Origin: Pseudooceanicola pacificus | GTDB taxonomy: Bacteria > Pseudomonadota > Alphaproteobacteria > Rhodobacterales > Rhodobacteraceae | NCBI RefSeq assembly: GCF_009789075.1 | Contig: NZ_WNXQ01000004.1 | Coordinates: 62,001-126,000, forward strand | Reading direction: 5' to 3' | DNA length: 64,000 nucleotides | Part shown: positions 1 through 64,000 of the stretch, one piece after another | How positions within the stretch are numbered: position 1 is the stretch's first letter | Layout of the letters: each line of letters starts with the position of its first letter | Position numbers and translations under genes: made by a program | Notes under the pieces: model-generated | The model's input: only the letters and a program-made list of their open reading frames with translations | The model's database searches: none | What the model was told of the DNA's origin: nothing

Positions 1-393
1 GTCGCCATCGAGATCATCGGCAGCAGGATGGCCCCTGCCCTGCCCCCCGAATGCCGCGGGACGGCGATGACGATTGCCGACAACGGCAACGGCTTCGCGC
101 TCGTCATCGGGCCAGAGATCGCGACCGACGCGGAATATGATCCGCTGCGGCATCCGGTCGATCTGCGCATCGACGGCGGCCCCCCCGCCAGAAACTCACC
201 GCCGGACATCCGGGCCGACCCGCTTGCCGCCCTGGCCGATACCGTGAACCTTCTGGCCGCACGAGGGATCAGCCTGGACTCCGGAAACTTCGTGACCACC
301 GGTTCGGCCACCGAGACGCTCCCGGTGCAGAAAGGAAGCACCGTCACCGCCGACTTCGGCGGCCTGGGGACCATCCGTCTGACATTCAACTGA
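1..393 (+). CDS. 2-keto-4-pentenoate hydratase-like protein (5' end outside window)
   Basis: The reading frame is open from base 1, so this is the C-terminal part (about 130 residues) of a protein that starts before the window. The fragment begins AIEIIGSR, a motif typical of the MhpD/2-oxopent-4-enoate hydratase branch of the fumarylacetoacetase-like fold. It also carries the late GSATETLPVQKGSTVTADFG-type segment, where the family has G-x-L-x-P-v-x-x-G-D-x-v-x-A-x-f. MhpD-type enzymes hydrate 2-hydroxypenta-2,4-dienoate in aromatic meta-cleavage pathways, and relatives decarboxylate 4-oxalocrotonate. It is followed after 12 bp by an enoyl-CoA hydratase and then a ring-cleavage dioxygenase, which supports an aromatic catabolic operon. 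The exact reaction is not determinable from the fragment. Confidence 0.8.
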   Translation, partial: VAIEIIGSRMAPALPPECRGTAMTIADNGNGFALVIGPEIATDAEYDPLRHPVDLRIDGGPPARNSPPDIRADPLAALADTVNLLAARGISLDSGNFVTTGSATETLPVQKGSTVTADFGGLGTIRLTFN

Positions 394-405
394 GCGGAGC
401 CCGCC

Positions 406-1176
406 ATGAACAACCATATCTCAACCGAACGGCGCGGCCGTGCGCTCTGGATCACGATCGAACGCCCCGAGGTGCGCAACGCCCTGAATCCGCCAGCCCA
501 TCGGGAGCTTGCGGCGGCCTTCGATGCCTATGCGGCGGATGACGCGCTTTGGGTGGCGGTGCTGACCGGCCGCGGAGACAGGGCCTTTTGCGTCGGTTCC
601 GACCTGAAGCACCGCGTCGAGGCCGGCTCGAACGAGACGCCTGACACAGGCTTCGCGGGTCTTTGCGAGCGTTACGATCTGGACAAGCCGGTCATCGCGG
701 CGATCAACGGCGATGCGCTCGGCGGCGGGCTGGAGACTGTCCTTGCCTGCGATCTGGCTGTCGCCGTCGACACCGCGCGCCTCGGCCTGCCAGAGCCGCG
801 CGTGGGCCTCTGTGCGCACGGCGGCCTACATCGCCTGATCCGTCACCTGCCGGGAAAGACCGCCTCGCGCCTTGCGCTCACCGGCAAACTGTTCAGCGCT
901 GCGGAGGGCAAGGCCATGCATCTCGTGAACGAGGTGGTGCCCCGGGACGCATTCGAGGCCTGCGTGGAGGCGCTGGTGGAAGAGGTCACCGCCTGCGCGC
1001 CGCTGGCCCTTCGCGCCACCAAGCAGATGATGCAGCGCGGCCTGTCCGCGCCCGACGTCAAGGCCGCCTTTGCGGGTGACTATCCGGCCTATCGCCATAT
1101 GCTCGCCTCCGAGGACGCCCGCGAGGGGCCGCTCGCCTTTTCGCAGAAGCGCCCGCCGGTCTGGACGGGCCGGTGA
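406..1176 (+). CDS. enoyl-CoA hydratase/isomerase family protein
   Basis: The protein is 256 residues, the usual crotonase length. The N-terminal ERPEVRNALN motif, the oxyanion-hole segment around residues 60-66 (FCVGSDL) and the second glycine-rich block INGDALGGGLE (about 100-110) are intact. A glutamate is present in LPEPRVGL, at the position of the second catalytic acid of crotonases. The start is supported by GGAG eight bases upstream. The gene sits 12 bp after the hydratase fragment and 36 bp before the dioxygenase on the same strand. It probably acts on a CoA-thioester intermediate of the same ring-degradation pathway. Hydration, isomerisation or hydrolysis cannot be told apart here. 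Confidence 0.88.
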   Translation: MNNHISTERRGRALWITIERPEVRNALNPPAHRELAAAFDAYAADDALWVAVLTGRGDRAFCVGSDLKHRVEAGSNETPDTGFAGLCERYDLDKPVIAAINGDALGGGLETVLACDLAVAVDTARLGLPEPRVGLCAHGGLHRLIRHLPGKTASRLALTGKLFSAAEGKAMHLVNEVVPRDAFEACVEALVEEVTACAPLALRATKQMMQRGLSAPDVKAAFAGDYPAYRHMLASEDAREGPLAFSQKRPPVWTGR

Positions 1177-1212
1177 TCCGGTGCGCGACCGGGCAAGTGG
1201 AGGAGCAAGACG

Positions 1213-2106
1213 ATGACGATCATCGAGAACCAGGCCGCCGTCACGCCCGCCGTCCTGGAGGTGATGCGCCGCACCGGGGATCCCCGCCTGCGGGAGATCA
1301 TGGAAAGCCTGGTGACGCATCTGCATGCCTTCGTCCGCGAGGTGCGGCTCAGCGAGGCAGAGTTTCAGCAGGCCACGCGGCTGCTCAACACCATGGGCCA
1401 GCAGACCACCGAGAGCCATAACGAATTCGTCCTGATGGCGGGCTCGCTCGGGGTGTCGTCGCTGGTGTGCCTTCTGAACAATGGCGACGGGGGGACCACG
1501 GAAACCACGCAATCGCTGCTCGGGCCGTTCTGGCGGATGCACCAGCCGGTCACCGCGCAGGGCGGCTCCATCGTGCGCTCCGATACGCCCGGGCCGCGCC
1601 TCTATGCCGAGTTCAGCTTTGTCGACCCGGAAGGCGCGCCGGTGGAGGGCCTGGAGGTGGACATCTGGCACGCCTCCCCCACCGGGCTTTACGAGAACCA
1701 GGACGAAAGCCAGGCCGACCACAACCTGCGCGGCAAGTTCCTGACCGGGCCGGACGGCACCGTGCGGTTCCGCTCGGTGCGCCCCATCGGCTATCCGATC
1801 CCGACGCAGACCACCGTGGGCAAGCTGCTCGCGGCGCAGAACCGCCACCCCTACCGGCCGGCGCATGTGCATGTGCTGGCCTTCAAGGAAGGCTACAAGA
1901 CACTGATCAACCAAACCTACGTGGACGAGACGGAGTATCTGACTTCGGATGTGCAATTCGGCGTCACCCCGGCGCTGGTCGGCCACCTCGAACGCCACAG
2001 CGAGCCGCACCCGGAAGATGGCGAAATCGGCGCGTGGTACACCCTAGCTCACAGGCTACACCTGGAGCACGGAGAGGCCCGACTGCCGATCCCGCCGATC
2101 AGGTAG
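1213..2106 (+). CDS. intradiol ring-cleavage dioxygenase (catechol/hydroxyquinol 1,2-dioxygenase type)
   Basis: The 297-residue length matches catechol and hydroxyquinol 1,2-dioxygenases. Residues 1-100 form the helical dimerisation linker domain. The LLGPFWRMHQP block (about 102-112) is followed by the four expected non-haem Fe(III) ligands: Tyr160 (GLYENQD), Tyr194 (PIGYPIP), His218 and His220 (RPAHVHV). The enzyme would open an ortho-dihydroxylated ring between the hydroxyls using O2. The TESHNEF and LGPFW context looks more like hydroxyquinol 1,2-dioxygenase than classical CatA, but that is a judgement by eye. The start has an upstream GGAG. It appears to be the last gene of the rightward operon. 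Confidence 0.92.
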   Translation: MTIIENQAAVTPAVLEVMRRTGDPRLREIMESLVTHLHAFVREVRLSEAEFQQATRLLNTMGQQTTESHNEFVLMAGSLGVSSLVCLLNNGDGGTTETTQSLLGPFWRMHQPVTAQGGSIVRSDTPGPRLYAEFSFVDPEGAPVEGLEVDIWHASPTGLYENQDESQADHNLRGKFLTGPDGTVRFRSVRPIGYPIPTQTTVGKLLAAQNRHPYRPAHVHVLAFKEGYKTLINQTYVDETEYLTSDVQFGVTPALVGHLERHSEPHPEDGEIGAWYTLAHRLHLEHGEARLPIPPIR

Positions 2107-2458
2107 GGCAACCCACCGTCAGCGCGCCGCGATATGGACCGGCCCGGCGTGGTCAAGAGCGTTTGGCCCGTTTCACCGGCCCTGCGCCGGTCTGCGATGC
2201 GGCGCCGGCAGCCGGGCGATGACTGCCGGGACGGGATTGTGGACCCCGCCGATGCACCTGGCGACTGCGTTCGCAGCCCTCCGCCGTGAGGTCCGGCGCC
2301 ACGAGATGGGGGCGCCCCAACTCATCCCCATGACTGGCGCTCTTGATATTCAATAACATTATCACTGTCGGGTTCGGACATCATGGTGGAACGGGATGCC
2401 GGATCCTCTCAGCGGCCCTTCACGACTGCGCAAGGTTACCTGCGCGCCACGCCAACTG
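2107..2458. other. intergenic region between convergent genes
   Basis: No convincing gene was found in these 352 bases. A short hairpin (ACCGGC/GCCGGT around CCTGC, 2175-2191) lies 70 bp after the dioxygenase and could act as a weak terminator, although no T-run follows. An AT-rich island with an imperfect dyad (TGATA...TATCA) lies at about 2343-2363 in otherwise G+C-rich DNA. A 70-codon leftward frame here has no recognisable motif and no plausible ribosome site. Confidence 0.5.
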
Positions 2459-3757
2459 TCAGACGCCTGTCGCCCGCTCCAGCGTGTCGCGGAACCTGTA
2501 CCAGCCTGTGACAGCCGGCAGGAACCACGGTGTCTCGCGGTAGAAGGGCACGGTCGGAAAGTCGAGGTCCCAGAAGGCCGATCGCTCTTTCCCGGCCATG
2601 CCGCGTCCGGCCATATGGCCTAGGTAGCTCTGCATCGCGACGCCGGAGCCATTGCAGCCGAGCGCGTGGACAATGCCCTCATGCGCGCCCAGATGCGGCA
2701 GGAGGTCGAAGGTGAATGCAATCCGCCCGGACCAGGCATAGCGGATGGGAATGCCCTTTGTCTGCGGAAAGACCTCGTGCAGCCGTGCGGCCAGTTCCCT
2801 GGCCACCAGCGCGGCGTCGCGCGGACGCAGGCTGGCGCGCCCGCCAAAGAGGATACGGCGGCGGTCGGGGGTCGGACGGAAATAGCTGAGCAGCCGGCGA
2901 CTGTCGACGGCGGTGCGGCCTTCGGGCAGCAGCTCGTCGATCAAGCCTGCGGGCAGTTCGTCGGTGACGATGATGTAGCTCGCGGCCGGGATGACCCGCC
3001 GCCGGACCCAGGGGCGCAGCCCGTCGGAATAGCCGTTTGTGGCGATAAAGACCTGTTCGCAATCAATCGTGGCATCGCCGGCCCTGACGCGGAAGCCGCC
3101 CGCGCGACGCTCCACGGCGCTCACCCGGCGGTCGCTGCACAGATGCGCGCCTTCGGCTTGGGCCAGATCGACCAACCCCTGGACATAATGGCCCGGATGC
3201 AGCTGCCCCGCACGGTCGATGGTCATCACGCCGTGGTAGAGATCGGTGCCGATGGCCTGCCGCTGCTCCGTCCGTTCCAGAAGCCGCGCGCCATCGCGGC
3301 CAAGCTTCTGCGACTTTGTCCTGAAGGTCCTGAAATGACCGGGGAGCGAGGCGCAGACGACGCGACCGGAGCGCCGGTACCGGGCGTCGCGCGCCAGCTC
3401 TCCGACCCGGTGTTCGACAAAATCGAAGGCGGCGGCGGCCTCGTCCCTCAGGCGGTCAAAGACGCCTGCGGGCAGGCGGCTTTCCAGCGGGGAACGGACC
3501 TTGGACGTCGCGGCCGACTTGCCCAGGTTCACCCCGCTTGAGACATGGCCGGCATTGCGGCTGCTGGCGCCGTGGCCAAAGGCCTCGGCCTCGATCACGG
3601 TGACATCGACTCCTGCGCGGCGCAGGGCGATGGCGGCATTCAGGCCGGTGAAGCCACCGCCGACGATCACCACGTCCGACCGGGCAGGCGGATCGTTCGG
3701 CAGGCTGCGCGGCGGGGCCTCTTCCCACCAGAAGGGGGTCTTGATCAACTCGGTCAT
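2459..3757 (-). CDS. FAD-dependent amine/amino-acid oxidoreductase (DAO family)
   Basis: This 432-residue protein has an N-terminal dinucleotide-binding motif VVIVGGGFTGLNAA (about 29-42) followed by VIEAEAFGHGASSRNAGHVSSG. That flavin-contact block is typical of glycine oxidase and gamma-glutamylputrescine oxidase (PuuB)-like DAO proteins. The C-terminal segment GCNGSGVAM is the usual FAD-binding closing motif. No signal peptide is visible, so it is probably cytoplasmic. Its ATG overlaps the upstream permease stop by one base (TGATG), so it is translationally coupled as the last gene of the ABC operon. It likely oxidises a C-N bond of the imported compound or a derivative. The substrate is unknown. 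Confidence 0.85.
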   Translation of the reverse strand: MTELIKTPFWWEEAPPRSLPNDPPARSDVVIVGGGFTGLNAAIALRRAGVDVTVIEAEAFGHGASSRNAGHVSSGVNLGKSAATSKVRSPLESRLPAGVFDRLRDEAAAAFDFVEHRVGELARDARYRRSGRVVCASLPGHFRTFRTKSQKLGRDGARLLERTEQRQAIGTDLYHGVMTIDRAGQLHPGHYVQGLVDLAQAEGAHLCSDRRVSAVERRAGGFRVRAGDATIDCEQVFIATNGYSDGLRPWVRRRVIPAASYIIVTDELPAGLIDELLPEGRTAVDSRRLLSYFRPTPDRRRILFGGRASLRPRDAALVARELAARLHEVFPQTKGIPIRYAWSGRIAFTFDLLPHLGAHEGIVHALGCNGSGVAMQSYLGHMAGRGMAGKERSAFWDLDFPTVPFYRETPWFLPAVTGWYRFRDTLERATGV

Positions 3758-4530
3758 CAGTCACGCTCCACGAAGAACTGGATGCCGATCACCCGGTCTA
3801 GGATGAAGACCATCGCCGAGGTGAAAAGGACAAGGGTGGCGGAGACGGCGGCGATCACCGGGCTGGCGCTTTCCAGCACTTCGGAGAAGACCTGCACCGG
3901 AAGGGTCATCACGAAGGGTCCGACAAGGAAGAGCGTCACCGTCACCTCGTCGAAGGAGATGATGAAGCTGAAGAGAAGCGAGGTCACCAGACCCGGTCGC
4001 ACCGCGGGCAGCGACACCAGCCAGAAGGTGCGCCACGGCCTGGCGCCGAGGCTTGCCGCCGCCTCCTCCAGCGCCGGGTCGGCTTTGCGCAGGGCGGCCG
4101 CGACGGGGCGGTAGGCGTAGGGCACCGTGAGGATGCAATGCACCAGAACCAGCCCGGCAAAGGTTCCCAGCCAGCCGAGACCTGCCAGCGTGACGATCAT
4201 GATCACACCGATGGCCGCGTGGGGAAAGATCAATGGCGTCAGCAGCAGGGTTTCCCAGGCCGTGCCAAAGCGGATGCGATGGCGCACGACCGCCCAGGCC
4301 GCGGCCAGCGACGCGGCCGTGCTGACCAAGGCGCCGATCAGGGCAAGGAGGGCCGAGGTGCCCATGACGCTCAACCAGTTGGCGGAGCCCAGGAACTCCG
4401 CGTACCAGCGCAGTGACAGGCCCTTGATCGGAAACGAGAGATAGCCCGCCGAGGTGAAGGAGGAGAGCACCACGATCACGATGGGAAGCGGCAGGAACAT
4501 CAGGACGAGGATGGCGATGGCACGGGTCAT
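3757..4530 (-). CDS. ABC transporter permease, PotC-like
   Basis: A 257-residue integral membrane protein with about six hydrophobic segments and the cytoplasmic EAA loop EEAAASLGARPWRTFWLVSLPAVRPG in the second half. The EAA loop is where the ATPase docks. Length and order match PotC/PotI-type permeases of spermidine/putrescine importers. The start codon overlaps the preceding permease stop by one base (TGATG) and the stop overlaps the oxidoreductase start, so expression is tightly coupled. The importer class also moves non-polyamine solutes, so this does not prove a polyamine substrate. Confidence 0.92.
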   Translation of the reverse strand: MTRAIAILVLMFLPLPIVIVVLSSFTSAGYLSFPIKGLSLRWYAEFLGSANWLSVMGTSALLALIGALVSTAASLAAAWAVVRHRIRFGTAWETLLLTPLIFPHAAIGVIMIVTLAGLGWLGTFAGLVLVHCILTVPYAYRPVAAALRKADPALEEAAASLGARPWRTFWLVSLPAVRPGLVTSLLFSFIISFDEVTVTLFLVGPFVMTLPVQVFSEVLESASPVIAAVSATLVLFTSAMVFILDRVIGIQFFVERD

Positions 4531-5369
4531 CAGAGGTCACCTCCGTCCGAAAGGCGCCGTGTCAGATGACGTTCGAGGATCTGCAGCGGCAGGACCACTG
4601 CCAGCGCCGTGGCCAGCAGGACCGTCGCCAGGGCGGCGGCCTTGGGATAGTCGAAAAAGTGCATGACCTCCTGAAAAATCTCGGTGCCGATCATGGTATT
4701 GCCAAGGCCGCCCAGAAGCAGCGGCGTCACGATCGCGCCGGTCGACATGAGGTAGACCAGCGTGATCCCGGTCAGCACGCCCGGCAGCGCCAGCGGCAGC
4801 ACGACGGTGCGGAAACTGTAGGCGGGACGACCGCCGAGGCTCATCGAGGCCTCCTCCAGCGAACGCGGGATCTGCAGCAGCACCGACAGGATGGCAATGA
4901 TCATGAAGGGCAGCAGCACATGCACCAGCCCGAGGATGACGCCGAAGTCGTTGTACATTAGCTTGAGCGGACGGTCCGCCAGCCCGGTCGCGGTGACGAT
5001 CCCGTTGACCAGCCCCCGCGGCCCGAGGATCACGACCCAGCCATAGCTGCGCACCACGATGGAGACGAGCCAGGGAAAGATGATGAGCAGCAGCAGGAAG
5101 TTCCGGTTGCCGCGATAGCGCGCCACGAAATACGCGGTCGGAAAGCCGATCAACACCGAGACGAGCGTGGTCAGCGCCGCGATGCGCAGGGTCCGCCCCA
5201 GCATCGCGACATAGTCGGCGCGGTGGAGAATGTCGGAGTAGAGCGACAGGTCGATCTGGCCGTCGATCACCATGGAGGAGGCGATCAGGCGGACCAGCCC
5301 GACGGCGAAGACGCCCATCAGCAGGGCCGACGGTGCCAGCAGCAGCGCGATGCGGAAAGGTCTTGGCAA
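4530..5369 (-). CDS. ABC transporter permease, PotB-like (TTG start)
   Basis: A 279-residue permease with about six transmembrane segments and the EAA loop EEASMSLGGRPAYSFRTVVLPLALPG. The frame stays open upstream into the substrate-binding gene, but the extra 54 residues are arginine/serine-rich antisense-like sequence. I therefore place the start at TTG 5369, giving LPRPFRIALLLAPSALL with the first membrane helix directly after. A GGGGGA-type ribosome site lies just upstream. It pairs with the downstream PotC-like permease to form the channel. A strong hairpin separates it from the binding-protein gene. Confidence 0.88.
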   Translation of the reverse strand: MPRPFRIALLLAPSALLMGVFAVGLVRLIASSMVIDGQIDLSLYSDILHRADYVAMLGRTLRIAALTTLVSVLIGFPTAYFVARYRGNRNFLLLLIIFPWLVSIVVRSYGWVVILGPRGLVNGIVTATGLADRPLKLMYNDFGVILGLVHVLLPFMIIAILSVLLQIPRSLEEASMSLGGRPAYSFRTVVLPLALPGVLTGITLVYLMSTGAIVTPLLLGGLGNTMIGTEIFQEVMHFFDYPKAAALATVLLATALAVVLPLQILERHLTRRLSDGGDL

Positions 5370-5394
5370 GGAATATCCCCCGAGGCAGGAGCCT

Positions 5395-5423
5395 GTCCGG
5401 CCCGGTCGGGTGCCGGGCCGGAC
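5395..5423 (-). other. intercistronic hairpin after binding-protein gene
   Basis: A perfect 11-bp stem GTCCGGCCCGG/CCGGGCCGGAC encloses a 7-base loop, just past the binding-protein stop and before the permease ribosome site. There is no T-run, so it is more likely an mRNA-stabilising or partial-termination hairpin that raises binding-protein output over the permeases. The same position is occupied in the other two ABC operons of this window. Confidence 0.75.
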
Positions 5424-5427
5424 CGGA

Positions 5428-6486
5428 TCAGAGACTGGCGAGCATCTGGTCGATTGCGGCGACCGTGTCCTTCTGGTGCTCTGCGATGTAGCCCCAGTCG
5501 GGCTGGTAGAGCCGCGCCTTGAGCGCCGCATAGTCCATGCCCAGCTTTGCCTTGATGTCCTCGGGCGCGACGGCGTCGTTGTTCGCCGGGATATAGCCCG
5601 AGATCGCCATCCCCCGCTCCTGCGGGGCGGCGCCGGCGATGTAGTTCAGCCAGTTCGCCACCTTTTCGCGATCCGCCACGCCCTTGGGGGCGACGACGAC
5701 ATAGGGCAGCAGCAGCGCGCCCTCTTCGGGGATGACGATCCTGACGTAGTCGACGCCCGCCTCGTTCAGCGACCAGACGCGGACGGAATAGAAGGGCATG
5801 GCCGCGACTTCCCCGCGCTCCAGCATGGTGTTCTGCTGCGCGAGAGAGGTCGCCACGTTCAGCACGTTGCGCGCCATGCCCTCAAGCAGCTTCATTCCGC
5901 CTGCGGTGTCGTATTCATCCCCGCCCGCGGCCTTAGACAGGATCGTAAGGTCGTAGGTCGACAGATAGATCGGCCGTGTCATGCCAAGCCGCCCGGCCCA
6001 TTTCGCGTCCTCCAGGTTCTTCCACGAGCTGAAGTCATCGACGGAGGCCTCGTTGGTGTTCACGGCGATGCCGTAATAGGCGAAATAGGGCGTGATGCCG
6101 GCAAGGCGGCCGTCCTCGGTCTTGAGCCAGTATTTCTCGTCGATGTTCCGCATGTTCGGGAGTTCGTCGATGCTGAAGGTCTCCAGCACGCCGTCGCGCA
6201 TCATGTTCACGCCCTGAACGAAAGTGCCGATCCCGCTGTGGTACTGCGGGTTGCCGGCCTGGGCGCGGAACTGGGCTTCGGGGTTGGGAACCTCGACGAT
6301 GCGCACGCCGATCCCGGTTTCCTTGGTGTAGGGGGCCGCGAAGGCGCCGGTCCAGGTGTCGCCGACCCCGCCGCCCCAGGAGGCATGCAGCAGTTCCCCG
6401 GATTGTGCCATCAGCCGGGACGGGAGGGAGAGCACGGCCGCCGCTCCGGCGGCCCCGAAGAGGGTCTGGCGTCGAGTAAAGGTCAT
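5428..6486 (-). CDS. ABC transporter periplasmic substrate-binding protein, PotD/PotF-like
   Basis: The 352-residue protein begins with a twin-arginine-like export signal (TRRQTLFGAAGAAAVLSL) ending near AMAQSG-type residues at about 27. The remainder has the two-lobed extracellular solute-binding layout (YFAYYGIAVN, W-K-N-LED-KWAGRLG, MPFYSVRVW). These are features of the spermidine/putrescine-binding-like family 1. The ribosome site AAGGAGGACACGAC directly precedes the ATG. It is the second gene after the ATPase in the leftward operon. The aspartates that define true polyamine binders cannot be verified by eye, so specificity is open. Confidence 0.9.
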   Translation of the reverse strand: MTFTRRQTLFGAAGAAAVLSLPSRLMAQSGELLHASWGGGVGDTWTGAFAAPYTKETGIGVRIVEVPNPEAQFRAQAGNPQYHSGIGTFVQGVNMMRDGVLETFSIDELPNMRNIDEKYWLKTEDGRLAGITPYFAYYGIAVNTNEASVDDFSSWKNLEDAKWAGRLGMTRPIYLSTYDLTILSKAAGGDEYDTAGGMKLLEGMARNVLNVATSLAQQNTMLERGEVAAMPFYSVRVWSLNEAGVDYVRIVIPEEGALLLPYVVVAPKGVADREKVANWLNYIAGAAPQERGMAISGYIPANNDAVAPEDIKAKLGMDYAALKARLYQPDWGYIAEHQKDTVAAIDQMLASL

Positions 6487-6519
6487 GTCGTGTCCTCCTT
6501 GTGGGTTTGAATGCCCCGG

Positions 6520-7608
6520 TCAGGCCGGGATCAAAGTGATTGCGTCGTCCTGCCAGCCCGCCGACACGGCCATGCCGGGTGCAAGCGGATGTCCCTTTCC
6601 GGGCTGGAACGGCACCTGGGCCAGCAGCGGCCCGGCCCGGGAGTCCAGTTCATAGGTGATCGTGGACCCCGAGAAGCTGTGAGACCGGATCGTGGCCGGC
6701 ACCATCAGTTCGTCCACCGCGCCAAGCCGGACATGTTCGGGCCGGATCGACACCGCCAGTCGGGTGCCGCAATGTCGCGCTTCGGCCCCGGCGGGGATGG
6801 CAATCCGCGTGTCCGTCCCGTCAAGGTCCAGCGCCGCCCGATCGCCCGACACGACAGACACCGACCCGCGCAGGAAATTCGTCTCGCCGACGAACCGCGC
6901 CACGAATTCCGTCCTGGGCCGGTGGTAGACTTCGACGGCACTGCCGTATTGCTCGACCCGGCCCGCGTTCATCACGGCGATCCGGTCGGACATCGACAGC
7001 GCCTCTTCCTGGTCGTGGGTGACGAAGATGAAGGTGATCCCGGTCTCGCGCTGGATGCGCTTGAGCTCGCCCTGAAGCTGGCGGCGCAGTTTCAGGTCGA
7101 GCGCGGAAAGCGGTTCATCCAGCAGCAGCAAATCCGGCGCGGTGACAAGCGACCGCGCCAGCGCGACCCGCTGCCGCTGCCCGCCGGAAATCTGTCCGGT
7201 CCGGCGATCCTCGAACCCTTCAAGCCCGACCATCGCGATCATCTCGCGCGTGCGGCGGTCGAGGTCCCGGGTCCGTTTGCGGGCCCGCAGACCGAAGGCC
7301 ACATTGTCGTAGACGTTCATATGCGGAAACAGCGCAAGGTTCTGAAACACCATGCCGATTTCCCGCGCATAGGCCGGATCGCGCGACATGTCCCGGCCCC
7401 GCATCAGGATACGGCCCGAGGTCGGCGTCTCGAACCCGGCGATCATGCGCAGCAGGGTCGATTTCCCGCAGCCCGACGGACCCAGAAGCGTGACGAATTC
7501 GCCCTGTTTCACCTCGAGGTTGACCCGGTCGACGGCATGGGTGCCGTCGAATGCCTTGATGACATCATCGATCTGCAGGATGGCTTGGTCGTGTCCGGCG
7601 TCAGGCAA
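6520..7608 (-). CDS. ABC transporter ATP-binding protein, PotA-like (TTG start)
   Basis: About 362 residues. Walker A GPSGCGKS (about 43-50), signature SGGQRQR, Walker B LLLLDEPLSALD and the switch His in FVTHDQEEAL are all intact. A C-terminal TOBE-like regulatory domain follows (EVYHRPRTEFVARFVGETNF). The frame is open to 7692 with an ATG there, but the extra 28 residues are unlike any PotA N-terminus. TTG 7608 with GGAG upstream starts exactly where homologues do. It energises uptake of the solute bound by the 5428-6486 protein. It is the first gene of the operon and diverges from the CoA ligase. Confidence 0.9.
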   Translation of the reverse strand: MPDAGHDQAILQIDDVIKAFDGTHAVDRVNLEVKQGEFVTLLGPSGCGKSTLLRMIAGFETPTSGRILMRGRDMSRDPAYAREIGMVFQNLALFPHMNVYDNVAFGLRARKRTRDLDRRTREMIAMVGLEGFEDRRTGQISGGQRQRVALARSLVTAPDLLLLDEPLSALDLKLRRQLQGELKRIQRETGITFIFVTHDQEEALSMSDRIAVMNAGRVEQYGSAVEVYHRPRTEFVARFVGETNFLRGSVSVVSGDRAALDLDGTDTRIAIPAGAEARHCGTRLAVSIRPEHVRLGAVDELMVPATIRSHSFSGSTITYELDSRAGPLLAQVPFQPGKGHPLAPGMAVSAGWQDDAITLIPA

Positions 7609-7920
7609 GGTCGGGCTCCGTTCCTCTCGACCGCCGTGGCGACCGGGTGTCGTGTGGGCCCAGTTTGCGGGGCGAAACCCCCGCCAAGTCAAATATCAAG
7701 TCGGGATGACATCATTCCCGTTTGGAATATTGAACCGCCTTAAATCCGGCCAGTTCAACCCAATGCTTTTTATGAGGTTTTCCAGAATTGAAATCCATAA
7801 CTGGCGGTAATGTTTTTCTCGTCATTAGCAATTTGTCCTGGTGCCGGGCATCTGGCTACCAAGGTTTGAGACAGCGCAATCCGCGTGCCCCAAGCCAAGG
7901 TACAGGACCAGAAGATCCCG
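7609..7920. promoter_or_regulatory. divergent control region with nested dyads
   Basis: These 312 bases separate the leftward ABC operon from the rightward CoA ligase and are distinctly AT-richer than their surroundings. An inverted repeat CGGGATGA...TCATTCCCG lies at 7702-7720, within an outer AATAT pair. TTGAAC at 7730-7735 is mirrored by GTTCAA at 7753-7758. This is where both promoters must lie, and the dyads are candidate operator sites for the LysR regulator encoded downstream (11974-12945). The assignment to that regulator is inference. Confidence 0.5.
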
Positions 7921-9522
7921 ATGACGACCGTGCCGATTACACGTCCCGACCAATCCGCCGCCGAACGCCGCGTCGCCATCGAGTCCACAGATCTGCCCCG
8001 CACGGTCCCGCACCTTCTGGACATGGCCGCAGCGGAGTCCGCTGACAAAATTCTGTGGGAGTTCTTCGACGAAGGTACGGAGGCCTCTTATCGCCGGGTC
8101 CGCGACGACAGCCTGAGGTATGGCGCGCTGTTCGCCGCCTTGGGCATCTGGCGCGGGGACCGTGTCGCCGTCATGTTGCCGAACGTGCCGGAGATGCCGC
8201 TGACATGGCTCGGCCTGGGCCGGATCGGGGCCGTGATGGTGCCGGTCAACACCCGCTATTCGGCAAGGGAGCTCGCCTATGTCGTGGAAGACTCCGGTGC
8301 GCGGCTGCTGCTCATCCACGAAGACCTGACCGATGTCCTCGCCGATGGCGATCTGGCCGCAGAGGTCGTCATCGTCGGCGGGGCGGAGTGGGAAAAGCGG
8401 CTGACGACGGCCAATCCTGCCGCCTGTCCGTCGCCTGCGCTCGACCGGGACGACCTGCTCAATATCCAGTACACCTCAGGCACGACGGGCCTGCCCAAGG
8501 GATGCCTGCTGTCGCATCGCTACTGGCTGACGACCGGGCTTGTGAACGCTTGGCGCGACGGTCGGCGCTTCGGCCGGATCCTGGCCACAACGCCCTTCAG
8601 CTACATGGATCCGCAGTGGCTTCTGCTGATGGCGATGTATCAGCGCGGCACCCTCGTGGTCGGCCGGAGGCAGAGCGCGACGAAATTCTCGCGCTGGCTG
8701 TCGGAACACCGGATCGAATTCTGCCTCTTCCCCGAGGCTGCCAGCAAGCAGCCCCCCGCGCCGCACGATGCCGACAACCCGGTGATCCGCGCCAATATCT
8801 ACGGTGTCCGTCCCTCGGCCCATGCCGAAATCGAGGCGCGTTATGACCTGACCGCGCGGGAAGCCTTTGGGATGACGGAAATCGGCTCCGGCCTCTACAT
8901 GCCGATGGAAGCGGAGGACATGATCGGGTCGGGCAGCTGCGGCATCGCCTCGCCGTTCCGGGAAACGCGCATCGTGGACGAGGCGGGCCGCGACCTGCCG
9001 GACGGCGAAATCGGCGAACTGCTGATCCGCGGCCCCGGCATGTTTCAGGGCTATTACCGGAACGACGAGGCGACGGCGGCCGCGCTTAGGGACGGCTGGT
9101 TTCACACCGGCGATCTGTTCCGCCGCGACGCGCGCGGGTTCCATTTCATCGTGGGACGCAAGAAGGACATGATCCGCCGCTCCGGCGAGAACATCGCCTG
9201 CCGCGAGGTCGAGGCGGTGCTGCGCGACATGGACCAGATCGAGGAAGTGGCCCTGATCGCCGTTCCCGACGACATGCGCGGCGAGGAGGCCAAGGCCTAT
9301 CTTACCCTGCAGAACGGCCACGTGCCGGATGCGGATCTGATCGACCGGATCGTCGCCTATGCCGACGGCCGCCTCGCCGCGTTCAAGATCCCCCGATACT
9401 TCGAATTCATCGACACGATGCCGCGCACCACCTCGTTCAAGGTGGCCAAGGCCGATCTGGTCAAGGCGCGGACCGACCACAGGGTCGGCGCCTTCGACCG
9501 CGTCGACCGGGTCTGGCGCTGA
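7921..9522 (+). CDS. acyl-CoA ligase (AMP-forming, ANL superfamily)
   Basis: About 533 residues. The A3 P-loop YTSGTTGLPKG, A5 FGMTEIGSG, A7 HTGD, A8 VGRKKDMIRRSGENI and the A10 region with a lysine (TTSFKVAKADL) are all present, so adenylation and thioester formation should work. Unusual segments YMDPQW and FPEAAS recur in the ligase at 21617-23284, which looks like a close paralogue. I chose ATG 7921. An in-frame GTG at 7885 would add 12 residues and neither has a perfect ribosome site. It leads a rightward unit with the amidohydrolase-like and amidase genes, opposite the ABC importer. Confidence 0.93.
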   Translation: MTTVPITRPDQSAAERRVAIESTDLPRTVPHLLDMAAAESADKILWEFFDEGTEASYRRVRDDSLRYGALFAALGIWRGDRVAVMLPNVPEMPLTWLGLGRIGAVMVPVNTRYSARELAYVVEDSGARLLLIHEDLTDVLADGDLAAEVVIVGGAEWEKRLTTANPAACPSPALDRDDLLNIQYTSGTTGLPKGCLLSHRYWLTTGLVNAWRDGRRFGRILATTPFSYMDPQWLLLMAMYQRGTLVVGRRQSATKFSRWLSEHRIEFCLFPEAASKQPPAPHDADNPVIRANIYGVRPSAHAEIEARYDLTAREAFGMTEIGSGLYMPMEAEDMIGSGSCGIASPFRETRIVDEAGRDLPDGEIGELLIRGPGMFQGYYRNDEATAAALRDGWFHTGDLFRRDARGFHFIVGRKKDMIRRSGENIACREVEAVLRDMDQIEEVALIAVPDDMRGEEAKAYLTLQNGHVPDADLIDRIVAYADGRLAAFKIPRYFEFIDTMPRTTSFKVAKADLVKARTDHRVGAFDRVDRVWR

Positions 9523-9532
9523 AAGGATACTC

Positions 9533-10381
9533 ATGATCATCGACTATGGCGCGACGCCCCCGATCAAGACACTCTCGCTTGGCGATGGCAGCCATCTCAC
9601 CAATTACCGGCGGGTCTACGCCTCGTCCGAAAAGGCCGCCGCGCGGGGCGAGGTCGACCTGGATGAATGGTTCGCCGAATGCGACAGTGCCGGGATTGGA
9701 CTGACCGTGATCAAGGCCCGCGACGTGGAAACGACCTTTGGCGGGCGTGTGACAAACGAAGCGGTGGCCGAAGCGGTCGCCGCCCATCCCGGGCGGTTCA
9801 TCGGTTTTGCGGGCGTCGATCCCAACAAGGGCATGACCGCCGTTCGCGAGCTTGAGCATGCGGTGACACATCTCGGCCTGCGGGGCCTCAACCTGCAGTG
9901 CTTCGAAAACCGCCTCGCGATCGACGACCGCCGGATGTATCCGCTCTATGCCAAGTGTATCGAGCTCGACATCCCGGTGAACATCCATGTGGGCGTGAAC
10001 TTCTCGCTCAAATCCTCGCCGGATTTCGGCCGGCCCGAGATGCTTGACCGGGTGCTCTGCGACTTTCCCGAACTGCGCGTCTGCGCCGCCCCGCCCGGCT
10101 GGCCCTGGGTGCAGGAGCTTCTGTCGGTCGCCTGGCGCCACCCCAACCTGTGGATCGGCCTGGTCGCGATGCGGCCCAAGCTGCTGAACGTCGACCATTC
10201 CGGCTACGGCCCCCTGCTGCAGTACGGGCGCACCGTGCTCAAGGATCGCATGATCGCGGGCACGGCCTGGCCGATGCAGCCCATGCAGCGCGTGATCGAG
10301 GAGATCCGCGCGCTGCCCGTCGAACCCGAGATCGCGGATCGCTGGCTGGGCGGCAATGCCAGGGCTTTTCTGCGGCTCTGA
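9533..10381 (+). CDS. amidohydrolase-2 family homologue lacking most metal ligands
   Basis: The 282-residue protein has the TIM-barrel amidohydrolase_2 layout (GFAGVDPNKG, GLRGLNLQ, PVNIHVGV, GWPWVQELL, GTAWP, GGNARAF). However, the usual D-x-H-x-H at strand 1 reads DYGAT (residues 4-8). The usual A-x-H-x-GWPW histidine is replaced by proline (AAPPGWPW, residue 187), and the usual GTDWP aspartate is alanine (GTAWP, residue 245). Only His152 remains. The frame is intact and well coded, so this is not an ordinary pseudogene. It starts 10 bp after the ligase. It may be a non-metal enzyme, a decarboxylase-like relative or a non-catalytic partner. The start ATG 9533 has GAAAGGA upstream. Confidence 0.8.
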   Translation: MIIDYGATPPIKTLSLGDGSHLTNYRRVYASSEKAAARGEVDLDEWFAECDSAGIGLTVIKARDVETTFGGRVTNEAVAEAVAAHPGRFIGFAGVDPNKGMTAVRELEHAVTHLGLRGLNLQCFENRLAIDDRRMYPLYAKCIELDIPVNIHVGVNFSLKSSPDFGRPEMLDRVLCDFPELRVCAAPPGWPWVQELLSVAWRHPNLWIGLVAMRPKLLNVDHSGYGPLLQYGRTVLKDRMIAGTAWPMQPMQRVIEEIRALPVEPEIADRWLGGNARAFLRL

Positions 10382-10438
10382 ACGGCTGGCGTCCGCAAGA
10401 CCAAGCGCTAGGGTGACCTGATATGGGGAGGACCAAGA

Positions 10439-11872
10439 ATGACCGATGATGAACTCTGCCGGATGACGGCAACCGATCTGCTGCCCGCGCTCCGCGCGGG
10501 CGAGGTCAAGGCGGCCCGGCTGATGCGCGCCGTGCTCGACCGGATCGAACGGCTGGACACACAGACCAATGGCATCGCCCATGTCGATCCGGAGGCCGCG
10601 ATGGCCGAGGCGGAGGCCCGGGATGCCGCACTGGCCGGGGGCGGAACGCCCGGCGCGCTGCAGGGCATACCGGTCACGGCCAAGGACCTGCTGAAGATGA
10701 AGGGCCTGCCGGTGGAAATGGGGTCCTTTGCCTACAAGGGCGTGATCGCCGACGCGGATGCAGAAGCGATCGCCCGGCTGCGCCGGGCCGGGGCCATCCC
10801 CTTTGCCAAGACCGCCACCCCGGAATTCGGCCACAAGGTGCTGGCGGACAGTCCGACCAACGGCGTCAGCCGCAATCCCTGGGACCTCAGCCGCAGCTGC
10901 GGCGGGTCTTCGGGCGGGTCGGGGATCGGGGCCTCCATGGGCTTCGGCCCGCTGCATGTTTCCTCCGACGGGGCCGGATCGGGGCGCATTCCCGCCTCGG
11001 CCTGCGGTGTGACCGGGATCAAGGCCACATGGGGTGCGATTCCGCATGAGACGACGACGGATGTCTTCGGCTCCTTCACCTGCATCGGCGTGATGGCGCG
11101 CTGCGTCTCGGACCTGGCACTGGGCCTGAACGCGATGAAGGGACCGGACCGCCGCGATCCCTGGACCTTCGGTGGCACGGCGGATCCGATCTCGCTGCCC
11201 GGGGATCCCGTTGCGGCGCTCAGGGGGCTGAAAATCCGCGTCGTCATGCGCACCGTGAACGACTGGGTCGATCCCGAGATCGAAGCCGCCGTCCGGGCCG
11301 CGGTCGACGCCCTCGTCGACGCCGGGGCGCAGGATGTGGGCGTGATCGAGGACCCGGTCTACGACAACACAAGCGCATTGGTCTACATGCGCGCCTATCA
11401 GTACGCCCGCTTCGGCCACCTTCTGGACAAGCACGGCGACCGGATGGACCGGACCGCGCGGATGTCCCTGACGCCCGGCCCGCAGCACACCTACGATATC
11501 CTCGCCCGCGCGATGAAGGCGCGGACCGACATCTTCCACGAGGTGGAGCGTCAGTTCGACGGCGCGGATATCTACGTCACGCCAACCATCGCGACACCGT
11601 CGCTTCCGGCCGATCAGAAACAGGACGAGCCGCTGATCGTCGACGGGGTGGAACGTGGTCCGCTGCGCGAGGCATGGTATCCCTATACCGTACCGCAGAA
11701 TGCCAGCGGTCACCCGGCGATGTCGGTCCCGGTGGGCATGTCCAGCGGCGGCATCCCGATCGGAATGCAGATCGTCGGCCCGTGGCACAGCGAGGCCCGG
11801 CTTCTGGCGGTCGCCGCCGCGGTGGAACGCCTGATGCCCTGGGCCGACAGATGGCCGCCCGCCGCGCGCTGA
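10439..11872 (+). CDS. amidase signature family hydrolase
   Basis: This 477-residue protein carries the Ser-cisSer-Lys triad of amidase signature enzymes: Lys82 in VTAKDLL, the GGSSGG serine loop at about 155-160, and the nucleophile Ser181 in DGAGSGRIPAS. It should hydrolyse a carboxamide or related amide to acid and amine. Relatives include indoleacetamide hydrolase, aryl acylamidases and GatA, and the lack of a Gat partner argues for a catabolic role. The start has AGGACCAAG upstream. It follows the amidohydrolase homologue by 57 bp and could release the acid that the upstream ligase activates. Confidence 0.9.
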   Translation: MTDDELCRMTATDLLPALRAGEVKAARLMRAVLDRIERLDTQTNGIAHVDPEAAMAEAEARDAALAGGGTPGALQGIPVTAKDLLKMKGLPVEMGSFAYKGVIADADAEAIARLRRAGAIPFAKTATPEFGHKVLADSPTNGVSRNPWDLSRSCGGSSGGSGIGASMGFGPLHVSSDGAGSGRIPASACGVTGIKATWGAIPHETTTDVFGSFTCIGVMARCVSDLALGLNAMKGPDRRDPWTFGGTADPISLPGDPVAALRGLKIRVVMRTVNDWVDPEIEAAVRAAVDALVDAGAQDVGVIEDPVYDNTSALVYMRAYQYARFGHLLDKHGDRMDRTARMSLTPGPQHTYDILARAMKARTDIFHEVERQFDGADIYVTPTIATPSLPADQKQDEPLIVDGVERGPLREAWYPYTVPQNASGHPAMSVPVGMSSGGIPIGMQIVGPWHSEARLLAVAAAVERLMPWADRWPPAAR

Positions 11873-11973
11873 ACCGGTTGCGCACCAGTCCGGCCCGGGT
11901 CTTGGCCCAGGTCGGGAAAATCTTTGTATCTCAGCGGTCTGCCGTTACAATCGGATGACGGAGAGCGGACAAG

Positions 11974-12945
11974 ATGCGGATCACACACAGACAGCTGGAA
12001 GCCTTCATCCAGTTCATGGAAACCGGCACGGTCACGGCGGCGGCAGAGCGGATGTTTGTGACCCAGCCCGCCATGAGCAAGATGCTGGCCGGGCTTGAAA
12101 TCGACCTCGACCTGACGCTCTTTCACCGCGAGAAACGCCGCCTGATCCCGACGGACGAGGCGCGGCTGCTGTACAAGGAGGTGCGGCGGCTCTTTGCCTC
12201 GCTGGCCGACGTGGAACGCTTTGCCGAGGACCTGCGCACGTTCCGGACCGGTGAGTTGCGGATCATCACTGCCTCGACCATCGGGCTGACGCTGGTCGCG
12301 GATGCGCTGGCGGAGTTCTCGAAAGAGAACCCGGATGTCGACGTGCTCATGGACATGTCCTCCAACGTGGGCCCGGATGTGCTGGCCGCGAATGTGGACA
12401 TCGGGTTTTCCGTCACCCAGTTGCAGCACCCGGCCCTGAAGATCGAACCGTTGTTGCATGCGAATTCGGTCTGCATCGTGTCAAAGGATCACCGTCTGGC
12501 CGGGCGCAGCCGCGTCGGGCCGAAGGATTTCGAGAACGAGGAGTTCATTTCCTTCACCCGTGACAGCCGCATGCGGCACATCACCGACGGCGTTTTCGAA
12601 CAGTACAGGGTGATCCGGAAGATGCGGATCGAGGTTTTCGCTTCTGCCGAGGCCAACGCGCTCGTCTCGCGCGGGGTCGGCGTCGCGATTGTGGAACCGC
12701 TCGGCGTGCGGCAGCGGTTCTGGCCGGATGTGGTGGCCATTCCCTTCGATCCGGCGATCGAATTCACGTTTTCCGCCTTTCGACCCCGCGACCGCATCGC
12801 CTCGCCCCTGGCGAACCGGTTCATGCAAATGCTGCGTCGGCAGATCGTCGACATGCATGCGGGCACGTCCTATCTGCCCGACTGGATGGAGGTGCGGCTT
12901 CCCGGCCAGGCGCGGATCGCCGAGACGCAGAACAGATCCGGTTGA
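11974..12945 (+). CDS. LysR family transcriptional regulator
   Basis: The 323-residue protein begins with the LysR winged helix-turn-helix (TVTAAAERMFVTQPAMSKMLAGLE, about 17-40) and continues into a two-subdomain effector-binding fold (LRIITASTIGLTLV). It lies 101 bp after the amidase on the same strand and tail-to-tail with the aldolase-like gene, with one base between the stops. It is the obvious candidate regulator of the 2459-11872 importer/ligase module. LysR proteins usually bind a small catabolic intermediate. Regulation of the dipeptide-type operon next door is an alternative. Confidence 0.93.
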   Translation: MRITHRQLEAFIQFMETGTVTAAAERMFVTQPAMSKMLAGLEIDLDLTLFHREKRRLIPTDEARLLYKEVRRLFASLADVERFAEDLRTFRTGELRIITASTIGLTLVADALAEFSKENPDVDVLMDMSSNVGPDVLAANVDIGFSVTQLQHPALKIEPLLHANSVCIVSKDHRLAGRSRVGPKDFENEEFISFTRDSRMRHITDGVFEQYRVIRKMRIEVFASAEANALVSRGVGVAIVEPLGVRQRFWPDVVAIPFDPAIEFTFSAFRPRDRIASPLANRFMQMLRRQIVDMHAGTSYLPDWMEVRLPGQARIAETQNRSG

Positions 12946-12946
12946 G

Positions 12947-14002
12947 CTAGGCGCCCCCTGCCCGCGCGGCGCGCAGTGCGGCATCGACATCTTCCACAGT
13001 CGTGTCGAAGGCGGTGACAAGACGTGCCCGCACCATGCCATCGCCGTCCGGACGCGCCGAATAGCGCACGCCGGCGGCCCTCATTGCGGCATCCACGGTC
13101 CGGCCGAATCGGGCGAAGACCATGTTCCCATCAACACGGTTGAGGACGGCGACCTCCGGGAGCGCGGCCAGACCCTCGGCCAGCCGCGTCGCGGTCGCAT
13201 TGGCCCGCGCCGCCAGGCGCAGCCACAGCCCGTCGCCGAACATGGCCTCGATCTGGGCAGAGACGACGCGCGTCTTTGACAGCAGGTGACCGCCCCGCTT
13301 TCGCCGGTAGCCAAAGTCCCGCGCCAGTTGAGGATCGAAAAAGATCACCGCCTCTGCCCCCAGGCCGCCGTTCTTGGTCGCGCCAAGGGACAGGACGTCC
13401 ACACCGGCGCGCCAGCTTGCATCTGCCGGGGTGCAACCGAGATAGGCAACGGCATTGGCAAATCGCGCCCCGTCCATATGCACGCGCAGGCCCGCCCAAT
13501 GGGCAACTGCGCTGAGTGCGGCGACCTCTGCCGGCGAATAGGCCGCACCGAGTTCGCTGATCTGAGCGATGGAAAGTGCGGCGGGCTGGACCGCATGGAC
13601 ATCCCCCGCGCGGCCGCCGGTCAATGCCCGGTCCAGCGTCCCCGGATCGACCAGCCCGTCGGCATGATCCAAAAGACGCAGTGTCGCGCCGCCGGTAAAG
13701 AACCCCGGCGCGCCGCATTCGTCCACGTCCAGATGGGCCGATCGCGCGGCATAGACCGACCCCCAGGGCGGACAGATCGTTGCCAGCGCCAGCGCATTCG
13801 CCGCTGTGCCGGTCGCAACGAAAAAGACCTCTGCCTCGGGTGCCTCGAAGAGTTGGCGGATCACCTCGACCGCCCGGGCCGTGACCGCGTCATGGCCATA
13901 GCTCCGGTCCCGGCCCTTCTGCGCGGCGATCATGGCTGTCAGCACCTCGGGCGCGGCCCCGGCGCAATTGTCGGACATGAAATCCGGGGTCGGCGCTGTC
14001 AC
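12947..14002 (-). CDS. PLP-dependent threonine aldolase/beta-eliminating lyase-like protein (GTG start)
   Basis: About 351 residues of fold-type I PLP enzyme. It shows MSDNCAGAAPEV at the N-terminus, VATGTAANALAL for phosphate binding, HMDGARFANA with the cofactor-contacting Asp, and SLGATKNGGLGAEA containing the Schiff-base lysine. These fit low-specificity L-threonine aldolase, which cleaves threonine to glycine and acetaldehyde and accepts other beta-hydroxy amino acids. An upstream frame extension to 14158 is spurious. The GTG at 14002 overlaps the ABC ATPase stop as GTGA, indicating translational coupling. Its place at the end of a peptide-type importer operon suggests it works on an amino acid released from the import. 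Confidence 0.85.
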   Translation of the reverse strand: MTAPTPDFMSDNCAGAAPEVLTAMIAAQKGRDRSYGHDAVTARAVEVIRQLFEAPEAEVFFVATGTAANALALATICPPWGSVYAARSAHLDVDECGAPGFFTGGATLRLLDHADGLVDPGTLDRALTGGRAGDVHAVQPAALSIAQISELGAAYSPAEVAALSAVAHWAGLRVHMDGARFANAVAYLGCTPADASWRAGVDVLSLGATKNGGLGAEAVIFFDPQLARDFGYRRKRGGHLLSKTRVVSAQIEAMFGDGLWLRLAARANATATRLAEGLAALPEVAVLNRVDGNMVFARFGRTVDAAMRAAGVRYSARPDGDGMVRARLVTAFDTTVEDVDAALRAARAGGA

Positions 14003-15732
14003 CGCTTGCCCGCCCGGGTGCGGTCCTCCTGCCCCAGCACCCGCGGCATCAGCGCCAGAAGCTCTGCCGTATAGGGATGCTGCGGCGCCTCGAACAGCTG
14101 CTCGGCGGGCGCAAGTTCGACCAGTTCGCCCGCTTTCATCACCCCGATCCGGTCGCACATCTGGCGGATCACGGGCAGGTCGTGGCTGATGAACAGAAGC
14201 GTCAGGCCCAGCTCGTCCTGAAGGTTCTTGAGCAGGTTGAGGATCTGCGCCTGGATCGACACGTCCAGAGCCGAGGTCGGTTCGTCACAGATCAGGAAGC
14301 GCGGGCGCGTGGCCAGGGCGCGCGCGATGGAGATCCGTTGACGCTGCCCGCCTGAGAACTCGTGCGGATAGCGGTTCGCCGCCTCGGCGCCGAGGCCGAC
14401 ATGATCCAGTAGGTCCGCGACAATGCCGTCCGCCTCGGCTTGGCCAGAGGCAAGGCGATGGTGGCGTATCGGTTCACTGACAATGTCGCTGACGCGCTTG
14501 CGACGATTCAGAGACGAAAAAGGATCCTGAAAGATCATCTGGATCTGCTGACGCATCGCGGGCGAGATCGGGCGCGCCTCCGGTCCCGCGATCTCTGTCC
14601 CGTCGTAGCGGATGCGCCCGTAGCTTGGATCGTAAAGCCCGGCGATCATCCGGGCCACGGTCGATTTCCCCGACCCGCTTTCCCCGACCAGGCCAAAGGT
14701 CTCCCCCCGCCGGATGTCGAAACTGACATCGCGCACGGCCGTGAAACTGCGCCGCCACGCGGGAATTATGGACCGGTTCTGAGCAAAACGCATGGTCAGG
14801 TGGTCGACCTGCACCAGCGCCTGGCCTGTCGTGTCGCCCGCGCCGGACCGACGGCCCAGCCAGTGCGTGCCAAGGTCGATGACCGTCCGGTCCGCGCGGT
14901 CCGCCCCGGCCTCGTGGTAATCGAGCTGGGGAAACCGGTCCAGCCGGACATCGGCGCGCGGCACCGCTCCCAGCAGGCTCTTGCTGTAGGCGTGGCCCGG
15001 ATGGCCCAGCACATCACCCGTCCGTCCGGTTTCCACCACCCGGCCCCGGTACATGACCGCCACCCGGTCCGTGACTTCTGAGATGACGCCCATGTCATGG
15101 GTGATGAAGATCGCACCCAGGTTCCGGTCACGGCAGAGCCTGCGCAACAGCGAGAGGATCTGCGCCTGCACAGACACGTCGAGCGCCGTCGTCGGTTCGT
15201 CGCAGATCAGCAGGTCGGGATCGGCACAGAGCGCAAGGGTGATCACCACCCGCTGGCGCATCCCGCCAGAGAACTGGTGGGGGTATGCGTTCAGACGGCC
15301 CTCCGGGTCAGGAATGCCGACCTCTCGCAGCAGCTCGACCGCGCGGGTCATGGCCTGCGTATGGGACATGTCGCTGTGACGGCAGATGGTTTCGGCGATC
15401 TGGTCGCCGATGGTCAGCAGCGGGTTCAGGCTGGTCATCGGGTCCTGAAAGATCATGCCGATCCTTCGGCCTCTGATGCGGCGCATCTCCGGCTCGGACA
15501 GCTGGTCGATGCGCTGGCCGTCGAACCAGACTTCCCCGCCGGCAATGCGTCCGGGCGGTTCAAGCAGGCCAATGACGGCATTGCCGATGGTGGACTTTCC
15601 TGCGCCGGATTCCCCGACGACGCCAAGGATCTCTCCACGCTCCACGCTCAGGTCGATGCCGCGCACCGCCTCGACCGTACCCCGGCGGGTATCGAAGTGG
15701 ATTTTCAGGTCTTTGAGGTCAAGAAGGCTCAT
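13999..15732 (-). CDS. dipeptide/nickel-type ABC transporter, fused double ATP-binding protein
   Basis: A 577-residue fusion of two DppD/DppF-like ATPase domains. Domain 1 has GESGAGKS, FSGGMRQR and LLICDEPTTALD. Domain 2 (from about residue 310) has GESGSGKS, FSGGQRQR and FLICDEPTSALD. Each carries its own oligopeptide-type C-terminal extension. Fusion of the two halves is common (GsiA-like) and ensures a 1:1 heterodimer. It follows the DppC-like permease by 4 bp. The stop overlaps the aldolase start. Confidence 0.94.
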   Translation of the reverse strand: MSLLDLKDLKIHFDTRRGTVEAVRGIDLSVERGEILGVVGESGAGKSTIGNAVIGLLEPPGRIAGGEVWFDGQRIDQLSEPEMRRIRGRRIGMIFQDPMTSLNPLLTIGDQIAETICRHSDMSHTQAMTRAVELLREVGIPDPEGRLNAYPHQFSGGMRQRVVITLALCADPDLLICDEPTTALDVSVQAQILSLLRRLCRDRNLGAIFITHDMGVISEVTDRVAVMYRGRVVETGRTGDVLGHPGHAYSKSLLGAVPRADVRLDRFPQLDYHEAGADRADRTVIDLGTHWLGRRSGAGDTTGQALVQVDHLTMRFAQNRSIIPAWRRSFTAVRDVSFDIRRGETFGLVGESGSGKSTVARMIAGLYDPSYGRIRYDGTEIAGPEARPISPAMRQQIQMIFQDPFSSLNRRKRVSDIVSEPIRHHRLASGQAEADGIVADLLDHVGLGAEAANRYPHEFSGGQRQRISIARALATRPRFLICDEPTSALDVSIQAQILNLLKNLQDELGLTLLFISHDLPVIRQMCDRIGVMKAGELVELAPAEQLFEAPQHPYTAELLALMPRVLGQEDRTRAGKR

Positions 15733-15736
15733 CAGG

Positions 15737-16675
15737 TCATCCCAGTGTCGGGTTCAGCGCGTCGCGCATCCAGTCGCCCACGAGGTTCACCGTCAGGACG
15801 AGAAGGGCGAGGGCCACGCCCGGAAAGATCGTGATCCACCAGGCGCCGGAGAACAGGTAATTGGTGCCGTCGTTGATCAGCGTCCCGAGGGACGGCTGCG
15901 TCGCCGGAACACCCACGCCGAGGAAACTGAGCGTCGCCTCGGTCAGGATCGCGCCGGACAGGTTGAGCGTGGCGATGACGAGGATCGGGCCCATCACATT
16001 GGGCAGGATGTGCCGGAACATAATCGCCAGCTGGCCGATGCCGATCAGCCGGGCGGCCAGAACGTATTCTTGCCCCCGCTCCACCATTGTGGAGGCGCGC
16101 ACGGCCCGCGCGAACTGCACCCAGTTGGACAGGCCGATCGACAGGATCAGGACCAGGATCGCCACCTTGTCCATCGTCGAAGGCGGCGCGACCGCGCGCA
16201 GGATTCCGTTGATCAGCAGCGCGACAAGGATCGTCGGCAGGGACAGCTGGACCTCGGCGATCCGCATGATGATCGCGTCGATCAGCCCGCCCCGGTAGCC
16301 GGCGATCAGTCCGAGCGTGACACCGATCAGAAGCGACAGGGCCACGCTGACGACGCCGATGAAGATGGACATGCGGCTGCCGTAGAGGATCGTCGACAGG
16401 ATGCCGCGGCCGATGGCGTCGGTGCCCAGCAGGAATCGGGTGTCGCCCCCTTCCTCCCACGAGGGGGGAAGCATCGAGTCGAAGATGTCGATCGACCCCA
16501 TGTCATAGGGATTGTGCGGCGCGACGAGGGATGCTCCGACCGAGGCGAGGATCATCAGCAGCGCCACCACGGCGGCGGCCACGGTCACCGGCGAGGACAG
16601 GAAGCTGATCGCCAGGTCGCTGTGCCGGATGCGATGCCAGCGCGACGGGACGGGCTTGGACAGGGTCTCAGGCAT
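15737..16675 (-). CDS. dipeptide-type ABC transporter permease, DppC-like
   Basis: This 312-residue membrane protein has an N-terminal cytoplasmic tail, a first helix (VTVAAAVVALLMILASVGA), a long periplasmic loop (HNPYDMG..LLGTDAIGRGILS, the DppC hallmark) and five further helices. The EAA loop reads EYVLAARLIGIGQLAIMFRH. The start overlaps the DppB-like gene by 8 bp, so the two are coupled. It forms the translocation pore with the DppB partner. Confidence 0.94.
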   Translation of the reverse strand: MPETLSKPVPSRWHRIRHSDLAISFLSSPVTVAAAVVALLMILASVGASLVAPHNPYDMGSIDIFDSMLPPSWEEGGDTRFLLGTDAIGRGILSTILYGSRMSIFIGVVSVALSLLIGVTLGLIAGYRGGLIDAIIMRIAEVQLSLPTILVALLINGILRAVAPPSTMDKVAILVLILSIGLSNWVQFARAVRASTMVERGQEYVLAARLIGIGQLAIMFRHILPNVMGPILVIATLNLSGAILTEATLSFLGVGVPATQPSLGTLINDGTNYLFSGAWWITIFPGVALALLVLTVNLVGDWMRDALNPTLG

Positions 16676-17663
16676 GGGCGGTCCCCTTCAGGGCGTTCGA
16701 CCGCAGCCGGGGGTCGATCGCGTAATAGGCCAGATCGGTGATCAGGTTGATGACCACGAAGAAGAACGCGATCATGATGAGGTAGGCGGACATGACCGGG
16801 ATATCGACCTGCTGGATCGCCTGCAGGAACAGCCGTCCCATGCCGGGCCACTGAAAGACGCTTTCGGTGATGATGGCGAAGGCGATGACATTGCCAAGCT
16901 GCAGGCCGATCACCGTGACCACCGGCATCAGCGTGTTCTTCAGCGCGTGGCGGAAATTGATGGCCTGGGTTCCCAGCCCCCGGGCGCGGGCGAACTTGAT
17001 ATAGTCGGTGCGCATCACATCCAGCATCTCGGCCCGAACCAGCCGCATGATCATCGTCGTCTGGAACAGGGCCAGCGTGATTGACGGCAGGATCAGCGAC
17101 TGCAGGCCCGAGGTCGTAAGGAACCCGGTGCGCCAGAAGCCGCCCAGCACGGTCACCGTCTCGCCCCGTCCGAAGGACGGCAGCCAGCCAAGGATCACCG
17201 AGAAAAGGTAGATCAGCATGATTCCGATCAGGAAGGTGGGGATGGAGATCCCGACAAGCGACAACGCCATCAGCGCCCGCGCCCCGCGCCCGAACCGGTG
17301 GAGCCCGGTGTAGACGCCAAGGGGAATGCCGATCAGGATCGACAGCAGCACCGAAAGCCCGGCCAGTTCGAAGGTCGCTGGCAGGCGTTCGGCGATCAGC
17401 GCGCCGACGGGCCGCTTGTGGAAATAGGACACCCCGAAATCGCCGTGCACGGCGCCGCTGATGTAGCGCCAGAACTGCACGGTGACGGGATCATTCAGGC
17501 CCATGACCTCTCTCAGCCTCTCGATCTCGGCCTGCGAGGCATCCTCGGTGATCATCTGGCGGATCGGATCGCCGACAAAACCGAAGAGGGAAAAGGCAAC
17601 CGCTGCCACGAGGAACATTACCAGTAGGGATTGGGCCAACCGGCCCGAGACATATCGGATCAT
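16668..17663 (-). CDS. dipeptide-type ABC transporter permease, DppB-like
   Basis: This 331-residue membrane protein opens MIRYVSGRLAQSLLVMFLVAAVAF, the usual first helix of DppB-like permeases. It carries FLIGIMLIYLFSV and the EAA loop DYIKFARARGLGTQAINFRHALKN. The large periplasmic loop between helices 1 and 2 (FVGDPIRQM...FGVSYFHKRPV) is typical. It follows the binding-protein gene after a hairpin-containing 87-bp gap. Confidence 0.94.
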   Translation of the reverse strand: MIRYVSGRLAQSLLVMFLVAAVAFSLFGFVGDPIRQMITEDASQAEIERLREVMGLNDPVTVQFWRYISGAVHGDFGVSYFHKRPVGALIAERLPATFELAGLSVLLSILIGIPLGVYTGLHRFGRGARALMALSLVGISIPTFLIGIMLIYLFSVILGWLPSFGRGETVTVLGGFWRTGFLTTSGLQSLILPSITLALFQTTMIMRLVRAEMLDVMRTDYIKFARARGLGTQAINFRHALKNTLMPVVTVIGLQLGNVIAFAIITESVFQWPGMGRLFLQAIQQVDIPVMSAYLIMIAFFFVVINLITDLAYYAIDPRLRSNALKGTAHA

Positions 17664-17718
17664 GCCCGCCTCATTTGCCTGAAGGGGGCCGGAGCACCTG
17701 AGCGGCGCTCCGGCAGCG

Positions 17719-17741
17719 GGCGGCGCGGGAGGCGCGCCGCC
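17719..17741 (-). other. intercistronic hairpin after binding-protein gene
   Basis: The 8-bp stem GGCGGCGC/GCGCCGCC encloses seven bases, just beyond the binding-protein stop. A smaller stem (GGAGC/GCTCC) lies further along the leader at about 17691-17712. There is no T-run. It occupies the same position as the hairpins in the other two ABC operons and probably protects the upstream binding-protein mRNA. Confidence 0.65.
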
Positions 17742-17750
17742 GGACGGGGA

Positions 17751-19346
17751 TCAGCGGGTGATCCTTGCCGTCTTGAATTCGAAGTCATCGTCGGGTCGCT
17801 GCACGACCTCGACACCCTTGCGCACACCCCAGACCACGGCCTGCTGATGCAGGGGAAGGTAGTAAACCTCGTCATGAACGATCTGATAGGCCTCCTCGAT
17901 CAACGCATCCCGCTTGGCCTGATCCGTCTCGCTTTCCACCGCCGCGATGATTTCGTCGATCCGCGCGTTGGAGAAGTCGCCGTTGTTGATCCGGCCCCGG
18001 CCAGAGGCCTCGTCCCACGTGCCCATGAGGTTGAAGAGCACGGAGTAACTGTCGAGACCGCCGGGCGTCCAGCCCATCATGTACATCGCAAATTCCTGCA
18101 CCGGGCGGCCGACGACCTTCCAGTATTGCGACACGTTCATCGTCCGCAGGTCCACATCGATCCCCACCCGCGCCAGCATCGACGTGACGGCCTGGCAGAT
18201 GCGCTCATCGTTGACATAGCGGTTGTTGGGGCAGACCAGCGCGGTCTTGAAACCGTCGGGATAGCCCGCCTCGGCCAGCAGCTTGCGCGAGGCATCCGGG
18301 TCATAGGGATAGCGCTGCATCTTCCCCGCGGGCGCGAACAGCAGCGGAGAGATCAGCGTGGCCGCCGGTTCCGACAGCCCGTTCATGATTTTCTGCTGGA
18401 TGCCGTCGATGTCGATGGCCTGATAGATCGCCTGCCGGACGCGCTTGTCCTTGAACGGGTTGCCCTCCGGCTCGGTCTGCAGGGCGTCGTCGCGCCGCTG
18501 GTCCATGCCCAGCATGATCGTCCGCAGCTCGGGCTGAATCAGCACCTCGGTATCGGCATTGTCCTGCAGCCGGGCGATATCCTGAAGCGGCACGGGGAAC
18601 ATCATGTCGATCTCGCCCGAAAGCAGCGCCGCGACGCGGGTCCCGTCCTGGGTGATCGGCAGATAGACCACGCGGTCGAGGTTATGCTCCACCTTGCCCC
18701 AGTAGCCGGCATAGGGTTCAAAGACGGTCCGCGTCTCGGGCACCCGCTCGACCACCCTGAAGGGACCGGTGCCGTTCGACTGCTGGCCCGCGTAGCTTTC
18801 GATGTTCTCGACCGAATTCGACGGGACGGTGGCGTTGTTCTCTTCGGACCATTCCTTGTCCATCATGTAGATGGAGGTCCACATCTGCGGCAGGATCGGA
18901 TAGGGCACGTTGGTCACGAACTCGATCGTCAGATCGTCGATCTTGTTCATCTCCTTGATCATCGACACCCGGTCGCGCAGGAAGGAATACTTGTTTCCGA
19001 CCCGCTGCATCGAGAAGATCACGTCATCCGCGTTGAAGCTGTTGCCGTTGTGGAAGGTCACGCCGTCGCGCAGTTTGAAACGCCATGTCGTCGGGTTCAC
19101 CACCTCCCAGCTTTCGGCCAGGACGGGTTCAAGCTGCATGTCCTTGTCGCGCCCGACGAGGGGTTCATAGACGTTGCCGAGGATCGACAGCGGCAACGCC
19201 CCGGTCGTGCCGTGGGGATCGAGATTGGCGATGGCGGCCTGCGACGACCAGCGCAACACCTTCTCTTGCGCCGTGGCCTGTCCGGCGAGGGCGCAGACGG
19301 ACAGGATCGCAAAGGCCGATGCTGCCAGCTGTTTCGTGAATTTCAT
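17751..19346 (-). CDS. ABC transporter substrate-binding protein, family 5 (dipeptide/oligopeptide type)
   Basis: About 531 residues with a Sec signal peptide (MKFTKQLAASAFAILSVCALAGQATAQ, cleavage after the last Ala-x-Ala). The family-5 core follows: LVGRDKDMQLEPVLAESW, the family signature of the class, then FKLRDGVTFHNG and the large C-terminal lobe. The frame extends 18 codons further, but ATG 19346 has a perfect AGGGAGG ribosome site. Family 5 proteins bind peptides and also opines, glutathione, N-acyl amino acids or nickel. The M20 enzyme just upstream favours an N-acylated or peptidic ligand. Confidence 0.93.
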   Translation of the reverse strand: MKFTKQLAASAFAILSVCALAGQATAQEKVLRWSSQAAIANLDPHGTTGALPLSILGNVYEPLVGRDKDMQLEPVLAESWEVVNPTTWRFKLRDGVTFHNGNSFNADDVIFSMQRVGNKYSFLRDRVSMIKEMNKIDDLTIEFVTNVPYPILPQMWTSIYMMDKEWSEENNATVPSNSVENIESYAGQQSNGTGPFRVVERVPETRTVFEPYAGYWGKVEHNLDRVVYLPITQDGTRVAALLSGEIDMMFPVPLQDIARLQDNADTEVLIQPELRTIMLGMDQRRDDALQTEPEGNPFKDKRVRQAIYQAIDIDGIQQKIMNGLSEPAATLISPLLFAPAGKMQRYPYDPDASRKLLAEAGYPDGFKTALVCPNNRYVNDERICQAVTSMLARVGIDVDLRTMNVSQYWKVVGRPVQEFAMYMMGWTPGGLDSYSVLFNLMGTWDEASGRGRINNGDFSNARIDEIIAAVESETDQAKRDALIEEAYQIVHDEVYYLPLHQQAVVWGVRKGVEVVQRPDDDFEFKTARITR

Positions 19347-19368
19347 TGGGTCCTCCCTTTTCATGCGC

Positions 19369-20541
19369 TCAGCTGTCTTGGCGCAGTTGATCCTCGACAA
19401 GGGCAGCGAAATAGGACGCCCCTATCGGCAGAATGTCGTCGTTGAAGTCGTAGGCGGGATGATGCAGGCCCGGGTCCTCGGCCGTCCGGCCCGCCCCGAT
19501 GTGCACATACGCCCCCGGAAGGACGGCCAGCATGTCGGCGAAATCTTCTCCGCCCGCGGTTGGCGGCACGTTCCGCAGGATCTCGCTGTCACCCAGAACC
19601 GCGCTCAGCACGCGGTCGGCGGCGGCGGATTCCTCGACCCCGTTCACGGTCGGCGCGCAGCCCATCCGGTATTCAAGGTCGATCTTCACGCCATAGACCG
19701 ACTCCATGCCTGTGCAAATCTCGTGGATACGCCTGCGAATGGTCTGGCGAACCGCTTCGCTGAACGTGCGGATCGTGGCGTGAAGCTCTGCCGTCGGCGG
19801 CACCACGTTCACCGCGGTCCCGGCATGAAACTGCGTCACGTTCACCAGCGCCGTCTCGACCGGGTCGATGTTCTTGGTGACCACATGCTGAAAGGCGGTG
19901 TGCAGCTGGACACCCACGGAAATCGGATCGTTGCCCGCATGGGGCCGCGCGCCATGCGTGCCCTTGCCGGTGATCACGATCTTCATGCCGTCGACCGCCG
20001 CCATCACCGCACCGGGCCGCACGGCGGCCTTGCCGAACGGAAGGGTCGGCGCATTGTGCAGGGCCCAGACGGTATCGCAGGGAAACGTGTCGAACAGCCC
20101 GTCCTTGATCATCCGCTTCGCACCGGATCCCTTTTCCTCTGCCGGCTGGAAGATGAAGACCACGGTGCCCGAGAAATTCCGCGTCTCGGCAAGGTACCGG
20201 GCCGCGCCCAACAGCATGGTGGTGTGCCCGTCGTGGCCGCAGGCATGCATGACGCCGTCGCGGGTCGACCTGTGCGGCAGGTCGGACAGCTCCTGCATCG
20301 GGAGCGCATCCATATCGGCGCGCAGCCCGATCGCGCCCGGGCCGTTGCCCTGCCGGAGAATGCCCACCACACCGGTGCCGCCATAGCCCCGGTGCACCTC
20401 GATCCCCCAGCTCTCAAGGCGCTCGGCCACGCGGGCCGATGTCCGCTCTTCCTCGTAGTTCAATTCCGGATGGGCATGAAAGTCACGGCGCCAATCCGTC
20501 ATCTCGTTATGGAAGTCAGCTATCTGTGGTATGATCGACAT
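19369..20541 (-). CDS. M20 family amidohydrolase (hippurate hydrolase/N-acyl-amino-acid deacylase type)
   Basis: About 390 residues of the M20D aminoacylase family. Metal-site motifs are visible: HACGHDGHTTML (Cys/His pair), EEKGSGAKRMI (acidic ligands), ALHNAP and LHHPAYDFND near the C-terminus. Relatives remove the acyl group from N-acyl amino acids such as hippurate or indoleacetyl-amino acids. An N-terminal frame extension to 20640 is rejected because ATG 20541 (MSIIPQIADFHNE) starts like homologues and has GAGGAG upstream, although with long spacing. It leads the leftward operon and is cytoplasmic, so it should hydrolyse the imported conjugate. Confidence 0.92.
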   Translation of the reverse strand: MSIIPQIADFHNEMTDWRRDFHAHPELNYEEERTSARVAERLESWGIEVHRGYGGTGVVGILRQGNGPGAIGLRADMDALPMQELSDLPHRSTRDGVMHACGHDGHTTMLLGAARYLAETRNFSGTVVFIFQPAEEKGSGAKRMIKDGLFDTFPCDTVWALHNAPTLPFGKAAVRPGAVMAAVDGMKIVITGKGTHGARPHAGNDPISVGVQLHTAFQHVVTKNIDPVETALVNVTQFHAGTAVNVVPPTAELHATIRTFSEAVRQTIRRRIHEICTGMESVYGVKIDLEYRMGCAPTVNGVEESAAADRVLSAVLGDSEILRNVPPTAGGEDFADMLAVLPGAYVHIGAGRTAEDPGLHHPAYDFNDDILPIGASYFAALVEDQLRQDS

Positions 20542-20777
20542 GGGCCAGCCTGTGCTCCTCGCGGATGCTGCAATTAAGGTTACATCCGAGCGTAGCCTCC
20601 GGGAGTTGCGAGTAAAAATAGCGATTAGCGGGCAATCCATAACTGTAGCTCATGGACTTGCCCCGCACCCGTTGCGAGCGCGCTCATAACCGCAGGTTCT
20701 GATCTGATGACCCGGTTTCATTTGCCGCCGGCAGGGGGCCGGACACATGCTGCGGACATCATGAAGGATGCCCGCTG

Positions 20778-21587
20778 ATGCCCTATGACAAGACGTCGAT
20801 GCCAGACACGCCCCCGCCCGAAGGGACGACGATCATCCCCGACATTCCGTTTGGAGAACATGAGCGGCAGCAGCTGGATCTCTACCTGCCACCCTCGCCG
20901 ATGCGGGGAGTCGTGGTCTATATCCACGGCGGCAGCTGGTTGAAACGCGACCGGAAGATCGTGCGCGCGTGGTACCTGATCGAGGCGGGTTATGCCGTGG
21001 CGAGCCTGGGCTACCGGCTGTCCCAGCACGCGCCTTTTCCGGCGCAGATCCAGGACGTGAACGCGGCGCTTGCGCTTCTGACGCGGATCGCACCGGCCCA
21101 TGATCTGGATATGGAACGTCTCGCTCTGCTGGGCCTGTCGGCGGGCGGACACCTCGCCGCGCTGGCTGCGCTGGCGCGGAACGAGCGCGATTTTCATCCG
21201 CCCTGCGGTCTGAAGGTCCGCGCCGTTGTCGACTATTACGGGCCCTCGAACCTGATCACCCTCTGCGCCGGCGTCGAGACCGTACTGGACCGTCCGGTGA
21301 CGCAGCTTCTTGGCCGCTCGGTCTTTGCCGATCCGGTGGCGGCTCTCAAGGCAAGCCCGGTCAGCTACTGTTCCTCCGACAGCCCCGCCTTCCTGCTGAT
21401 CCACGGCGATGCGGACACCGTCGTACCGGTCACCGAAAGCTACAACCTCATGGGGCGGCTCATCTCGGCTGGCGCCACGGCGCAGATGATCCATGTCCCG
21501 GGCGGCGGTCACGCGACCCCGAACATGCACACGCCCGAGATCAACGACCAGATCGTCGCCTTCATCGACCACCACCTTGCCGACTGA
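20778..21587 (+). CDS. alpha/beta hydrolase (BD-FAE/kynurenine formamidase-like)
   Basis: The 269-residue protein shows the oxyanion-hole motif YIHGGSW (about 50-56), the nucleophile elbow GLSAGGHLA (Ser at about 121), and the acid and histidine of the triad in LLIHGDADTVVP and GGGHATPN. These match small esterases of the arylformamidase/BD-FAE group. It is divergent from the M20 operon and convergent with the CoA ligase, ending at a strong terminator. It stands alone, so pathway membership is uncertain. Ester or formamide hydrolysis of an imported compound is a reasonable guess. Confidence 0.87.
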   Translation: MPYDKTSMPDTPPPEGTTIIPDIPFGEHERQQLDLYLPPSPMRGVVVYIHGGSWLKRDRKIVRAWYLIEAGYAVASLGYRLSQHAPFPAQIQDVNAALALLTRIAPAHDLDMERLALLGLSAGGHLAALAALARNERDFHPPCGLKVRAVVDYYGPSNLITLCAGVETVLDRPVTQLLGRSVFADPVAALKASPVSYCSSDSPAFLLIHGDADTVVPVTESYNLMGRLISAGATAQMIHVPGGGHATPNMHTPEINDQIVAFIDHHLAD

Positions 21588-21611
21588 CGGGCCCCGCTGA
21601 TGCGGGGCCCG
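21588..21611. terminator. bidirectional terminator hairpin between convergent genes
   Basis: A perfect 10-bp stem CGGGCCCCGC/GCGGGGCCCG with a TGAT loop starts right after the hydrolase stop and ends just before the CoA ligase stop on the other strand. It can serve both convergent transcripts. T-runs are short. Confidence 0.85.
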
Positions 21612-21616
21612 TTCCG

Positions 21617-23284
21617 TCATCCCGCCGTCTGATCGGCATCCTCGGCGGTCAGCCAGCGCTGCGCGATCCGGTCCCAGGATCCGGCACGCGGATCGGCCCC
21701 TTCGGGCAGGATGTCCTTCTTGCGGATCTTGTTGGACACCGTGCGCGGGAATTCATCGAGATAGGCGATGAAGCGCGGCGTCTTGAACCTGGCCAGCCGC
21801 GACGCGCAGTGCTCGATCACGGCCTCCGGCGGGACGTCTTCGGGCCGCGTCCCCTCCGTCAGGACGAGGTAGACCTTCACCTCCTGCCCGCGCATCGGAT
21901 CCGGGACGCCGACCGCCGCGCTTTCCATGACGCCCGGCATGGCGTTCATCACGGCCTCGACCTCCTGCGCCGCGATGTTCTCTCCCGACCGCCGGATCAT
22001 GTCCTTGATGCGCCCGACGATCTGGTAGAACCCGTCCGCATCCTGCCGGAACAGATCCCCGGTCCGGAACCAGCGCCCGGAAAACCCCTCTGCATTCGCG
22101 TCCGGGCGCTTGTAGTAGCCCCAGAGCAGGCCACGACCCGCAACCCAGAGCTCGCCGATCTCGCCCTGTGCGACATCCTTCCCGTCCTCGCCGACGATGC
22201 GCGTCTCGCGAAAAGCAGAGGGCAGCCCGCAGACCCGCTGATAGGCCTTTTCCCCGGCCTCTTCAGGCACCATCAGGCCACCCCCGATCTCGGTCATGCC
22301 GAAGCTTTCGCGGGCGATACAGCCGAAACGCCGTTCCACCTCGCGCCGTGCCTCCTCGCGCCAGCCGAAGATCGACACGAAGCGCAGGCTCAGCGCCTTG
22401 TCCTTCGGACCCTCGGGCCAGGCCTTGAGCACGGGTTCGGGGAAGATGCAGTAGTGGATCTCTTCCTCCACCAGATAGTCATAGGCCCGGCTGATGCTGA
22501 TCCGGGGCGCGATCTTGGCCGTGCCGCCCAAACGCATGGCCATCAGGAACTGCCATTGCGGGTCCATGTAGTAGAAGGGCGCCCAGATCAGCACATTGCG
22601 GACATGGCCCGACGCTCCGCGCCAATGCGCGGCGAGCGAGCCGAGCAGCACCCAGTAGTCATGGCTCAGCATGCAGCCCTTGGGAAAGCCGGTGGTGCCC
22701 GAGGTATATTGCAGGTTCAGCATGTCGGTGCGCGAGACCTCGGACGGGGCCACGAAATCCGGATCGCCGGCGGCCAGCAGCGCCTCCCAGCTCTGGCCCG
22801 CCTCCCGCGTGCCGCCATGCACGATGATGCGCGAGGGGGAGAGCAGCGGCGGCAGCGTCTCCATCCCCTCAAGCGAGGGCAGCGCGCCCGCGTCGATCAC
22901 GACGAACTGGGCATCTGCGTCGGTCAGCACAAAGGTCAGTTCCTGCTGCGTATAGCCGATGTTGACCGGGATCATCACCGCACCGATCCGCCCGAGCGCG
23001 GCCCAGGTCAGCGGAAAGGCCGGGACGTTCGGCAGCATCACCGCGACATGCGTGCCCTTGCGGATCCCCTGCCGAAGGAGGGCAGAGGCCAGCCTGCGCG
23101 TGGCATCCGCGAAGGCGGCATAGGTCATCGTCTCCCCGCTCTCCAGCCATTTGGCCAGGATCGCCTCGCCATGCTCCGCCGCCGCCCGGTCGATGAAATC
23201 GCCCAGTGTTTCGGGATAGGTCTCGGCCTCTGCCGCCGCGCGGCGGTCGCGCATCGCGGCGCGGCCGTAGTCTTCGCTTGTCAT
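21617..23284 (-). CDS. acyl-CoA ligase (AMP-forming, ANL superfamily)
   Basis: This 555-residue protein has YTSGTTGFPKG, FGMTEIGGG, RTGD, VGRIKDMIRRSGENI and a C-terminal lysine in TVSNKIRKKD. All the adenylation and thioesterification motifs are therefore in place. Blocks VAVMLPNVP, LTWAALGRIGAVM, YMDPQW and FPEPVL closely mirror the ligase at 7921-9522. The gene is the last of a six-gene leftward operon (ATPase, binding protein, two permeases, enoyl-CoA hydratase, ligase), so the imported acid is probably activated here. The physiological acid is unknown. Confidence 0.93.
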   Translation of the reverse strand: MTSEDYGRAAMRDRRAAAEAETYPETLGDFIDRAAAEHGEAILAKWLESGETMTYAAFADATRRLASALLRQGIRKGTHVAVMLPNVPAFPLTWAALGRIGAVMIPVNIGYTQQELTFVLTDADAQFVVIDAGALPSLEGMETLPPLLSPSRIIVHGGTREAGQSWEALLAAGDPDFVAPSEVSRTDMLNLQYTSGTTGFPKGCMLSHDYWVLLGSLAAHWRGASGHVRNVLIWAPFYYMDPQWQFLMAMRLGGTAKIAPRISISRAYDYLVEEEIHYCIFPEPVLKAWPEGPKDKALSLRFVSIFGWREEARREVERRFGCIARESFGMTEIGGGLMVPEEAGEKAYQRVCGLPSAFRETRIVGEDGKDVAQGEIGELWVAGRGLLWGYYKRPDANAEGFSGRWFRTGDLFRQDADGFYQIVGRIKDMIRRSGENIAAQEVEAVMNAMPGVMESAAVGVPDPMRGQEVKVYLVLTEGTRPEDVPPEAVIEHCASRLARFKTPRFIAYLDEFPRTVSNKIRKKDILPEGADPRAGSWDRIAQRWLTAEDADQTAG

Positions 23285-23296
23285 GGAGGTCTCTTT

Positions 23297-24085
23297 TCAG
23301 GTTTTGGCCAGCGGCAGGGACTGGTGTTCGCCCCGCGCCATCAGCGCGGCCCGTTGCAGCCGGTAGAGATGCGCGGTCAGGTTCAGCGCCTCGGCCCGCG
23401 GCAGGTCCATCGCCTTCTTGGTCACCTCCATCTCGACCCGCACCGAAATCGGCGGCAGGGCGGCGATGCGGTCGGCCATCGCGCGGGCGCGTGCCATCAG
23501 CTCCTCCGGCGCGACGATCTCGTTGTAAAGGTCGTGTTTCAGCGCGTCTTCCGCCGGCATCCGTTCTCCCAGAAGGACCATCTTCATCGCGACGGCGGGC
23601 GGCACCTGCTTGGCAAGCTGGGTCGACCCCCCTGCCCCGGCCATGCCGTATTCGATTTCGGGCAGGCCGATGAAGGCGCCGGGCGTGGCCACCCGGATGT
23701 CGGTGAGATTGAGCATGTAGATCACCCCCATCCCGACCGCCGGACCGTTGATCGCCCCGATGATCGGCTTGTACCGCTCCATCGTCCGCAGCTCTCGTTC
23801 CCAGCCCGGGCGCAGATGGGCCTCTTCCTCGGTCGAGGGGAAGAAATGCGCCGACATGGCCTTGCCCTGATCCTGATGCCCGTGCGGGTTCTTGATGTCG
23901 TCCCCCGCACAGAAGGCCTTGTCCCCCGCGCCGGTGAGGATACCGACATGCAGGGACCGGTCGGCGCAGAAATCCGAAACGGCGTCGTAAAGCTCCTTGT
24001 GCATTTCCGGCGTTAAGGCGTTCACCTTGCCGTTTTCGATGGTGAAGGTCGCGACGGCTCCGTCTTTTTCGTATCTGATACCCAT
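23297..24085 (-). CDS. enoyl-CoA hydratase/isomerase family protein
   Basis: A 262-residue crotonase-fold protein with the FCAGDDIKNP oxyanion block and INGPAVGMGVIYMLNLTD as the second. The segment LPEIEYGMAGAGGSTQL offers glutamates where catalytic acids usually sit. The FFPSTEEEAHLRPGWERE insertion (about 78-95) is larger than in classic EchA. The ATG has GAGAGGACCCA upstream. It lies 12 bp before the ligase and 24 bp after the permease. It presumably acts on the CoA thioester produced by the ligase. Confidence 0.88.
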   Translation of the reverse strand: MGIRYEKDGAVATFTIENGKVNALTPEMHKELYDAVSDFCADRSLHVGILTGAGDKAFCAGDDIKNPHGHQDQGKAMSAHFFPSTEEEAHLRPGWERELRTMERYKPIIGAINGPAVGMGVIYMLNLTDIRVATPGAFIGLPEIEYGMAGAGGSTQLAKQVPPAVAMKMVLLGERMPAEDALKHDLYNEIVAPEELMARARAMADRIAALPPISVRVEMEVTKKAMDLPRAEALNLTAHLYRLQRAALMARGEHQSLPLAKT

Positions 24086-24109
24086 TGGGTCCTCTCGGCT
24101 TGTGACAAT

Positions 24110-24904
24110 TCAGGGGGCAAGGGTGCGCAGGGCGCGACGGCGCAGGGTCTCGGCGCAGGCCATGGCGATGGTGGTCACGACGATCAGCAGCCCTGACACC
24201 GCCGCGACGACCGGGCTGATATCCAGCCGCAGGTCGGCCCAGATCCGCATGGGCAGCGTCTCGCTTCCCTTCATCAGGAACTGGGCGATGATCAGCTCGT
24301 CGAAGCTGACGAAGAAGGCAAAGATCGCGGCGGCGACAACGGCCGGGATCAGCGGCGGCAGGGTCGCGACGCGAAAGGCGCGGACCGGTCCGGCCCCCAG
24401 CACGCGGGCGGCCCGCTCGATGGTCGGGTCGATCTGCCGGATCGCGGCAGAGGTGATCAGCACGACGAAGGGCATGGCGACCGCCGCATGGGCAAAGGCC
24501 AGCGCGACCTCGTTGTCCGTCAGTTTCAGCCGCAGGGCCAGGATGAAGACACCAAGCGCGATGAAGATATGCGGTATCACGATCGGCACCGTCGCGGCAT
24601 AGGTCAGCGGCCCCTGCGCGCGGCGTGGCGACCGGCTGATTGCCAGCCCGGCCAGTGTGCCCGCCGTGGTCGCGATGACCGTCGACAGCACCGCCACGCG
24701 GAAGGAGGTCACCGTGGCCGCGACCCAGACCGGGTCCGACACATAGGCCCTGTACCAGCGCAGGCCGAAACTCTCGGGCGGAAAGCGCAGGAACTCGCTG
24801 TTGCCGAAGGAAACGGGGATCACGATCAGCACGGGGAAGATCATGTAGATCACGATCAGCCAGAAATAGGCCGTGAGGCCCCAGGACGCTTTCAGCCCCT
24901 GCAT
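24110..24904 (-). CDS. ABC transporter permease, PotC-like
   Basis: A 264-residue permease with about six membrane helices and the EAA loop ERAARVLGAGPVRAFRVATLPPL. Layout and size match PotC/PotI partners of polyamine-type importers. It follows the PotB-like permease with one base between the genes. It is one half of the channel of the second polyamine-type ABC system in this window. Confidence 0.92.
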   Translation of the reverse strand: MQGLKASWGLTAYFWLIVIYMIFPVLIVIPVSFGNSEFLRFPPESFGLRWYRAYVSDPVWVAATVTSFRVAVLSTVIATTAGTLAGLAISRSPRRAQGPLTYAATVPIVIPHIFIALGVFILALRLKLTDNEVALAFAHAAVAMPFVVLITSAAIRQIDPTIERAARVLGAGPVRAFRVATLPPLIPAVVAAAIFAFFVSFDELIIAQFLMKGSETLPMRIWADLRLDISPVVAAVSGLLIVVTTIAMACAETLRRRALRTLAP

Positions 24905-24905
24905 C

Positions 24906-25739
24906 TCAGAGCCCTCCCTTCAGGACACGCCGCGCCAGCAGACGGCCTGCCCCGCGCAGCAGGACGATCATGGCGACGGTCAGCACCAACAGCACGACGC
25001 CAAGGGCTGCGGCAAAGCTCCAGTTCAGGCGCTGGACCTGAAATTCGATGAGGTTGGCGATCATCGTGTCCTGTCGCCCGCCCAGAAGCGCCGGCGTGAT
25101 GAAAAACCCCATGGACAGCATGAAGACGATGACGAGGCCCGTCAGCGTCCCGTCGAGGCTGAGGGGCACGAAGACCCGCGCAATCGCCTGCCGCGGCCGG
25201 GCGCCAAGGACCCGCGCGGCGCGGATGAGGTCGAAGTCGATCTCGGTCATCGCGGCGTAGCAGGTCAGGATCTGGATCGGCAGCAGGATCTGTACCATCG
25301 CCGCCAGAACGGCGCCGGAGGTAAAGAGCATCTGCACCGGTTCCTGCGCCAGCCCGAGCGCGGCGAGGGCCTGATTGACCAGCCCGTCCCGCCCCAGAAC
25401 GACGATCCAGGCATAGGTGCGGATCAGGATCGACATCCACATCGGGATCAGGATCAGGAACAGCAGCAGGGTCTGGCGCCGGCTGGGCTGGAGGTTGATG
25501 AAGAAGGCCACGGGATAGCCAATGACCGTGCACAGGACGGCCACGATCAGCGACACCCGGATCGTCCGCCACATCACGTCCAGATAGACCCCGCGGTCCA
25601 CCAGCCGCTGAAAGTGCTGCATCGTGAAATCCGGATCGAAAAGGCTGGCCCGGAACAGATCAAGCGACGGCGCCAGGATGAACCCGGCCAGCAGCACGGC
25701 AGCCGGCAGGAGCAACCACAGGATCGGTCGGAGTTTCAT
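24906..25739 (-). CDS. ABC transporter permease, PotB-like
   Basis: About 277 residues. ATG 25739 (MKLRPILWLLLPAAVLLAG) begins directly at the first membrane helix, and the 24 upstream in-frame codons fall in the hairpin leader and are rejected. The EAA loop reads LIRAARVLGARPRQAIARVFVPL. It forms the channel with the 24110-24904 permease. Confidence 0.9.
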   Translation of the reverse strand: MKLRPILWLLLPAAVLLAGFILAPSLDLFRASLFDPDFTMQHFQRLVDRGVYLDVMWRTIRVSLIVAVLCTVIGYPVAFFINLQPSRRQTLLLFLILIPMWMSILIRTYAWIVVLGRDGLVNQALAALGLAQEPVQMLFTSGAVLAAMVQILLPIQILTCYAAMTEIDFDLIRAARVLGARPRQAIARVFVPLSLDGTLTGLVIVFMLSMGFFITPALLGGRQDTMIANLIEFQVQRLNWSFAAALGVVLLVLTVAMIVLLRGAGRLLARRVLKGGL

Positions 25740-25769
25740 GCGCTGACTTTCCAGGTTCGGATGACGGGC

Positions 25770-25801
25770 CCGGAGGGGAGCAGCGGCGCCGCCCCCTCCG
25801 G
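25770..25801 (-). other. intercistronic hairpin after binding-protein gene
   Basis: A perfect 9-bp stem CCGGAGGGG/CCCCTCCGG encloses a 14-base loop between the binding-protein stop (25808) and the first permease. It lacks a T-run. It is the third example of this arrangement in the window, suggesting differential expression of binding protein and permeases. Confidence 0.7.
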
Positions 25802-25807
25802 ACAGGA

Positions 25808-26863
25808 TCACTCAAGCAGCCATTCGTCGAAGCGTTCGCGGATGCGGTCGATATTGGCCGCCCAGAATTCGTCATAAGCCACGAACTGAACCTCTGCGTT
25901 GGCCGGATAGGTGGGCATGTTCCGCGCGACCTCCTCGGACATCTCGTCGAAGAGGCCCGGCGCGAAGTTCGGATAGGGCAGCTGCCGGACATACTGGATT
26001 TCCAGATCGGGCCGCATGGTGCGCACCCGGATCCAGTCATGCGCTTCCTTGTAGTTCGGCGCGTTCTTGGGGATGCCGACATAGCTCGTATGCAGGGCGC
26101 CGCCGTTCCAGACGATCTCTGCCGGGATCCCGCTTTCCTGCAGCTTGGTGACCCGCCCGTTGTAGGTCGAGGAATAGAAGACCTCGCCATCCGACAGAAG
26201 CTGCACAGATTGCGCGCCTGAGGTCCACCAGACCGGAATATACGGCTTGATCTCGTCCAGTTTGGCAAAGGCGCGATCCAGCCCCTCGTCGGTGCCCAGG
26301 ACGTCGTAGAGGTCCTCCTTCGCGACGCCGTCAGCCAGCAGCGCGAATTCCATCGTGTATTGCGGCTGGCGGTTCAGCGACCGTGGCCCGGGAAAGGTCT
26401 CCACATCCCAGAAATCCGCCCAGCTCTGCATCTTCTTGCCTTCGGGCGTCTTGTCCAGACGCTGTACCAGCACCGTGGAATAGGCGGCGGCGACCACCCC
26501 GAATTCCTTCTTGGCCTTGTCGGGAAGCTGGTTGTCGGGGTCGAGCAAGGCATAGTCGATCGGGGCAAGCAGCCCTTCCTGCACACCGATCGGATAGTTC
26601 GATGCCGACACCTCCATCGCGTCGTAGAGCATATTGCCGCTGGCCAGCATGGTCCTGACCTCCAGCATGATGTTGCTCTCGGCGGCGATGAACTTCGTCG
26701 TCCAGCCGGTGTCCTCCTCGAAGGCCGGGATGAACACCTTCTCGGTGATCTCCTTCACCACCCCGCCGGACCCGGCGATGGTCAGGACCTTGTCCTCGGC
26801 CGCCGCCGGTCCTGCCAGCGAAGCCGCGATGGCCGCATGCAGCACAAATCTCGTGTAGTTCAT
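25808..26863 (-). CDS. ABC transporter periplasmic substrate-binding protein, PotD-like
   Basis: The 351-residue protein starts with a Sec signal (LHAAIAASLAGPAAAEDK). It continues as an extracellular solute-binding family 1 fold (VLTIAGSGGVVKEI, WTTKFIAAESNIM, VWWTSGAQSVQLLSDGEVF, PAEIVWNGGALH). The ATG has AAGGAGGACTGAC upstream. The ligand is unknown. Because the operon ends with a CoA ligase and a crotonase-fold enzyme, a carboxylic acid or carboxylate-bearing amine is more likely than a plain polyamine. Confidence 0.9.
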   Translation of the reverse strand: MNYTRFVLHAAIAASLAGPAAAEDKVLTIAGSGGVVKEITEKVFIPAFEEDTGWTTKFIAAESNIMLEVRTMLASGNMLYDAMEVSASNYPIGVQEGLLAPIDYALLDPDNQLPDKAKKEFGVVAAAYSTVLVQRLDKTPEGKKMQSWADFWDVETFPGPRSLNRQPQYTMEFALLADGVAKEDLYDVLGTDEGLDRAFAKLDEIKPYIPVWWTSGAQSVQLLSDGEVFYSSTYNGRVTKLQESGIPAEIVWNGGALHTSYVGIPKNAPNYKEAHDWIRVRTMRPDLEIQYVRQLPYPNFAPGLFDEMSEEVARNMPTYPANAEVQFVAYDEFWAANIDRIRERFDEWLLE

Positions 26864-26884
26864 GTCAGTCCTCCTTGTTGGGTT

Positions 26885-27952
26885 TCACGCCACATCGAGC
26901 GCGACCGGAACGGCGTCGCCCGGATCGAATCCCAGCCGGATCTGATCGCCGCTTTGCATGAGCCGGGTGCCGGGGCCCCGGTGGTCCTGGAAAATGAGGG
27001 GGGCGCCGTTCGGCGACGTCGCCTCGTACTGGACATGGTCCCCCTGAAAGATCACCTGCGTCAGGCGCGCGTCGAAGGTCACCTGTCCCTCCTCTCCGCC
27101 CCCGACCGGATGGATCTTTTCGGGGCGCACGGACAGGCCGGTCTTTTGCGGGTCCACCCCGTCGACCGGGGCGACCTCCATCCCCAGCTCTTCGATATGC
27201 CAGCGTCCGGATCCGCCACCTATGCGGAACAGGTTCGTGCGCCCGATGAACTCCGCCACATATTGAGAATTGGGCCGGTCGTAGATCTCCTGCGGCGTGC
27301 CGACCTGCGCGATACGGCCCTCCCGCATGACGGCAACGCGGTCCGACAGGGCCAGCGCCTCTCCCTGATCGTGCGTAACGAAGATGATCGTGCAGCCGAT
27401 CTGCGCGTGGTAGCGCTTGATCTCCAGCTGCATCTGCTCGCGCAGTTTCAGGTCCAGCGCGCTGAGGGGTTCGTCCATCAGCAGCACCGGCGGGTCGAAG
27501 ATCACGGCGCGCGCAAAGGCGACCCGCTGACGCTGCCCGCCCGACAGTTCATTGGGCATCCGCTGCGCGAAGTCCTCAAGATGCACCATCCTGAGGACCT
27601 CGCGCACCTTGTCGGTCAGCTGTGCCGCCCCGACGCTCCGCAGCCGGAGGGGGAAGGCGACGTTCTCGAACACGGTCAGATGCGGGAACAGCGAATAGCT
27701 CTGGAACACCATGCCGACGTTGCGCCGCTCGGGCGGCAGCTTCACGACCGAACGCTCGCCGATCAGGATGTCGCCCTCCGTCGCCTCGGCGAACCCGGCA
27801 AGGATATTCAAGGCAGTCGTCTTGCCCGAACCCGAGGGCCCGAGGAAGGTCACGAACTCTCCCGGCTCGACGCTCAGGTCGAATTTGTCCAGCGCTGTGA
27901 CCCTGCCGTATCGCTTTGAAACCTGGCGGAAGCTCAATCCGGCAACAGACAT
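26885..27952 (-). CDS. ABC transporter ATP-binding protein, PotA-like
   Basis: About 355 residues with GPSGSGKT (38-45), LSGGQRQR, VLLMDEPLSALD and FVTHDQGEALAL, followed by a TOBE-like C-terminal domain (EIYDRPNSQYVAEFIGRTNLF). ATG 27952 (MSVAGLSFRQ) has GAGGG nine bases upstream. A frame extension to 27991 would run into the operator palindromes and is rejected. It is the first gene of the six-gene leftward operon. Confidence 0.93.
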   Translation of the reverse strand: MSVAGLSFRQVSKRYGRVTALDKFDLSVEPGEFVTFLGPSGSGKTTALNILAGFAEATEGDILIGERSVVKLPPERRNVGMVFQSYSLFPHLTVFENVAFPLRLRSVGAAQLTDKVREVLRMVHLEDFAQRMPNELSGGQRQRVAFARAVIFDPPVLLMDEPLSALDLKLREQMQLEIKRYHAQIGCTIIFVTHDQGEALALSDRVAVMREGRIAQVGTPQEIYDRPNSQYVAEFIGRTNLFRIGGGSGRWHIEELGMEVAPVDGVDPQKTGLSVRPEKIHPVGGGEEGQVTFDARLTQVIFQGDHVQYEATSPNGAPLIFQDHRGPGTRLMQSGDQIRLGFDPGDAVPVALDVA

Positions 27953-27975
27953 GTGATTTTTGCCCTCGACGTAAT

Positions 27976-28009
27976 ATGACATCAATGTCATTTATGACGA
28001 TACTGTCAT
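27976..28009. promoter_or_regulatory. two tandem 16-bp palindromes, likely TetR operator
   Basis: The first copy, ATGACATCAATGTCAT (27976-27991), is a perfect 7-2-7 palindrome. The second, ATGACGATACTGTCAT (27994-28009), keeps the ATGAC/GTCAT arms. Their start-to-start distance is 18 bp. They lie in the 125-bp gap between the divergent ABC operon and the TetR gene, in AT-rich DNA suited to promoters. A TetR dimer pair binding here would control both directions. Confidence 0.8.
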
Positions 28010-28077
28010 TTATTAGTGAGTCAACGGGGTTCTGCGCCATTCTTGAAACAACCGCAGGGCTGTCGGATAAGGTTGAT

Positions 28078-28761
28078 ATGGAACCAGTGGACGCCCCCAA
28101 CCTCATCGAGATTCTCGATGCCCGTGCCGTTCAGGCGCGTCATCGGCCCAAGCGCCAGCGCACACGGCTGAGCCTGCTGGCCGCGACGGCGCACGAGCTG
28201 GAAGAAAAGGGTTACGAGGCTCTGACCATCGACGGCATCGTGCGGCGGGCCGGGCTCGCACGGGGGACCTTCTACCTCTACTTTCAGAACCGTGCAGAGG
28301 CCGCGACGGCAGTGCGCCGCAGCTTCACGGCCACGTTGCGCAAGTTCCGCCCGCGCGGCGCGGCCAGGCTCTCCCGTTGGGAGGCGATCTATCGGATGAA
28401 CCGGTTCTACGTCGCGTTCTACGCCCGCAATGCCCGGCTTCTGGCCGGCACCGGCGCGCTATTCCACGAACGACCGGACCTCATGCGGTCGCGGGATGCG
28501 ATCAACCACAGATGGGCGCTCATCCTCCTGCGCGACATCCGGCGTCGCGAGCCGGACAGCTGGTTGCAGCAGGTCGACGAAACCCAAACGCTGCTGGCCC
28601 TCCGCTTTGTCATCCTGATGACGGACGAGGCGCTAAGGCTCGTCTACATCGACCCGCCCCCCCGGATCAGCGCGCTGTCCTGCTCGGAGGTGCAGGTCAC
28701 GGAGACGCTCACCGTTCTGTGGTACAACTGCCTTTACGCCGACATACCCCGACAGGCCTGA
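28078..28761 (+). CDS. TetR family transcriptional regulator
   Basis: About 227 residues. The helix-turn-helix lies at residues 51-72 (IDGIVRRAGLARGTFYLYFQ), preceded by the usual helix-1 segment, and the C-terminal part is the helical ligand domain. ATG 28078 has GGATAAGG upstream. Reading further back (to 27916) would put codons across the operators and is rejected. Divergent placement over paired palindromes makes it the probable repressor of the importer/ligase operon and of itself. The effector may be the imported acid or its CoA ester. Confidence 0.92.
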   Translation: MEPVDAPNLIEILDARAVQARHRPKRQRTRLSLLAATAHELEEKGYEALTIDGIVRRAGLARGTFYLYFQNRAEAATAVRRSFTATLRKFRPRGAARLSRWEAIYRMNRFYVAFYARNARLLAGTGALFHERPDLMRSRDAINHRWALILLRDIRRREPDSWLQQVDETQTLLALRFVILMTDEALRLVYIDPPPRISALSCSEVQVTETLTVLWYNCLYADIPRQA

Positions 28762-28922
28762 GTCCGGGACCCGTCAATCCTTGTGCCGCAATGGTTGTTC
28801 GATCAGTCGACGACGGCAGTGTGGCCAGAGCCGTCCCTCCACCGGCTGCCGGGCGCGCCCAAAGTCTGCTGCGCCAGTTGGCGGCCCGGCCTCAGACGTC
28901 GATTTGGCCGCCCCTGCGCCCC

Positions 28923-30491
28923 CTACCGGAACCCATGTGCAAGCAGGGCTTGCCGCAATGCCTGCCTCCGGTCCTCGTTCTCGAAGGGGAACGCGGCAAA
29001 GAAATGATCGATCGAGGCATCCGGGCGCCGGAGGCGGGTCTGACCGGCCCAATAGGCGGCCTCGTTGCCTTGGCCGGCGATCTCGCACAGGGCCGAGGCG
29101 ACCGCGGCGATCAGGTAATGGGCGCCGGGCTGCCGCGCGCCGCGCACGGCCCAATCCGCGGCGGAGTCGAGGTCGTCGACATGGAAATGGGCGAGCCCGG
29201 TGGCCGACTCCATCCCGTAGCGAAAGGGGTCGAGCGGGCTCAGCGCCATCGACCTGCTCAGGTCGCCGATGGCGCTTTCCCCCTTGCCGGCCATGACGTC
29301 GGCCCAGCCATGTGCGTAATGGCCCTGGGCAAAGCTGGGACTCAGGGCCGTGGCACGCCCGATCCAGGCCTGTCCGGCCTCCGGATCGCCGGTCAGCCAG
29401 TGCGACCGCCCGTAGTTGAAGTTGACGAAGGGGTCGTCGGGATCGAGCGCCAGCCCCGCCTCGGCATGGGCGCGGGCATCGGCGATGGCCCGGTCCCGGT
29501 CCGACCCATAGCGCAGGAACGCCGCCTGGAAGCGGGTGAAGGATCGCGCGCCATAGGCCCGGGCGAAGTTCGGATCGAGCGCCAGAGACCGGCCGAAGTA
29601 GACGTCCGCCAGAGCATTGTCCGCCTGGTTGAAGCGATACATATGCAGAATCCCGGTATGGTAGAGGGCCCAGGCGTCAAAGGCTTCGGGGCCGCGCAGC
29701 CGCGCGATATCGGCTTCGTTGCGCGAGACCTGCAGTTCCAGCACCGAAGTGACAAGGCCGACAACGTTCTCCCTCAGCGCGTGAATGTCCTCGATCCCGC
29801 CAGACAGCCGTTCGGCCCAGACCACGTGACCGCTTCGCGCATCGGTCAACTCGATCGTGAGCGAGATCTTCCAGTCGAACATCTCGACTGCGCCCGACAG
29901 GATATAGCCGACGCCAAGCGCGGCACCTATCGCCTCTATATCAGCCGCGTCCGACCGGAACCTGAAGCTCGACCCGCGCGCGATGACCTTGAGCCAGTGC
30001 AACCGTGACAGGGTCGCGATCAGTTCCGCAGGGAGTGCGTCGGGAATGGCGCTGTAGGGCCCGTCCAGACCTATTGGCGTGAACGGCAGGATGGCGATGG
30101 CGGGGCGGTTGTCCTTGGGCGGCGGAAGGGGGGCGGATTCCGGGCTGGCAGGCACATCGGACATAACCATCGCCGGGACGGCCGCAACCTGGACATCGCC
30201 GACAAAACGGAAGCCCCGGCCGTGGACCGTCCGCACCAGGCGCTGCGCGCTGCCGCTGTCCCCGATGGCCTTGCGAACCGACTTGATGGCCGAGGAAATC
30301 GCGGAGTCGCTGATGAAACGCCCGTTCCAGACCTTCTCGACCAGCTCTTCCTTGGGAATCAGGCGGTCGGCGTTTTCCACAAGGTAAGCCAACACCAAAA
30401 ACGTCAACTGATCCGCAGCCACGACGGTTTCCCGATTGCGCAGCTCTCCGGCAGCGAGATCGAGCGTGAAATCGTCGAACCGATACTTCAA
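28923..30491 (-). CDS. OmpR-type winged-helix regulator with TolB-like and TPR domains (TTG start)
   Basis: About 522 residues. Residues 1-100 form an OmpR/PhoB-type winged helix (FDDFTLDLAAGELRNRE, PKEELVEKVWNGRFISDSAI, RTVHGRGFRFVG). A TolB N-terminal-like stretch follows (PAIAILPFTPI), with DALPAELIATLSRLHWLKVIARGS. The C-terminal half consists of TPR-like helical repeats (YGRSLALDPNFARAYGARS and similar). No membrane helix is visible, unlike CadC. The only start that fits the domain is TTG 30491, because upstream codons cross the divergent promoter. TPR repeats probably sense a protein or peptide ligand. It diverges from the methyltransferase cluster. Confidence 0.87.
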   Translation of the reverse strand: MKYRFDDFTLDLAAGELRNRETVVAADQLTFLVLAYLVENADRLIPKEELVEKVWNGRFISDSAISSAIKSVRKAIGDSGSAQRLVRTVHGRGFRFVGDVQVAAVPAMVMSDVPASPESAPLPPPKDNRPAIAILPFTPIGLDGPYSAIPDALPAELIATLSRLHWLKVIARGSSFRFRSDAADIEAIGAALGVGYILSGAVEMFDWKISLTIELTDARSGHVVWAERLSGGIEDIHALRENVVGLVTSVLELQVSRNEADIARLRGPEAFDAWALYHTGILHMYRFNQADNALADVYFGRSLALDPNFARAYGARSFTRFQAAFLRYGSDRDRAIADARAHAEAGLALDPDDPFVNFNYGRSHWLTGDPEAGQAWIGRATALSPSFAQGHYAHGWADVMAGKGESAIGDLSRSMALSPLDPFRYGMESATGLAHFHVDDLDSAADWAVRGARQPGAHYLIAAVASALCEIAGQGNEAAYWAGQTRLRRPDASIDHFFAAFPFENEDRRQALRQALLAHGFR

Positions 30492-30519
30492 TCGCGTGTC
30501 CCGGCAATATCTCAAGGAT

Positions 30520-30552
30520 TTCCCACGATCTTCCCATGACCTTGCCAAGCGC
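30520..30552. promoter_or_regulatory. three tandem 11-bp direct repeats, candidate winged-helix binding site
   Basis: TTCCCACGATC (30520-30530) is immediately followed by TTCCCATGACC (30531-30541) and a weaker TTGCCAAGCGC (30542-30552). The shared pattern is TT-s-CCA-n-G-n-n-C. Head-to-tail sites one helical turn apart are the usual binding mode of OmpR-type winged helices. The block sits 29 bp from the regulator start and 74 bp from the methyltransferase start, inside a 134-bp divergent region. Confidence 0.65.
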
Positions 30553-30625
30553 ACAAGGGCCGAGCGGTTTAGCACGGTTTCATCACACGGCCCGACCGGC
30601 CAAGGCACAGCAAGGAACCGCAATC

Positions 30626-31513
30626 ATGACGATCATGCCCGCAGAGGTCCGCCCCGAAGCACCAGCAAGCCCGCTGGTCGATTTCTGGAACGAGGTCCTC
30701 GCCCCGAAATTCATCCGTTACCGCCATGTCCTCGTCGGCGGCCTGTCGCGCCATTCCGAGGCGGTCTTTCCCCGTCTCGACATCCGGAAAGGCGAGCGCA
30801 TCCTCGATGTCGGCTGCGGTTTCGGCGATACCGCGATCCGGCTGGCAGATGCCACGGGGCCCGAAGGCGCGGTGGTGGGTGTCGATTGCTGCCAGGCCTT
30901 CCTCGATCACGCCTGGCACCTCGCCGAACTGAGTTGGACGCCGAACGTCCGCTTCGCCTGCGCCGATGTGGAGCGCGGGATTGACCAGCCTCAGTTCGAC
31001 ATGGCCTTCGCCCGTTTCGGAACGCAGTTCTTCATGAACCCCGTCGCCGGTCTGCGCGCCATTCGCTCCTGCCTGAGACCGGGTGGACGGCTGGCCCACA
31101 TCGTCTGGCGCGACCGGATCGACAATCCCTGGGTCTTCGAAGCCCGCGACGTCGTCCGCCGCTTTCTGCCCGCTCCCGGCGACGATGCGCTGACCTGCGG
31201 TCCGGGGCCGTTCTCAATGGCGGACGAGGCCGTGACCCGCGCCCAGATGGAGGCCGCCGGCTTCACCGACATCCGCTTCGAACGGATCGACGCCAAGGTC
31301 GAGGTCGGCCGCGACATCGCCGACGCGATCGCCTTTCAGCTGGCCATCGGTCCGGCCGGCGAGACCTTCCGCGCAGCCGGCGCGCTGGCCGAAGAGAAAC
31401 GCCCCGAGATCGAGGCCGCGCTGGCCGCGATGTTCGACGGCGTCATCGCGCGGGAGGGCGGTCTTTGGATGGACAGCTCATCCTGGCTGATCACGGCGAC
31501 GACCCCCGCCTGA
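30626..31513 (+). CDS. class I SAM-dependent methyltransferase
   Basis: About 295 residues. The SAM-binding motif I ILDVGCGFGDTAIRLAD lies at about 59-75, followed by VVGVDCCQAFL (motif post-I with the acidic residue) and FDMAFARFGTQFF as the motif II region. This resembles the UbiE/methyltransferase-11 group. ATG 30626 has AAGGAA upstream, and the longer frame from 30536 would cover the regulatory repeats. It is the first gene of a rightward set with cupin, OsmC, monooxygenase and OsmC genes. The acceptor is unknown. Confidence 0.88.
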   Translation: MTIMPAEVRPEAPASPLVDFWNEVLAPKFIRYRHVLVGGLSRHSEAVFPRLDIRKGERILDVGCGFGDTAIRLADATGPEGAVVGVDCCQAFLDHAWHLAELSWTPNVRFACADVERGIDQPQFDMAFARFGTQFFMNPVAGLRAIRSCLRPGGRLAHIVWRDRIDNPWVFEARDVVRRFLPAPGDDALTCGPGPFSMADEAVTRAQMEAAGFTDIRFERIDAKVEVGRDIADAIAFQLAIGPAGETFRAAGALAEEKRPEIEAALAAMFDGVIAREGGLWMDSSSWLITATTPA

Positions 31514-31642
31514 TCCTCAACTCGGATCACCGGGCTCCGGCTCAGCCGAACGCCCGCAAGAGCCACCCCCGGCGCGGTCCCCGACCGGTCCGCGCCAATA
31601 CCCTGACACGACCAAACCAAACCCGACCAAAGGAAAAGAGCT

Positions 31643-32110
31643 ATGAAACCCCCTCTCCTCGCGCTGGCCTTCGCGGCCTTCTCCGCGACCACCGCCGTTC
31701 AGGCTGACGACATGCACAGCCCCAAACCGTTCACCGCAGACGGTATCACATACGCACCCGCCCCGCCGGTCCTGCCCGCCGGAGCCGAGATTGCCGTGCT
31801 GTCCGGCAACCCCTTCGCCGAAGGCCAGTTCGTTCTGCGTCTGAAGTTCCCCGCCGGGTATGACGTGCCGGCCCATACCCATTCGGGCGATGAGCTGATC
31901 ACGGTCATCACGGGCGAGTTCAACGTCGGCCACGGCAAGAAGCTCGACCGCGACGCGGGCACGCTGCTGACCGCCGGCGGCTTCGTCGAGATGCCTGCAG
32001 GCCACCCGCACTTCGCGTGGACCACCGCCGAGACGATCGTGCAGATCCACGGCCCCGGTCCGTTCGACATCACCTACATGGACCCGGCGGATAACCCTGC
32101 CGGCCAGTGA
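31643..32110 (+). CDS. exported cupin-domain protein
   Basis: The 155-residue protein has a clear signal peptide (MKPPLLALAFAAFSATTAVQA, cleavage at about 21) and one cupin barrel. Motif 1 reads HTHSGDELITVITGEF (His78, His80, Glu84) and motif 2 is MPAGHPHFAW (His121 or His123), so a metal-binding site seems intact. It is periplasmic. A ribosome site AAAGGAAAAG precedes the ATG. It lies 129 bp after the methyltransferase and before the OsmC gene. The function could be metal-dependent dioxygenase, isomerase or sensor. Confidence 0.85.
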   Translation: MKPPLLALAFAAFSATTAVQADDMHSPKPFTADGITYAPAPPVLPAGAEIAVLSGNPFAEGQFVLRLKFPAGYDVPAHTHSGDELITVITGEFNVGHGKKLDRDAGTLLTAGGFVEMPAGHPHFAWTTAETIVQIHGPGPFDITYMDPADNPAGQ

Positions 32111-32162
32111 ACCCAATGGCTTCCGTGGTGTCACGGCATCGCGGAGCCGCAGGAGCCACCTC

Positions 32163-32366
32163 ATGAAACATTACCGTTTCGATCTGACGACCCCCGGTTT
32201 CGGCAAGGGCTTTTCGCGCCTGCGCAATCTGCTCGGCCCCGAAGTTTTTGTGGACTGGTTCGTCAGCCGCAACCTCATCCGGCCGAAACTGGACGGCATG
32301 ACCCTCCCCACCGACCAGGCGGATCCGCGTCCGCTTTCTCAATCCCAAACCCAAAAGGAAACGACC
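32163..32366 (+). other. in-frame 68-codon leader of the OsmC gene with its own start and ribosome site
   Basis: ATG 32163 is preceded by a good AGGAG with eight-base spacing. The frame runs without a stop into the OsmC gene at 32367. The predicted segment (FSRLRNLLGPEVFVDWF and RNLIRPKLDGM) matches no family I know. Either two forms of the OsmC protein are made, or this is a decayed small gene whose stop has been lost. It is entered separately because the internal start is the standard OsmC start. Confidence 0.45.
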
Positions 32367-32927
32367 ATGAACACCGCGACCCAAACTGCCAACAACGGCG
32401 TGAACACCGAAGCTCTCATCGGCGCCCGTGGCGCGTTCGAGCAAGCGCCCCAGGCCGCCCAATTCACCTTCCGGTCCAGCTGCGACTGGGTGGAAGGCAC
32501 CTACAACGTCAATACGCTGAACGGCTACTTCGGCCTTGGCCAGGAGCATGAGCGCGAGAGGACCTTTCGCATCGAAAGCGATCACCCGGCGGTCTTCGCC
32601 GCGGCGGATCGGGCGCCGACCCCGCCGGAAATCGTGCTGTCCGCACTGGCAAGCTGCCTGACCGGCGGCGTGGCCTCGGTCGCCCAGCACCGTGGCATCC
32701 AGCTGAACGCCGTGCGCGCGACCGTGGAAGGTGACATCGACGTGCAGGGGATCCTCGGCATGGATCCGGACATCCGCAACGGGTTCAACGCCATCCGCGT
32801 GTCCTTCGACATCGACGCCGAAGCCTCGCGTGAGGATATCGCCGCCCTCGTCGCCCAGTCCCAGAAGCGCTCGGCCGTGTTCGACCTGCTGACCAACCCG
32901 ACGAACGTCGCCGTCTCCCTGGCGTGA
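32367..32927 (+). CDS. OsmC family protein
   Basis: 186 residues from ATG 32367 (AAAGGAAACGACC upstream). The OsmC fold is marked by PPEIVLSALASCLTGGVASVAQHRG with the first redox Cys at 97, and the closing RSAVFDLLTNPTNVAVSL. The second cysteine of classical Ohr/OsmC peroxidases is replaced by serine/alanine (RSAVFD), as in many YhfA-like OsmC proteins. Thiol peroxidase activity is therefore doubtful. A 68-codon in-frame extension upstream may give a longer form. Confidence 0.87.
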   Translation: MNTATQTANNGVNTEALIGARGAFEQAPQAAQFTFRSSCDWVEGTYNVNTLNGYFGLGQEHERERTFRIESDHPAVFAAADRAPTPPEIVLSALASCLTGGVASVAQHRGIQLNAVRATVEGDIDVQGILGMDPDIRNGFNAIRVSFDIDAEASREDIAALVAQSQKRSAVFDLLTNPTNVAVSLA

Positions 32928-32994
32928 CGTTCCCCCTCCGCCTGCCGGCTCCTTCCCCCGGCAGGCGGACCATTTCCCCGGAAAGATCAGGACA

Positions 32995-34230
32995 ATGCCC
33001 CGCATCTCCACCGTCATCATCGGCGCCGGCCAGGCCGGACTGGCCATGAGCCGCTGCTTGAGCGAAGCCTCGGTCCCTCACGTCGTGCTCGAGCGTGGCG
33101 AGATTGCCAATTCCTGGAAAACCGAAAGGTGGGACAGCCTGCGCCTGCTCACGCCCAATTGGCAGAGCCGCCTTCCGGGCCAGAGCTATTCCGGGCCCGA
33201 CCCGGACGGTTTCATGACCATGCCGGACCTGGTCCGCTATCTTGAAACCTACGCCGACGTCATCCGCGCCCCGGTCGAGGACCGCACCCGCGTGACCTCC
33301 GTCACCCGCGAGGCCTTCGGGTTCCGGGTCGAGACGGATCGCGGGCCCTGGACCTGCGACACGGTCGTGATGGCATCCGGTGCCTGCAACATCGCCGCGG
33401 TGCCCCGGCTGGCCGCCGGTTTGCCGCCGCATATCGCCCAGACGACTCCGCTGGACTATCGCACCCCCTCGCAGATCGCCCCGGGCGGCGTCCTGGTCGT
33501 CGGGGCGTCGGCGACCGGCGTGCAACTGGCCAGCGAACTGCGCCGGGCGGGACACGAGGTTGTCCTGTCTGCCGGTGATCACATCCGTGTCCCGCGCAGC
33601 TACCGGGGGCGCGATCTGCACTGGTGGATGGATGCCACCGGCCTGCACGATACGCCCCTGGACGAGGTCGACGACATCGACAGGGTCCGGCGGGTGCCCT
33701 CTCTCCAGCTGGTTGGCGGAAATGACGCCAGGTTCACCGATCTGAACGCCCTTCAGGACGCAGGCATCGAGATTACCGGCCGCCTCGTTGGCCTGCGCGA
33801 CGGGGTCGTCAGCTTCTCCGGCGCGCTCGCCAATTGCTGCGCCATGTCCGACCTCAAGATGAACCGCCTGCTCGCCACCTTCGATGCCTGGGCCGAGACC
33901 GCGCGCCTTCCGGCGATGCCCCCGCCCGAACGGTTCGTCCCCACGCGCGTTCCGGCCAGCCCCCGCCTGTCGCTGGACCTGCACTCCGGGCGCATCGGAA
34001 CCGTCCTATGGGCGACCGGATTCCGGCCGGATCACGGCTGGCTGCACCTGCCCGTCTTCGACCGCAAGGGACGGCTTGCGCATGCCAAGGGGCTGGTCGC
34101 GCCCGGTCTTTACGCCCTCGGGCTGCCATTCCTGCGCCACCGCAACTCCGCCCTGCTGGACGGGGTCGGCCGCGACGCGGCGTTCATCGCCGAACATATC
34201 GTTCAATCCCGCGCAAACCGCGCCGCCTGA
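32995..34230 (+). CDS. FAD/NAD(P)-dependent monooxygenase-like oxidoreductase
   Basis: The 411-residue protein has an FAD-binding motif VIIGAGQAGLAMSR (7-20), SWKTERWDSLRLLTPNW (typical of CzcO/flavin-monooxygenase-like proteins), and a second Rossmann motif VVGASATGVQLA (168-179) for NAD(P)H. A late ATGFRPDHGWL closes the flavin site. It could act as a flavin monooxygenase or a disulfide/sulfide-type reductase. It sits between two OsmC genes, 67 bp after the first and 13 bp before the second, suggesting a shared redox role. Confidence 0.87.
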   Translation: MPRISTVIIGAGQAGLAMSRCLSEASVPHVVLERGEIANSWKTERWDSLRLLTPNWQSRLPGQSYSGPDPDGFMTMPDLVRYLETYADVIRAPVEDRTRVTSVTREAFGFRVETDRGPWTCDTVVMASGACNIAAVPRLAAGLPPHIAQTTPLDYRTPSQIAPGGVLVVGASATGVQLASELRRAGHEVVLSAGDHIRVPRSYRGRDLHWWMDATGLHDTPLDEVDDIDRVRRVPSLQLVGGNDARFTDLNALQDAGIEITGRLVGLRDGVVSFSGALANCCAMSDLKMNRLLATFDAWAETARLPAMPPPERFVPTRVPASPRLSLDLHSGRIGTVLWATGFRPDHGWLHLPVFDRKGRLAHAKGLVAPGLYALGLPFLRHRNSALLDGVGRDAAFIAEHIVQSRANRAA

Positions 34231-34243
34231 AAGGAAACGACCC

Positions 34244-34876
34244 ATGACGACATCCGACCGCACCGCACGGATCCGGGAGGCTCAGACCCTCGTCATCAAG
34301 CGGATGAAAGCCGACCCCGCCGCAGCCCGCTCGACCATCGTCACCACCGGCCGTATCGACGAGGGCCTGACCTGCCACGTCGAGCAGGGGCGCTTTACCG
34401 CCGTTGCCGATCTCGGCCGCGGCATGGGAGGTGATGCAGAGGGGCCGTCCCCCGGTTTTTATGGACGCGCGGCGATCGTGGGCTGCGTCGGGATGGGGGT
34501 CAAGATGCTCGCTGCCCGCGAGGGGCTGGTCTTCGACTCCATGACGATAACGGTAGAGACGGATTTCGATGATGCCGCCCTCTTTGGCCTGGGGAATTCG
34601 AGCGCCGCTCCGCTGGTCACGCGCATCGAGATCGAAATTACGTCGGACGCAGATCCGGCGCAGGTGTCGGATTGCGTGGGCCGGGCACTCGAAATGGACC
34701 CCTGGTTCCTTGCCCTGCGGGACGCGCAACTGGTGCAGCCGAGGACGACGCTCCGCCGGACCTCTCCGCAAGACATCGGCGACTTGGGCACGGGTGCGAA
34801 GAGTGATGCAGACAGGACCGCGCCCGCAATGGCAGGCACGGATGCGCGACAGCGCGACTCTGCAGAGCATGGCTAA
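34244..34876 (+). CDS. OsmC family protein (second copy, extended tail)
   Basis: 210 residues from ATG 34244 (AAAGGAAACGACCC upstream, nearly the same leader as the first OsmC). The OsmC core is recognisable from RAAIVGCVGMGVKMLAAREGL with Cys81, through the beta segments MTITVETDF and RIEIEITSDADP. About 40 residues after RTTLRR are low-complexity and lack OsmC character. That tail runs up to IS-end-like sequence, so the 3' end may have been altered by insertion or frameshift. It is not closely similar to the first OsmC. Confidence 0.75.
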   Translation: MTTSDRTARIREAQTLVIKRMKADPAAARSTIVTTGRIDEGLTCHVEQGRFTAVADLGRGMGGDAEGPSPGFYGRAAIVGCVGMGVKMLAAREGLVFDSMTITVETDFDDAALFGLGNSSAAPLVTRIEIEITSDADPAQVSDCVGRALEMDPWFLALRDAQLVQPRTTLRRTSPQDIGDLGTGAKSDADRTAPAMAGTDARQRDSAEHG

Positions 34877-34900
34877 CCCGTCCTGTGAAACGGTACGGAT

Positions 34901-34921
34901 CCGTTGCATGAACGGCTGAGG
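34901..34921 (+). repeat. IS-end-like repeat, copy 1
   Basis: The 21-bp sequence beginning CCGTTGCATGAACGGCTGAG recurs exactly at 35659-35679 in the same orientation. It contains the inverted element CCGTT/AACGG. Copy 2 directly abuts an IS6-type transposase remnant, so both are probably diverged ends of the same insertion-sequence type. The flanks also share CTG and TTCGCAC a little further in. Confidence 0.6.
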
Positions 34922-35043
34922 ACTGCTTTGACGTTCGCACCGTCCGAAAAAAGGTGGATTCCGCCGGTGACAGGATCGATGAGATTAGGCCGCTGAACTG
35001 GGCACAGCGGACCCCTGTCCGCAGTGCGGGAAGAAGCGGACTC

Positions 35044-35613
35044 TCATCTGCGCCTCTCAAGATCCTCCCACTCGGTCTTCAGCAGGGCATAGACAAATTC
35101 GTCGCCCCATGTCCCGTTGAAACGGTCGTTTTGCAGAAAGTGGGCTTCGCGACGCAACTTCAGTCTTTCGACAACCCCGACCGACCCTTTGTTCAAAGGG
35201 TCGAGCCGCGCGAAGATGCGGTGGAATCCGCACGGACCAAACCCGAAATCGAGCATAGCCCGGACTGCTTCGGTGGCGTATCCAGCCCCCGCATAGGTTG
35301 GATTGAAAATGTACCCGACTTCTGCTTGCAGAGCCGCCTTGTTCGCCATCTTCAAAAGGACTTCCCCCAGCAGCGAAGAATCCTGCAGCCGGATCACCGC
35401 CAGCCGCAATGTATCGCCATCTTTTTCCAGACAGGGAGACATGGCGGCTGTGAATTTTTCGTCACGCGCGTCTTCATTGGGGACAGGGGCGTAGAGGAAC
35501 CGGTAGACCTCAGGCCGCGTGTGATAGGCATCATAGGCAGGACGATCGGAAGGCTCGAAAGGGCGAAGCGCAAGGCGTCCGGACAGAATGGGCAAGCGGG
35601 TCTGGATGTTCAT
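35044..35613 (-). CDS. GNAT family N-acetyltransferase (RimJ/RimL-like)
   Basis: This 189-residue protein has the GNAT pattern of RimJ/RimL-type enzymes: SGRLALRPFEPSD at the start, then LGEVLLK, EVGYIFNPTYAGAGYATEAVRAML (the acetyl-CoA loop) and HRIFARLDPLNKGSVGVVERL. It transfers an acetyl group to a protein terminus or small amine. The coding DNA looks less G+C-rich than its neighbours, and the gene lies between two copies of an IS-end-like repeat. It was probably acquired with that element. No partner genes are evident. Confidence 0.88.
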   Translation of the reverse strand: MNIQTRLPILSGRLALRPFEPSDRPAYDAYHTRPEVYRFLYAPVPNEDARDEKFTAAMSPCLEKDGDTLRLAVIRLQDSSLLGEVLLKMANKAALQAEVGYIFNPTYAGAGYATEAVRAMLDFGFGPCGFHRIFARLDPLNKGSVGVVERLKLRREAHFLQNDRFNGTWGDEFVYALLKTEWEDLERRR

Positions 35614-35658
35614 TGGGCCTCACTCCATATGTTCAAAGCATACCGTATCTACGAGGGA

Positions 35659-35679
35659 CCGTTGCATGAACGGCTGAGG
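35659..35679 (+). repeat. IS-end-like repeat, copy 2
   Basis: Exact 21-bp copy of 34901-34921, located 30 bp outside the 3' end of the transposase remnant. That is where an IS6-family terminal repeat would lie. Confidence 0.6.
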
Positions 35680-35708
35680 GCTGTACTTGTCCTCGTTTCG
35701 CACGCCTG

Positions 35709-35942
35709 TCACGCCGCCTTCTGGGACAGTTTGGTGGCCAAGGCGATCTCGCCACTCACCTTTGCATGGCTGTGTGCCTTGCCGGTGACGATTGCCAGCG
35801 GCTGATACCTCCGAGCGGTGTCTCGTGCTTGGCGCAGAAATGCCCTTGCTGCCCTGGCATCACGCCGTGCCGACAGGCGGAAATCGTTCGGCTGGCCGAC
35901 CTGATCCACAGCCCGCCAAAGGAAGCGCCAGCGTCCACCCAC
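35709..35942 (-). pseudogene. IS6 family transposase remnant
   Basis: About 77 residues resemble the middle of IS6/IS26-type DDE transposases: GGRWRFLWRAVDQVGQPNDF, ARRDARAARAFLRQA and LAIVTGKAHSHAKV. The family has GKxxYLWRAVDxxG, RRDxxAAxxFL and xxIVTDKxxSYxxA at these places. The catalytic D of VTDK is Gly here, and both the N-terminal helix-turn-helix and the first DDE aspartate are missing. The copy cannot be active. It ends with a stop 30 bp from the IS-end-like repeat. Confidence 0.8.
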
Positions 35943-36325
35943 GCGCAGGCAGGGCCACCCCGACCGGCACGCGGATGGATGCGAGGCCGCCATCCGCACC
36001 ACTGACCGTTCAATGATGATTGATTGAACTGAGATGGAAAATCCCTGCCTCTCGGCATGAGCCGGGCACATCACACGCGCGCATCCTCCGGTCTGGCGGC
36101 AAACCCGCGGCCGGTGAGGGTGCCCGTCGCGATCACCTTTCCGGCGGGCGCGAGCAGCCTGCCCTCGCACATGGTTTGGAACCGGCCCCGGTCGGCAGGT
36201 CGCACGCGCGGTCCGGCAGGGTATGCGGGGTCGACGGACCATCGCACGGATCGCCGAAACCGCCTTCGGCCCGGTCGAAGGATCAGGCCGGATTGTTTGT
36301 TTGCAGCGTCCGAAGCGTCACCCAA
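35943..36325. other. gene-free scar upstream of the CoA ligase
   Basis: No intact gene is visible. A leftward 87-codon frame (36071-36334) contains a stretch RFQTMCEGRLLAPAGKVIA that faintly recalls PaaI-type thioesterases. Nothing else supports it, so at most it is a remnant. The region looks like debris left by IS insertion and deletion. Confidence 0.4.
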
Positions 36326-36339
36326 GATTGACAATCAAA

Positions 36340-36362
36340 AACAATCATGAATGCTTGTTATG
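36340..36362 (+). promoter_or_regulatory. shared operator-like element, site A
   Basis: AACAATCATGAATGCTTGTT (36340-36359), followed by ATG, is a 16-of-20 symmetric dyad. Its core TCATGA-wTG-n-TTGTT recurs in front of the acyl-CoA dehydrogenase (40016-40039) and the TRAP operon (47242-47268), each pointing toward its gene. A TTGACA hexamer at 36328-36333 suggests the promoter is embedded here. It lies about 85 bp upstream of the chosen CoA ligase start. Confidence 0.65.
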
Positions 36363-36443
36363 AGCGTTGCGCCCCGGCGCGGCGAGGGAGACGCGTCCCG
36401 TGGCCAAGGGGTCGGGACCACCAGCCAGAAGCGAGTTGAGACC

Positions 36444-38042
36444 TTGACACCGACGCAATCCGCCAGCCCCGACCGGCTCTGTGACCTGATCCGGAATGTT
36501 CCCGCCGATGCGCCACTGTTCCTGCTGCCGGGGCAGGCTAATTACACCTACGGAACCCTGCGCGAAGAGAGCGCGCGGCTGGCGGCGGTGTTTCATGCCC
36601 GTGGCATCGGCAGGGGCGACACTGTCGCTCTCTGCCTCGGCAACCGGCCGGAATGGATGGTGACGGCCTTTGCCGCATGGCAGATCGGGGCGGCGATCCT
36701 CGCGCTGAACCCGCGCTTCGGCGCCAAGGAGATCGGCGATCTGATCCGCCGCACCGGTGCCCGGGCGCTGGTCCTGGCCCCCGGCTATCGCAACGGCGCG
36801 GTGGCCGACACCGTGTCCCGCGTCACGGACGAGAACCGCGCGAGCCTTGAGCTTGTGCTGTCGGCCGACGGCGCCTCGCCCGAGGGGCTGGTGCCCGGCA
36901 CCGAAACGCTCATCTTGTCGGACCTGCCCGACGCGCCCGCCGTCGAGGTCCTGGCCGAGCCGGGTGATGCCTGCCTCTACCTCGCCACCTCGGGAACGAC
37001 GAGCCTGCCCAAGATCGTGCGCCACATCCAGGACCGGGTCGTGCGCCACTGCCGCAACGCGGCCGCCGCGATCGGCTACGGCCCTGACAGCCGGACCGTT
37101 CTCGCCATTCCCTTCTGCGGCGGCTACGGCTTTGCGGTTGCGATGACCTCCATTGCCAGCGGCATTCCCATCGTCCTGCAGGATGCCTTCGACCCCGAAG
37201 AGGTCTCGCGCCAGATCAACGAGCTGGGCGTGACCCACGCCATGGGCACCAATGACATGCTTGACCTGCTGTTGAAGGTCACGCCGGGCGACCGGCCCTT
37301 CCCCGGGCTGAAGATGTTCGGTCACGCGAACTTCACCCCCGGCCTGACCGAGCTGCCCCCCGAGGCGGAGCGGCGTGGCGTGCTGATGCGCGGGTTCTAC
37401 GGTCTGTCCGAGACGCTCGCCTTTGTCGCGGCCCGGTCGGCCGATGCACCGCTGGCCGAACGGCAGGAGGGCGGCGGCACTCTGACCACGCCCGGAGCCC
37501 GTCTCAGGATCGCCGATCCCGAAACAGGTGCCGAACAGCCCGAGGGCGAGGCGGGCGAGGTGCAGATCCTTTCGCCCAACGTGATGGCGGGCTACCTGAA
37601 CGACCCCGCCCGGACCGCAGCCGCCTTTACCGGGGACGGCTATCTCCGCACCGGCGATCTCGGGGTGCGGGGGCCGGGCGACAGCTTCACCTTCCTGACC
37701 CGTATGAACGACATCCTGCGTATCGGCGGCTACCTTGTCGCGCCCGAGGAGATCGAGGCGGTGATCAAGGAAGACCCGGCCGTCGCACAGTGTCAGGTCG
37801 TCTCGGTCACCCTGAAACAGGGTCCCCGTCCCGTCGCCTTCATCGTGCCCGCCACGGCCGCGACGCCGGACCACGCGGCATTGACCGAACGGTGCAGGTC
37901 GCAGCTTGCGATCTACAAAGTTCCGGTCCGCATCTTCGAGATCGCCGAGATCCCCGTGGTCGACGGCCCCAATGGCCTGAAGGTCCGCAAGAACGAGCTG
38001 CGCGACATGGCCCGCGAGAGCCTGTCGGACGAGCTCGCCTGA
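36444..38042 (+). CDS. acyl-CoA ligase-like AMP-binding protein (TTG start)
   Basis: About 532 residues with an ANL fold: YTYGTLREESARLAAVF, P-loop-like LATSGTTSLPKIVRH, FYGLSETLAF, RTGDLG, RMNDILRIGGYLVAPEEIE and a late lysine (NGLKVRKNEL). The P-loop lacks the usual second glycine/lysine pattern (TSLPKI rather than TGxPKG), but the lysine is kept. In-frame ATGs at 36351 and 36360 fall inside the operator-like element, so I prefer TTG 36444, where homologues begin. It is a single-gene unit ending at a strong terminator. Confidence 0.85.
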   Translation: MTPTQSASPDRLCDLIRNVPADAPLFLLPGQANYTYGTLREESARLAAVFHARGIGRGDTVALCLGNRPEWMVTAFAAWQIGAAILALNPRFGAKEIGDLIRRTGARALVLAPGYRNGAVADTVSRVTDENRASLELVLSADGASPEGLVPGTETLILSDLPDAPAVEVLAEPGDACLYLATSGTTSLPKIVRHIQDRVVRHCRNAAAAIGYGPDSRTVLAIPFCGGYGFAVAMTSIASGIPIVLQDAFDPEEVSRQINELGVTHAMGTNDMLDLLLKVTPGDRPFPGLKMFGHANFTPGLTELPPEAERRGVLMRGFYGLSETLAFVAARSADAPLAERQEGGGTLTTPGARLRIADPETGAEQPEGEAGEVQILSPNVMAGYLNDPARTAAAFTGDGYLRTGDLGVRGPGDSFTFLTRMNDILRIGGYLVAPEEIEAVIKEDPAVAQCQVVSVTLKQGPRPVAFIVPATAATPDHAALTERCRSQLAIYKVPVRIFEIAEIPVVDGPNGLKVRKNELRDMARESLSDELA

Positions 38043-38051
38043 TCCGCGACC

Positions 38052-38082
38052 CAGGCCCCGGGGAGCGGCAGCCCGGGGCCTG
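38052..38082 (+). terminator. terminator hairpin after CoA ligase
   Basis: A perfect 11-bp stem CAGGCCCCGGG/CCCGGGGCCTG with a 9-base loop begins 10 bp after the ligase stop. The T-run is absent, as is common in such G+C-rich genomes. Confidence 0.75.
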
Positions 38083-38205
38083 CATCCGTCGATCAACGCC
38101 CGGTGCAGACGGGTGACCCGTTGCGGGCGCCAGGCCAAGGGCGAGACGCCGCGGGTACTCGGGGGCCCCGGCCCTGTGGGCATGGCGGCGAGAGATATCG
38201 GACGC

Positions 38206-38514
38206 TTGGGCCGCGAAATGCACCGCCTGCTGGCCCGAGCCGCACTTGCGGTCGATGGTGGTCGAGGGGACCGAGGCGGGAAAGCCAGCCGCCAGCAGCG
38301 CCCAGCGTCCGGGGGTGGCGGATTGCTCGCCGACCTGGCTGACGCAGCCGATCAGCACGTCGTCCACGCGGGCCGGGTCGATACCGTTGCGCTCGACCAG
38401 GGCCTTGAGGACCTGGCCCAGCAGGTCGGATGGGTGCAGGGCGCTCAGGCAGCCGCCCTGCTTGCCGCGCCCCATGGGCGTGCGCAGCGCGTCGACGATG
38501 ACGGGGTGTCTCAT
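38206..38514 (-). pseudogene. acetyl-CoA acetyltransferase (thiolase) N-terminal remnant
   Basis: From ATG 38514 (ACGGAG upstream) about 103 residues match thiolases well: PVIVDALRTPMGRGKQGG, DVLIGCVSQVGEQ and the nucleophile loop TTIDRKCGSGQQAVHFAAQ with Cys91. After AAQ the similarity stops abruptly, and the frame runs into unrelated sequence. The rest of the roughly 390-residue protein, including the GHP and CxG motifs, is gone. It is a clear 3' deletion. It once formed part of the leftward unit headed by the acyl-CoA dehydrogenase. Confidence 0.85.
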
Positions 38515-38631
38515 GGTGTTCTCCGTTTTTGGCCTGATCCGGATCGCGGGGCCAGTCGCCCCGCGCCCGGACCTCGAAGGATCAGACCGGCATCGCCGCC
38601 AGGCGCGGCGCATCGGCCGGGGTGTCGCATT

Positions 38632-38792
38632 CAGGTCCTGCACGGCCGTATGGGCGTCGTGGACCGCATCGCCGATCCGGCACACGTCGCGGCAGCCGCC
38701 GAGCCTCCGTACGTCGCGGCCATGATCGATCGGTCTGGCAGGGTCAGCGTACCGATGCGCCCGGGCCGGACCAGGGCGGGAAAGGCGACCAT
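38632..38792 (-). pseudogene. FadH/old-yellow-enzyme-type flavin oxidoreductase remnant
   Basis: ATG 38792 overlaps the acyl-CoA dehydrogenase stop (TGATG), and the first residues FPALVRPGRIGTLTLPDRSIMAAT match the N-terminus of NADH:flavin oxidoreductase/2,4-dienoyl-CoA reductase proteins. After about 26 residues a different frame continues as LGGCRDVCRIGDAVHDAHTA. This resembles the C-terminal IGD...HDxH segment of FadH-type enzymes. About 600 residues between appear deleted, leaving a frameshifted scar. Confidence 0.65.
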
Positions 38793-39961
38793 CAGGCGCC
38801 GCCTTTCATCAGGGACCGCCCGATGATCAGCTTCTGCACCTCGGACGCACCCTCGTAGATCCGCATCGGGCGGACATCGCGGTAGATCTGTTCGACGATC
38901 GAGCCATGCGCGACGCCAAGCGCCCCGAAGAGTTGCACCGCCTGATCCGCCACCCGCTGCGCCGCCTCGGTCGCGCCCAGCTTGGCCATCGCCACGGCAT
39001 CGGAATGACGGCCTTTGCGGGTGTCCCGCAGCCAGGCCGCGCGATAAACCAGAAGACTGGCCTGCTCGGTGTCGAGCGCCATATCGGCCAAGGCCGCCTG
39101 AACCGTCGGCATCTGGCCCATGGGCTGGCCGAAAAGATGCCGCTCCCGCATCCTTGCGACCGTCGCGCCGAGCGCGCGGCGGGCCATGCCGACCGCCGCC
39201 GCACCGACCGAGGTCCGGAAGATGTCGAAGGTCTTCATCGCGGCCTTGAACCCCTCGCCCGGCGTCCCGATCATGTTGCCTGCGGGGATCCGGCACTCCT
39301 TGAACGCCAACTCGCCGATGGGATGGGGCGCAATCATCCGCACCTCAGGCCCGACGGACAGGCCCGGCGTATCCGCATCGACCATGAAGGCCGACAGGCC
39401 GCGCGCGCCGGGCCCCTCGCCCGTACGGGCCACGACGATATAGTGATCCGCCGCCCCGGCGTTGGTGATCCACCGCTTTGCGCCGTTCAGCACGAAGACG
39501 TCGCCATCCCGCGTCGCCGTTGTCTCGAGCGCCGCCACATCCGAGCCGACATTGGGCTCTGTCACCGCGAAACCCGCGATCTTCTTCCCCGCCCGGCAAG
39601 GGCCCAGATAGGTCTGCGCCAACGCCGTCGAGCCCGACAGCCAGAGCGGCGCCGTCGCCAGCCCCTGCATGACGAAGACGCTGTCCACGAGCGCCGACCG
39701 GAACCCCAGGGCCTCGCGGATCAGGGACAACGCCCGCACGTCGACGCCGGGCGCGGGATCGTCCGCCTCTGGGACGACGTAGTCGAGGAACCCCCACTGC
39801 GCCATTTCGGCCGCCACCGCCCGGCATTCCTCGCGGAAATAAGGCGAGCCGTCCTCCGCCGGCTCCTTGGCCTGTGCCACCCAGTCCTCCAGCCGGGCGC
39901 CAAGCGCGCGGTGCCGCTCTTCGAAAAACGGCAGATCCGGCATCGTCCAGCCTTCGGTCAT
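38792..39961 (-). CDS. acyl-CoA dehydrogenase
   Basis: About 389 residues from ATG 39961 (GGGAGGA ribosome site); the frame back to 40024 would enter the operator-like element. FAD-contact segments are FAVTEPNVGSDVAALETTATRDGD and KRWITNAGAADHYIVVART. The C-terminal RIYEGASEVQKLIIGR keeps the MCAD-type catalytic glutamate (YEG). It should oxidise an acyl-CoA to the 2-enoyl-CoA, passing electrons to ETF. It leads a leftward unit whose next two genes are now remnants. Confidence 0.93.
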   Translation of the reverse strand: MTEGWTMPDLPFFEERHRALGARLEDWVAQAKEPAEDGSPYFREECRAVAAEMAQWGFLDYVVPEADDPAPGVDVRALSLIREALGFRSALVDSVFVMQGLATAPLWLSGSTALAQTYLGPCRAGKKIAGFAVTEPNVGSDVAALETTATRDGDVFVLNGAKRWITNAGAADHYIVVARTGEGPGARGLSAFMVDADTPGLSVGPEVRMIAPHPIGELAFKECRIPAGNMIGTPGEGFKAAMKTFDIFRTSVGAAAVGMARRALGATVARMRERHLFGQPMGQMPTVQAALADMALDTEQASLLVYRAAWLRDTRKGRHSDAVAMAKLGATEAAQRVADQAVQLFGALGVAHGSIVEQIYRDVRPMRIYEGASEVQKLIIGRSLMKGGA

Positions 39962-40015
39962 TGTGGTGGTCCTCCCTTGGGAGCGCCGCGGCCAAATCGG
40001 CGCGCAGTATGCCAT

Positions 40016-40039
40016 AACAAACAATCATGACTTATTTTT
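40016..40039 (-). promoter_or_regulatory. shared operator-like element, site B
   Basis: On the minus strand this reads AATAAG, then TCATGATTGTTTGTTATG. It matches site A over TCATGA-wTG-y-TTGTTATG with two differences. It lies 55 bp upstream of the acyl-CoA dehydrogenase start and 220 bp from the divergent TetR gene. Confidence 0.65.
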
Positions 40040-40259
40040 TTTGACAAGGCACGTCAAGCGCAGCCAAAATGCAGGAACGAAATCGGCCGGGTATCCGCCC
40101 CCCAGGCAAGGGGCTTTCCAGACATTCGCATTGAAGATCAAAGCCCACTTGCCCAGTGGGCGGGTTAGAAAGCAAAATGGCCGAACGACAGTCAATCGGG
40201 ACCAGATCCTTGGGGCGACGCGCACGCCCGCAACAGTCCGGACGAAGGAGACAAGAAAC

Positions 40260-40919
40260 GTGACCGAGAAAAAGGCGCCCCGCCGCGCCCGCGGCGGCAC
40301 CGGCGGCCCGGTGACCAAGCCGCAGCAGGAACGAAGTGCGGAAACGCACGAAAAGCTCATCAGGGCCGCCATCGCTGTGCTGGGCCAGCGCGGCTATGCC
40401 AATTTCTCGACCTCTATGGTCGCGGAAAAGGCCAAGGTGTCGCGCGGGGCGCTGCAATACCACTTTCAGACCCGCGATGACATTCTCGTCGCCGCCCGCG
40501 ATCATGTCGCGCGCGAACTGAACCTGCCGTGGACACCGGACGAGTTGCAGAAAAGCCCGGTGGACGAACGCATCCGGATGATCATCCGGCATTACTGGGC
40601 GGTGATCGGGTCCAAGAACTACATCGCCGCGCTGGAGATCCGACTGTACGAACGATTCAACCGCGGGATGCACAAGACACTTCTGGAACGCATGAACGTG
40701 CTGACCGAGGAGCGCAATATCGAATGGCAGGCGATCTTCTCGGACACCGGGATGCCCAAGACTCAACTGATCCCCTACCGGCTCTACATGCTCGACAGCC
40801 TGCGCGGCCTTGCCCTGAGGCGCATAGAACAGGGGACCAGCGTCGATGTCACGCCCCAGCTCGACATCCTGACGGAACTTCTGATTGATCGGCTCGACAC
40901 CAAAAACAATCAAGCTTGA
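40260..40919 (+). CDS. TetR family transcriptional regulator (GTG start)
   Basis: About 219 residues. Helix-turn-helix at about 50-71 (FSTSMVAEKAKVSRGALQYHFQTRDD) follows the helix-1 AAIAVLGQRGYANF. GTG 40260 has GAAGGAG upstream with 9-base spacing, and the frame from 39867 crosses the divergent promoter. It sits at the centre of the 36-50 kb acyl-CoA gene set and diverges from the acyl-CoA dehydrogenase. It is the natural candidate for binding the shared AACAA/TTGTT-type element. CoA-ligand TetR proteins such as FadR or PaaR offer a parallel. Confidence 0.92.
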   Translation: MTEKKAPRRARGGTGGPVTKPQQERSAETHEKLIRAAIAVLGQRGYANFSTSMVAEKAKVSRGALQYHFQTRDDILVAARDHVARELNLPWTPDELQKSPVDERIRMIIRHYWAVIGSKNYIAALEIRLYERFNRGMHKTLLERMNVLTEERNIEWQAIFSDTGMPKTQLIPYRLYMLDSLRGLALRRIEQGTSVDVTPQLDILTELLIDRLDTKNNQA

Positions 40920-41034
40920 CCGATTTATTATGCTGTGACAATTTCCTCTGCGCCAGGCGCGGGCGACGCCGGGTTGCGCATGTGCGCGCCCAGCCTGTCC
41001 CCGATCAGACCATGCCACGCAGGAGGAGAATGAT

Positions 41035-42078
41035 TTGGCACTGACCCACGCACAGCAATCCGCGAAAATTCTGCCAACCGCCGATCCCGACTGGCTGGCG
41101 CTGCATTCCGAAGAGATCCGCGAACCGGCCCTGCCGATCGTCGATCCGCATCACCACCTCTGGGACCTGCCCCGCGTGCCGCGCTACCTGCAGGAGGAAT
41201 TCTCGGCCGACCTGACCGCGGGACACAACGTCATCGCCACGGTCTTTGCCGAATGCACCGAGGGCTACCGCGAGGACGGGCCGGAACGGCTGAAACCGCT
41301 GGGCGAAACCGAATTCGTCGTCGCCTTTGCCCAGGACGCGGCGAACGGACCCGCCGCCGACCGCGGCGTCTGCCGCGGGATCATCGGCCGGGCCGACCTT
41401 CTCGAAGGTGCCTCGGTCGAGGAGGTCCTGCTGATGCACCGTGAGCTGGGCCAGGGCATGTGGCGCGGCATCCGCCAGTCCACCGCCTACGACGAGTCCG
41501 GCACGGTGCGCACCACCGCCCGCACGCCCCCGGCCGGTGTGCTGATGGATGCCAAGTTCCGCGAGGGCTTCGAAAGGCTCGTCGCCCTTGGCATGACCTT
41601 CGACAGCTGGGTCTACCACCCGCAACTCGGCGAAGTGGCCGACCTGGCGGCCACCTACCCCGACGCGAACATCATTCTCGACCACGTGGGCGGGCCGATC
41701 GGCGCCGGGGCCTACGAGGGCAAGCGCGACGAGGTCTTTGCCGTCTGGAAGAAGGGCATCCAGCAGGTCGCGGCCCAACCCAACGTCACCTGCAAGATCG
41801 GCGGCCTGGGCATGAAGCTCGGCGGCTTCGGCTTCGAGACCCTGCCCCGCCCTGCCCCCTCCGAAGAGCTCGCCCGCGCCTGGGGTCCCTATGTCGAGAC
41901 ATGCATCGAGGCCTTCGGGCCCGAACGCTGCATGTTCGAAAGCAACTTTCCCGTGGACATGATCACCTGCACCTACGCGACCCTCTGGAACGCCTACAAG
42001 CGCATCACGGAACACTACTCGGACAGCGAGAAGGCCGCGATGTATGCCGGGACAGCGCAGCGCGTCTATTCGGTCTGA
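41035..42078 (+). CDS. amidohydrolase-2 family metal-dependent hydrolase (TTG start)
   Basis: The 347-residue TIM-barrel protein has a full strand-1 metal site IVDPHHHLWDLP (about 34-45), WVYHPQL, LDHVGGPIG and the closing MFESNFPVD. ESNFP replaces GTDWP, as is usual in this subgroup near L-fuconolactonase/4-sulfomuconolactonase-like proteins. It probably hydrolyses a lactone or C-C/ester bond. TTG 41035 is preceded by AGGAGGAG with 8-base spacing; no ATG fits. It is followed after 13 bp by the CaiB-like gene. Contrast with the metal-site-deficient homologue at 9533. Confidence 0.87.
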   Translation: MALTHAQQSAKILPTADPDWLALHSEEIREPALPIVDPHHHLWDLPRVPRYLQEEFSADLTAGHNVIATVFAECTEGYREDGPERLKPLGETEFVVAFAQDAANGPAADRGVCRGIIGRADLLEGASVEEVLLMHRELGQGMWRGIRQSTAYDESGTVRTTARTPPAGVLMDAKFREGFERLVALGMTFDSWVYHPQLGEVADLAATYPDANIILDHVGGPIGAGAYEGKRDEVFAVWKKGIQQVAAQPNVTCKIGGLGMKLGGFGFETLPRPAPSEELARAWGPYVETCIEAFGPERCMFESNFPVDMITCTYATLWNAYKRITEHYSDSEKAAMYAGTAQRVYSV

Positions 42079-42091
42079 AGGGGGCACCGGC

Positions 42092-43234
42092 ATGCAGGGC
42101 CCCCTGACAGGACTGACCGTCATCGAGATGGCTGGGATCGGGCCGTGCCCCCTGGCCGGCCAGCTGATGGCCGACCTGGGCGCGGACGTGATCGTCATCG
42201 ACCGTGCGCCCGGGGGCGAACGGCCCAACGACGTGAACAACCGCAACAAGCGCAGCATCGCGGTGAACCTCAAGGCGCCGGGGGCTGCCGGGCTGGTGCT
42301 GGACCTCGTTGCCGGCGCGGACGTGCTGATCGAGGGCTTCCGCCCCGGCGTGATGGAGCGCCGGGGTCTGGGCCCCGATGTCTGCCTCGCGCGCAATGCC
42401 GGGCTGGTCTACGGGCGGATGACAGGCTGGGGTCAGGCCGGTCCGATGGCGCAGATGGCCGGGCACGACCTGAACTACGTCGCACAGACCGGACTGCTGC
42501 ACATGATGGGGAACGCCGACCGCCCCCCTGCACCGCCCCTGAACCTGGTGGCGGACTATGGCGGCGGCACGATGTTCCTGCTGCTCGGCGTGCTCTCGGC
42601 CCTCTGGGAGCGGTCCCGCAGCGGCCAGGGCCAGGTGATCGACGCGGCGATGATCGACGGGGTCGCGGCGCTTGGCGCGGTGTTCGCCGGGATGACCGCC
42701 ACCGGCATCTGGTGCCCGGGCCGCGAAGCCAACCTGCTCGACGGCGGCGCGCCCTATTACCGGGTCTACGAGACCCGCGATGGCGGGTTCGTCTCGGTCG
42801 GAGCGATCGAGCCGCAGTTCTTCGCGGAACTGGTTGAGAAGGCCGGCATTCCCTCGCAACTCGCCGCCCGGCGTGACGACCGCGACAGCTGGCCGGAACA
42901 GCGGGCCGCCTATGCCGCGATCTTCGCCGCCCGCAGCCGCGACGACTGGGCGGCGATCTTCAAAGGCTCCGACGCCTGCCTCGTCCCGGTCCTGACCCCG
43001 GACGAGGCGATGGCCCATCCCCACGCGACCGCCCGCGGATCCTATGTCGAGGTCGGCGGCCTCAGGCAGGCCGCTCCGGCCCCGAGGTTCGGACGCACGC
43101 CTGCACCCGCGCCGCGCGCACCCCGCCCGGCCGGGAGCGATGGCGCGCAGGTTCTCGACCGGTTCGGCATCGGGCCGGAGCGCCAGGCGCAGCTCCTCTC
43201 GGACGGGATCGTGATCCCGCCTGCCCCCTCCTGA
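42092..43234 (+). CDS. CaiB/BaiF family protein, alpha-methylacyl-CoA racemase-like
   Basis: About 380 residues from ATG 42092 (AAGGGGG upstream). The AMACR hallmarks are MTGWGQAGPMAQMAGHDLNYVAQTG (Asp126 in GHDLNY) and NRNKRSIAVNLK. VIDRAPGGERPN fits the CoA-binding edge. AMACR-type enzymes interconvert 2R- and 2S-methylacyl-CoA so that an S-specific acyl-CoA dehydrogenase can act; other family members transfer CoA between acids. The GHD motif makes racemase more likely. It forms a two-gene unit with the amidohydrolase. Confidence 0.87.
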   Translation: MQGPLTGLTVIEMAGIGPCPLAGQLMADLGADVIVIDRAPGGERPNDVNNRNKRSIAVNLKAPGAAGLVLDLVAGADVLIEGFRPGVMERRGLGPDVCLARNAGLVYGRMTGWGQAGPMAQMAGHDLNYVAQTGLLHMMGNADRPPAPPLNLVADYGGGTMFLLLGVLSALWERSRSGQGQVIDAAMIDGVAALGAVFAGMTATGIWCPGREANLLDGGAPYYRVYETRDGGFVSVGAIEPQFFAELVEKAGIPSQLAARRDDRDSWPEQRAAYAAIFAARSRDDWAAIFKGSDACLVPVLTPDEAMAHPHATARGSYVEVGGLRQAAPAPRFGRTPAPAPRAPRPAGSDGAQVLDRFGIGPERQAQLLSDGIVIPPAPS

Positions 43235-43261
43235 CGCATCCCGGATCGCGCCGGCAAGAAG

Positions 43262-43284
43262 GGCCCCGCCGTCAGGGCGGGGCC
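43262..43284 (+). terminator. terminator-like hairpin after CaiB-like gene
   Basis: A perfect 9-bp stem GGCCCCGCC/GGCGGGGCC with a GTCAG loop lies 27 bp after the CaiB-like stop, between convergent genes. Confidence 0.75.
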
Positions 43285-43320
43285 TGCATCGTTGCGCTGC
43301 CGTCAGCCACGGATGGCACG

Positions 43321-43352
43321 AAAAAGACCGGCCGCCCGAGAGCGACCGGCCG
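43321..43352 (-). terminator. Rho-independent terminator of the leftward SDR/TRAP unit
   Basis: Read on the minus strand, a CGGCCG/CGGCCG-armed hairpin around GTCGCTCTCGGG is followed by GTCTTTTT. It starts 25 bp after the SDR stop (43377) and has the T-run expected of an intrinsic terminator. Confidence 0.75.
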
Positions 43353-43376
43353 AATACGTCCCGGGATCGGTATCGG

Positions 43377-44090
43377 TCAGGACACCGAACCGACGCTCAA
43401 GCCGCCGCAGATATAGAGGTTCTGCCCAGTGACGAACCCTGCCCCTTCGGACAGGAAGAAGGCGATGGTGGCCGCGATCTCCTCGGGCTTGCCGACGCGT
43501 TTCATCGGCACCTTGGCCATGAACTTCTCGCGCGCCTCCGAGCCGACAGGCTGGAGAGAGGCGAACATCTCGGTCTCGAACGGGCCGGGAGAGATGACAT
43601 TCACGGTCACACCGTCCGGCGCCAGCTCCAGCGCCGCGGTCCGAGCGAGCCCGGTGAGCGCCGCCTTGGAGGCAGAATAGGTCGACCGCTCCGGCTTGCC
43701 CAGCGAGGCGCGGCTGCCGATCATCACCACCCGGCCGAACTGCGCCGTTCGCATGGCGGGGATCATCGCCTGCATCGCCCAGATCTGGGATTGCAGGTTG
43801 ACCCGGACCGTCTGGTCGAACCCCTCGTCGGTTACCGCTTCAAGGGCCTTGGCATCCACATAGCCGGCATTTGTCACCAGCCGTGTCGGCGCGAACTCTT
43901 GGGCGATCTCGGCAAATACGTCTTTGCACGACGGATCCGACAGGTCGACCTTCCGGAAGGTGCCGTCGAAATCCACCGGCTCTGTCCGGGCGAGGCCGAT
44001 CACGTGATAACCCTGTCCGGTGAGATACGCAGCGGTGGCGGCCCCGATGCCGCGACTGACCCCTGTCAGAACCACGCTTGGTTTGTCCAT
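43377..44090 (-). CDS. short-chain dehydrogenase/reductase (FabG-like)
   Basis: The 237-residue SDR has the NAD(P) motif TGVSRGIGAATAAYL (about 9-23), VTNAGYV in place of NNAG, the catalytic Ser in IGSRAS and YSASKAALTGLAR (Tyr-x-x-x-Lys). It closes with ISPGPFETEMF and GFVTGQNLYICGGL. It should reduce or oxidise a 3-hydroxyacyl-CoA or another alcohol. The ATG has AAGGAG upstream. It is the last gene of the leftward TRAP unit, ending at an intrinsic terminator. Confidence 0.91.
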   Translation of the reverse strand: MDKPSVVLTGVSRGIGAATAAYLTGQGYHVIGLARTEPVDFDGTFRKVDLSDPSCKDVFAEIAQEFAPTRLVTNAGYVDAKALEAVTDEGFDQTVRVNLQSQIWAMQAMIPAMRTAQFGRVVMIGSRASLGKPERSTYSASKAALTGLARTAALELAPDGVTVNVISPGPFETEMFASLQPVGSEAREKFMAKVPMKRVGKPEEIAATIAFFLSEGAGFVTGQNLYICGGLSVGSVS

Positions 44091-44119
44091 GTCCTACTCC
44101 TTGCTTGTTACTCTGGCCG

Positions 44120-45424
44120 TCACATTTGCGATGGCAGCCAGAGGCTGATTACCGGGAAAAAGATCAGGAGCGCGGTGATGACGATCTCTGCCGCCAGGAA
44201 CCACATCACGCCCTTGAAGATCGTTTCGACGGGGATGTTCGGGTCGACCACGCTTTTGACCACGTAGACGTTCAGGCCCACGGGTGGAGTCAGCAATCCG
44301 ATCTCGATCAGCTTGACCACCACGACGCCCATCCAGATCAGGTTGAGGTCCATCGCATCGTAGACCGGCAGCAGGATGGGCAGCGTCACCAACATCACCC
44401 CGATCGGGTCGAGGAACATCCCCAACACGAGGTAAAGCACCACGGTGAAGCCTATCACCATGAAGACGGTCACCTCGCCTTCGGTCACGATCCGGCCCAT
44501 CGTCTGGGGCAGGCCCGCCAGCACCAGGAACTTGGACAGCAGAGCGGCACCGACGGCGATGATCAGGATCGAGGCGGTGCTGTTCACGGCGTCGCGGATA
44601 CTGTCGCGTATCACCTGGAGGGTGAGCGTTCCCCTCAGCGCACAGATCAGCAGCGCGGCCACAGCACCGATGGACCCCGCTTCGGTCGCTGTCGTGAAGC
44701 CCGAATAGAGCAGCCCGATGACCGCCCCGATCAGCACCGGGATCGGCCAGACCGAAACGAAGGCCGACAGGCTTTCGCGCAGGGTCGGGCGGTACTCGGA
44801 CCGCGGTGCCAGCTCCGGGTTGATCAGGACCCGGATCACCACGGTCGCCCCATAGACAACCGCCGTCAGGATCCCGGGCAGGACACCGGCGATCAGCAAC
44901 TGGCCGATCGGAACCGCAGTGTACCAGCCGTAGATGATGAAGGCGACCGAGGGCGGGATCATCGCCCCGATCGTGCCAGCCGCGGCAACCGTGCCGGTGG
45001 CCAGCCCCGGGTGGTAGCCGCTCTTGAGCATCTCAGGCACCGCGATCCGCCCCATGGCCGCGGCTGTGGCGAGGCTTGACCCCGAAGCAGCCGCGAACAT
45101 GGCGGATGCAAAGTTGGCCGCGATGGCCAGCCCTCCGGGCAGCCGCCCGAACCAGATCCGGCAGGCCGCGAACAGCGATGTGGTCAGCCCGCCGCGAAAG
45201 GCGATGGTGCCCATCAGAAGGAACATCGGGATCGCCGAGAGCGACCAGTGCGCCGCAAAGTCATAGGGCAGCTTCCCCACGACGACCCAGATCGTGTCCA
45301 GCCCCCGAAGGGCCGCGATTCCACCCAAAGACGTCACGATCAGCGCGACGGCAATCGGGACACGGACGATCAGCAGGATGAGCAGCAGGCCAAGAAAGAC
45401 CAGGGAAATGGCGGTGCCGGACAT
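44120..45424 (-). CDS. dctM: TRAP transporter large permease, DctM-like
   Basis: A 434-residue, about 12-helix membrane protein with the DctM features: VPIAVALIVTSLGGIAAL, AAASGSSLATAAAMGRIAVPEML, GTVAAAGTIGAMIPPSVAFIIYG and LTPPVGLNVYVVKSV. It couples solute entry to the sodium gradient. It follows the small subunit after 46 bp. The ATG has GAAAGG upstream. Confidence 0.94.
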   Translation of the reverse strand: MSGTAISLVFLGLLLILLIVRVPIAVALIVTSLGGIAALRGLDTIWVVVGKLPYDFAAHWSLSAIPMFLLMGTIAFRGGLTTSLFAACRIWFGRLPGGLAIAANFASAMFAAASGSSLATAAAMGRIAVPEMLKSGYHPGLATGTVAAAGTIGAMIPPSVAFIIYGWYTAVPIGQLLIAGVLPGILTAVVYGATVVIRVLINPELAPRSEYRPTLRESLSAFVSVWPIPVLIGAVIGLLYSGFTTATEAGSIGAVAALLICALRGTLTLQVIRDSIRDAVNSTASILIIAVGAALLSKFLVLAGLPQTMGRIVTEGEVTVFMVIGFTVVLYLVLGMFLDPIGVMLVTLPILLPVYDAMDLNLIWMGVVVVKLIEIGLLTPPVGLNVYVVKSVVDPNIPVETIFKGVMWFLAAEIVITALLIFFPVISLWLPSQM

Positions 45425-45470
45425 GGGTACCTTTCAGGATTTCAGAGGTATGGCGTCGCGCAGGCGACCG

Positions 45471-46022
45471 TCAGTCGATCGCGCCGTGACGGGTTCCGTC
45501 ATCCTGCGGATCGGGCCCGACCAACCGGTCGCGCAGGGTCCGGACCAGGACGACCAGCGCCGCGAGGGCGGCGAAGGCAAACCCTGTGGCGGCGATCCAG
45601 CGCGTCGGCCAGATCAGCAGGTCGAAGAAGACGACATCCATGAACTCGCCCCGCAGGGTCTGTTTCCAGGCGTATTTGGCTGCGCTGACCGCGATCAGCC
45701 CCATCGCTCCAAACGCCAGCAGTCGGGCGAAGGCATCCATCACGCGACGCCGCGACGCCGACATTCGCGCGGTGAAGACTTCGACGAAGACCATGTCGCG
45801 CGACAGCTCGAGCGCTGCGAGCGGCAGGAAACTGACCGCCACCATGTAATAGCTCGAAACGATCTCCAGCGTGCCCGTCAACGGCTTGTTGAACAGCCCG
45901 CGCAGCAGCACGTCGAGAAAGATGTGCACCATCATCGCCACCATGCAGGCCCCGGCCACCGCGAAGGCGATGGCCGAGGCGATGCGCACGGCACTGGCAA
46001 AGGCTTTGCCGATCGTGTTCAT
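45471..46022 (-). CDS. dctQ: TRAP transporter small permease, DctQ-like
   Basis: About 183 residues with four hydrophobic helices, the usual DctQ topology (AFAVAGACMVAMMVHIFLDVLLRGLFNKPL, then LEIVSSYYMVAVSFLPLAAL). ATG 46022 has AGGAGATCGGC upstream; the 23 extra upstream codons overlap the binding-protein end and are rejected. It pairs with the DctM-like protein. Confidence 0.91.
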   Translation of the reverse strand: MNTIGKAFASAVRIASAIAFAVAGACMVAMMVHIFLDVLLRGLFNKPLTGTLEIVSSYYMVAVSFLPLAALELSRDMVFVEVFTARMSASRRRVMDAFARLLAFGAMGLIAVSAAKYAWKQTLRGEFMDVVFFDLLIWPTRWIAATGFAFAALAALVVLVRTLRDRLVGPDPQDDGTRHGAID

Positions 46023-46044
46023 GCCGATCTCCTGCAGCTCCGGA

Positions 46045-47148
46045 TCAGAAGCTGACCTTGCCGTAGATGTGCTCGCGCAGCAGCTCTTCATAGCGGGCCA
46101 GCTCGGGCGCGTCGGTGCCCAGCAGGTCGGTCCACTTGTCCAGGATTGTCAGGAAGGTGTCGAGGTTCTCGCCCGGCGACTCGACGCCTTGCTTGACGGC
46201 ATCCTCCAGGCTCACCTCGCGCGCGGCGACCTTGGCCGTGTCGATCGAAGCTTTCAGGTCTTCGCCTGCTTTGGTGTAGACTGTGCCGTTATCCAGCGCC
46301 TTCTTCTTCGAGGTCTCAGAGCTGTCGTAATAGGCCTGCACGTTCTGGGTAATGTAGCCGGGCATCTTGTCCAGGATCAGCGCGCGCTGATCCTCGGGCA
46401 GCTCGTCCCAGACGTCGCGGTTCACGACGAAGCTGTGGAAGCCGTGATAGGTGCCCATCGGGAGGTCGACGACCGTGCTCACCACGTCGTAGAGCCCATA
46501 GTCCTCCATCGCGCTTTCCGGTGCGAGTGCACAGTCGATCTGACCGCGTTGCATCCCCTCGTAGACGTCGTTGAAAGGGATGTTCACCGGCGCGGCACCC
46601 CAGGACACAACCAGACGGCTCCAGGGGCCTGCGGCCTTGATCTTCTTACCCTGCAGGTCCCCCACGGTCGAGATCGGGCCATTGCACAGCAGCTTGTAGG
46701 TCGAGGTCGACTGGAACCCCAGATTGGTCACCCCCATCTTGTCGAGGTCGGACTGGCAGCCGGGGCACTCCAGCATGGCGTATTCGGCCATCGCGGCCGC
46801 CATCACCCAGGAACTCTCGCCTTCGAGTGCCAGGCTGGAGGCGATCACCGTGTGCGGCAGGTCGCCCGGCACATAGACGTCGGTCACCAGACCGGCATCG
46901 ATCAGACCGTCACTGATGAACGACAGCGTCGCCTTGCCCGAGGCCACCGCGCCGCCGGACAGGACGTCGATGCCAAGGTCGCCTCCGGTCGCTGCGCTCA
47001 GGGCTTCGCCCAATGCTGCGGTGTTCTTCGTCACCTGGTGCGTGCCGGGTTGATAGGTGTTGTATTTCAGTTCCTTAGCCACGCCCGCGACGGGCATGAC
47101 GACCAACGCCGCGGCCAGGCCACAGATGGCGGAATTCACAAGAGTCAT
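46045..47148 (-). CDS. dctP: TRAP transporter periplasmic substrate-binding protein, DctP-like
   Basis: The 367-residue protein has a signal peptide (SAICGLAAALVVMPVAGVAKE) and the DctP fold: LKYNTYQPGTHQ, GLVTDVYVPGDLPHT, LQGKKIKAAGPWSRLVVSWGAAPVNIPFNDVYEGMQRGQIDCAL. The arginine that binds the carboxylate of acid ligands lies in this last block (WSRL). It implies an organic acid substrate. The ATG has AGGGAGGAAACCTG upstream. It leads the leftward dctPQM-SDR unit beneath operator-like site D. Confidence 0.93.
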   Translation of the reverse strand: MTLVNSAICGLAAALVVMPVAGVAKELKYNTYQPGTHQVTKNTAALGEALSAATGGDLGIDVLSGGAVASGKATLSFISDGLIDAGLVTDVYVPGDLPHTVIASSLALEGESSWVMAAAMAEYAMLECPGCQSDLDKMGVTNLGFQSTSTYKLLCNGPISTVGDLQGKKIKAAGPWSRLVVSWGAAPVNIPFNDVYEGMQRGQIDCALAPESAMEDYGLYDVVSTVVDLPMGTYHGFHSFVVNRDVWDELPEDQRALILDKMPGYITQNVQAYYDSSETSKKKALDNGTVYTKAGEDLKASIDTAKVAAREVSLEDAVKQGVESPGENLDTFLTILDKWTDLLGTDAPELARYEELLREHIYGKVSF

Positions 47149-47241
47149 CAGGTTTCCTCCCTTTCATCCGGGCAGACATTGCCGTCGCACCGGGTGATGT
47201 TCCTTTGCAGCCGGTCCGCCCTCCAGCGGGATTCTGGTTGC

Positions 47242-47268
47242 CAAAACAATCATTCATGAATTATTTGT
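47242..47268 (-). promoter_or_regulatory. shared operator-like element, site D
   Basis: On the minus strand AATAAT precedes TCATGAATGATTGTTTTG, matching site A over TCATGAATG-n-TTGTT-w-TG. The centre TTCATGAA is a perfect palindrome. It lies about 94 bp upstream of the TRAP binding-protein start and about 128 bp from the divergent dehydrogenase, so one element could control both. Confidence 0.65.
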
Positions 47269-47395
47269 ATCGTCAATCTAAAAGCACCCGGACACCTCGG
47301 TCCGCCCGACTCGGGTACAGTCTGGGGCTTGCGTCCGAAGAAGATGAATCATTGACTTCAAACGTGCCGGATCGTCGGGGAAGAAAGGAACACTG

Positions 47396-48433
47396 ATGCA
47401 GGACATCGTTCTGGACATGGGCGGAAAACTCTTCGCGGAACATGCGGAAGCCGCGTTCCATGCTCACCCCAAGGATACCACGGAAGGCGCGGCCAGCTGG
47501 ATGCCCGGGCTCTGGGCGCAGGTCGGGGAACTGGGCCTGCCGCTGGCGCTCCTGTCCGAGGAGCATGGCGGTTTCGACCTGCCGGCCGCAACCGCCATGG
47601 GCCTGGTCCGCCTGGCCGCCGCGCATGCGGTTCCCCTGCCCCTGGGTGAGACGATGATCGCCAACTGGCTGCTGGCTCATGCCGGACTGCCGCTGGCCGA
47701 AGGCCCCGCAACCCTGGCACTGGGCCCGGAGCTTGACGGCGACAGGCTGAACGGCCCGGCCGCCCGCGTCGCCTATGGCCGCCATGCCGCGACCGTCGTG
47801 CTGCTGGCCGGTGACAGGCTGGTCCGCACCGACGCAGGCACCGTGACCGAAGCCTCACACAATGTCGCCGGAGAGCCGCGTGATACGCTTGTCTTCGCGG
47901 GCGAAGTCACCTCGGCCCCGGCTCCCGTCAATAAGCAGAACTTTCGCCTTCTGGGCGCGCTGTTGCGGGCGCAGGGCATGGCCGGAGCGCTGGAGGCGGC
48001 CCTGTCGATGACCGTGGACCACGCCAACAGCCGCGAACAGTTCGGGCGACCGCTGGGCAAGTTCCAGGCCATCCAGCAGAGCCTCGCAGTCATGGCAACC
48101 AACGTGGCTGCGGCCGGCGCCGCGGCCGTAATGGCGACTGACTTGCTCTCCGACGCCCTGGCGGGTACCGGGGCCTTCGCCACCGCCGCGATGGCGGCCA
48201 AAATCCGTACCGGAGAAGCCGCTGGCATCGGAGCGTCTATTGCCCACCAGACGCATGGGGCCATCGGCTTCAGCCAGGAATACCGCCTGCACCCCCTGAC
48301 ACGCCGCTTGTGGGCCTGGCGCGACGAATGGGGCCGCGAGGCAGAATGGTGCGAAACCCTCGGCACCGAGGTCTGCGCCCGGGGGCCTGATGGCTTCTGG
48401 CCCTTCCTCACAAGCACCGGATCCGCTGCATGA
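47396..48433 (+). CDS. acyl-CoA dehydrogenase-like subunit (short type)
   Basis: At 345 residues this is shorter than canonical acyl-CoA dehydrogenases. The N-terminal helical domain (MPGLWAQVGELGLPLALLSEEHGGFDLP) and the C-terminal helical bundle (SREQFGRPLGKFQAIQQSLAVMA, HGAIGFSQEYRLH) are clear. The middle beta domain is much reduced and the C-terminal catalytic YEGT segment is absent. Such short subunits pair with a full-length partner in heterotetrameric dehydrogenases of steroid side-chain and related pathways. Its last four bases overlap the next dehydrogenase start (ATGA). Confidence 0.88.
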   Translation: MQDIVLDMGGKLFAEHAEAAFHAHPKDTTEGAASWMPGLWAQVGELGLPLALLSEEHGGFDLPAATAMGLVRLAAAHAVPLPLGETMIANWLLAHAGLPLAEGPATLALGPELDGDRLNGPAARVAYGRHAATVVLLAGDRLVRTDAGTVTEASHNVAGEPRDTLVFAGEVTSAPAPVNKQNFRLLGALLRAQGMAGALEAALSMTVDHANSREQFGRPLGKFQAIQQSLAVMATNVAAAGAAAVMATDLLSDALAGTGAFATAAMAAKIRTGEAAGIGASIAHQTHGAIGFSQEYRLHPLTRRLWAWRDEWGREAEWCETLGTEVCARGPDGFWPFLTSTGSAA

Positions 48434-49581
48434 GCGATTTCCTGACCTTCCCCGCCCCGCCCGCCCTGCCCGGCCAGGACGATCTGCGCCGGGACGTCCG
48501 CGCCTTCCTGGCCGAAACGCTCGGACCGGATTTCGGAGCCACGGACCAGGCCCGAAGCTGGAACGGCCACGATCCCGAATTTTCGCGCAAGCTGGGTCGC
48601 CAGGGCTGGCTCGGGATGACCTGGCCTACCGAATACGGCGGCGGCAACCGCTCGCCCCTCGAACGCTATGTCGTGATCGAGGAGCTTCTCGCCGCCGGCG
48701 CGCCGGTGGCCGCCCACTGGATCGCCGATCGCCAGTCCGGCCCCCTGTTGCTGCGATTCGGCTCCGAGGCGCAGCGCCGCGACATCCTCCCCCGCATCGC
48801 GGCCGGTGAATGCTACTTCTGCATCGGGATGAGCGAGGCGGGCAGCGGGTCCGATCTGGCCGCCGCAAAGACACGGGCGCGCAGGGATGGCGACGAATGG
48901 GTGCTGAACGGCACCAAGATCTGGACCACTTACGCCCACCACGCCCATTACATGATCGTCTTCTGCCGGACCGGCCACAGCGAAGACCGCCACGGCGGGA
49001 CCAGCCAGTTGCTGGTCGATCTCTCCACCCCCGGCATCACCATCAGCCCGATCCTGGACCTTGCCGGAGAGCACCACCTGAACGAGGTGCAATTCGACAA
49101 CGTCCGCCTGCCTGCCACGGCGCTTCTGGGGCAGGAGGGCCAGGGCTGGGATCAGGTGATGGGCGAACTGGCCTTCGAACGCTCGGGGCCGGACCGTTTC
49201 CTGTCCTCCTTCGCCCTGCTAAACGACCTGGTTCGCGTTCTGGGCACCGCGCCCGATCAGGCCTCGGCCCGCGCTGTGGGGCGGATGGCGGCGCATCTCA
49301 TGGTATTGCGCCACATGTCGCGCTCGGTCGCGGGCAAGCTGGCCCGCGAAGAAAACCCGACCCTTCAGGCCACGATCGTCAAGGACCTCGGTGCCCTGAT
49401 CGAACAGGAGATCCCCGAGATCGCGCGCACCCTCGTCCCGGTCGAACCGGTGCCCGGGCCGCAGAACGACTTTGCCTGCGCACTGGCCCGCACGCTGATG
49501 TCCGCGCCCAGCTTCTCGCTGCGCGGCGGCACCCGGGAAATCCTGCGCGGGATCATCGCCCGTGGCCTTGGCCTGCGCTGA
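48430..49581 (+). CDS. acyl-CoA dehydrogenase (long partner subunit)
   Basis: A 383-residue protein with GMSEAGSGSDLAAAKTRARRDGDEW, NGTKIWTTYAHHAHYMIVFCRT, and a C-terminal SLRGGTREILRGIIARGLGLR in place of YEGT. The glutamate in LAFERSG, at the helix-G position used by isovaleryl-CoA-type enzymes, may be the catalytic base. It is coupled to the preceding short subunit by a 4-bp overlap and probably forms a complex with it. It is followed 32 bp later by an enoyl-CoA hydratase, the next beta-oxidation step. Confidence 0.91.
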   Translation: MSDFLTFPAPPALPGQDDLRRDVRAFLAETLGPDFGATDQARSWNGHDPEFSRKLGRQGWLGMTWPTEYGGGNRSPLERYVVIEELLAAGAPVAAHWIADRQSGPLLLRFGSEAQRRDILPRIAAGECYFCIGMSEAGSGSDLAAAKTRARRDGDEWVLNGTKIWTTYAHHAHYMIVFCRTGHSEDRHGGTSQLLVDLSTPGITISPILDLAGEHHLNEVQFDNVRLPATALLGQEGQGWDQVMGELAFERSGPDRFLSSFALLNDLVRVLGTAPDQASARAVGRMAAHLMVLRHMSRSVAGKLAREENPTLQATIVKDLGALIEQEIPEIARTLVPVEPVPGPQNDFACALARTLMSAPSFSLRGGTREILRGIIARGLGLR

Positions 49582-49613
49582 ACCGCATTCCATTTTTTTC
49601 AGAAAGGACCCAA

Positions 49614-50414
49614 ATGACCCTCGTACTGAGCGAAACCGACGAGCAAGGCATCGTCACGATGACCCTGAACGACCCGGAGACCCGCAACGCGATCTCCGAT
49701 CTTCCGATGATCGAGGCGCTGGAAGAGGCGGTTCATGCCGCCGAGGCCGACCCCCGGTCGCGCGTGATCATCCTGACCGGCGCGGGCAAGGCATTCTCGT
49801 CCGGCGGAAACATCAAGAAGATGGGCGCAGGCGGCGGGCTGAACGACCCGCTGCCCGCCAAGACCCGCGCCAACTACCGCACCGGCATCCAGCGCCTGCC
49901 GCAGATGTTCGAAGCGATGGAGCTTCCCGTCGTCTGTGCCGTGAACGGCGCGGCCATCGGCGCCGGCTGCGACCTGACGCTGATGTGCGACGTGCGCATC
50001 GCGGGAGAGCACGCCAAGTTCGCCGAAAGCTTCGTCAAGCTGGGGATCGTGCCCGGCGACGGCGGCGCCTGGCTCCTGCCCCGTGTGGTCGGGTGGTCCC
50101 GGGCCTGCGAGATGGCCCTGACCGGCGATCTCGTCGATGCGGAAGAGGCAAAGGCAATCGGCCTGGTGTCGCGCGTCGTCCCCCAGGGCAAGCTGATGGA
50201 GACCGCCCGCGACGTTGCCCTGCGGATCGCAGCCAACCCGACCCATGCCGTCCGGCTGACCAAGCGGCTGCTGCGCAAGGCCGGTCAACAGAGCTTGTCC
50301 GAAATCCTCGAAACCTCGGCCGCCTACCAGGCGCTGGCCCATGCCACCGCCGACCACGAAGAGGCCGTCGCCGCCATGCTGGAAAAACGCCCGCCCGTGT
50401 TCAAGGGCGTCTGA
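49614..50414 (+). CDS. enoyl-CoA hydratase/isomerase family protein
   Basis: About 266 residues from ATG 49614 (AGAAAGGACCCAA upstream). Crotonase motifs are NDPETRNAIS, FSSGGNIKKMG, VNGAAIGAGCDLTLMCDVRIA and SFVKLGIVPGDGGAWLLPR. The GGNIKKM and GDGG features match proteins annotated as crotonase/EchA-like with a flexible helix. The position directly after an acyl-CoA dehydrogenase pair fits hydration of the enoyl-CoA they make. It is followed by a decayed ligase fragment. Confidence 0.9.
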   Translation: MTLVLSETDEQGIVTMTLNDPETRNAISDLPMIEALEEAVHAAEADPRSRVIILTGAGKAFSSGGNIKKMGAGGGLNDPLPAKTRANYRTGIQRLPQMFEAMELPVVCAVNGAAIGAGCDLTLMCDVRIAGEHAKFAESFVKLGIVPGDGGAWLLPRVVGWSRACEMALTGDLVDAEEAKAIGLVSRVVPQGKLMETARDVALRIAANPTHAVRLTKRLLRKAGQQSLSEILETSAAYQALAHATADHEEAVAAMLEKRPPVFKGV

Positions 50415-50440
50415 CCCGGCCCGCACCGGCCTGCGGGAAA

Positions 50441-50713
50441 GTGGACGGAGGCCGCTGTCACCTGTCCGGCAAGGAACGGCCCACCGTCGCCCTGCCTGGC
50501 CCGAACTCCGTCGATATGCTGGTCTGCCTGATGGCGGTACATGCGGGCGGCGCGGTGATCGTGCCGCTGAACGGGCGCAATGCGGGCCCAAAGCTCGACG
50601 CCCGGATTGCACGCACCCGCCCGGACATCGTCGCCGTCCATCCGTCCGACGCGCCGTGCGCCAGCGGGCGCGTGCCCATGCGGGCCTCTTGCCCCGCCGG
50701 GTTCTCAAGGTGA
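50441..50713 (+). pseudogene. AMP-binding CoA ligase N-terminal remnant
   Basis: An open stretch shortly after the hydratase reads KERPTVALPGPNSVDMLVC, then LMAVHAGGAVIVPLNGRN and LDARIARTRPDIVAVHPSD. This is the pattern of the A1-A2 region of ANL ligases (VAVLLPNS..., AGAVVVPLN...). Nothing of the P-loop or C-domain remains, and the frame ends within 90 codons. It is probably a deletion remnant of a ligase that once belonged to this operon. No ribosome site is visible. Confidence 0.7.
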
Positions 50714-50787
50714 CCCCGCAACGGTCCCTGCATTGGTCAGGGTCCGCAACAATGCCCATCCGCAGTTCGCCGGTCCCGGCGATAGGA

Positions 50788-51381
50788 TCACCCGGGCATC
50801 ATCGACAGGCTCCGCACCAGCTCCAGCGAATTGCGGCTGCCGAAGCGGGCCATAAGGCGGCTCTTGTGGACATGCACCGTGCGGGGCGAGATGTTGAGCC
50901 GCCGGGCGATTTCCTTCGCGGTCAGGCCCTCGACCAGCAGCATGCCGACCTGCCGTTCGCGCCGCGACAACGGCACCACTGCCCGCTCGGCCGACAGGTC
51001 CGAAAACGACCAGACCGCGCGCGCCAGCGGGTGCGCGGTGTCGATCGCCTGGCCCCGGACGCGGCACCAGAACAGCTCTCCCGACTTGCGGCGCATGATG
51101 CGTTCGTCGGCATATGCCCCGGTGTCGCCCAGGGCGCGGGTCCAGTGCTGCCCGGTCAGGTCGAAATCGTCGAGCGAGGGATAGAGCGCGGCCAGCGACT
51201 GCCCCACCAGCGTCTCCGCCTCGTAGCCGAAGATCGCCGCGAACCGCCGGTTGCAGCGCAGGATCACGCGATCCTCGGAATAAAGCAGCCCGACCGGCGC
51301 GTGGTCGAAGATCGCGGTGTCCAGATCGGCACGGGTCACGGTTGGCCCCAGATTAGGTAACCTTGCGGAATAGGCATCCAT
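50788..51381 (-). CDS. PAS-domain LuxR-type transcriptional regulator
   Basis: About 197 residues. A single PAS domain (residues 20-125: AIFDHAPVGLLYSEDRVILRCNRRF, FGYEAETLVGQS) is followed by a LuxR helix-turn-helix (LSRRERQVGMLLVEGLTAKEIA, NISPRTVHVHKSRLMARFG). No kinase or receiver is present, so the PAS domain may bind a ligand directly. ATG 51381 has a poor ribosome site; GTG 51339, with GGGG seven bases upstream, would also leave the PAS domain whole. It is divergent from the thiolase gene with only 42 bp between, and is the likely regulator of the 51-64 kb set. Confidence 0.87.
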   Translation of the reverse strand: MDAYSARLPNLGPTVTRADLDTAIFDHAPVGLLYSEDRVILRCNRRFAAIFGYEAETLVGQSLAALYPSLDDFDLTGQHWTRALGDTGAYADERIMRRKSGELFWCRVRGQAIDTAHPLARAVWSFSDLSAERAVVPLSRRERQVGMLLVEGLTAKEIARRLNISPRTVHVHKSRLMARFGSRNSLELVRSLSMMPG

Positions 51382-51423
51382 GCGCGTCGCTGTAGCATGG
51401 GGGCCCGCAAGGAGGAAAACCAG

Positions 51424-52584
51424 ATGCAACCATGTATCGTCGGCTGGGGCCATACCAAATTCGGCGCCCTGAAAGAGCAGAACCTCGAAGACCTTATCAT
51501 CGCCGCCGCAGGCGAGGCGCTGGAACATGCCGGCGTCCCGGCGGCGGATGTCGACGGGATCTGGCTGGGCCATTTCAACTCGGGCATGGTGCCCGATGCC
51601 TTCGCCTCGTCGCTGGTGCTGGGGCTGGACGACGACCTGCGTTTCACGCCCGCCACCCGGTGCGAGAACGCCTGCGCCTCGGGATCTGCCGCGATCTACG
51701 CGGCGCTGGACGCGATCCGCGCGGGCACGACGAAAATCGCACTGGTGGTCGGGGTCGAGAAGATGACATCGCTCGACACCGCCGGGGTGACCGCCGCGCT
51801 GGCGGGCGCCTCCTACCAGAAGGAAGAGGCCAGCGTCAGCTTCCCCCAGATCTTCGGCCGGATCGCCGGGCAGTATTTCCAGCGCTACGGCGACCAGTCC
51901 GCGGCACTGGCCCGGATCGCCTGCAAGAACCACGAGAACGCCCTGTCGAACCCGCTGGCCCACATGCAAAAGAAGGTCAGCTTCGATTTCTGCAACGCGG
52001 TGTCCGAAAAGAACCCGATGATTGCCGCGCCCCTGCGGATGACCGACTGTTCGCTGATCTCGGACGGGGCGGCGGCGCTGGTGATCGTGGCGCCCGAACT
52101 GGCCGGGGAGTTCCCCCGCGCGGTGCGGTTCCGCGCGACCAGCCAGGTCAATGACTTCATGCCCATGTCTCGCCGCGACATGACCGAGCTGACCGGCGCG
52201 AAGATGGCGTTTTCAAGTGCCTTCGGCACGGCAGGCGTGAGTGTCGGCGACATCGCCTTTGCCGAGGTGCACGACTGCTTCACCATCGCCGAACTGCTGA
52301 TCTACGAGGCCATGGGGCTTGCCCCCAAGGGCCAGGGCTCCCGCGTCGTCGAGGACGGCTCGACCCTGCGGGGCGGGCGTCTGCCGGTGAACCTGTCCGG
52401 CGGGCTCAAGGCCAAGGGGCATCCGGTGGGCGCGACTGGCGTGTCGATGCATGTGATGGCCGCCCGGCAGCTGAGCGGCGATGCCGGCGACATGCAGGTC
52501 CCCGATGCGGGGCTGGGGCTGGTGTTCAACATGGGCGGATCGGGCGTGGCCAACTACTGCTCGATCCTGGAACCCGCGACATGA
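51424..52584 (+). CDS. SCP2-type thiolase family protein
   Basis: About 386 residues. The nucleophile loop RCENACASGSAAIYAAL contains the acylated Cys; HDCFTIAEL and GHPVGATG supply the two active-site histidines. The C-terminus reads FNMGGSGVANY rather than the CxG of degradative thiolases, as in SCP2-type/lipid-transfer thiolases. It likely cleaves a 3-ketoacyl-CoA or acts as an aldolase-type Ltp enzyme. ATG 51424 has AAGGAGG upstream. Its stop overlaps the CoA ligase start (ATGA). Confidence 0.9.
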   Translation: MQPCIVGWGHTKFGALKEQNLEDLIIAAAGEALEHAGVPAADVDGIWLGHFNSGMVPDAFASSLVLGLDDDLRFTPATRCENACASGSAAIYAALDAIRAGTTKIALVVGVEKMTSLDTAGVTAALAGASYQKEEASVSFPQIFGRIAGQYFQRYGDQSAALARIACKNHENALSNPLAHMQKKVSFDFCNAVSEKNPMIAAPLRMTDCSLISDGAAALVIVAPELAGEFPRAVRFRATSQVNDFMPMSRRDMTELTGAKMAFSSAFGTAGVSVGDIAFAEVHDCFTIAELLIYEAMGLAPKGQGSRVVEDGSTLRGGRLPVNLSGGLKAKGHPVGATGVSMHVMAARQLSGDAGDMQVPDAGLGLVFNMGGSGVANYCSILEPAT

Positions 52585-54116
52585 ACCCGGCGGAATGGCT
52601 GGCCCGCACGGCGCGGGCAAGACCCGGCGCCCCCGCCCTGCTGAAGGGGCACGAGGTGGTCGCTGACTACGCCGCCTTCGCCCGGCAGGCTGCCGGGCTT
52701 GGGGCGGCGCTTGTGGAACGCGGGATCCGTCCTGGCGACCGGGTGGCGATCTTCCTGCCCAACACGATCGAGTACCTGCCGATCTTCTTCGGCATCCTGT
52801 GGGCCGGCGCCACCACGGTGCCGATCAACGGCAAGCTGCATGCCAGGGAAGCGGCCTGGATCGTCTCGCATTCCGGCGCCAAGATCGTTCTTGCCCGCGA
52901 CGCGGGGCTGGATAGGGAATGCTCTGCCACCCGCATTGACCCGGCAGACCCCGCGTTCGCCGCCATGCTGGCCCATGCGCCGCTGGACCAGCCGGTGGCG
53001 CTGGCGCCCGATGACCCGGCGTGGCTGTTCTATACCTCGGGCACGACGGGTCGGCCCAAGGGCGCGGTGCTGAGCTGCGGCAACCTGCTGGCGATGTCGA
53101 TGTCCTACCTCGCCGATGTCGACGAGGTCGGCGCCGACGATGCCGCGCTTTATGCCGCGCCGATGTCGCACGGGGCCGGGCTTTACAACCTGATCCATGT
53201 CCTGCGCGGCGCGCGTCACGTGGTGCCCGTCAGCGGCGGCTTCGATCCGGCCGAGATCTTCGACCTGGCCGCCGGGCTGGGCAACGTCTCGATGTTTGCC
53301 GCACCGACCATGGTCAAGCGCATGGTCGATCACGCCCGGCGTAGCGGCGACACCGGCACCGGGATCAAGACGATCGTCTACGGCGGCGGGCCGATGTACG
53401 TCTCGGACATCCTTGGGGCGCTGGACCTCTTCGGGCCGAAGTTCGTGCAGATCTACGGCCAGGGCGAGGCGCCCATGACCATCACCGCCCTGTCGCGCGC
53501 GGATATCGCCGACAGCGCGCATCCCGACTGGAGGCGGCGGCTCGCCTCGGTCGGCCGGGCGCATTCGGTGGCCGAGGTTCGCATCCTCGACGCCGAGGGC
53601 AACCCCCTTCCGGTCGGCGAGGTGGGCGAGATCGCGGTGCGCGGTCCTCAGGTCATGCAGGGCTACCTGAACGACCCCGAGGCCAGCGCGAAGGCGCTGC
53701 GCGACGGCTGGCTGCTGACCGGCGATCTGGGTCACCTGGACGCCGATGGCTATCTCACGCTGCACGACCGGGCCAGGGACATGATCGTCTCGGGTGGGTC
53801 GAACATCTATCCGCGCGAGGTCGAGGAGGTCCTGCTGACCCACCCCGAGGTCAGCGAGGCCTCGGTCGTCGGCATGGCGGATCCGGAGTGGGGCGAGATC
53901 GTCATCGCCTTTGTCGTCGCCTCGGGCGCCCGGCCCCCCGAAACGGCCGATCTGGATGCGCTCTGCGTCGGCTCCATCGCCCGGTTCAAGAAGCCGAAGC
54001 GCTATGTCTTCGTGACCGAGCTGCCCAAGAACAACTATGGCAAGGTGCTCAAGACCGACCTGCGCGCGCGGCTTGAAGCTCCGGCCGCTTCGGATACAGC
54101 CCCGGCCGACAGTTGA
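52581..54116 (+). CDS. acyl-CoA ligase (AMP-forming)
   Basis: This 511-residue class I ligase carries YTSGTTGRPKGAVLSCG, the A5-like IYGQGEAPMTIT, LTGDLGHLD, HDRARDMIVSGGSNIYPREVEEVL and a C-terminal lysine in LPKNNYGKVLKTDL. These are all motifs for acyl-adenylate and CoA thioester formation. IYGQGE is the variant seen in fatty-acid/cyclic-acid ligases. It is coupled to the thiolase by a 4-bp overlap and ends at a hairpin. Confidence 0.94.
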   Translation: MNPAEWLARTARARPGAPALLKGHEVVADYAAFARQAAGLGAALVERGIRPGDRVAIFLPNTIEYLPIFFGILWAGATTVPINGKLHAREAAWIVSHSGAKIVLARDAGLDRECSATRIDPADPAFAAMLAHAPLDQPVALAPDDPAWLFYTSGTTGRPKGAVLSCGNLLAMSMSYLADVDEVGADDAALYAAPMSHGAGLYNLIHVLRGARHVVPVSGGFDPAEIFDLAAGLGNVSMFAAPTMVKRMVDHARRSGDTGTGIKTIVYGGGPMYVSDILGALDLFGPKFVQIYGQGEAPMTITALSRADIADSAHPDWRRRLASVGRAHSVAEVRILDAEGNPLPVGEVGEIAVRGPQVMQGYLNDPEASAKALRDGWLLTGDLGHLDADGYLTLHDRARDMIVSGGSNIYPREVEEVLLTHPEVSEASVVGMADPEWGEIVIAFVVASGARPPETADLDALCVGSIARFKKPKRYVFVTELPKNNYGKVLKTDLRARLEAPAASDTAPADS

Positions 54117-54134
54117 GACGCGGAACCGGCGGCC

Positions 54135-54149
54135 GGCCCCGACGGGGCC
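54135..54149 (+). terminator. short terminator-like hairpin
   Basis: GGCCCC/GGGGCC with a GAC loop, 19 bp after the CoA ligase stop. There is no T-run, so strength is uncertain. Confidence 0.5.
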
Positions 54150-54226
54150 TGCGCGCCTCTGCCGTCAGGCCGTCCGCCCCGCAACTCTAGGAAAATCAGA
54201 CGCTTCAGACATCCGGCGCCTTCAAG

Positions 54227-54248
54227 AAGTATGGTTGATCCATATTTA
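54227..54248 (+). promoter_or_regulatory. 22-bp shared element, site E
   Basis: AAGTATGGTTGATC followed by CATATTTA matches the minus-strand site at 61779-61800 in 19 of 22 positions. It includes an inner dyad TATGG/CCATA. It lies 55 bp before the enoyl-CoA hydratase start and points the same way as its gene. The surrounding bases are AT-rich, as expected for a promoter. Confidence 0.65.
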
Positions 54249-54303
54249 GTTTTAAAGCTACCGTAGAGACCGATAGGCCCGATTCCGGGCCGGACTGGGG
54301 CAG

Positions 54304-55131
54304 ATGATGCATGAGCTGATCCAGGACCGTCACGACGGTATCCTGACCCTGACGCTGAACCGGCCGAACCGCGGGAACGCGACGACGCACCCGATGATCC
54401 GGCAGCTTCGGCTGTGGCTGGAAGAGGCCGCCGTGGACCCCTCCGTGCGCGTGGTCGTCCTGCAGGGCGCAGGCGCGTCCTTCTCGGTCGGCGGCGATGT
54501 CGCGGCGCTCAGCCATGCGGATGTCGACGACCCTGTCGTTGCCCGCAACCAGGATCACCCGGCCTGGCACGACACCGAGCTGCGCAGCGACAGGATCCGG
54601 CTGAACAGCCGCGCGGCCGAACTGCTCTATACCATGCCGAAGCCGACCATCGCGGCGCTGCGCGGGCACGCAATCGGCGCGCCTCTGGGCATGGCGCTGG
54701 CCTGCGACTTCCGCCTTGCCTCCGACACGCTGAAGCTGAGGACGGGCTTCGCCGGGATCGGCCTTTCGGGCGATTACGGCGTGTCCTACCAGCTTCTGAA
54801 GCTCGCCGGGCCGACCCGTGCGCGCGAGATCCTGATGCTGAACGAGGTGCTGGACGCCGAGGCGGCGCGGCGCGACGGCCTTGTGGGCCGCGTCCTGCCC
54901 GATGCGGAGCTGGACGACGCCGCAAGAGCGCTCGCGCAGCGCCTGGCCGAGGGGCCGGGGCTGGCCTACCGCCATATCAAGTCAAACCTCGTCGACGCGG
55001 AGACTGCAAGCTTCGGCGCCGCGCTCGACATGGAATCCCTGCGGCAGGCGCGCGCCGTCTATTCCGGCGACGCGCAGGAGGCCATCGCGGCCTTTCAGGA
55101 AAAACGCCCGCCCCGCTTCCGGGGGTATTGA
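54304..55131 (+). CDS. enoyl-CoA hydratase/isomerase family protein
   Basis: The 275-residue protein shows LNRPNRGNATTHPM, FSVGGDVAALSHAD (oxyanion block), ALRGHAIGAPLGMALACDFRLAS and FAGIGLSGDYGVSYQLLKL. The second acidic residue is replaced by the SGDYG segment. Insertion of about 20 residues (DHPAWHDTELRSDRIRL) enlarges the lid. Two ATGs stand in tandem (54304, 54307). It begins a rightward pair with the next hydratase, downstream of element E. Confidence 0.87.
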   Translation: MMHELIQDRHDGILTLTLNRPNRGNATTHPMIRQLRLWLEEAAVDPSVRVVVLQGAGASFSVGGDVAALSHADVDDPVVARNQDHPAWHDTELRSDRIRLNSRAAELLYTMPKPTIAALRGHAIGAPLGMALACDFRLASDTLKLRTGFAGIGLSGDYGVSYQLLKLAGPTRAREILMLNEVLDAEAARRDGLVGRVLPDAELDDAARALAQRLAEGPGLAYRHIKSNLVDAETASFGAALDMESLRQARAVYSGDAQEAIAAFQEKRPPRFRGY

Positions 55132-55189
55132 GCACATACGGCACCGCCCCGCGCCTCGCGGGACAGGCCGACGGGAGGAGGAGACCCAG

Positions 55190-56098
55190 ATGGCGAAATG
55201 GTTTGACGGCAGCGACACGATCACCCTGTCGGTTGCCGATGCGGTGGCGACGGTCACCCTGTCGCGCCCCGACAAGCGCAACGCCCTGACCCTGGCGATG
55301 ATGCAGGACCTGCGTGCCGCCCTGCTCGAGGCCGACGACCGCACCGACGTCAACGCGATCCTGCTGCAGGGCGCCGGGCCGGATTTCTGCAGCGGCTACG
55401 ACATTTCCGACAATTACGACCGCATGGCGCGCGAGGCCGGGATGGCCCAGTCCTATCGCAAGGGGTTCGGCGCCAGCATGGACGACGACATCTGGCGGAT
55501 GGAGCGCAACCAGGAGCTGCTGCTGACCGTCGTGCAGATCCACAAGCCGGTGGTCGCCAAGATCCACGGGCGCTGCCTGGCCGGGGGCATGGACCTCGCG
55601 CTCTACTGCGACATCGTCATCGCCGGGGACACCGCACAGATCGGCTTTCCCGCGACCCGCGCCAACGGCACCCCGCCCAGCCAGATGTGGAGCTATCACC
55701 TCGGGCCCCAGTGGGCGAAGCGGATGCTGTTCACCGGCGACAGTCTCAGCGGGCGTGACGCTGCGGTGCTGGGGCTGATCATGGACAGCTATCCCGACGA
55801 CACCCTGGATGCCGAGGCCGACGCGCTGGTGCGCCGCATCGCGCTGACCGATGCCGACCTGCTGGCCGCGCACAAGCGGATCGTCAACCTGTCGCTGGAG
55901 CTGCGCGGCGCGAACACCATGACACGCCTCGGGCTTGAGATGGATGCGCGGGCGCATCTCAGCAGCGGCCCGCGCACCCGCGCCTTCCGCGAGACGATGG
56001 AGGCCTCGGGCCTGCGTGCCGCGCTGCACGCCCGCGACGATGACTACGGTCCCTCGATGATCCGGCTGGGGGCGGCGCGCAGGGGCGGCGTGGAATGA
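55190..56098 (+). CDS. enoyl-CoA hydratase/isomerase family protein (large)
   Basis: About 302 residues from ATG 55190 (GGGAGGAGGAG upstream). Features are SRPDKRNALTLAMMQ, FCSGYDISDNYDRMAREAG and IHGRCLAGGMDLALYCDIVIA, with GFPATRANGTPPSQMW in place of the usual P-E-x-x-x-G segment. The missing glutamate and long C-terminus suggest chemistry other than plain hydration, or hydratase action using another residue. It follows the preceding paralogue by 58 bp. Confidence 0.86.
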   Translation: MAKWFDGSDTITLSVADAVATVTLSRPDKRNALTLAMMQDLRAALLEADDRTDVNAILLQGAGPDFCSGYDISDNYDRMAREAGMAQSYRKGFGASMDDDIWRMERNQELLLTVVQIHKPVVAKIHGRCLAGGMDLALYCDIVIAGDTAQIGFPATRANGTPPSQMWSYHLGPQWAKRMLFTGDSLSGRDAAVLGLIMDSYPDDTLDAEADALVRRIALTDADLLAAHKRIVNLSLELRGANTMTRLGLEMDARAHLSSGPRTRAFRETMEASGLRAALHARDDDYGPSMIRLGAARRGGVE

Positions 56099-56146
56099 CC
56101 GGGCCCGGCGCAACGGGGCGGCTGCCGCTGCAGGGCATCCGCGCGA

Positions 56147-57130
56147 TCAGCCCGCCGCGCGGGCCAGCAGCATCCGGCCGCTTTCGGCCCTGGCCGGACC
56201 GGCGAGGTTCATCAGGTTGGCGCGCTTGAGGAAGAAATGCGCGTCGAACTCCTGCGTGAAACCGATGGCGCCGTGCACCTGGATGTTGGCCTCGCAATTC
56301 AGCCAGGCATAGTCGCGCGCCACGAGGCGGGCGGCGCTGACCTCGGCCGGCGCCATCGGCGTGCCAGCATCCAGCATGATCGCGGCATAGCAGACCTGGG
56401 CACGCAGGGCCTCGGCCCGGGTCGCCATCTCGGCGCAGATATGCTTGATCGACTGGAAACGCCCGATCGGCTGGCCGAACTGTTCCCGCGTTCCGGCATA
56501 GTCCGTCGCGCGTGCGGCGGTTTCCTCGGCGATGCCCAGCAGGACCGCCGCGGCGCAAAGCTCGGCCAGGTCGACCAGCGCGGGATCCTCGCACCGGCGC
56601 ACGCCGTTGCCCGGGGCGATGAAGCGGTGCAGGGTCAGGCTGGGATCGGCCGAACCGCGCGGCTCCATCGACACGGCGCGCGCGTCGATCAGCTGCAGGC
56701 CCGAGGCGTCCCACGACAGGAAGACGTCGGCGCCCTCGGCCTGGATCACCCGGCCCGACCCGTCGCCGGCGGCGCCAAAGGCCAGCGCGGCACGGCTGTC
56801 GCCGGCCAGCAGGGCATCGCGCAACGGCGCGTCGTTCAGCGCATCCGCCGCCCTGACTGCAAGGATCGTCGCCAGAAGCGAGGGCGTGACCAGCCCGCGC
56901 GCCGCCTGTTGCAGCAGGATCGTCTCCTCGACCGGGCCATATCCGATGCCGCCCCGATCCCCGGGCAATCCCAGGCCGAACCATCCCTGCCCCGCCATCA
57001 GGGCCCACTTGTTCAGATCGCCGCCGCCCGACGGGGTCGCCAGCCGCCTGAGCGGGAATTCCCGGGTGACGAGGGCTTGGATGGACGAGGCCACCTGTGA
57101 CTGCTCGTCGGAATATGTCAGGTCGATCAT
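56147..57130 (-). CDS. acyl-CoA dehydrogenase-like subunit (short type)
   Basis: About 327 residues. It has a normal N-terminal domain (IDLTYSDEQSQVASSIQAL), a shortened middle domain and the C-terminal bundle (TREQFGQPIGRFQSIKHICAEMA, VHGAIGFTQEFDAHFFLKRA), without the YEGT segment. It resembles the short subunit at 47396. Its probable partner is the full-length dehydrogenase transcribed divergently from 57345. ATG 57130 follows GGGACAGCCTC; a further 17 codons upstream are considered leader. Confidence 0.87.
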   Translation of the reverse strand: MIDLTYSDEQSQVASSIQALVTREFPLRRLATPSGGGDLNKWALMAGQGWFGLGLPGDRGGIGYGPVEETILLQQAARGLVTPSLLATILAVRAADALNDAPLRDALLAGDSRAALAFGAAGDGSGRVIQAEGADVFLSWDASGLQLIDARAVSMEPRGSADPSLTLHRFIAPGNGVRRCEDPALVDLAELCAAAVLLGIAEETAARATDYAGTREQFGQPIGRFQSIKHICAEMATRAEALRAQVCYAAIMLDAGTPMAPAEVSAARLVARDYAWLNCEANIQVHGAIGFTQEFDAHFFLKRANLMNLAGPARAESGRMLLARAAG

Positions 57131-57179
57131 GAGGCTGTCCCGCGTGGTGAGTGGCATGTCGGCGCGCGCTGTGGCGCAC

Positions 57180-57201
57180 AAGTATCTTTTATAATACTAC
57201 C
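57180..57201. promoter_or_regulatory. AGTAT dyad between divergent dehydrogenase genes, site F
   Basis: AGTAT and ATACT arms flank eight bases (CTTTTATA), giving a perfect dyad inside the 214-bp divergent gap. It shares AAGTAT with elements E and G but has one base less between the arms and little other identity. Relation to them is therefore tentative. Confidence 0.45.
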
Positions 57202-57344
57202 AGCCCCGAGGCAGGCAACACGGAACCCGAGAAAGCCGAAAATCTTTCTAATTTTCTCAGCTTCCGTTGATATTGTCCGATGGGTCGACAAAGATGCAAT
57301 CACATCACTTTTACCGGTAACCGTGCCGGACCAGGGAGGATAGC

Positions 57345-58499
57345 ATGGAATACAGGGAAACCCCGGACGACCGGCAGTTCCGCGAACGGGCCCGGACGTG
57401 GCTGGACGAAAACATCCCGCGCGAACCGCGCCCCGCCTCCGGCGCCGCGCTCAAGGCCTTTGACCGGGACTGGCACCGGCGGCTCTATGACGGAGGCTGG
57501 GCGGGCATCACCTGGCCCGAAGGCGCGGGCGGCCCCGACCTGTCGCTCAGCGAACAGCTCACCTGGTTCGAGGAATGCGCCCGGGCCGATGCGCCGACGG
57601 CCGGGATCCACTGGCTTGGCCTGGCGCATGCCGGCCCGACGATCTTTGCCGTCGGGTCCGAGGCGCAGAAGGCGGCCTATCTCGAACCGGTGCTGAAAGG
57701 CGAACACGTCTGGTGCCAGGGCTTCTCGGAACCGGGCGCCGGATCCGACCTGGCCGGGCTCAGGACGCGGGGCGTGGTGGACGGTGACGACCTGGTGGTC
57801 AATGGCACCAAGATCTGGACGACCTTCGGCCAGTACGCGGATTTCCAGGAACTGCTGGTCCGCAGCGACCCCGAGGCCGCCAGGCACAAGGGCCTGTCGT
57901 GGATCATCTGCCCGATGGACACGCCCGGGATCACCATCCGCCCGCTGACCACGATGGCGGGCGAGACCAAGTTCTGCCAGATCTTCTATGACGATGTGCG
58001 CATTCCGCTGGCCAACCTCGTCGGCGGCCTCGACAACGGCTGGAAGACCGCGATGGTGACGCTCGGCTTCGAGCGGGGGCCGTCGTTCCTGCCCGAGCAG
58101 CTGCTTGCCGAACGGGCCCTGGACCGCCTGATCGAACGCACGGCGCGGCTGGCCGGAGGACGTGACCGGATCGACGCCGTCGCCGCCGACAAGCTGGCCA
58201 CGGTCAAGGCCGAGATGATGGCCATGCGGTCGATGACCTACATGCATGTCTCGCGCGCCAGGAAGGACGGCGCGCTTGGCGCCGTCTCGTCGATCAACCG
58301 GCTTTACAGCTGCGAGGTGATCCGCCGCGCGGGCAAACTGACGCAAGAACTGCTGGGTGAGGCCGCTTTCGACACCGAGGTGTCGGACGGCGTGTCGTCC
58401 TTCGACTACTACGACACGTTCCGCTACGGCATCGCCGCCGGCACCACCCAGGTACAGAAGAACATCATCGGCGAACGGGTCCTGGGCCTGCCGCGATAG
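57345..58499 (+). CDS. acyl-CoA dehydrogenase (long partner subunit)
   Basis: A 384-residue protein with GFSEPGAGSDLAGLRTRGVVDGDDLV, NGTKIWTTFGQYADFQELLVRS and AAGTTQVQKNIIGERVLGLPR at the end. As in its counterpart at 48430, the YEGT glutamate is absent (AAGTT), and the glutamate in LGFERGPSF at the helix-G position is a candidate base. Start ATG has GGGAGGATAGC upstream. Divergence from the short subunit places both under one control region. Confidence 0.91.
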   Translation: MEYRETPDDRQFRERARTWLDENIPREPRPASGAALKAFDRDWHRRLYDGGWAGITWPEGAGGPDLSLSEQLTWFEECARADAPTAGIHWLGLAHAGPTIFAVGSEAQKAAYLEPVLKGEHVWCQGFSEPGAGSDLAGLRTRGVVDGDDLVVNGTKIWTTFGQYADFQELLVRSDPEAARHKGLSWIICPMDTPGITIRPLTTMAGETKFCQIFYDDVRIPLANLVGGLDNGWKTAMVTLGFERGPSFLPEQLLAERALDRLIERTARLAGGRDRIDAVAADKLATVKAEMMAMRSMTYMHVSRARKDGALGAVSSINRLYSCEVIRRAGKLTQELLGEAAFDTEVSDGVSSFDYYDTFRYGIAAGTTQVQKNIIGERVLGLPR

Positions 58500-58562
58500 G
58501 CCGGGCGTATCGGCTTCCGGCCTGGCGGACTGATCCCGCCGGACCGGACCCGGCCCCTTTGT

Positions 58563-60551
58563 TCAGGCGGTTTGCGGCGTCGGGCTTGCGCGGTCGCGGA
58601 ACACCCGGATCAGGGCCAGCCCCGCGACAGTCGGCACCACGCCCAGCATCAGCCCCGTCGCGCGGTCGATCCCCAGGATCGCCACCAGCGGCGCCGCGAT
58701 CAGCAGGCCGCCGACCACCACCAGCACCCGGGCCAGCAATCCGATGGCATGATGGCGCCGCTCGACATGGCCGACACCCAGCACGTGCCCGTCCAGCGCG
58801 CCTGCAATCAGGGTGACGCCGACGGTGGCCTCGGCCAGCCGGAAGAGGATCGTCGCCGTGTCGCCTCGCAGGATCAGCGCCGGTTCCAGCACGAAGAAGA
58901 ACGGCACAACGTAGATGACCGAGCCGAGCCGCATGGCCGCAAAGCCGGTGCGTATCGGGTTCGCCTTGGCGATGGCCGAGGCCGAGAAGGCCGCCAGCGC
59001 CACCGGCGGGGTGATGTAGCTGAGCATGCTCCAGTACAGCACGAAGAGATGCGCCGCCATCGGGTCCAGCCCCGCCCGCGCCAGTGCCGGCACCAAAGCG
59101 ATGGCAAGGAAGATGTAGGCCGCCGTCACCGTCATGCCCATGCCCAGCACGAAGCAGGCCACGGCCCCCATGATCAGCAGCATCAGGGTCGAACCGCCCG
59201 CCAGGTGCAGCAGGTCGTTGGCGATGGTGCCGGACATGCCCGTCACGGCCAGCGCGCCGACGATCAGCCCGATCCCGCAGAGGATCGCCACCAGTTCGGC
59301 AAAGAGACGCCCGACCGCCCTGAGAAACCCCATCGCCTCGGCCAGACCCCAGCGGTTGTGCGGAAAGATCTGGTTCAGGAGCAGGACAAAGGCGGTGGCG
59401 ATGAAAGGCGCCGTTGCCTCGCGCTGGAGGGAGACGATCATGTAGATCAACACGCCCATGGCTATGAGGTAGTACCATCCTTCGGCCAGAACCTTGCCGA
59501 GCCGCGGCAGCTCGACCCGCGGCAGGCCCTTCAGCCCGTTGCGCGCGGCATAGGCGTCGATCTGCACGAAGAGCGCGAGGAAATACAGGAAAGAGGGCAC
59601 GATGGCCGCGAAGACGACGTCGGCATAGCCCACGCCCAGGAACTGCGCAATCAGGAAGGCGGTCGCCCCCATCACCGGCGGCATCAGCACCGCCCCGGTC
59701 GAGGCGCAGGCCTCGATCCCGCCGGCGTAGTGCGGCGCGAAGCCGGTGCGTTTCATCGTGGGGATGGTCATGGTTCCGGTGGTCAGCACGTTGGTGATGA
59801 CGCTGCCGCTGATCGACCCCATCAGGCCGCTGGAAAAGATCGCGACCTTGGCCGGGCCGCCCCGCACGGTGCCGAGCAGCGCGAAGGCCAGGTTGATGAA
59901 AAACGGCCCGCCCCCTGTCTGCTGCAGCGCGACGCCGAAGATGATGTAGCCGATCACCAGGGTCGCAAAGGCCGCCAGCGGGATGCCGAACACGCTTTCC
60001 GTGCTCATGACGTAAAAGATCGCCGTGTCGCGGACCGACACGCTGGCCGCCGAGATCGGGCCCGGCATCACGCCCGCCACCAGCGGATAGATCGAGATCA
60101 CGGCGGCGATGATCGTGATGACAGTGCCCCCGACCCGGCGCAGCGCTTCCAGAACCAGGACCCACAGCAGGATGCTGACCCAGATCGCCGGTTCCGGCGC
60201 GACGTATTCCCAGCCTTCGCTGCTGACGCGCCGGGCGTTCCAGACCATGAAGGCCATGCACCCGAAGGTCAGCAGGCAGAGCACGGTGTCGAGGCCGACC
60301 TCCCAGCCCGCGCGGCGCTTGCCGCGCAACGGCCAGATGACAAAGACCATAGGCAGCGAGAAGAAGACGCAGAGGTAGTAGAACTGGTTCAGGATGATCG
60401 TGTAGCCCACAAACAGCCTGAGATTGTAGATGAAGTTCAGCGCCAGGGCGCAGAGCACCACGGCCGTGACCGCCGCCGCGATGCCAGCGGCACGTGCGGG
60501 TCGGGCGGCATCGTGGTGGACGCCGCCCTGTTCTTCGGTTGCCGATACCAT
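58563..60551 (-). CDS. TRAP transporter fused 4TM/12TM permease (TAXI-associated)
   Basis: About 662 residues with some 16-18 hydrophobic segments. An N-terminal DctQ-like four-helix part (ALNFIYNLRLFVGYTIILNQFYY) is joined to a DctM-like part (SGSVITNVLTTGTMTIPTMKRTGF, YAGGIEACASTGAVLMPPVMGATAFLI, GMGMTVTAAYIFLAI, YITPPVALAAFSAS). Fusion of Q and M is characteristic of TAXI-TRAP systems. ATG 60551 is chosen because upstream codons overlap the binding-protein gene; its ribosome site is weak. It follows the TAXI protein by 13 bp. Confidence 0.92.
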   Translation of the reverse strand: MVSATEEQGGVHHDAARPARAAGIAAAVTAVVLCALALNFIYNLRLFVGYTIILNQFYYLCVFFSLPMVFVIWPLRGKRRAGWEVGLDTVLCLLTFGCMAFMVWNARRVSSEGWEYVAPEPAIWVSILLWVLVLEALRRVGGTVITIIAAVISIYPLVAGVMPGPISAASVSVRDTAIFYVMSTESVFGIPLAAFATLVIGYIIFGVALQQTGGGPFFINLAFALLGTVRGGPAKVAIFSSGLMGSISGSVITNVLTTGTMTIPTMKRTGFAPHYAGGIEACASTGAVLMPPVMGATAFLIAQFLGVGYADVVFAAIVPSFLYFLALFVQIDAYAARNGLKGLPRVELPRLGKVLAEGWYYLIAMGVLIYMIVSLQREATAPFIATAFVLLLNQIFPHNRWGLAEAMGFLRAVGRLFAELVAILCGIGLIVGALAVTGMSGTIANDLLHLAGGSTLMLLIMGAVACFVLGMGMTVTAAYIFLAIALVPALARAGLDPMAAHLFVLYWSMLSYITPPVALAAFSASAIAKANPIRTGFAAMRLGSVIYVVPFFFVLEPALILRGDTATILFRLAEATVGVTLIAGALDGHVLGVGHVERRHHAIGLLARVLVVVGGLLIAAPLVAILGIDRATGLMLGVVPTVAGLALIRVFRDRASPTPQTA

Positions 60552-60564
60552 GGCGCCGGTCGCG

Positions 60565-61704
60565 TCAGAGCTTGGCGGCGTCGAGGGCGGCCTGGCGGGC
60601 CTTGAGCCAGCCGGCCTTGAAGGCCTCGTCATCGTCGGGCGCGCTGGCGGTATAGTCGGTCCAGGCCTGGGCGAGGACCTCCTGGCGTTTCAGCAGCATG
60701 TCCTGATGGGCCTGGGCCTCGTCCGTCCACATGCCCTGTTCCTTGAAGTACGCCACCGCGCCCTCGTGGAACGGAAAGACACCGTCGAACCGCTGGCGAT
60801 CCAGCTTCCAGCCGGCGGGTGCCGGGGCGGCCTCGGCATAGGCGTCATAGTCGTCGGCCATGAAGCTGGTGACGTCATGGGCCAGGCCTGGCGCATAGTC
60901 CGGCTTCACGATCAGGATGGGATAGGGATAGATCGCCCCGGCATGCGGGTTGTCCGCCGACATGGTGGCACCGACGGTGATCTGGTGCGCGCTCAGGTAG
61001 GGCGCGACGGCCTGCAGGCGGGCCCAGCCTTCGGTATCCTCGGCCGGAAGCGGGACGTAGTAGATGCCCCGCGGGCTGGTCTGAAGCTGCATGATCGTCG
61101 GTGTCGCGACCGATCCCGCCGCCATCAGGTCGGCCTGGCCGGATCCGATCGCCTCGACCCCCTGGGTATAGCCCGGGATTTCGACCCGTTCGACATCGTC
61201 CCAGGTCAGGCCGGCGAAGGCCAGATAAGCGGTCGTGATCTCGTTCTGCGAGTCGCTTCCGGGAATGTAGACCACGCGCTTGCCGGCGATGTCGGCGGCA
61301 TCCTTGATGCCCGACTTGGCCGAGCTGAGCGGCGCGAAGCCGTAATCGCCATAGCCCGCGCGCAGCACGCGATAGGGTTGCGGACCCCAGTCCCGGCTGG
61401 CGAAATCGCCCAGCCCCTCGACCGCGGAATAGGCGCCGATCCCGCAGATGCAGAGATCGGCCCGGCCTGCCTTGAGCGGCAGCAGCCGCGCCACGTCGTT
61501 CTGCCCCGGCAGCACGCGCAGGCTGCTGCCGTATTTCGTCTGCAGGACATTGCCGAAGGCGACGGCATGGGCATAGCCCATGGCGCCCGTCGGATAGGCG
61601 CTCCAGACCATCGTGGCGGGGAACTCCAGCTCCTGCGCCGACGCTGTCATCGGGGGCAGTGCGGTCATCGCGGCCGCGAAGACCGCAAGCTTTGTGAACT
61701 TCAT
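60565..61704 (-). CDS. TAXI family TRAP periplasmic substrate-binding protein
   Basis: About 379 residues with a signal peptide (KLAVFAAAMTALPPMTASAQ) and TAXI-family features: MVWSAYPTGAMGYAHAVAFGNVLQTKYG, VLPGQNDVARLLPLKAGRADLCICG, and AADIAGKRVVYIPGSDSQNEI. ATG 61704 has GGGAGGAAAACG upstream. TAXI proteins take up glutamate, 2-oxoglutarate or larger organic acids. With the fused permease it would bring in the acid used by the surrounding genes. Element G lies 75 bp upstream. Confidence 0.92.
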   Translation of the reverse strand: MKFTKLAVFAAAMTALPPMTASAQELEFPATMVWSAYPTGAMGYAHAVAFGNVLQTKYGSSLRVLPGQNDVARLLPLKAGRADLCICGIGAYSAVEGLGDFASRDWGPQPYRVLRAGYGDYGFAPLSSAKSGIKDAADIAGKRVVYIPGSDSQNEITTAYLAFAGLTWDDVERVEIPGYTQGVEAIGSGQADLMAAGSVATPTIMQLQTSPRGIYYVPLPAEDTEGWARLQAVAPYLSAHQITVGATMSADNPHAGAIYPYPILIVKPDYAPGLAHDVTSFMADDYDAYAEAAPAPAGWKLDRQRFDGVFPFHEGAVAYFKEQGMWTDEAQAHQDMLLKRQEVLAQAWTDYTASAPDDDEAFKAGWLKARQAALDAAKL

Positions 61705-61778
61705 CGTTTTCCTCCCTGAGCGACCCGATCCGATGCGGGCCATACAGTCCCGTCGCGATCTCGAGTCGCAACAAGGAT

Positions 61779-61800
61779 TAAATATAGACCTACCATACTT
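61779..61800 (-). promoter_or_regulatory. 22-bp shared element, site G
   Basis: Minus-strand AAGTATGGTAGGTC followed by TATATTTA, identical to element E in 19 of 22 positions and pointing to the TAXI gene. It lies in the 116-bp gap behind the 61821-62987 dehydrogenase, so the TAXI/permease genes probably have their own promoter here. Confidence 0.65.
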
Positions 61801-61820
61801 TACCGACTTGAGCCAAGTAT

Positions 61821-62987
61821 TCAGTAGGTTTTGGGCATGCCCAACACCTGCTCTCCCAGGTACGAAAGGATCATGTTCTCCGAGATCGGCGTGATCCTGA
61901 GCAACCGCGCCTCGCGGAAGTACCGTTCGACATGAAACTCGGAGGCATAGCCATATCCGCCCATGGCCTGCATCGCCCGGTCGGCAGCCATGAACCCCGC
62001 CTCGGCCGCCAGGAACTTGGCCATCGAGGCCTCAGGCCCGCAGGGCAGACCGTTGTCGTAGAGCCACCCGGCCTTCATCGCCATCAGCTCGGCCGCGTCC
62101 AGTCGCATGGCGGCATCGGTCAGCGGGAACTGCACCGCCTGGTTGGACCCGATGGCCCGGCCGAAAACGGTGCGATCTTTTGTATAGGTGACCGCCTTGG
62201 CCAGCGCCGCCCGCCCGACGCCGATCGCCTCGAATGCCACGAGAATGCGCTCGGGGTTCAGCCCGTCGAGCAGCAGCTTGAAGGCGCGCCCCTCCTCTCC
62301 GACCATGTCCGAGGCCGGCACGCGGTAGCCGTCGAACACCACCTCGTTCGTGGTGACGGCATTGCGTCCCATCTTGCGGATCGGCCGGATGTCGAGCTCT
62401 GCGTGCCGCAGCTCGGAAAAGAACATCGTCAGGCCGTGGTAGGGATTGCCCTCGCGCGCGCGCGGGGCCGTGCGCGTCAGGATCAGCACCCGGTGGGATT
62501 CCGAGGCGGTCGTCAGCCAGGTCTTGCGCCCGGTGATGACGTACCCGTCGCCGTCCCGCACGGCACGGGTGCGGATATTCGACACGTCGGTCCCGAGGTC
62601 CGGTTCGGACACGCTGAGGCAGACGCGGGTGTCGCCCGACACGACATGCGGCACATGGGCGCTGCGCATCGCATCGGTGCCGTGCTTCACCACCGGGTTG
62701 ATGCCGAACATCCCGATATGCACCGCGCTGGCCCCGTTCATCGCGGCGCCCGAGGCCGCGACCTCCATCAGGACCAGCCCCGCCTCGACGATACCCAGGC
62801 CCGACCCGCCCAGGGCCTCGGGGATGGCCGTGCCAAGGAACCCGGCATCGGCAAAGGCCCGGTAGAACTCTTCCGGATATGTGTGTGTCTCGTCGTGCTC
62901 GGACCAGTAGGCATCCGGGAAGGCGCGCATCATCTCGCGCACCGCGCCCCGGATCGCCGCGTGGTCCTCGGAGGGGCGAAAATCCAT
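61821..62987 (-). CDS. acyl-CoA dehydrogenase
   Basis: The 388-residue protein has ALGGSGLGIVEAGLVLMEVAASGA, SVSEPDLGTDVSNIRTRAVRDGDGYV, GRKTWLTTASESHRVLILTRT and KDRTVFGRAIGSNQAVQFPL. The C-terminus ITPISENMILSYLGEQVLGMPKTY is that of a distinct dehydrogenase subgroup where SENMI replaces YEGT. It is single-subunit in length, unlike the paired genes. Its ATG overlaps the MaoC-like stop (TGATG). It forms a leftward unit with the MaoC-like and thiolase genes. Confidence 0.92.
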   Translation of the reverse strand: MDFRPSEDHAAIRGAVREMMRAFPDAYWSEHDETHTYPEEFYRAFADAGFLGTAIPEALGGSGLGIVEAGLVLMEVAASGAAMNGASAVHIGMFGINPVVKHGTDAMRSAHVPHVVSGDTRVCLSVSEPDLGTDVSNIRTRAVRDGDGYVITGRKTWLTTASESHRVLILTRTAPRAREGNPYHGLTMFFSELRHAELDIRPIRKMGRNAVTTNEVVFDGYRVPASDMVGEEGRAFKLLLDGLNPERILVAFEAIGVGRAALAKAVTYTKDRTVFGRAIGSNQAVQFPLTDAAMRLDAAELMAMKAGWLYDNGLPCGPEASMAKFLAAEAGFMAADRAMQAMGGYGYASEFHVERYFREARLLRITPISENMILSYLGEQVLGMPKTY

Positions 62988-63847
62988 CAGCCGGCGCCGT
63001 CCAGCCTGGCGTAACCGTTGTTCAGCACGACCTTGTCCCGCTGCAGCGACGTCGCGCGGAAGCTGGCGGTGCCGCCATCGCGCCAGATCTCGATCTTCAG
63101 CGTCTCGCCCGGATAGACCGGGGCCGAGAACCGGGCGGCGATTTCCCTGAGGCCCTGCGCGTTCCAGTCCAGCACATGTTCCACCAGCGCCCGCCCGGCC
63201 AGGCCAAAGGTCGCCAGCCCGTGCAGGATCGGCGCCTCGAACCCGACCTTGGCGGCAAGTGCCGGGTCTATGTGCAGGGGGTTCAGGTCGCCGGACAGAC
63301 GATAGATCAGCGCCAGTTGCGGCAGCACCGGCACCTCGGCCGTCACGTCCGCGGGACGGTCGGGGATCGGATGCACGGCCGGCGTGTCGCGCGCGGGCGC
63401 GCCCTCGACCCCGCCATCGCCGCGGCAGAAGGCCGTCATCTTCACGGTCGCCAGCAGATCGCCGGTCGCCTCGTCATGCAGGTCACGGTCCAGGTAGATC
63501 AGCGCGCCCTTGTCGGCGCCACGGTCGATCACGTCGCGCACGGTCGTCGTTCCGATGACGGTGCCCGCAACCGGCAGGGGCTTGTGGATCACCAGCCCCT
63601 GTGCGCCATGCACCAGCCGCGAATAGTCGATTTCGAGCGGGATATCCCGCATCGAGCGGAACGCCAAGGCCACCGGCATGGTGGGAAAGGCGGTCAGCTT
63701 TTCCTCCCACAGGTAGGCCAGCTGGCCGGGATCGGTCGGCGCGTCACCCAGGCCCAGCCCGAGGGCATAAAGGATCGTGTCGCGCGCATCGTAGGTCTGG
63801 CGGGCCGGGTCGATCTTTAGCGCGAGGGCGCGATCATAAGGTATCAC
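62987..63847 (-). CDS. MaoC-like hotdog dehydratase (2-enoyl-CoA hydratase 2 type, GTG start)
   Basis: A 286-residue double-hotdog protein. The first hotdog holds IDYSRLVHGAQGLVIHKPLPVAGTV. The second has the hydratase-2 motif YRLSGDLNPLHIDPALAAKVGFEAPILHGL, with the catalytic Asp and His. This matches peroxisomal-type MFE-2 hydratases (about 280-290 residues), which add water to 2-enoyl-CoA giving the R-3-hydroxyacyl-CoA. GTG 63847 has AGGAGAACC upstream. It lies between the thiolase and the dehydrogenase. Confidence 0.92.
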   Translation of the reverse strand: MIPYDRALALKIDPARQTYDARDTILYALGLGLGDAPTDPGQLAYLWEEKLTAFPTMPVALAFRSMRDIPLEIDYSRLVHGAQGLVIHKPLPVAGTVIGTTTVRDVIDRGADKGALIYLDRDLHDEATGDLLATVKMTAFCRGDGGVEGAPARDTPAVHPIPDRPADVTAEVPVLPQLALIYRLSGDLNPLHIDPALAAKVGFEAPILHGLATFGLAGRALVEHVLDWNAQGLREIAARFSAPVYPGETLKIEIWRDGGTASFRATSLQRDKVVLNNGYARLDGAG

Positions 63848-63868
63848 GTGACGGTTCTCCTGGCGGGG

Positions 63869-64000
63869 TCAAAGGGTCGCGGCCGAGCCGAGCAGCAGGG
63901 TCGCCTGGCTGGACAGCACGCCGCCGTTGCCATGCGACAGCGCCACGTTCACATCGTCGACCTGGCGGTCCCCGGCCTCTCCGGCGATCTGGCGGCAGGC
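63869..64000 (-). CDS. thiolase/acetyl-CoA acetyltransferase-like protein (5' end outside window)
   Basis: Only the last 43 codons are present: ACRQIAGEAGDRQVDDVNVAL, then SHGNGGVLSSQATLLLG and a stop. GEAGxRQVxxVxxALxHGNGGxLSSQ is the C-terminal signature of SCP2-type thiolases. It is the first visible gene of the leftward unit with MaoC-like and dehydrogenase genes, 21 bp upstream of the MaoC start. Confidence 0.85.
   Translation of the reverse strand, partial: ACRQIAGEAGDRQVDDVNVALSHGNGGVLSSQATLLLGSAATL

Follow-up and report, generated by a model that had tools for sequence, protein, structure and literature searches.

A catabolic gene cluster around a TetR-family gene

The cluster lies in a window of 64,000 nucleotides from Pseudooceanicola pacificus (contig NZ_WNXQ01000004.1, positions 62,001 to 126,000). 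It includes an acyl-CoA ligase gene of the AMP-binding type on the plus strand (36444..38042), for which the longest open reading frame, starting at 36351 inside a predicted operator, is unlikely because ligase homology begins only at about 36435-36444. An acyl-CoA dehydrogenase gene (38792..39961, minus strand; 87% to its counterpart in Antarcticimicrobium sediminis) is followed on the plus strand by genes for a TetR-family regulator of 219 amino acids (40260..40919), the presumed binder of the sites described below, for an amidohydrolase (PF04909; 41035..42078) and for a CaiB/BaiF family III CoA-transferase (42044..43234). A minus-strand unit encodes a TRAP importer, comprising the binding protein DctP (46045..47148), the small membrane subunit DctQ (45471..46091) and the large membrane subunit DctM (44120..45424), with a short-chain dehydrogenase as its last gene (43377..44090). 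Divergent from this unit are plus-strand genes for an acyl-CoA dehydrogenase pair and an enoyl-CoA hydratase (47396..50414; individually 47396-48433, 48430-49581 and 49614-50414), which are kept in A. sediminis and are possibly co-regulated with the cluster.

The regulator matches the TetR_N helix-turn-helix (HTH) model (PF00440, E 1.6e-12, 47.4 bits against a cutoff of 24), and its predicted structure consists of helices throughout, with a mean pLDDT of 55.5 that is good only in the HTH and falls below 50 in much of the C-terminal part. The Vibrio PsrA model (NF053516) reached 19.1 bits against 300, over residues 26-78 of the HTH region only, and none of the BetI, ScbR, Bacillus FadR, AcuR and RutR models gave a full-length match, all scoring far below cutoff (the best, ScbR, at 51.2 of 150 bits over residues 23-115). 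When the PDB was searched by sequence, 16 distinct TetR-type sequences were matched, mainly over the HTH region; these included 3whb, a ‘fatty acid metabolism regulator protein’ (E 5.1e-6), a match too weak to name a ligand. A plasmid search returned 105 records, all below 60% identity (28-35% among the 20 matches listed). A second TetR-matching locus (27% over 49 residues) was seen on a Phycisphaeraceae contig.

Candidate operators at four promoters

The sequence-only reading of this window had noted a common element before three transcription units. In a window scan, all three copies were present as exact matches to the 18-mer TCATGAWTGNTTGTTWTG, at 36345-36362 (+), 40013-40030 (-) and 47242-47259 (-), 0-3 bases from where they had been placed. 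Two further matches with three mismatches, at 36333-36350 (site 1, opposite strand) and 40902-40919, brought the total at up to three mismatches to 5, against a mean of 0.12 in dinucleotide shuffles, of which 0 out of 100 reached 5. The genome-wide scan that had been proposed (3,888,276 bases, 66.85% complete) recovered the exact 18-mer three times, every time inside the cluster, so that the motif is not frequent elsewhere; with three mismatches allowed there were 7 matches, 5 in the cluster and 2 outside, against 1 for a reversed control. Because the motif was derived from those same sites, these enrichment figures are post hoc, and the independent support for it is conservation in other genomes, as judged by sequence comparison.

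Behind these matches stands a 20-bp palindrome, AACAATCATNNATGATTGTT, whose half-sites are AACAATCAT. At up to three mismatches it occurs at three places in the genome, all of them in the cluster (reversed control 0). Four operators, none with a strand, are predicted from it. Operator 1 (36340..36359; AACAATCATGAATGCTTGTT, 1 mismatch) lies in the CoA ligase promoter, 12 nt after the start of a putative -35 box, TTGACA (36328..36333, +), that is kept in A. sediminis; the orthologous site there (C4:155738-155757) also has 1 mismatch. Nearby, a probable decayed operator, likewise strandless (36278..36297, 5 mismatches), occupies the position of an A. sediminis site (C4:155800-155819) facing a second CoA ligase gene, which was not found in the window. 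Operator 4 (47245..47264; AACAATCATTCATGAATTAT, 3 mismatches, or 2 with W at positions 5 and 16) lies between the TRAP unit and the acyl-CoA dehydrogenase pair. The putative -35 box of the TRAP promoter, TTGACG (47271..47276, -), is kept in A. sediminis and again starts 12 nt before the operator; a consensus scan places its partner, AATGAT, inside operator 4 at a spacer of 16.

Operator 2 (40020..40039; AACAATCATGACTTATTTTT, 3 mismatches in all, one half-site perfect) lies in the acyl-CoA dehydrogenase promoter (-) and adjoins a -35-like box of tetR (+), where TetR may also control its own gene. That box belongs to a promoter-like sequence facing tetR, TTGACA-18-CAAAAT (40041..40070, +), which comes from the consensus scan only, a scan that found 3 such sequences in 36000-47500 against 1.3 expected. 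As dyads, the sites at 36340 and 47245 share the register of the 18-mer. The exact 18-mer match at the acyl-CoA dehydrogenase stands, but the perfect half-site AACAATCAT (40020-40028) lies 4 nt out of its register, so the match is partly coincidence; the trailing TTGTTATG of the 18-mer is not kept there in the alignment with the A. sediminis promoter. The weak operator 3 (40905..40924; AACAATCAAGCTTGACCGAT, 5 mismatches) overlaps both the stop codon of tetR and a -35 box, TTGACC (40916-40921), that belongs to a putative amidohydrolase promoter, TTGACC-17-CAATTT. A weaker relative of the motif had been suspected here, near 40905-40919, and conservation backs it: the A. sediminis counterpart (C4:145168-145187) has 3 mismatches, and one in a further genome, G225, has 6.

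Across these promoters the -10 boxes are poor, and only one half is good in three of the four sites. That the element always points toward its gene is a promoter-register effect: the ideal site being symmetric, its spacing from the -35 box and the better preservation of the downstream half-site account better for the orientation.

Conservation in Antarcticimicrobium sediminis

A. sediminis encodes a TetR protein 76% identical to that of the window, in a region with counterparts for 11 of the 13 window genes compared (72-90% identity). All 8 palindromes at up to three mismatches in its genome fall within C4:138679-160855, 22 kb of the same cluster (reversed control 0; 1 with the W-pattern). Orthologous sites stand at the same four promoters as in the window, before the CoA ligase, the acyl-CoA dehydrogenase, the amidohydrolase (overlapping the tetR stop) and the TRAP unit, together with extra ones, among them an ideal palindrome without mismatch before an enoyl-CoA hydratase gene. 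This bears out the earlier proposals of a dyad element in promoters and of a regulon of one cluster, to which sites at up to three mismatches are confined in both genomes.

When the promoters of the two species were aligned, the -35 box and the palindrome proved the best-conserved parts. At the CoA ligase and TRAP promoters of both, TTGACA or TTGACG starts 12 nt before the operator, and at the A. sediminis hydratase TTGACT starts 13 nt before it; at the amidohydrolase, TTGACC or TTGACT lies at +11 inside the operator in both. TTGAC at a similar distance in several promoters, and within the conserved blocks, is what might be seen if the motif were a promoter element (the -35/-10 of a particular sigma factor) whose symmetry is accidental. 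We consider this exceedingly improbable, given that the genome holds only three exact copies, that one A. sediminis site is a perfect palindrome and that at the amidohydrolase promoter the motif lies over the -35 box, not downstream of it. As a sole cause, a promoter element was rejected, the motif being confined to the cluster and its ideal site being a perfect palindrome.

The candidate operator class beside wider TetR relatives

Two other families, f41 and f148, include distant TetR relatives with a T-form of the palindrome, AACATTCATNNATGAATGTT, beside tetR; in the four examined the best palindrome of 18 kb lies directly upstream of the gene. Once the consensus had been fixed as AACAWTCATNNATGAWTGTT, a site with 0-3 mismatches was found upstream of tetR in 17 of 19 further f41 matches (8 perfect), although these 17 represent one genus, not independent lineages. 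The f41 matches without a site (2/21) were a gene truncated by the end of its contig and a weaker paralogue. In two f41 genomes scanned whole, a multi-promoter regulon was not evident; each had, at a distance from tetR, 4 other places at up to three mismatches (reversed control 2), so that only near-perfect sites are specific there.

Elsewhere the picture varies. In the close relative G225, whose TetR is 67-69% identical, no site at up to three mismatches was found in the genome (reversed control 1); the sequence preceding tetR shows no alignment to operator 2, the best candidates close to that gene differ from the palindrome at 5 and 6 positions, and only 77 amidohydrolase residues remain in the 33 kb examined. 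G315, a genome of the window's own genus, has a TetR match of 33% over residues 10-145 and lacks such a site, the closest sequence in 18 kb having 7 mismatches. The best candidate in G788, upstream of tetR, has 5 mismatches. Rarity counts were a first look: the numbers of candidates scored in each genome were 10, up to all, 7 and 8 in the four counts, so some may have been missed. At up to two mismatches the palindrome occurs at one place each in 9 of 394 family genomes, the window's own included, and the reversed control in 3. The 3-kb surroundings of the lone palindromes in the 8 other genomes held no relative of TetR, and 13 window genes used as queries gave a single match there, to a short-chain dehydrogenase at 27%, so these palindromes look like background.

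The link between TetR and the sites is drawn from sequence comparison, and G225 has a TetR protein without clear sites, as might also be the case if a different regulator, encoded elsewhere, bound the palindrome and the TetR gene were a bystander. We regard this as very improbable: distant relatives of this TetR, in other families and with other gene neighbours, have palindromes of the same class upstream, which would be unexpected for a bystander and supports the local TetR as the likely binder, as the sequence-only reading had proposed. The recognition helix is alike throughout, reading SRGALQYHF in three Rhodobacteraceae TetR proteins, TRGA[I/V]QYHF in f41/f148 proteins where read, and TRGALQHHF in G788, while operator positions 5 and 16 are A/T in the Rhodobacteraceae branch and T/A in the f41/f148 branches. 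It is possible, though in our view somewhat short of an even chance, that these proteins form an undescribed alphaproteobacterial TetR subfamily controlling acyl-CoA catabolic genes through the operator class AACAWTCATNNATGAWTGTT, with positions 5 and 16 tracking the change of helix from SRGAL to TRGAI. The coupling is not clean, since the site in G788, which has TRGAL, is unclear and TRGAV is found in one f41 protein. Were this subfamily reading true, operator specificity would have shifted in small steps.

Discussion

Taken together, these data indicate that a regulator gene in mid-cluster probably controls three or four similar switches over the cluster promoters. We judge it highly probable (roughly 0.88), from sequence comparison, that the TetR protein encoded at 40260-40919 uses this element as its operator, which overlaps promoters to repress one catabolic regulon. 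A TetR dimer would bind the 20-bp palindrome where core promoters overlap it: at the CoA ligase and TRAP promoters the operator would begin 12 nt past the start of the -35 box and cover the spacer and -10 region, and at the amidohydrolase promoter it would cover the -35 box itself. Bound TetR would keep the cluster off until a pathway intermediate, most likely an acyl-CoA from the cluster's ligase or CoA-transferase, released it, and uptake and catabolism would then be induced jointly. TetR might instead bind the same palindrome chiefly to activate transcription, or might play a dual role at some promoters. Activator sites usually lie upstream of -35, and in both arrangements seen here the core promoter is covered, which would hinder polymerase; operator 3, over the -35 box rather than the spacer, speaks for activation, and some TetR proteins do activate, AtrA being one (PMC3511530). 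On balance we consider an activating or dual role unlikely, and repression by TetR remains our preferred reading.

The proposed circuit is of an ordinary kind, and its switch sequence was not found described: open-access literature searched by motif strings and topic yielded no description of this operator among the matches listed, and the organism's name gave no match. General ideas of gene regulation are unchanged. What began as a repeat spotted by eye is now a candidate operator of defined sequence, together with a named protein, a list of targets and a set of related proteins. It offers a handle on a catabolic cluster in an alphaproteobacterial family and, on a small scale, a system in which TetR operator specificity can be compared.

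Among known systems, TetR/TetO and local TetR-family repressors (PMC3511530) are alike in their HTH protein and in what is predicted here, palindromic operators in promoters beside their own gene and a local regulon; here, by contrast with TetR/TetO, the ligand is presumed to be a metabolite, not a drug, and at least three promoters would be involved, not one divergent pair. PsrA, FadP and LiuQ, of fatty-acid and branched-chain acyl-CoA catabolism (PMC5343134), are likewise TetR-family proteins and control acyl-CoA degradation genes, as is proposed here; they are set apart by the model match (PsrA) and by taxonomic range, LiuQ and FadP occurring only in betaproteobacteria among the regulators studied there (PMC5343134). 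Pseudomonas aeruginosa PA3973 (PMC9736018) is also a TetR protein beside an acyl-CoA dehydrogenase gene, with palindromes around a predicted -10 box, and its neighbours rise when it is absent. Its 14-bp motif, SAAGRNMTGAACG / TGAATCCGGATTCA, differs from AACAATCATNNATGATTGTT, and about 300 ChIP sites and a proposed stress role with an AidB homologue are described for it (PMC9736018). BadR, of cyclohexane carboxylate catabolism (PMC9795900), differs in belonging to the MarR family and in its operator, CAATNNATTG, but resembles the circuit proposed here as a local repressor with operators over predicted -35 boxes and an acyl-CoA effector, CHC-CoA.

A palindromic element confined to one gene cluster

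The three copies of an 18-mer that the sequence-only reading had described around a TetR-family gene (window 40260-40919, +) were recovered as exact matches at 36345-36362 (+), 40013-40030 (-) and 47242-47259 (-), and the genome-wide motif scan that it had called for returned these same three only (3.89 Mb in 22 contigs, 66.85% complete; the window starts at position 62001 of contig 17). At up to three mismatches there were five matches in the window, compared with a mean of 0.12 in shuffled windows, and seven places in the genome, five of them inside the cluster (reversed control, one). In dyad form the element is the 20-bp palindrome AACAATCATNNATGATTGTT. Within three mismatches, this genome has it at just three places, window 36340-36359, 40020-40039 and 47245-47264 (reversed control, none). 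The weaker fourth site noted before the amidohydrolase-CaiB unit was found at 40905-40924, with five mismatches to the palindrome. The 18-mer register matches the dyad at 36340 and 47245; at the acyl-CoA dehydrogenase site, a good half-site, AACAATCAT at 40020-40028, lies 4 nt off this register, which makes the perfect agreement with the 18-mer at that site partly fortuitous. Antarcticimicrobium sediminis keeps this half-site and has an altered 18-mer tail.

At up to two mismatches the palindrome was present in 9 of 394 Rhodobacteraceae genomes, our own included, at one place each (reversed control, 3 of 394). The regulator is rare. With only the best candidates per genome scored, it was found in 2/295 family genomes (E threshold 1e-30), one of them our own, and in 1/390 genomes across the order (1e-25), which was our own; it was also found in 2/22 genomes of the genus (1e-15), again counting our own, and in one of three genomes of the A. 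sediminis genus.

Conservation of the sites with the cluster

The genome_contigs search identified one close TetR relative, that of A. sediminis (76% identical), surrounded by the cluster. Eight places in that genome match the palindrome at up to three mismatches, all within C4:138679-160855 (reversed control, none), and a pattern allowing A or T at positions 5 and 16 likewise gave eight (reversed control, one). When 13 window genes were compared with C4:128000-162636, 11 had counterparts, with identities of 72-90%; of the other two, the second ligase at 52581 had a match of only 34% in this region and the thiolase at 51397 none. Sites before the CoA ligase, the acyl-CoA dehydrogenase and the TRAP importer, and at the tetR end/amidohydrolase, are common to both species, and alignment of the intergenic regions shows the strongest conservation at the TTGAC box and at the palindrome. 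An additional A. sediminis site, before an enoyl-CoA hydratase, is a perfect palindrome, and further sites precede a second CoA ligase and, in a second TRAP importer, the genes for DctQ and DctP. That second-ligase site has a five-mismatch remnant at window 36278-36297, and the window showed no orthologue of the ligase itself, the best match being 34%.

The second importer (DctQ, DctM, DctP) occupies C4:158825-162018, with two candidate operators, and a separate counterpart was not seen within the window. Elsewhere in the A. sediminis region, the acyl-CoA dehydrogenase is followed by a flavoenzyme, related to BaiCD/FadH but scoring below the family cutoffs, and by a thiolase. Window 38041-38529 (-) encodes a truncated thiolase, in which 163 residues align with the beginning of its A. 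sediminis counterpart (67%) and the remainder is absent; the flavoenzyme-thiolase part looks to have been deleted from the window.

Position of the sites relative to putative promoters

In both species, TTGACA or TTGACG starts 12 nt ahead of the candidate operator at the promoters of the CoA ligase and of TRAP, and at the A. sediminis hydratase site TTGACT starts 13 nt ahead. The amidohydrolase promoter (both species) and the A. sediminis second-ligase site have TTGACC or TTGACT at +11, within the candidate operator. For the acyl-CoA dehydrogenase, the distances are 18 nt for TTGACG, which both species share, and 8 nt for TTGTCA, which is confined to the window. At the two sites of the second importer in A. 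sediminis the sole five-of-six matches (TCGACA, 36 nt; TTGGCA, 24 nt) fall outside the other registers, and several other sites have more such matches at differing distances. A promoter consensus scan (three found, against 1.3 expected) identified TTGACG and AATGAT with a spacer of 16 at the TRAP promoter, and TTGACA-18-CAAAAT adjoining the operator at 40020 and directed at tetR. These positions would suit repression through the covering of putative promoters. The longest CoA ligase reading frame begins at 36351, inside the candidate operator, and homology suggests a start near 36444.

Close and distant relatives of the regulator

Against this stands one close relative without a clear operator. 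Genome G225 retains, at C19:372532-373532, a TetR that is 67% identical over the protein, but the genome has no site at up to three mismatches (reversed control, one); the best sites near tetR have five and six, and the region upstream of tetR gave no alignment with the operator at 40020. In the 33 kb examined the amidohydrolase is represented by 77 residues only, beside this TetR. The locus may be decayed, and the cluster has possibly been lost or rearranged.

More distantly, a profile of three TetRs, with only the best candidates per genome scored, had matches with E-values no higher than 1e-30 in 6 of 385 class genomes, our own among them. Surroundings were examined in the five others and in G315, a genome of the window's own genus. 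In four (G859, G1005, G951 and G833), whose TetRs share about 29-37% identity with that of the window, the palindrome that fits best within 18 kb is immediately upstream of tetR, with three to four mismatches to AACAATCATNNATGATTGTT; G788 likewise has its best candidate (within 10 kb) upstream of tetR, but with five, and in G315 the best has seven and is unconvincing. A consensus, AACAWTCATNNATGAWTGTT, was fixed before the families of G1005 (f41) and G859 (f148) were searched. TetR relatives were found in 20 of 25 f41 genomes (21 matches) and in two of seven f148 genomes (two matches). The consensus, with zero to three mismatches, lies upstream of tetR in 19 of the 21 f41 matches, the two misses being one gene truncated by the end of its contig and one weaker paralogue; leaving out two matches that had shaped the consensus, it is present in 17 of 19, eight of them perfect. 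Shuffling bases within 50-base blocks gave nothing as good in 60 trials for each of the 19 f41 loci. The f41 matches all belong to one genus and so represent few independent lineages; both f148 matches carry the palindrome, yet both had shaped the consensus. An acyl-CoA dehydrogenase is divergent from tetR across the site at 11 of 19 f41 loci and at both f148 loci; at the remaining eight it is non-adjacent or was not seen. Whole-genome scans at up to three mismatches gave four other places in each of two f41 genomes, versus two for the reversed control, and two in G859, versus none.

A predicted regulon and its relation to known systems

Taken together, the sequence comparisons are best accounted for by a TetR-family repressor with the predicted operator AACAATCATNNATGATTGTT, which would control at least the CoA ligase, acyl-CoA dehydrogenase, amidohydrolase-CaiB and TRAP-SDR units. 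It probably controls its own gene, and perhaps also the acyl-CoA dehydrogenase pair divergent from TRAP. The window protein passes the TetR_N test and reached the cutoff for none of the 15 NCBIfam families listed. A literature search with the operator strings gave nothing relevant among the matches listed. From the cluster enzymes and by analogy with systems such as BadR, as excerpted from PMC9795900, our guess is that an acyl-CoA would act as inducer. The sole motif compared, that of PA3973 in an excerpt of PMC9736018, differs from the predicted operator. The circuit is of an ordinary kind, and its operator appears to be undescribed.
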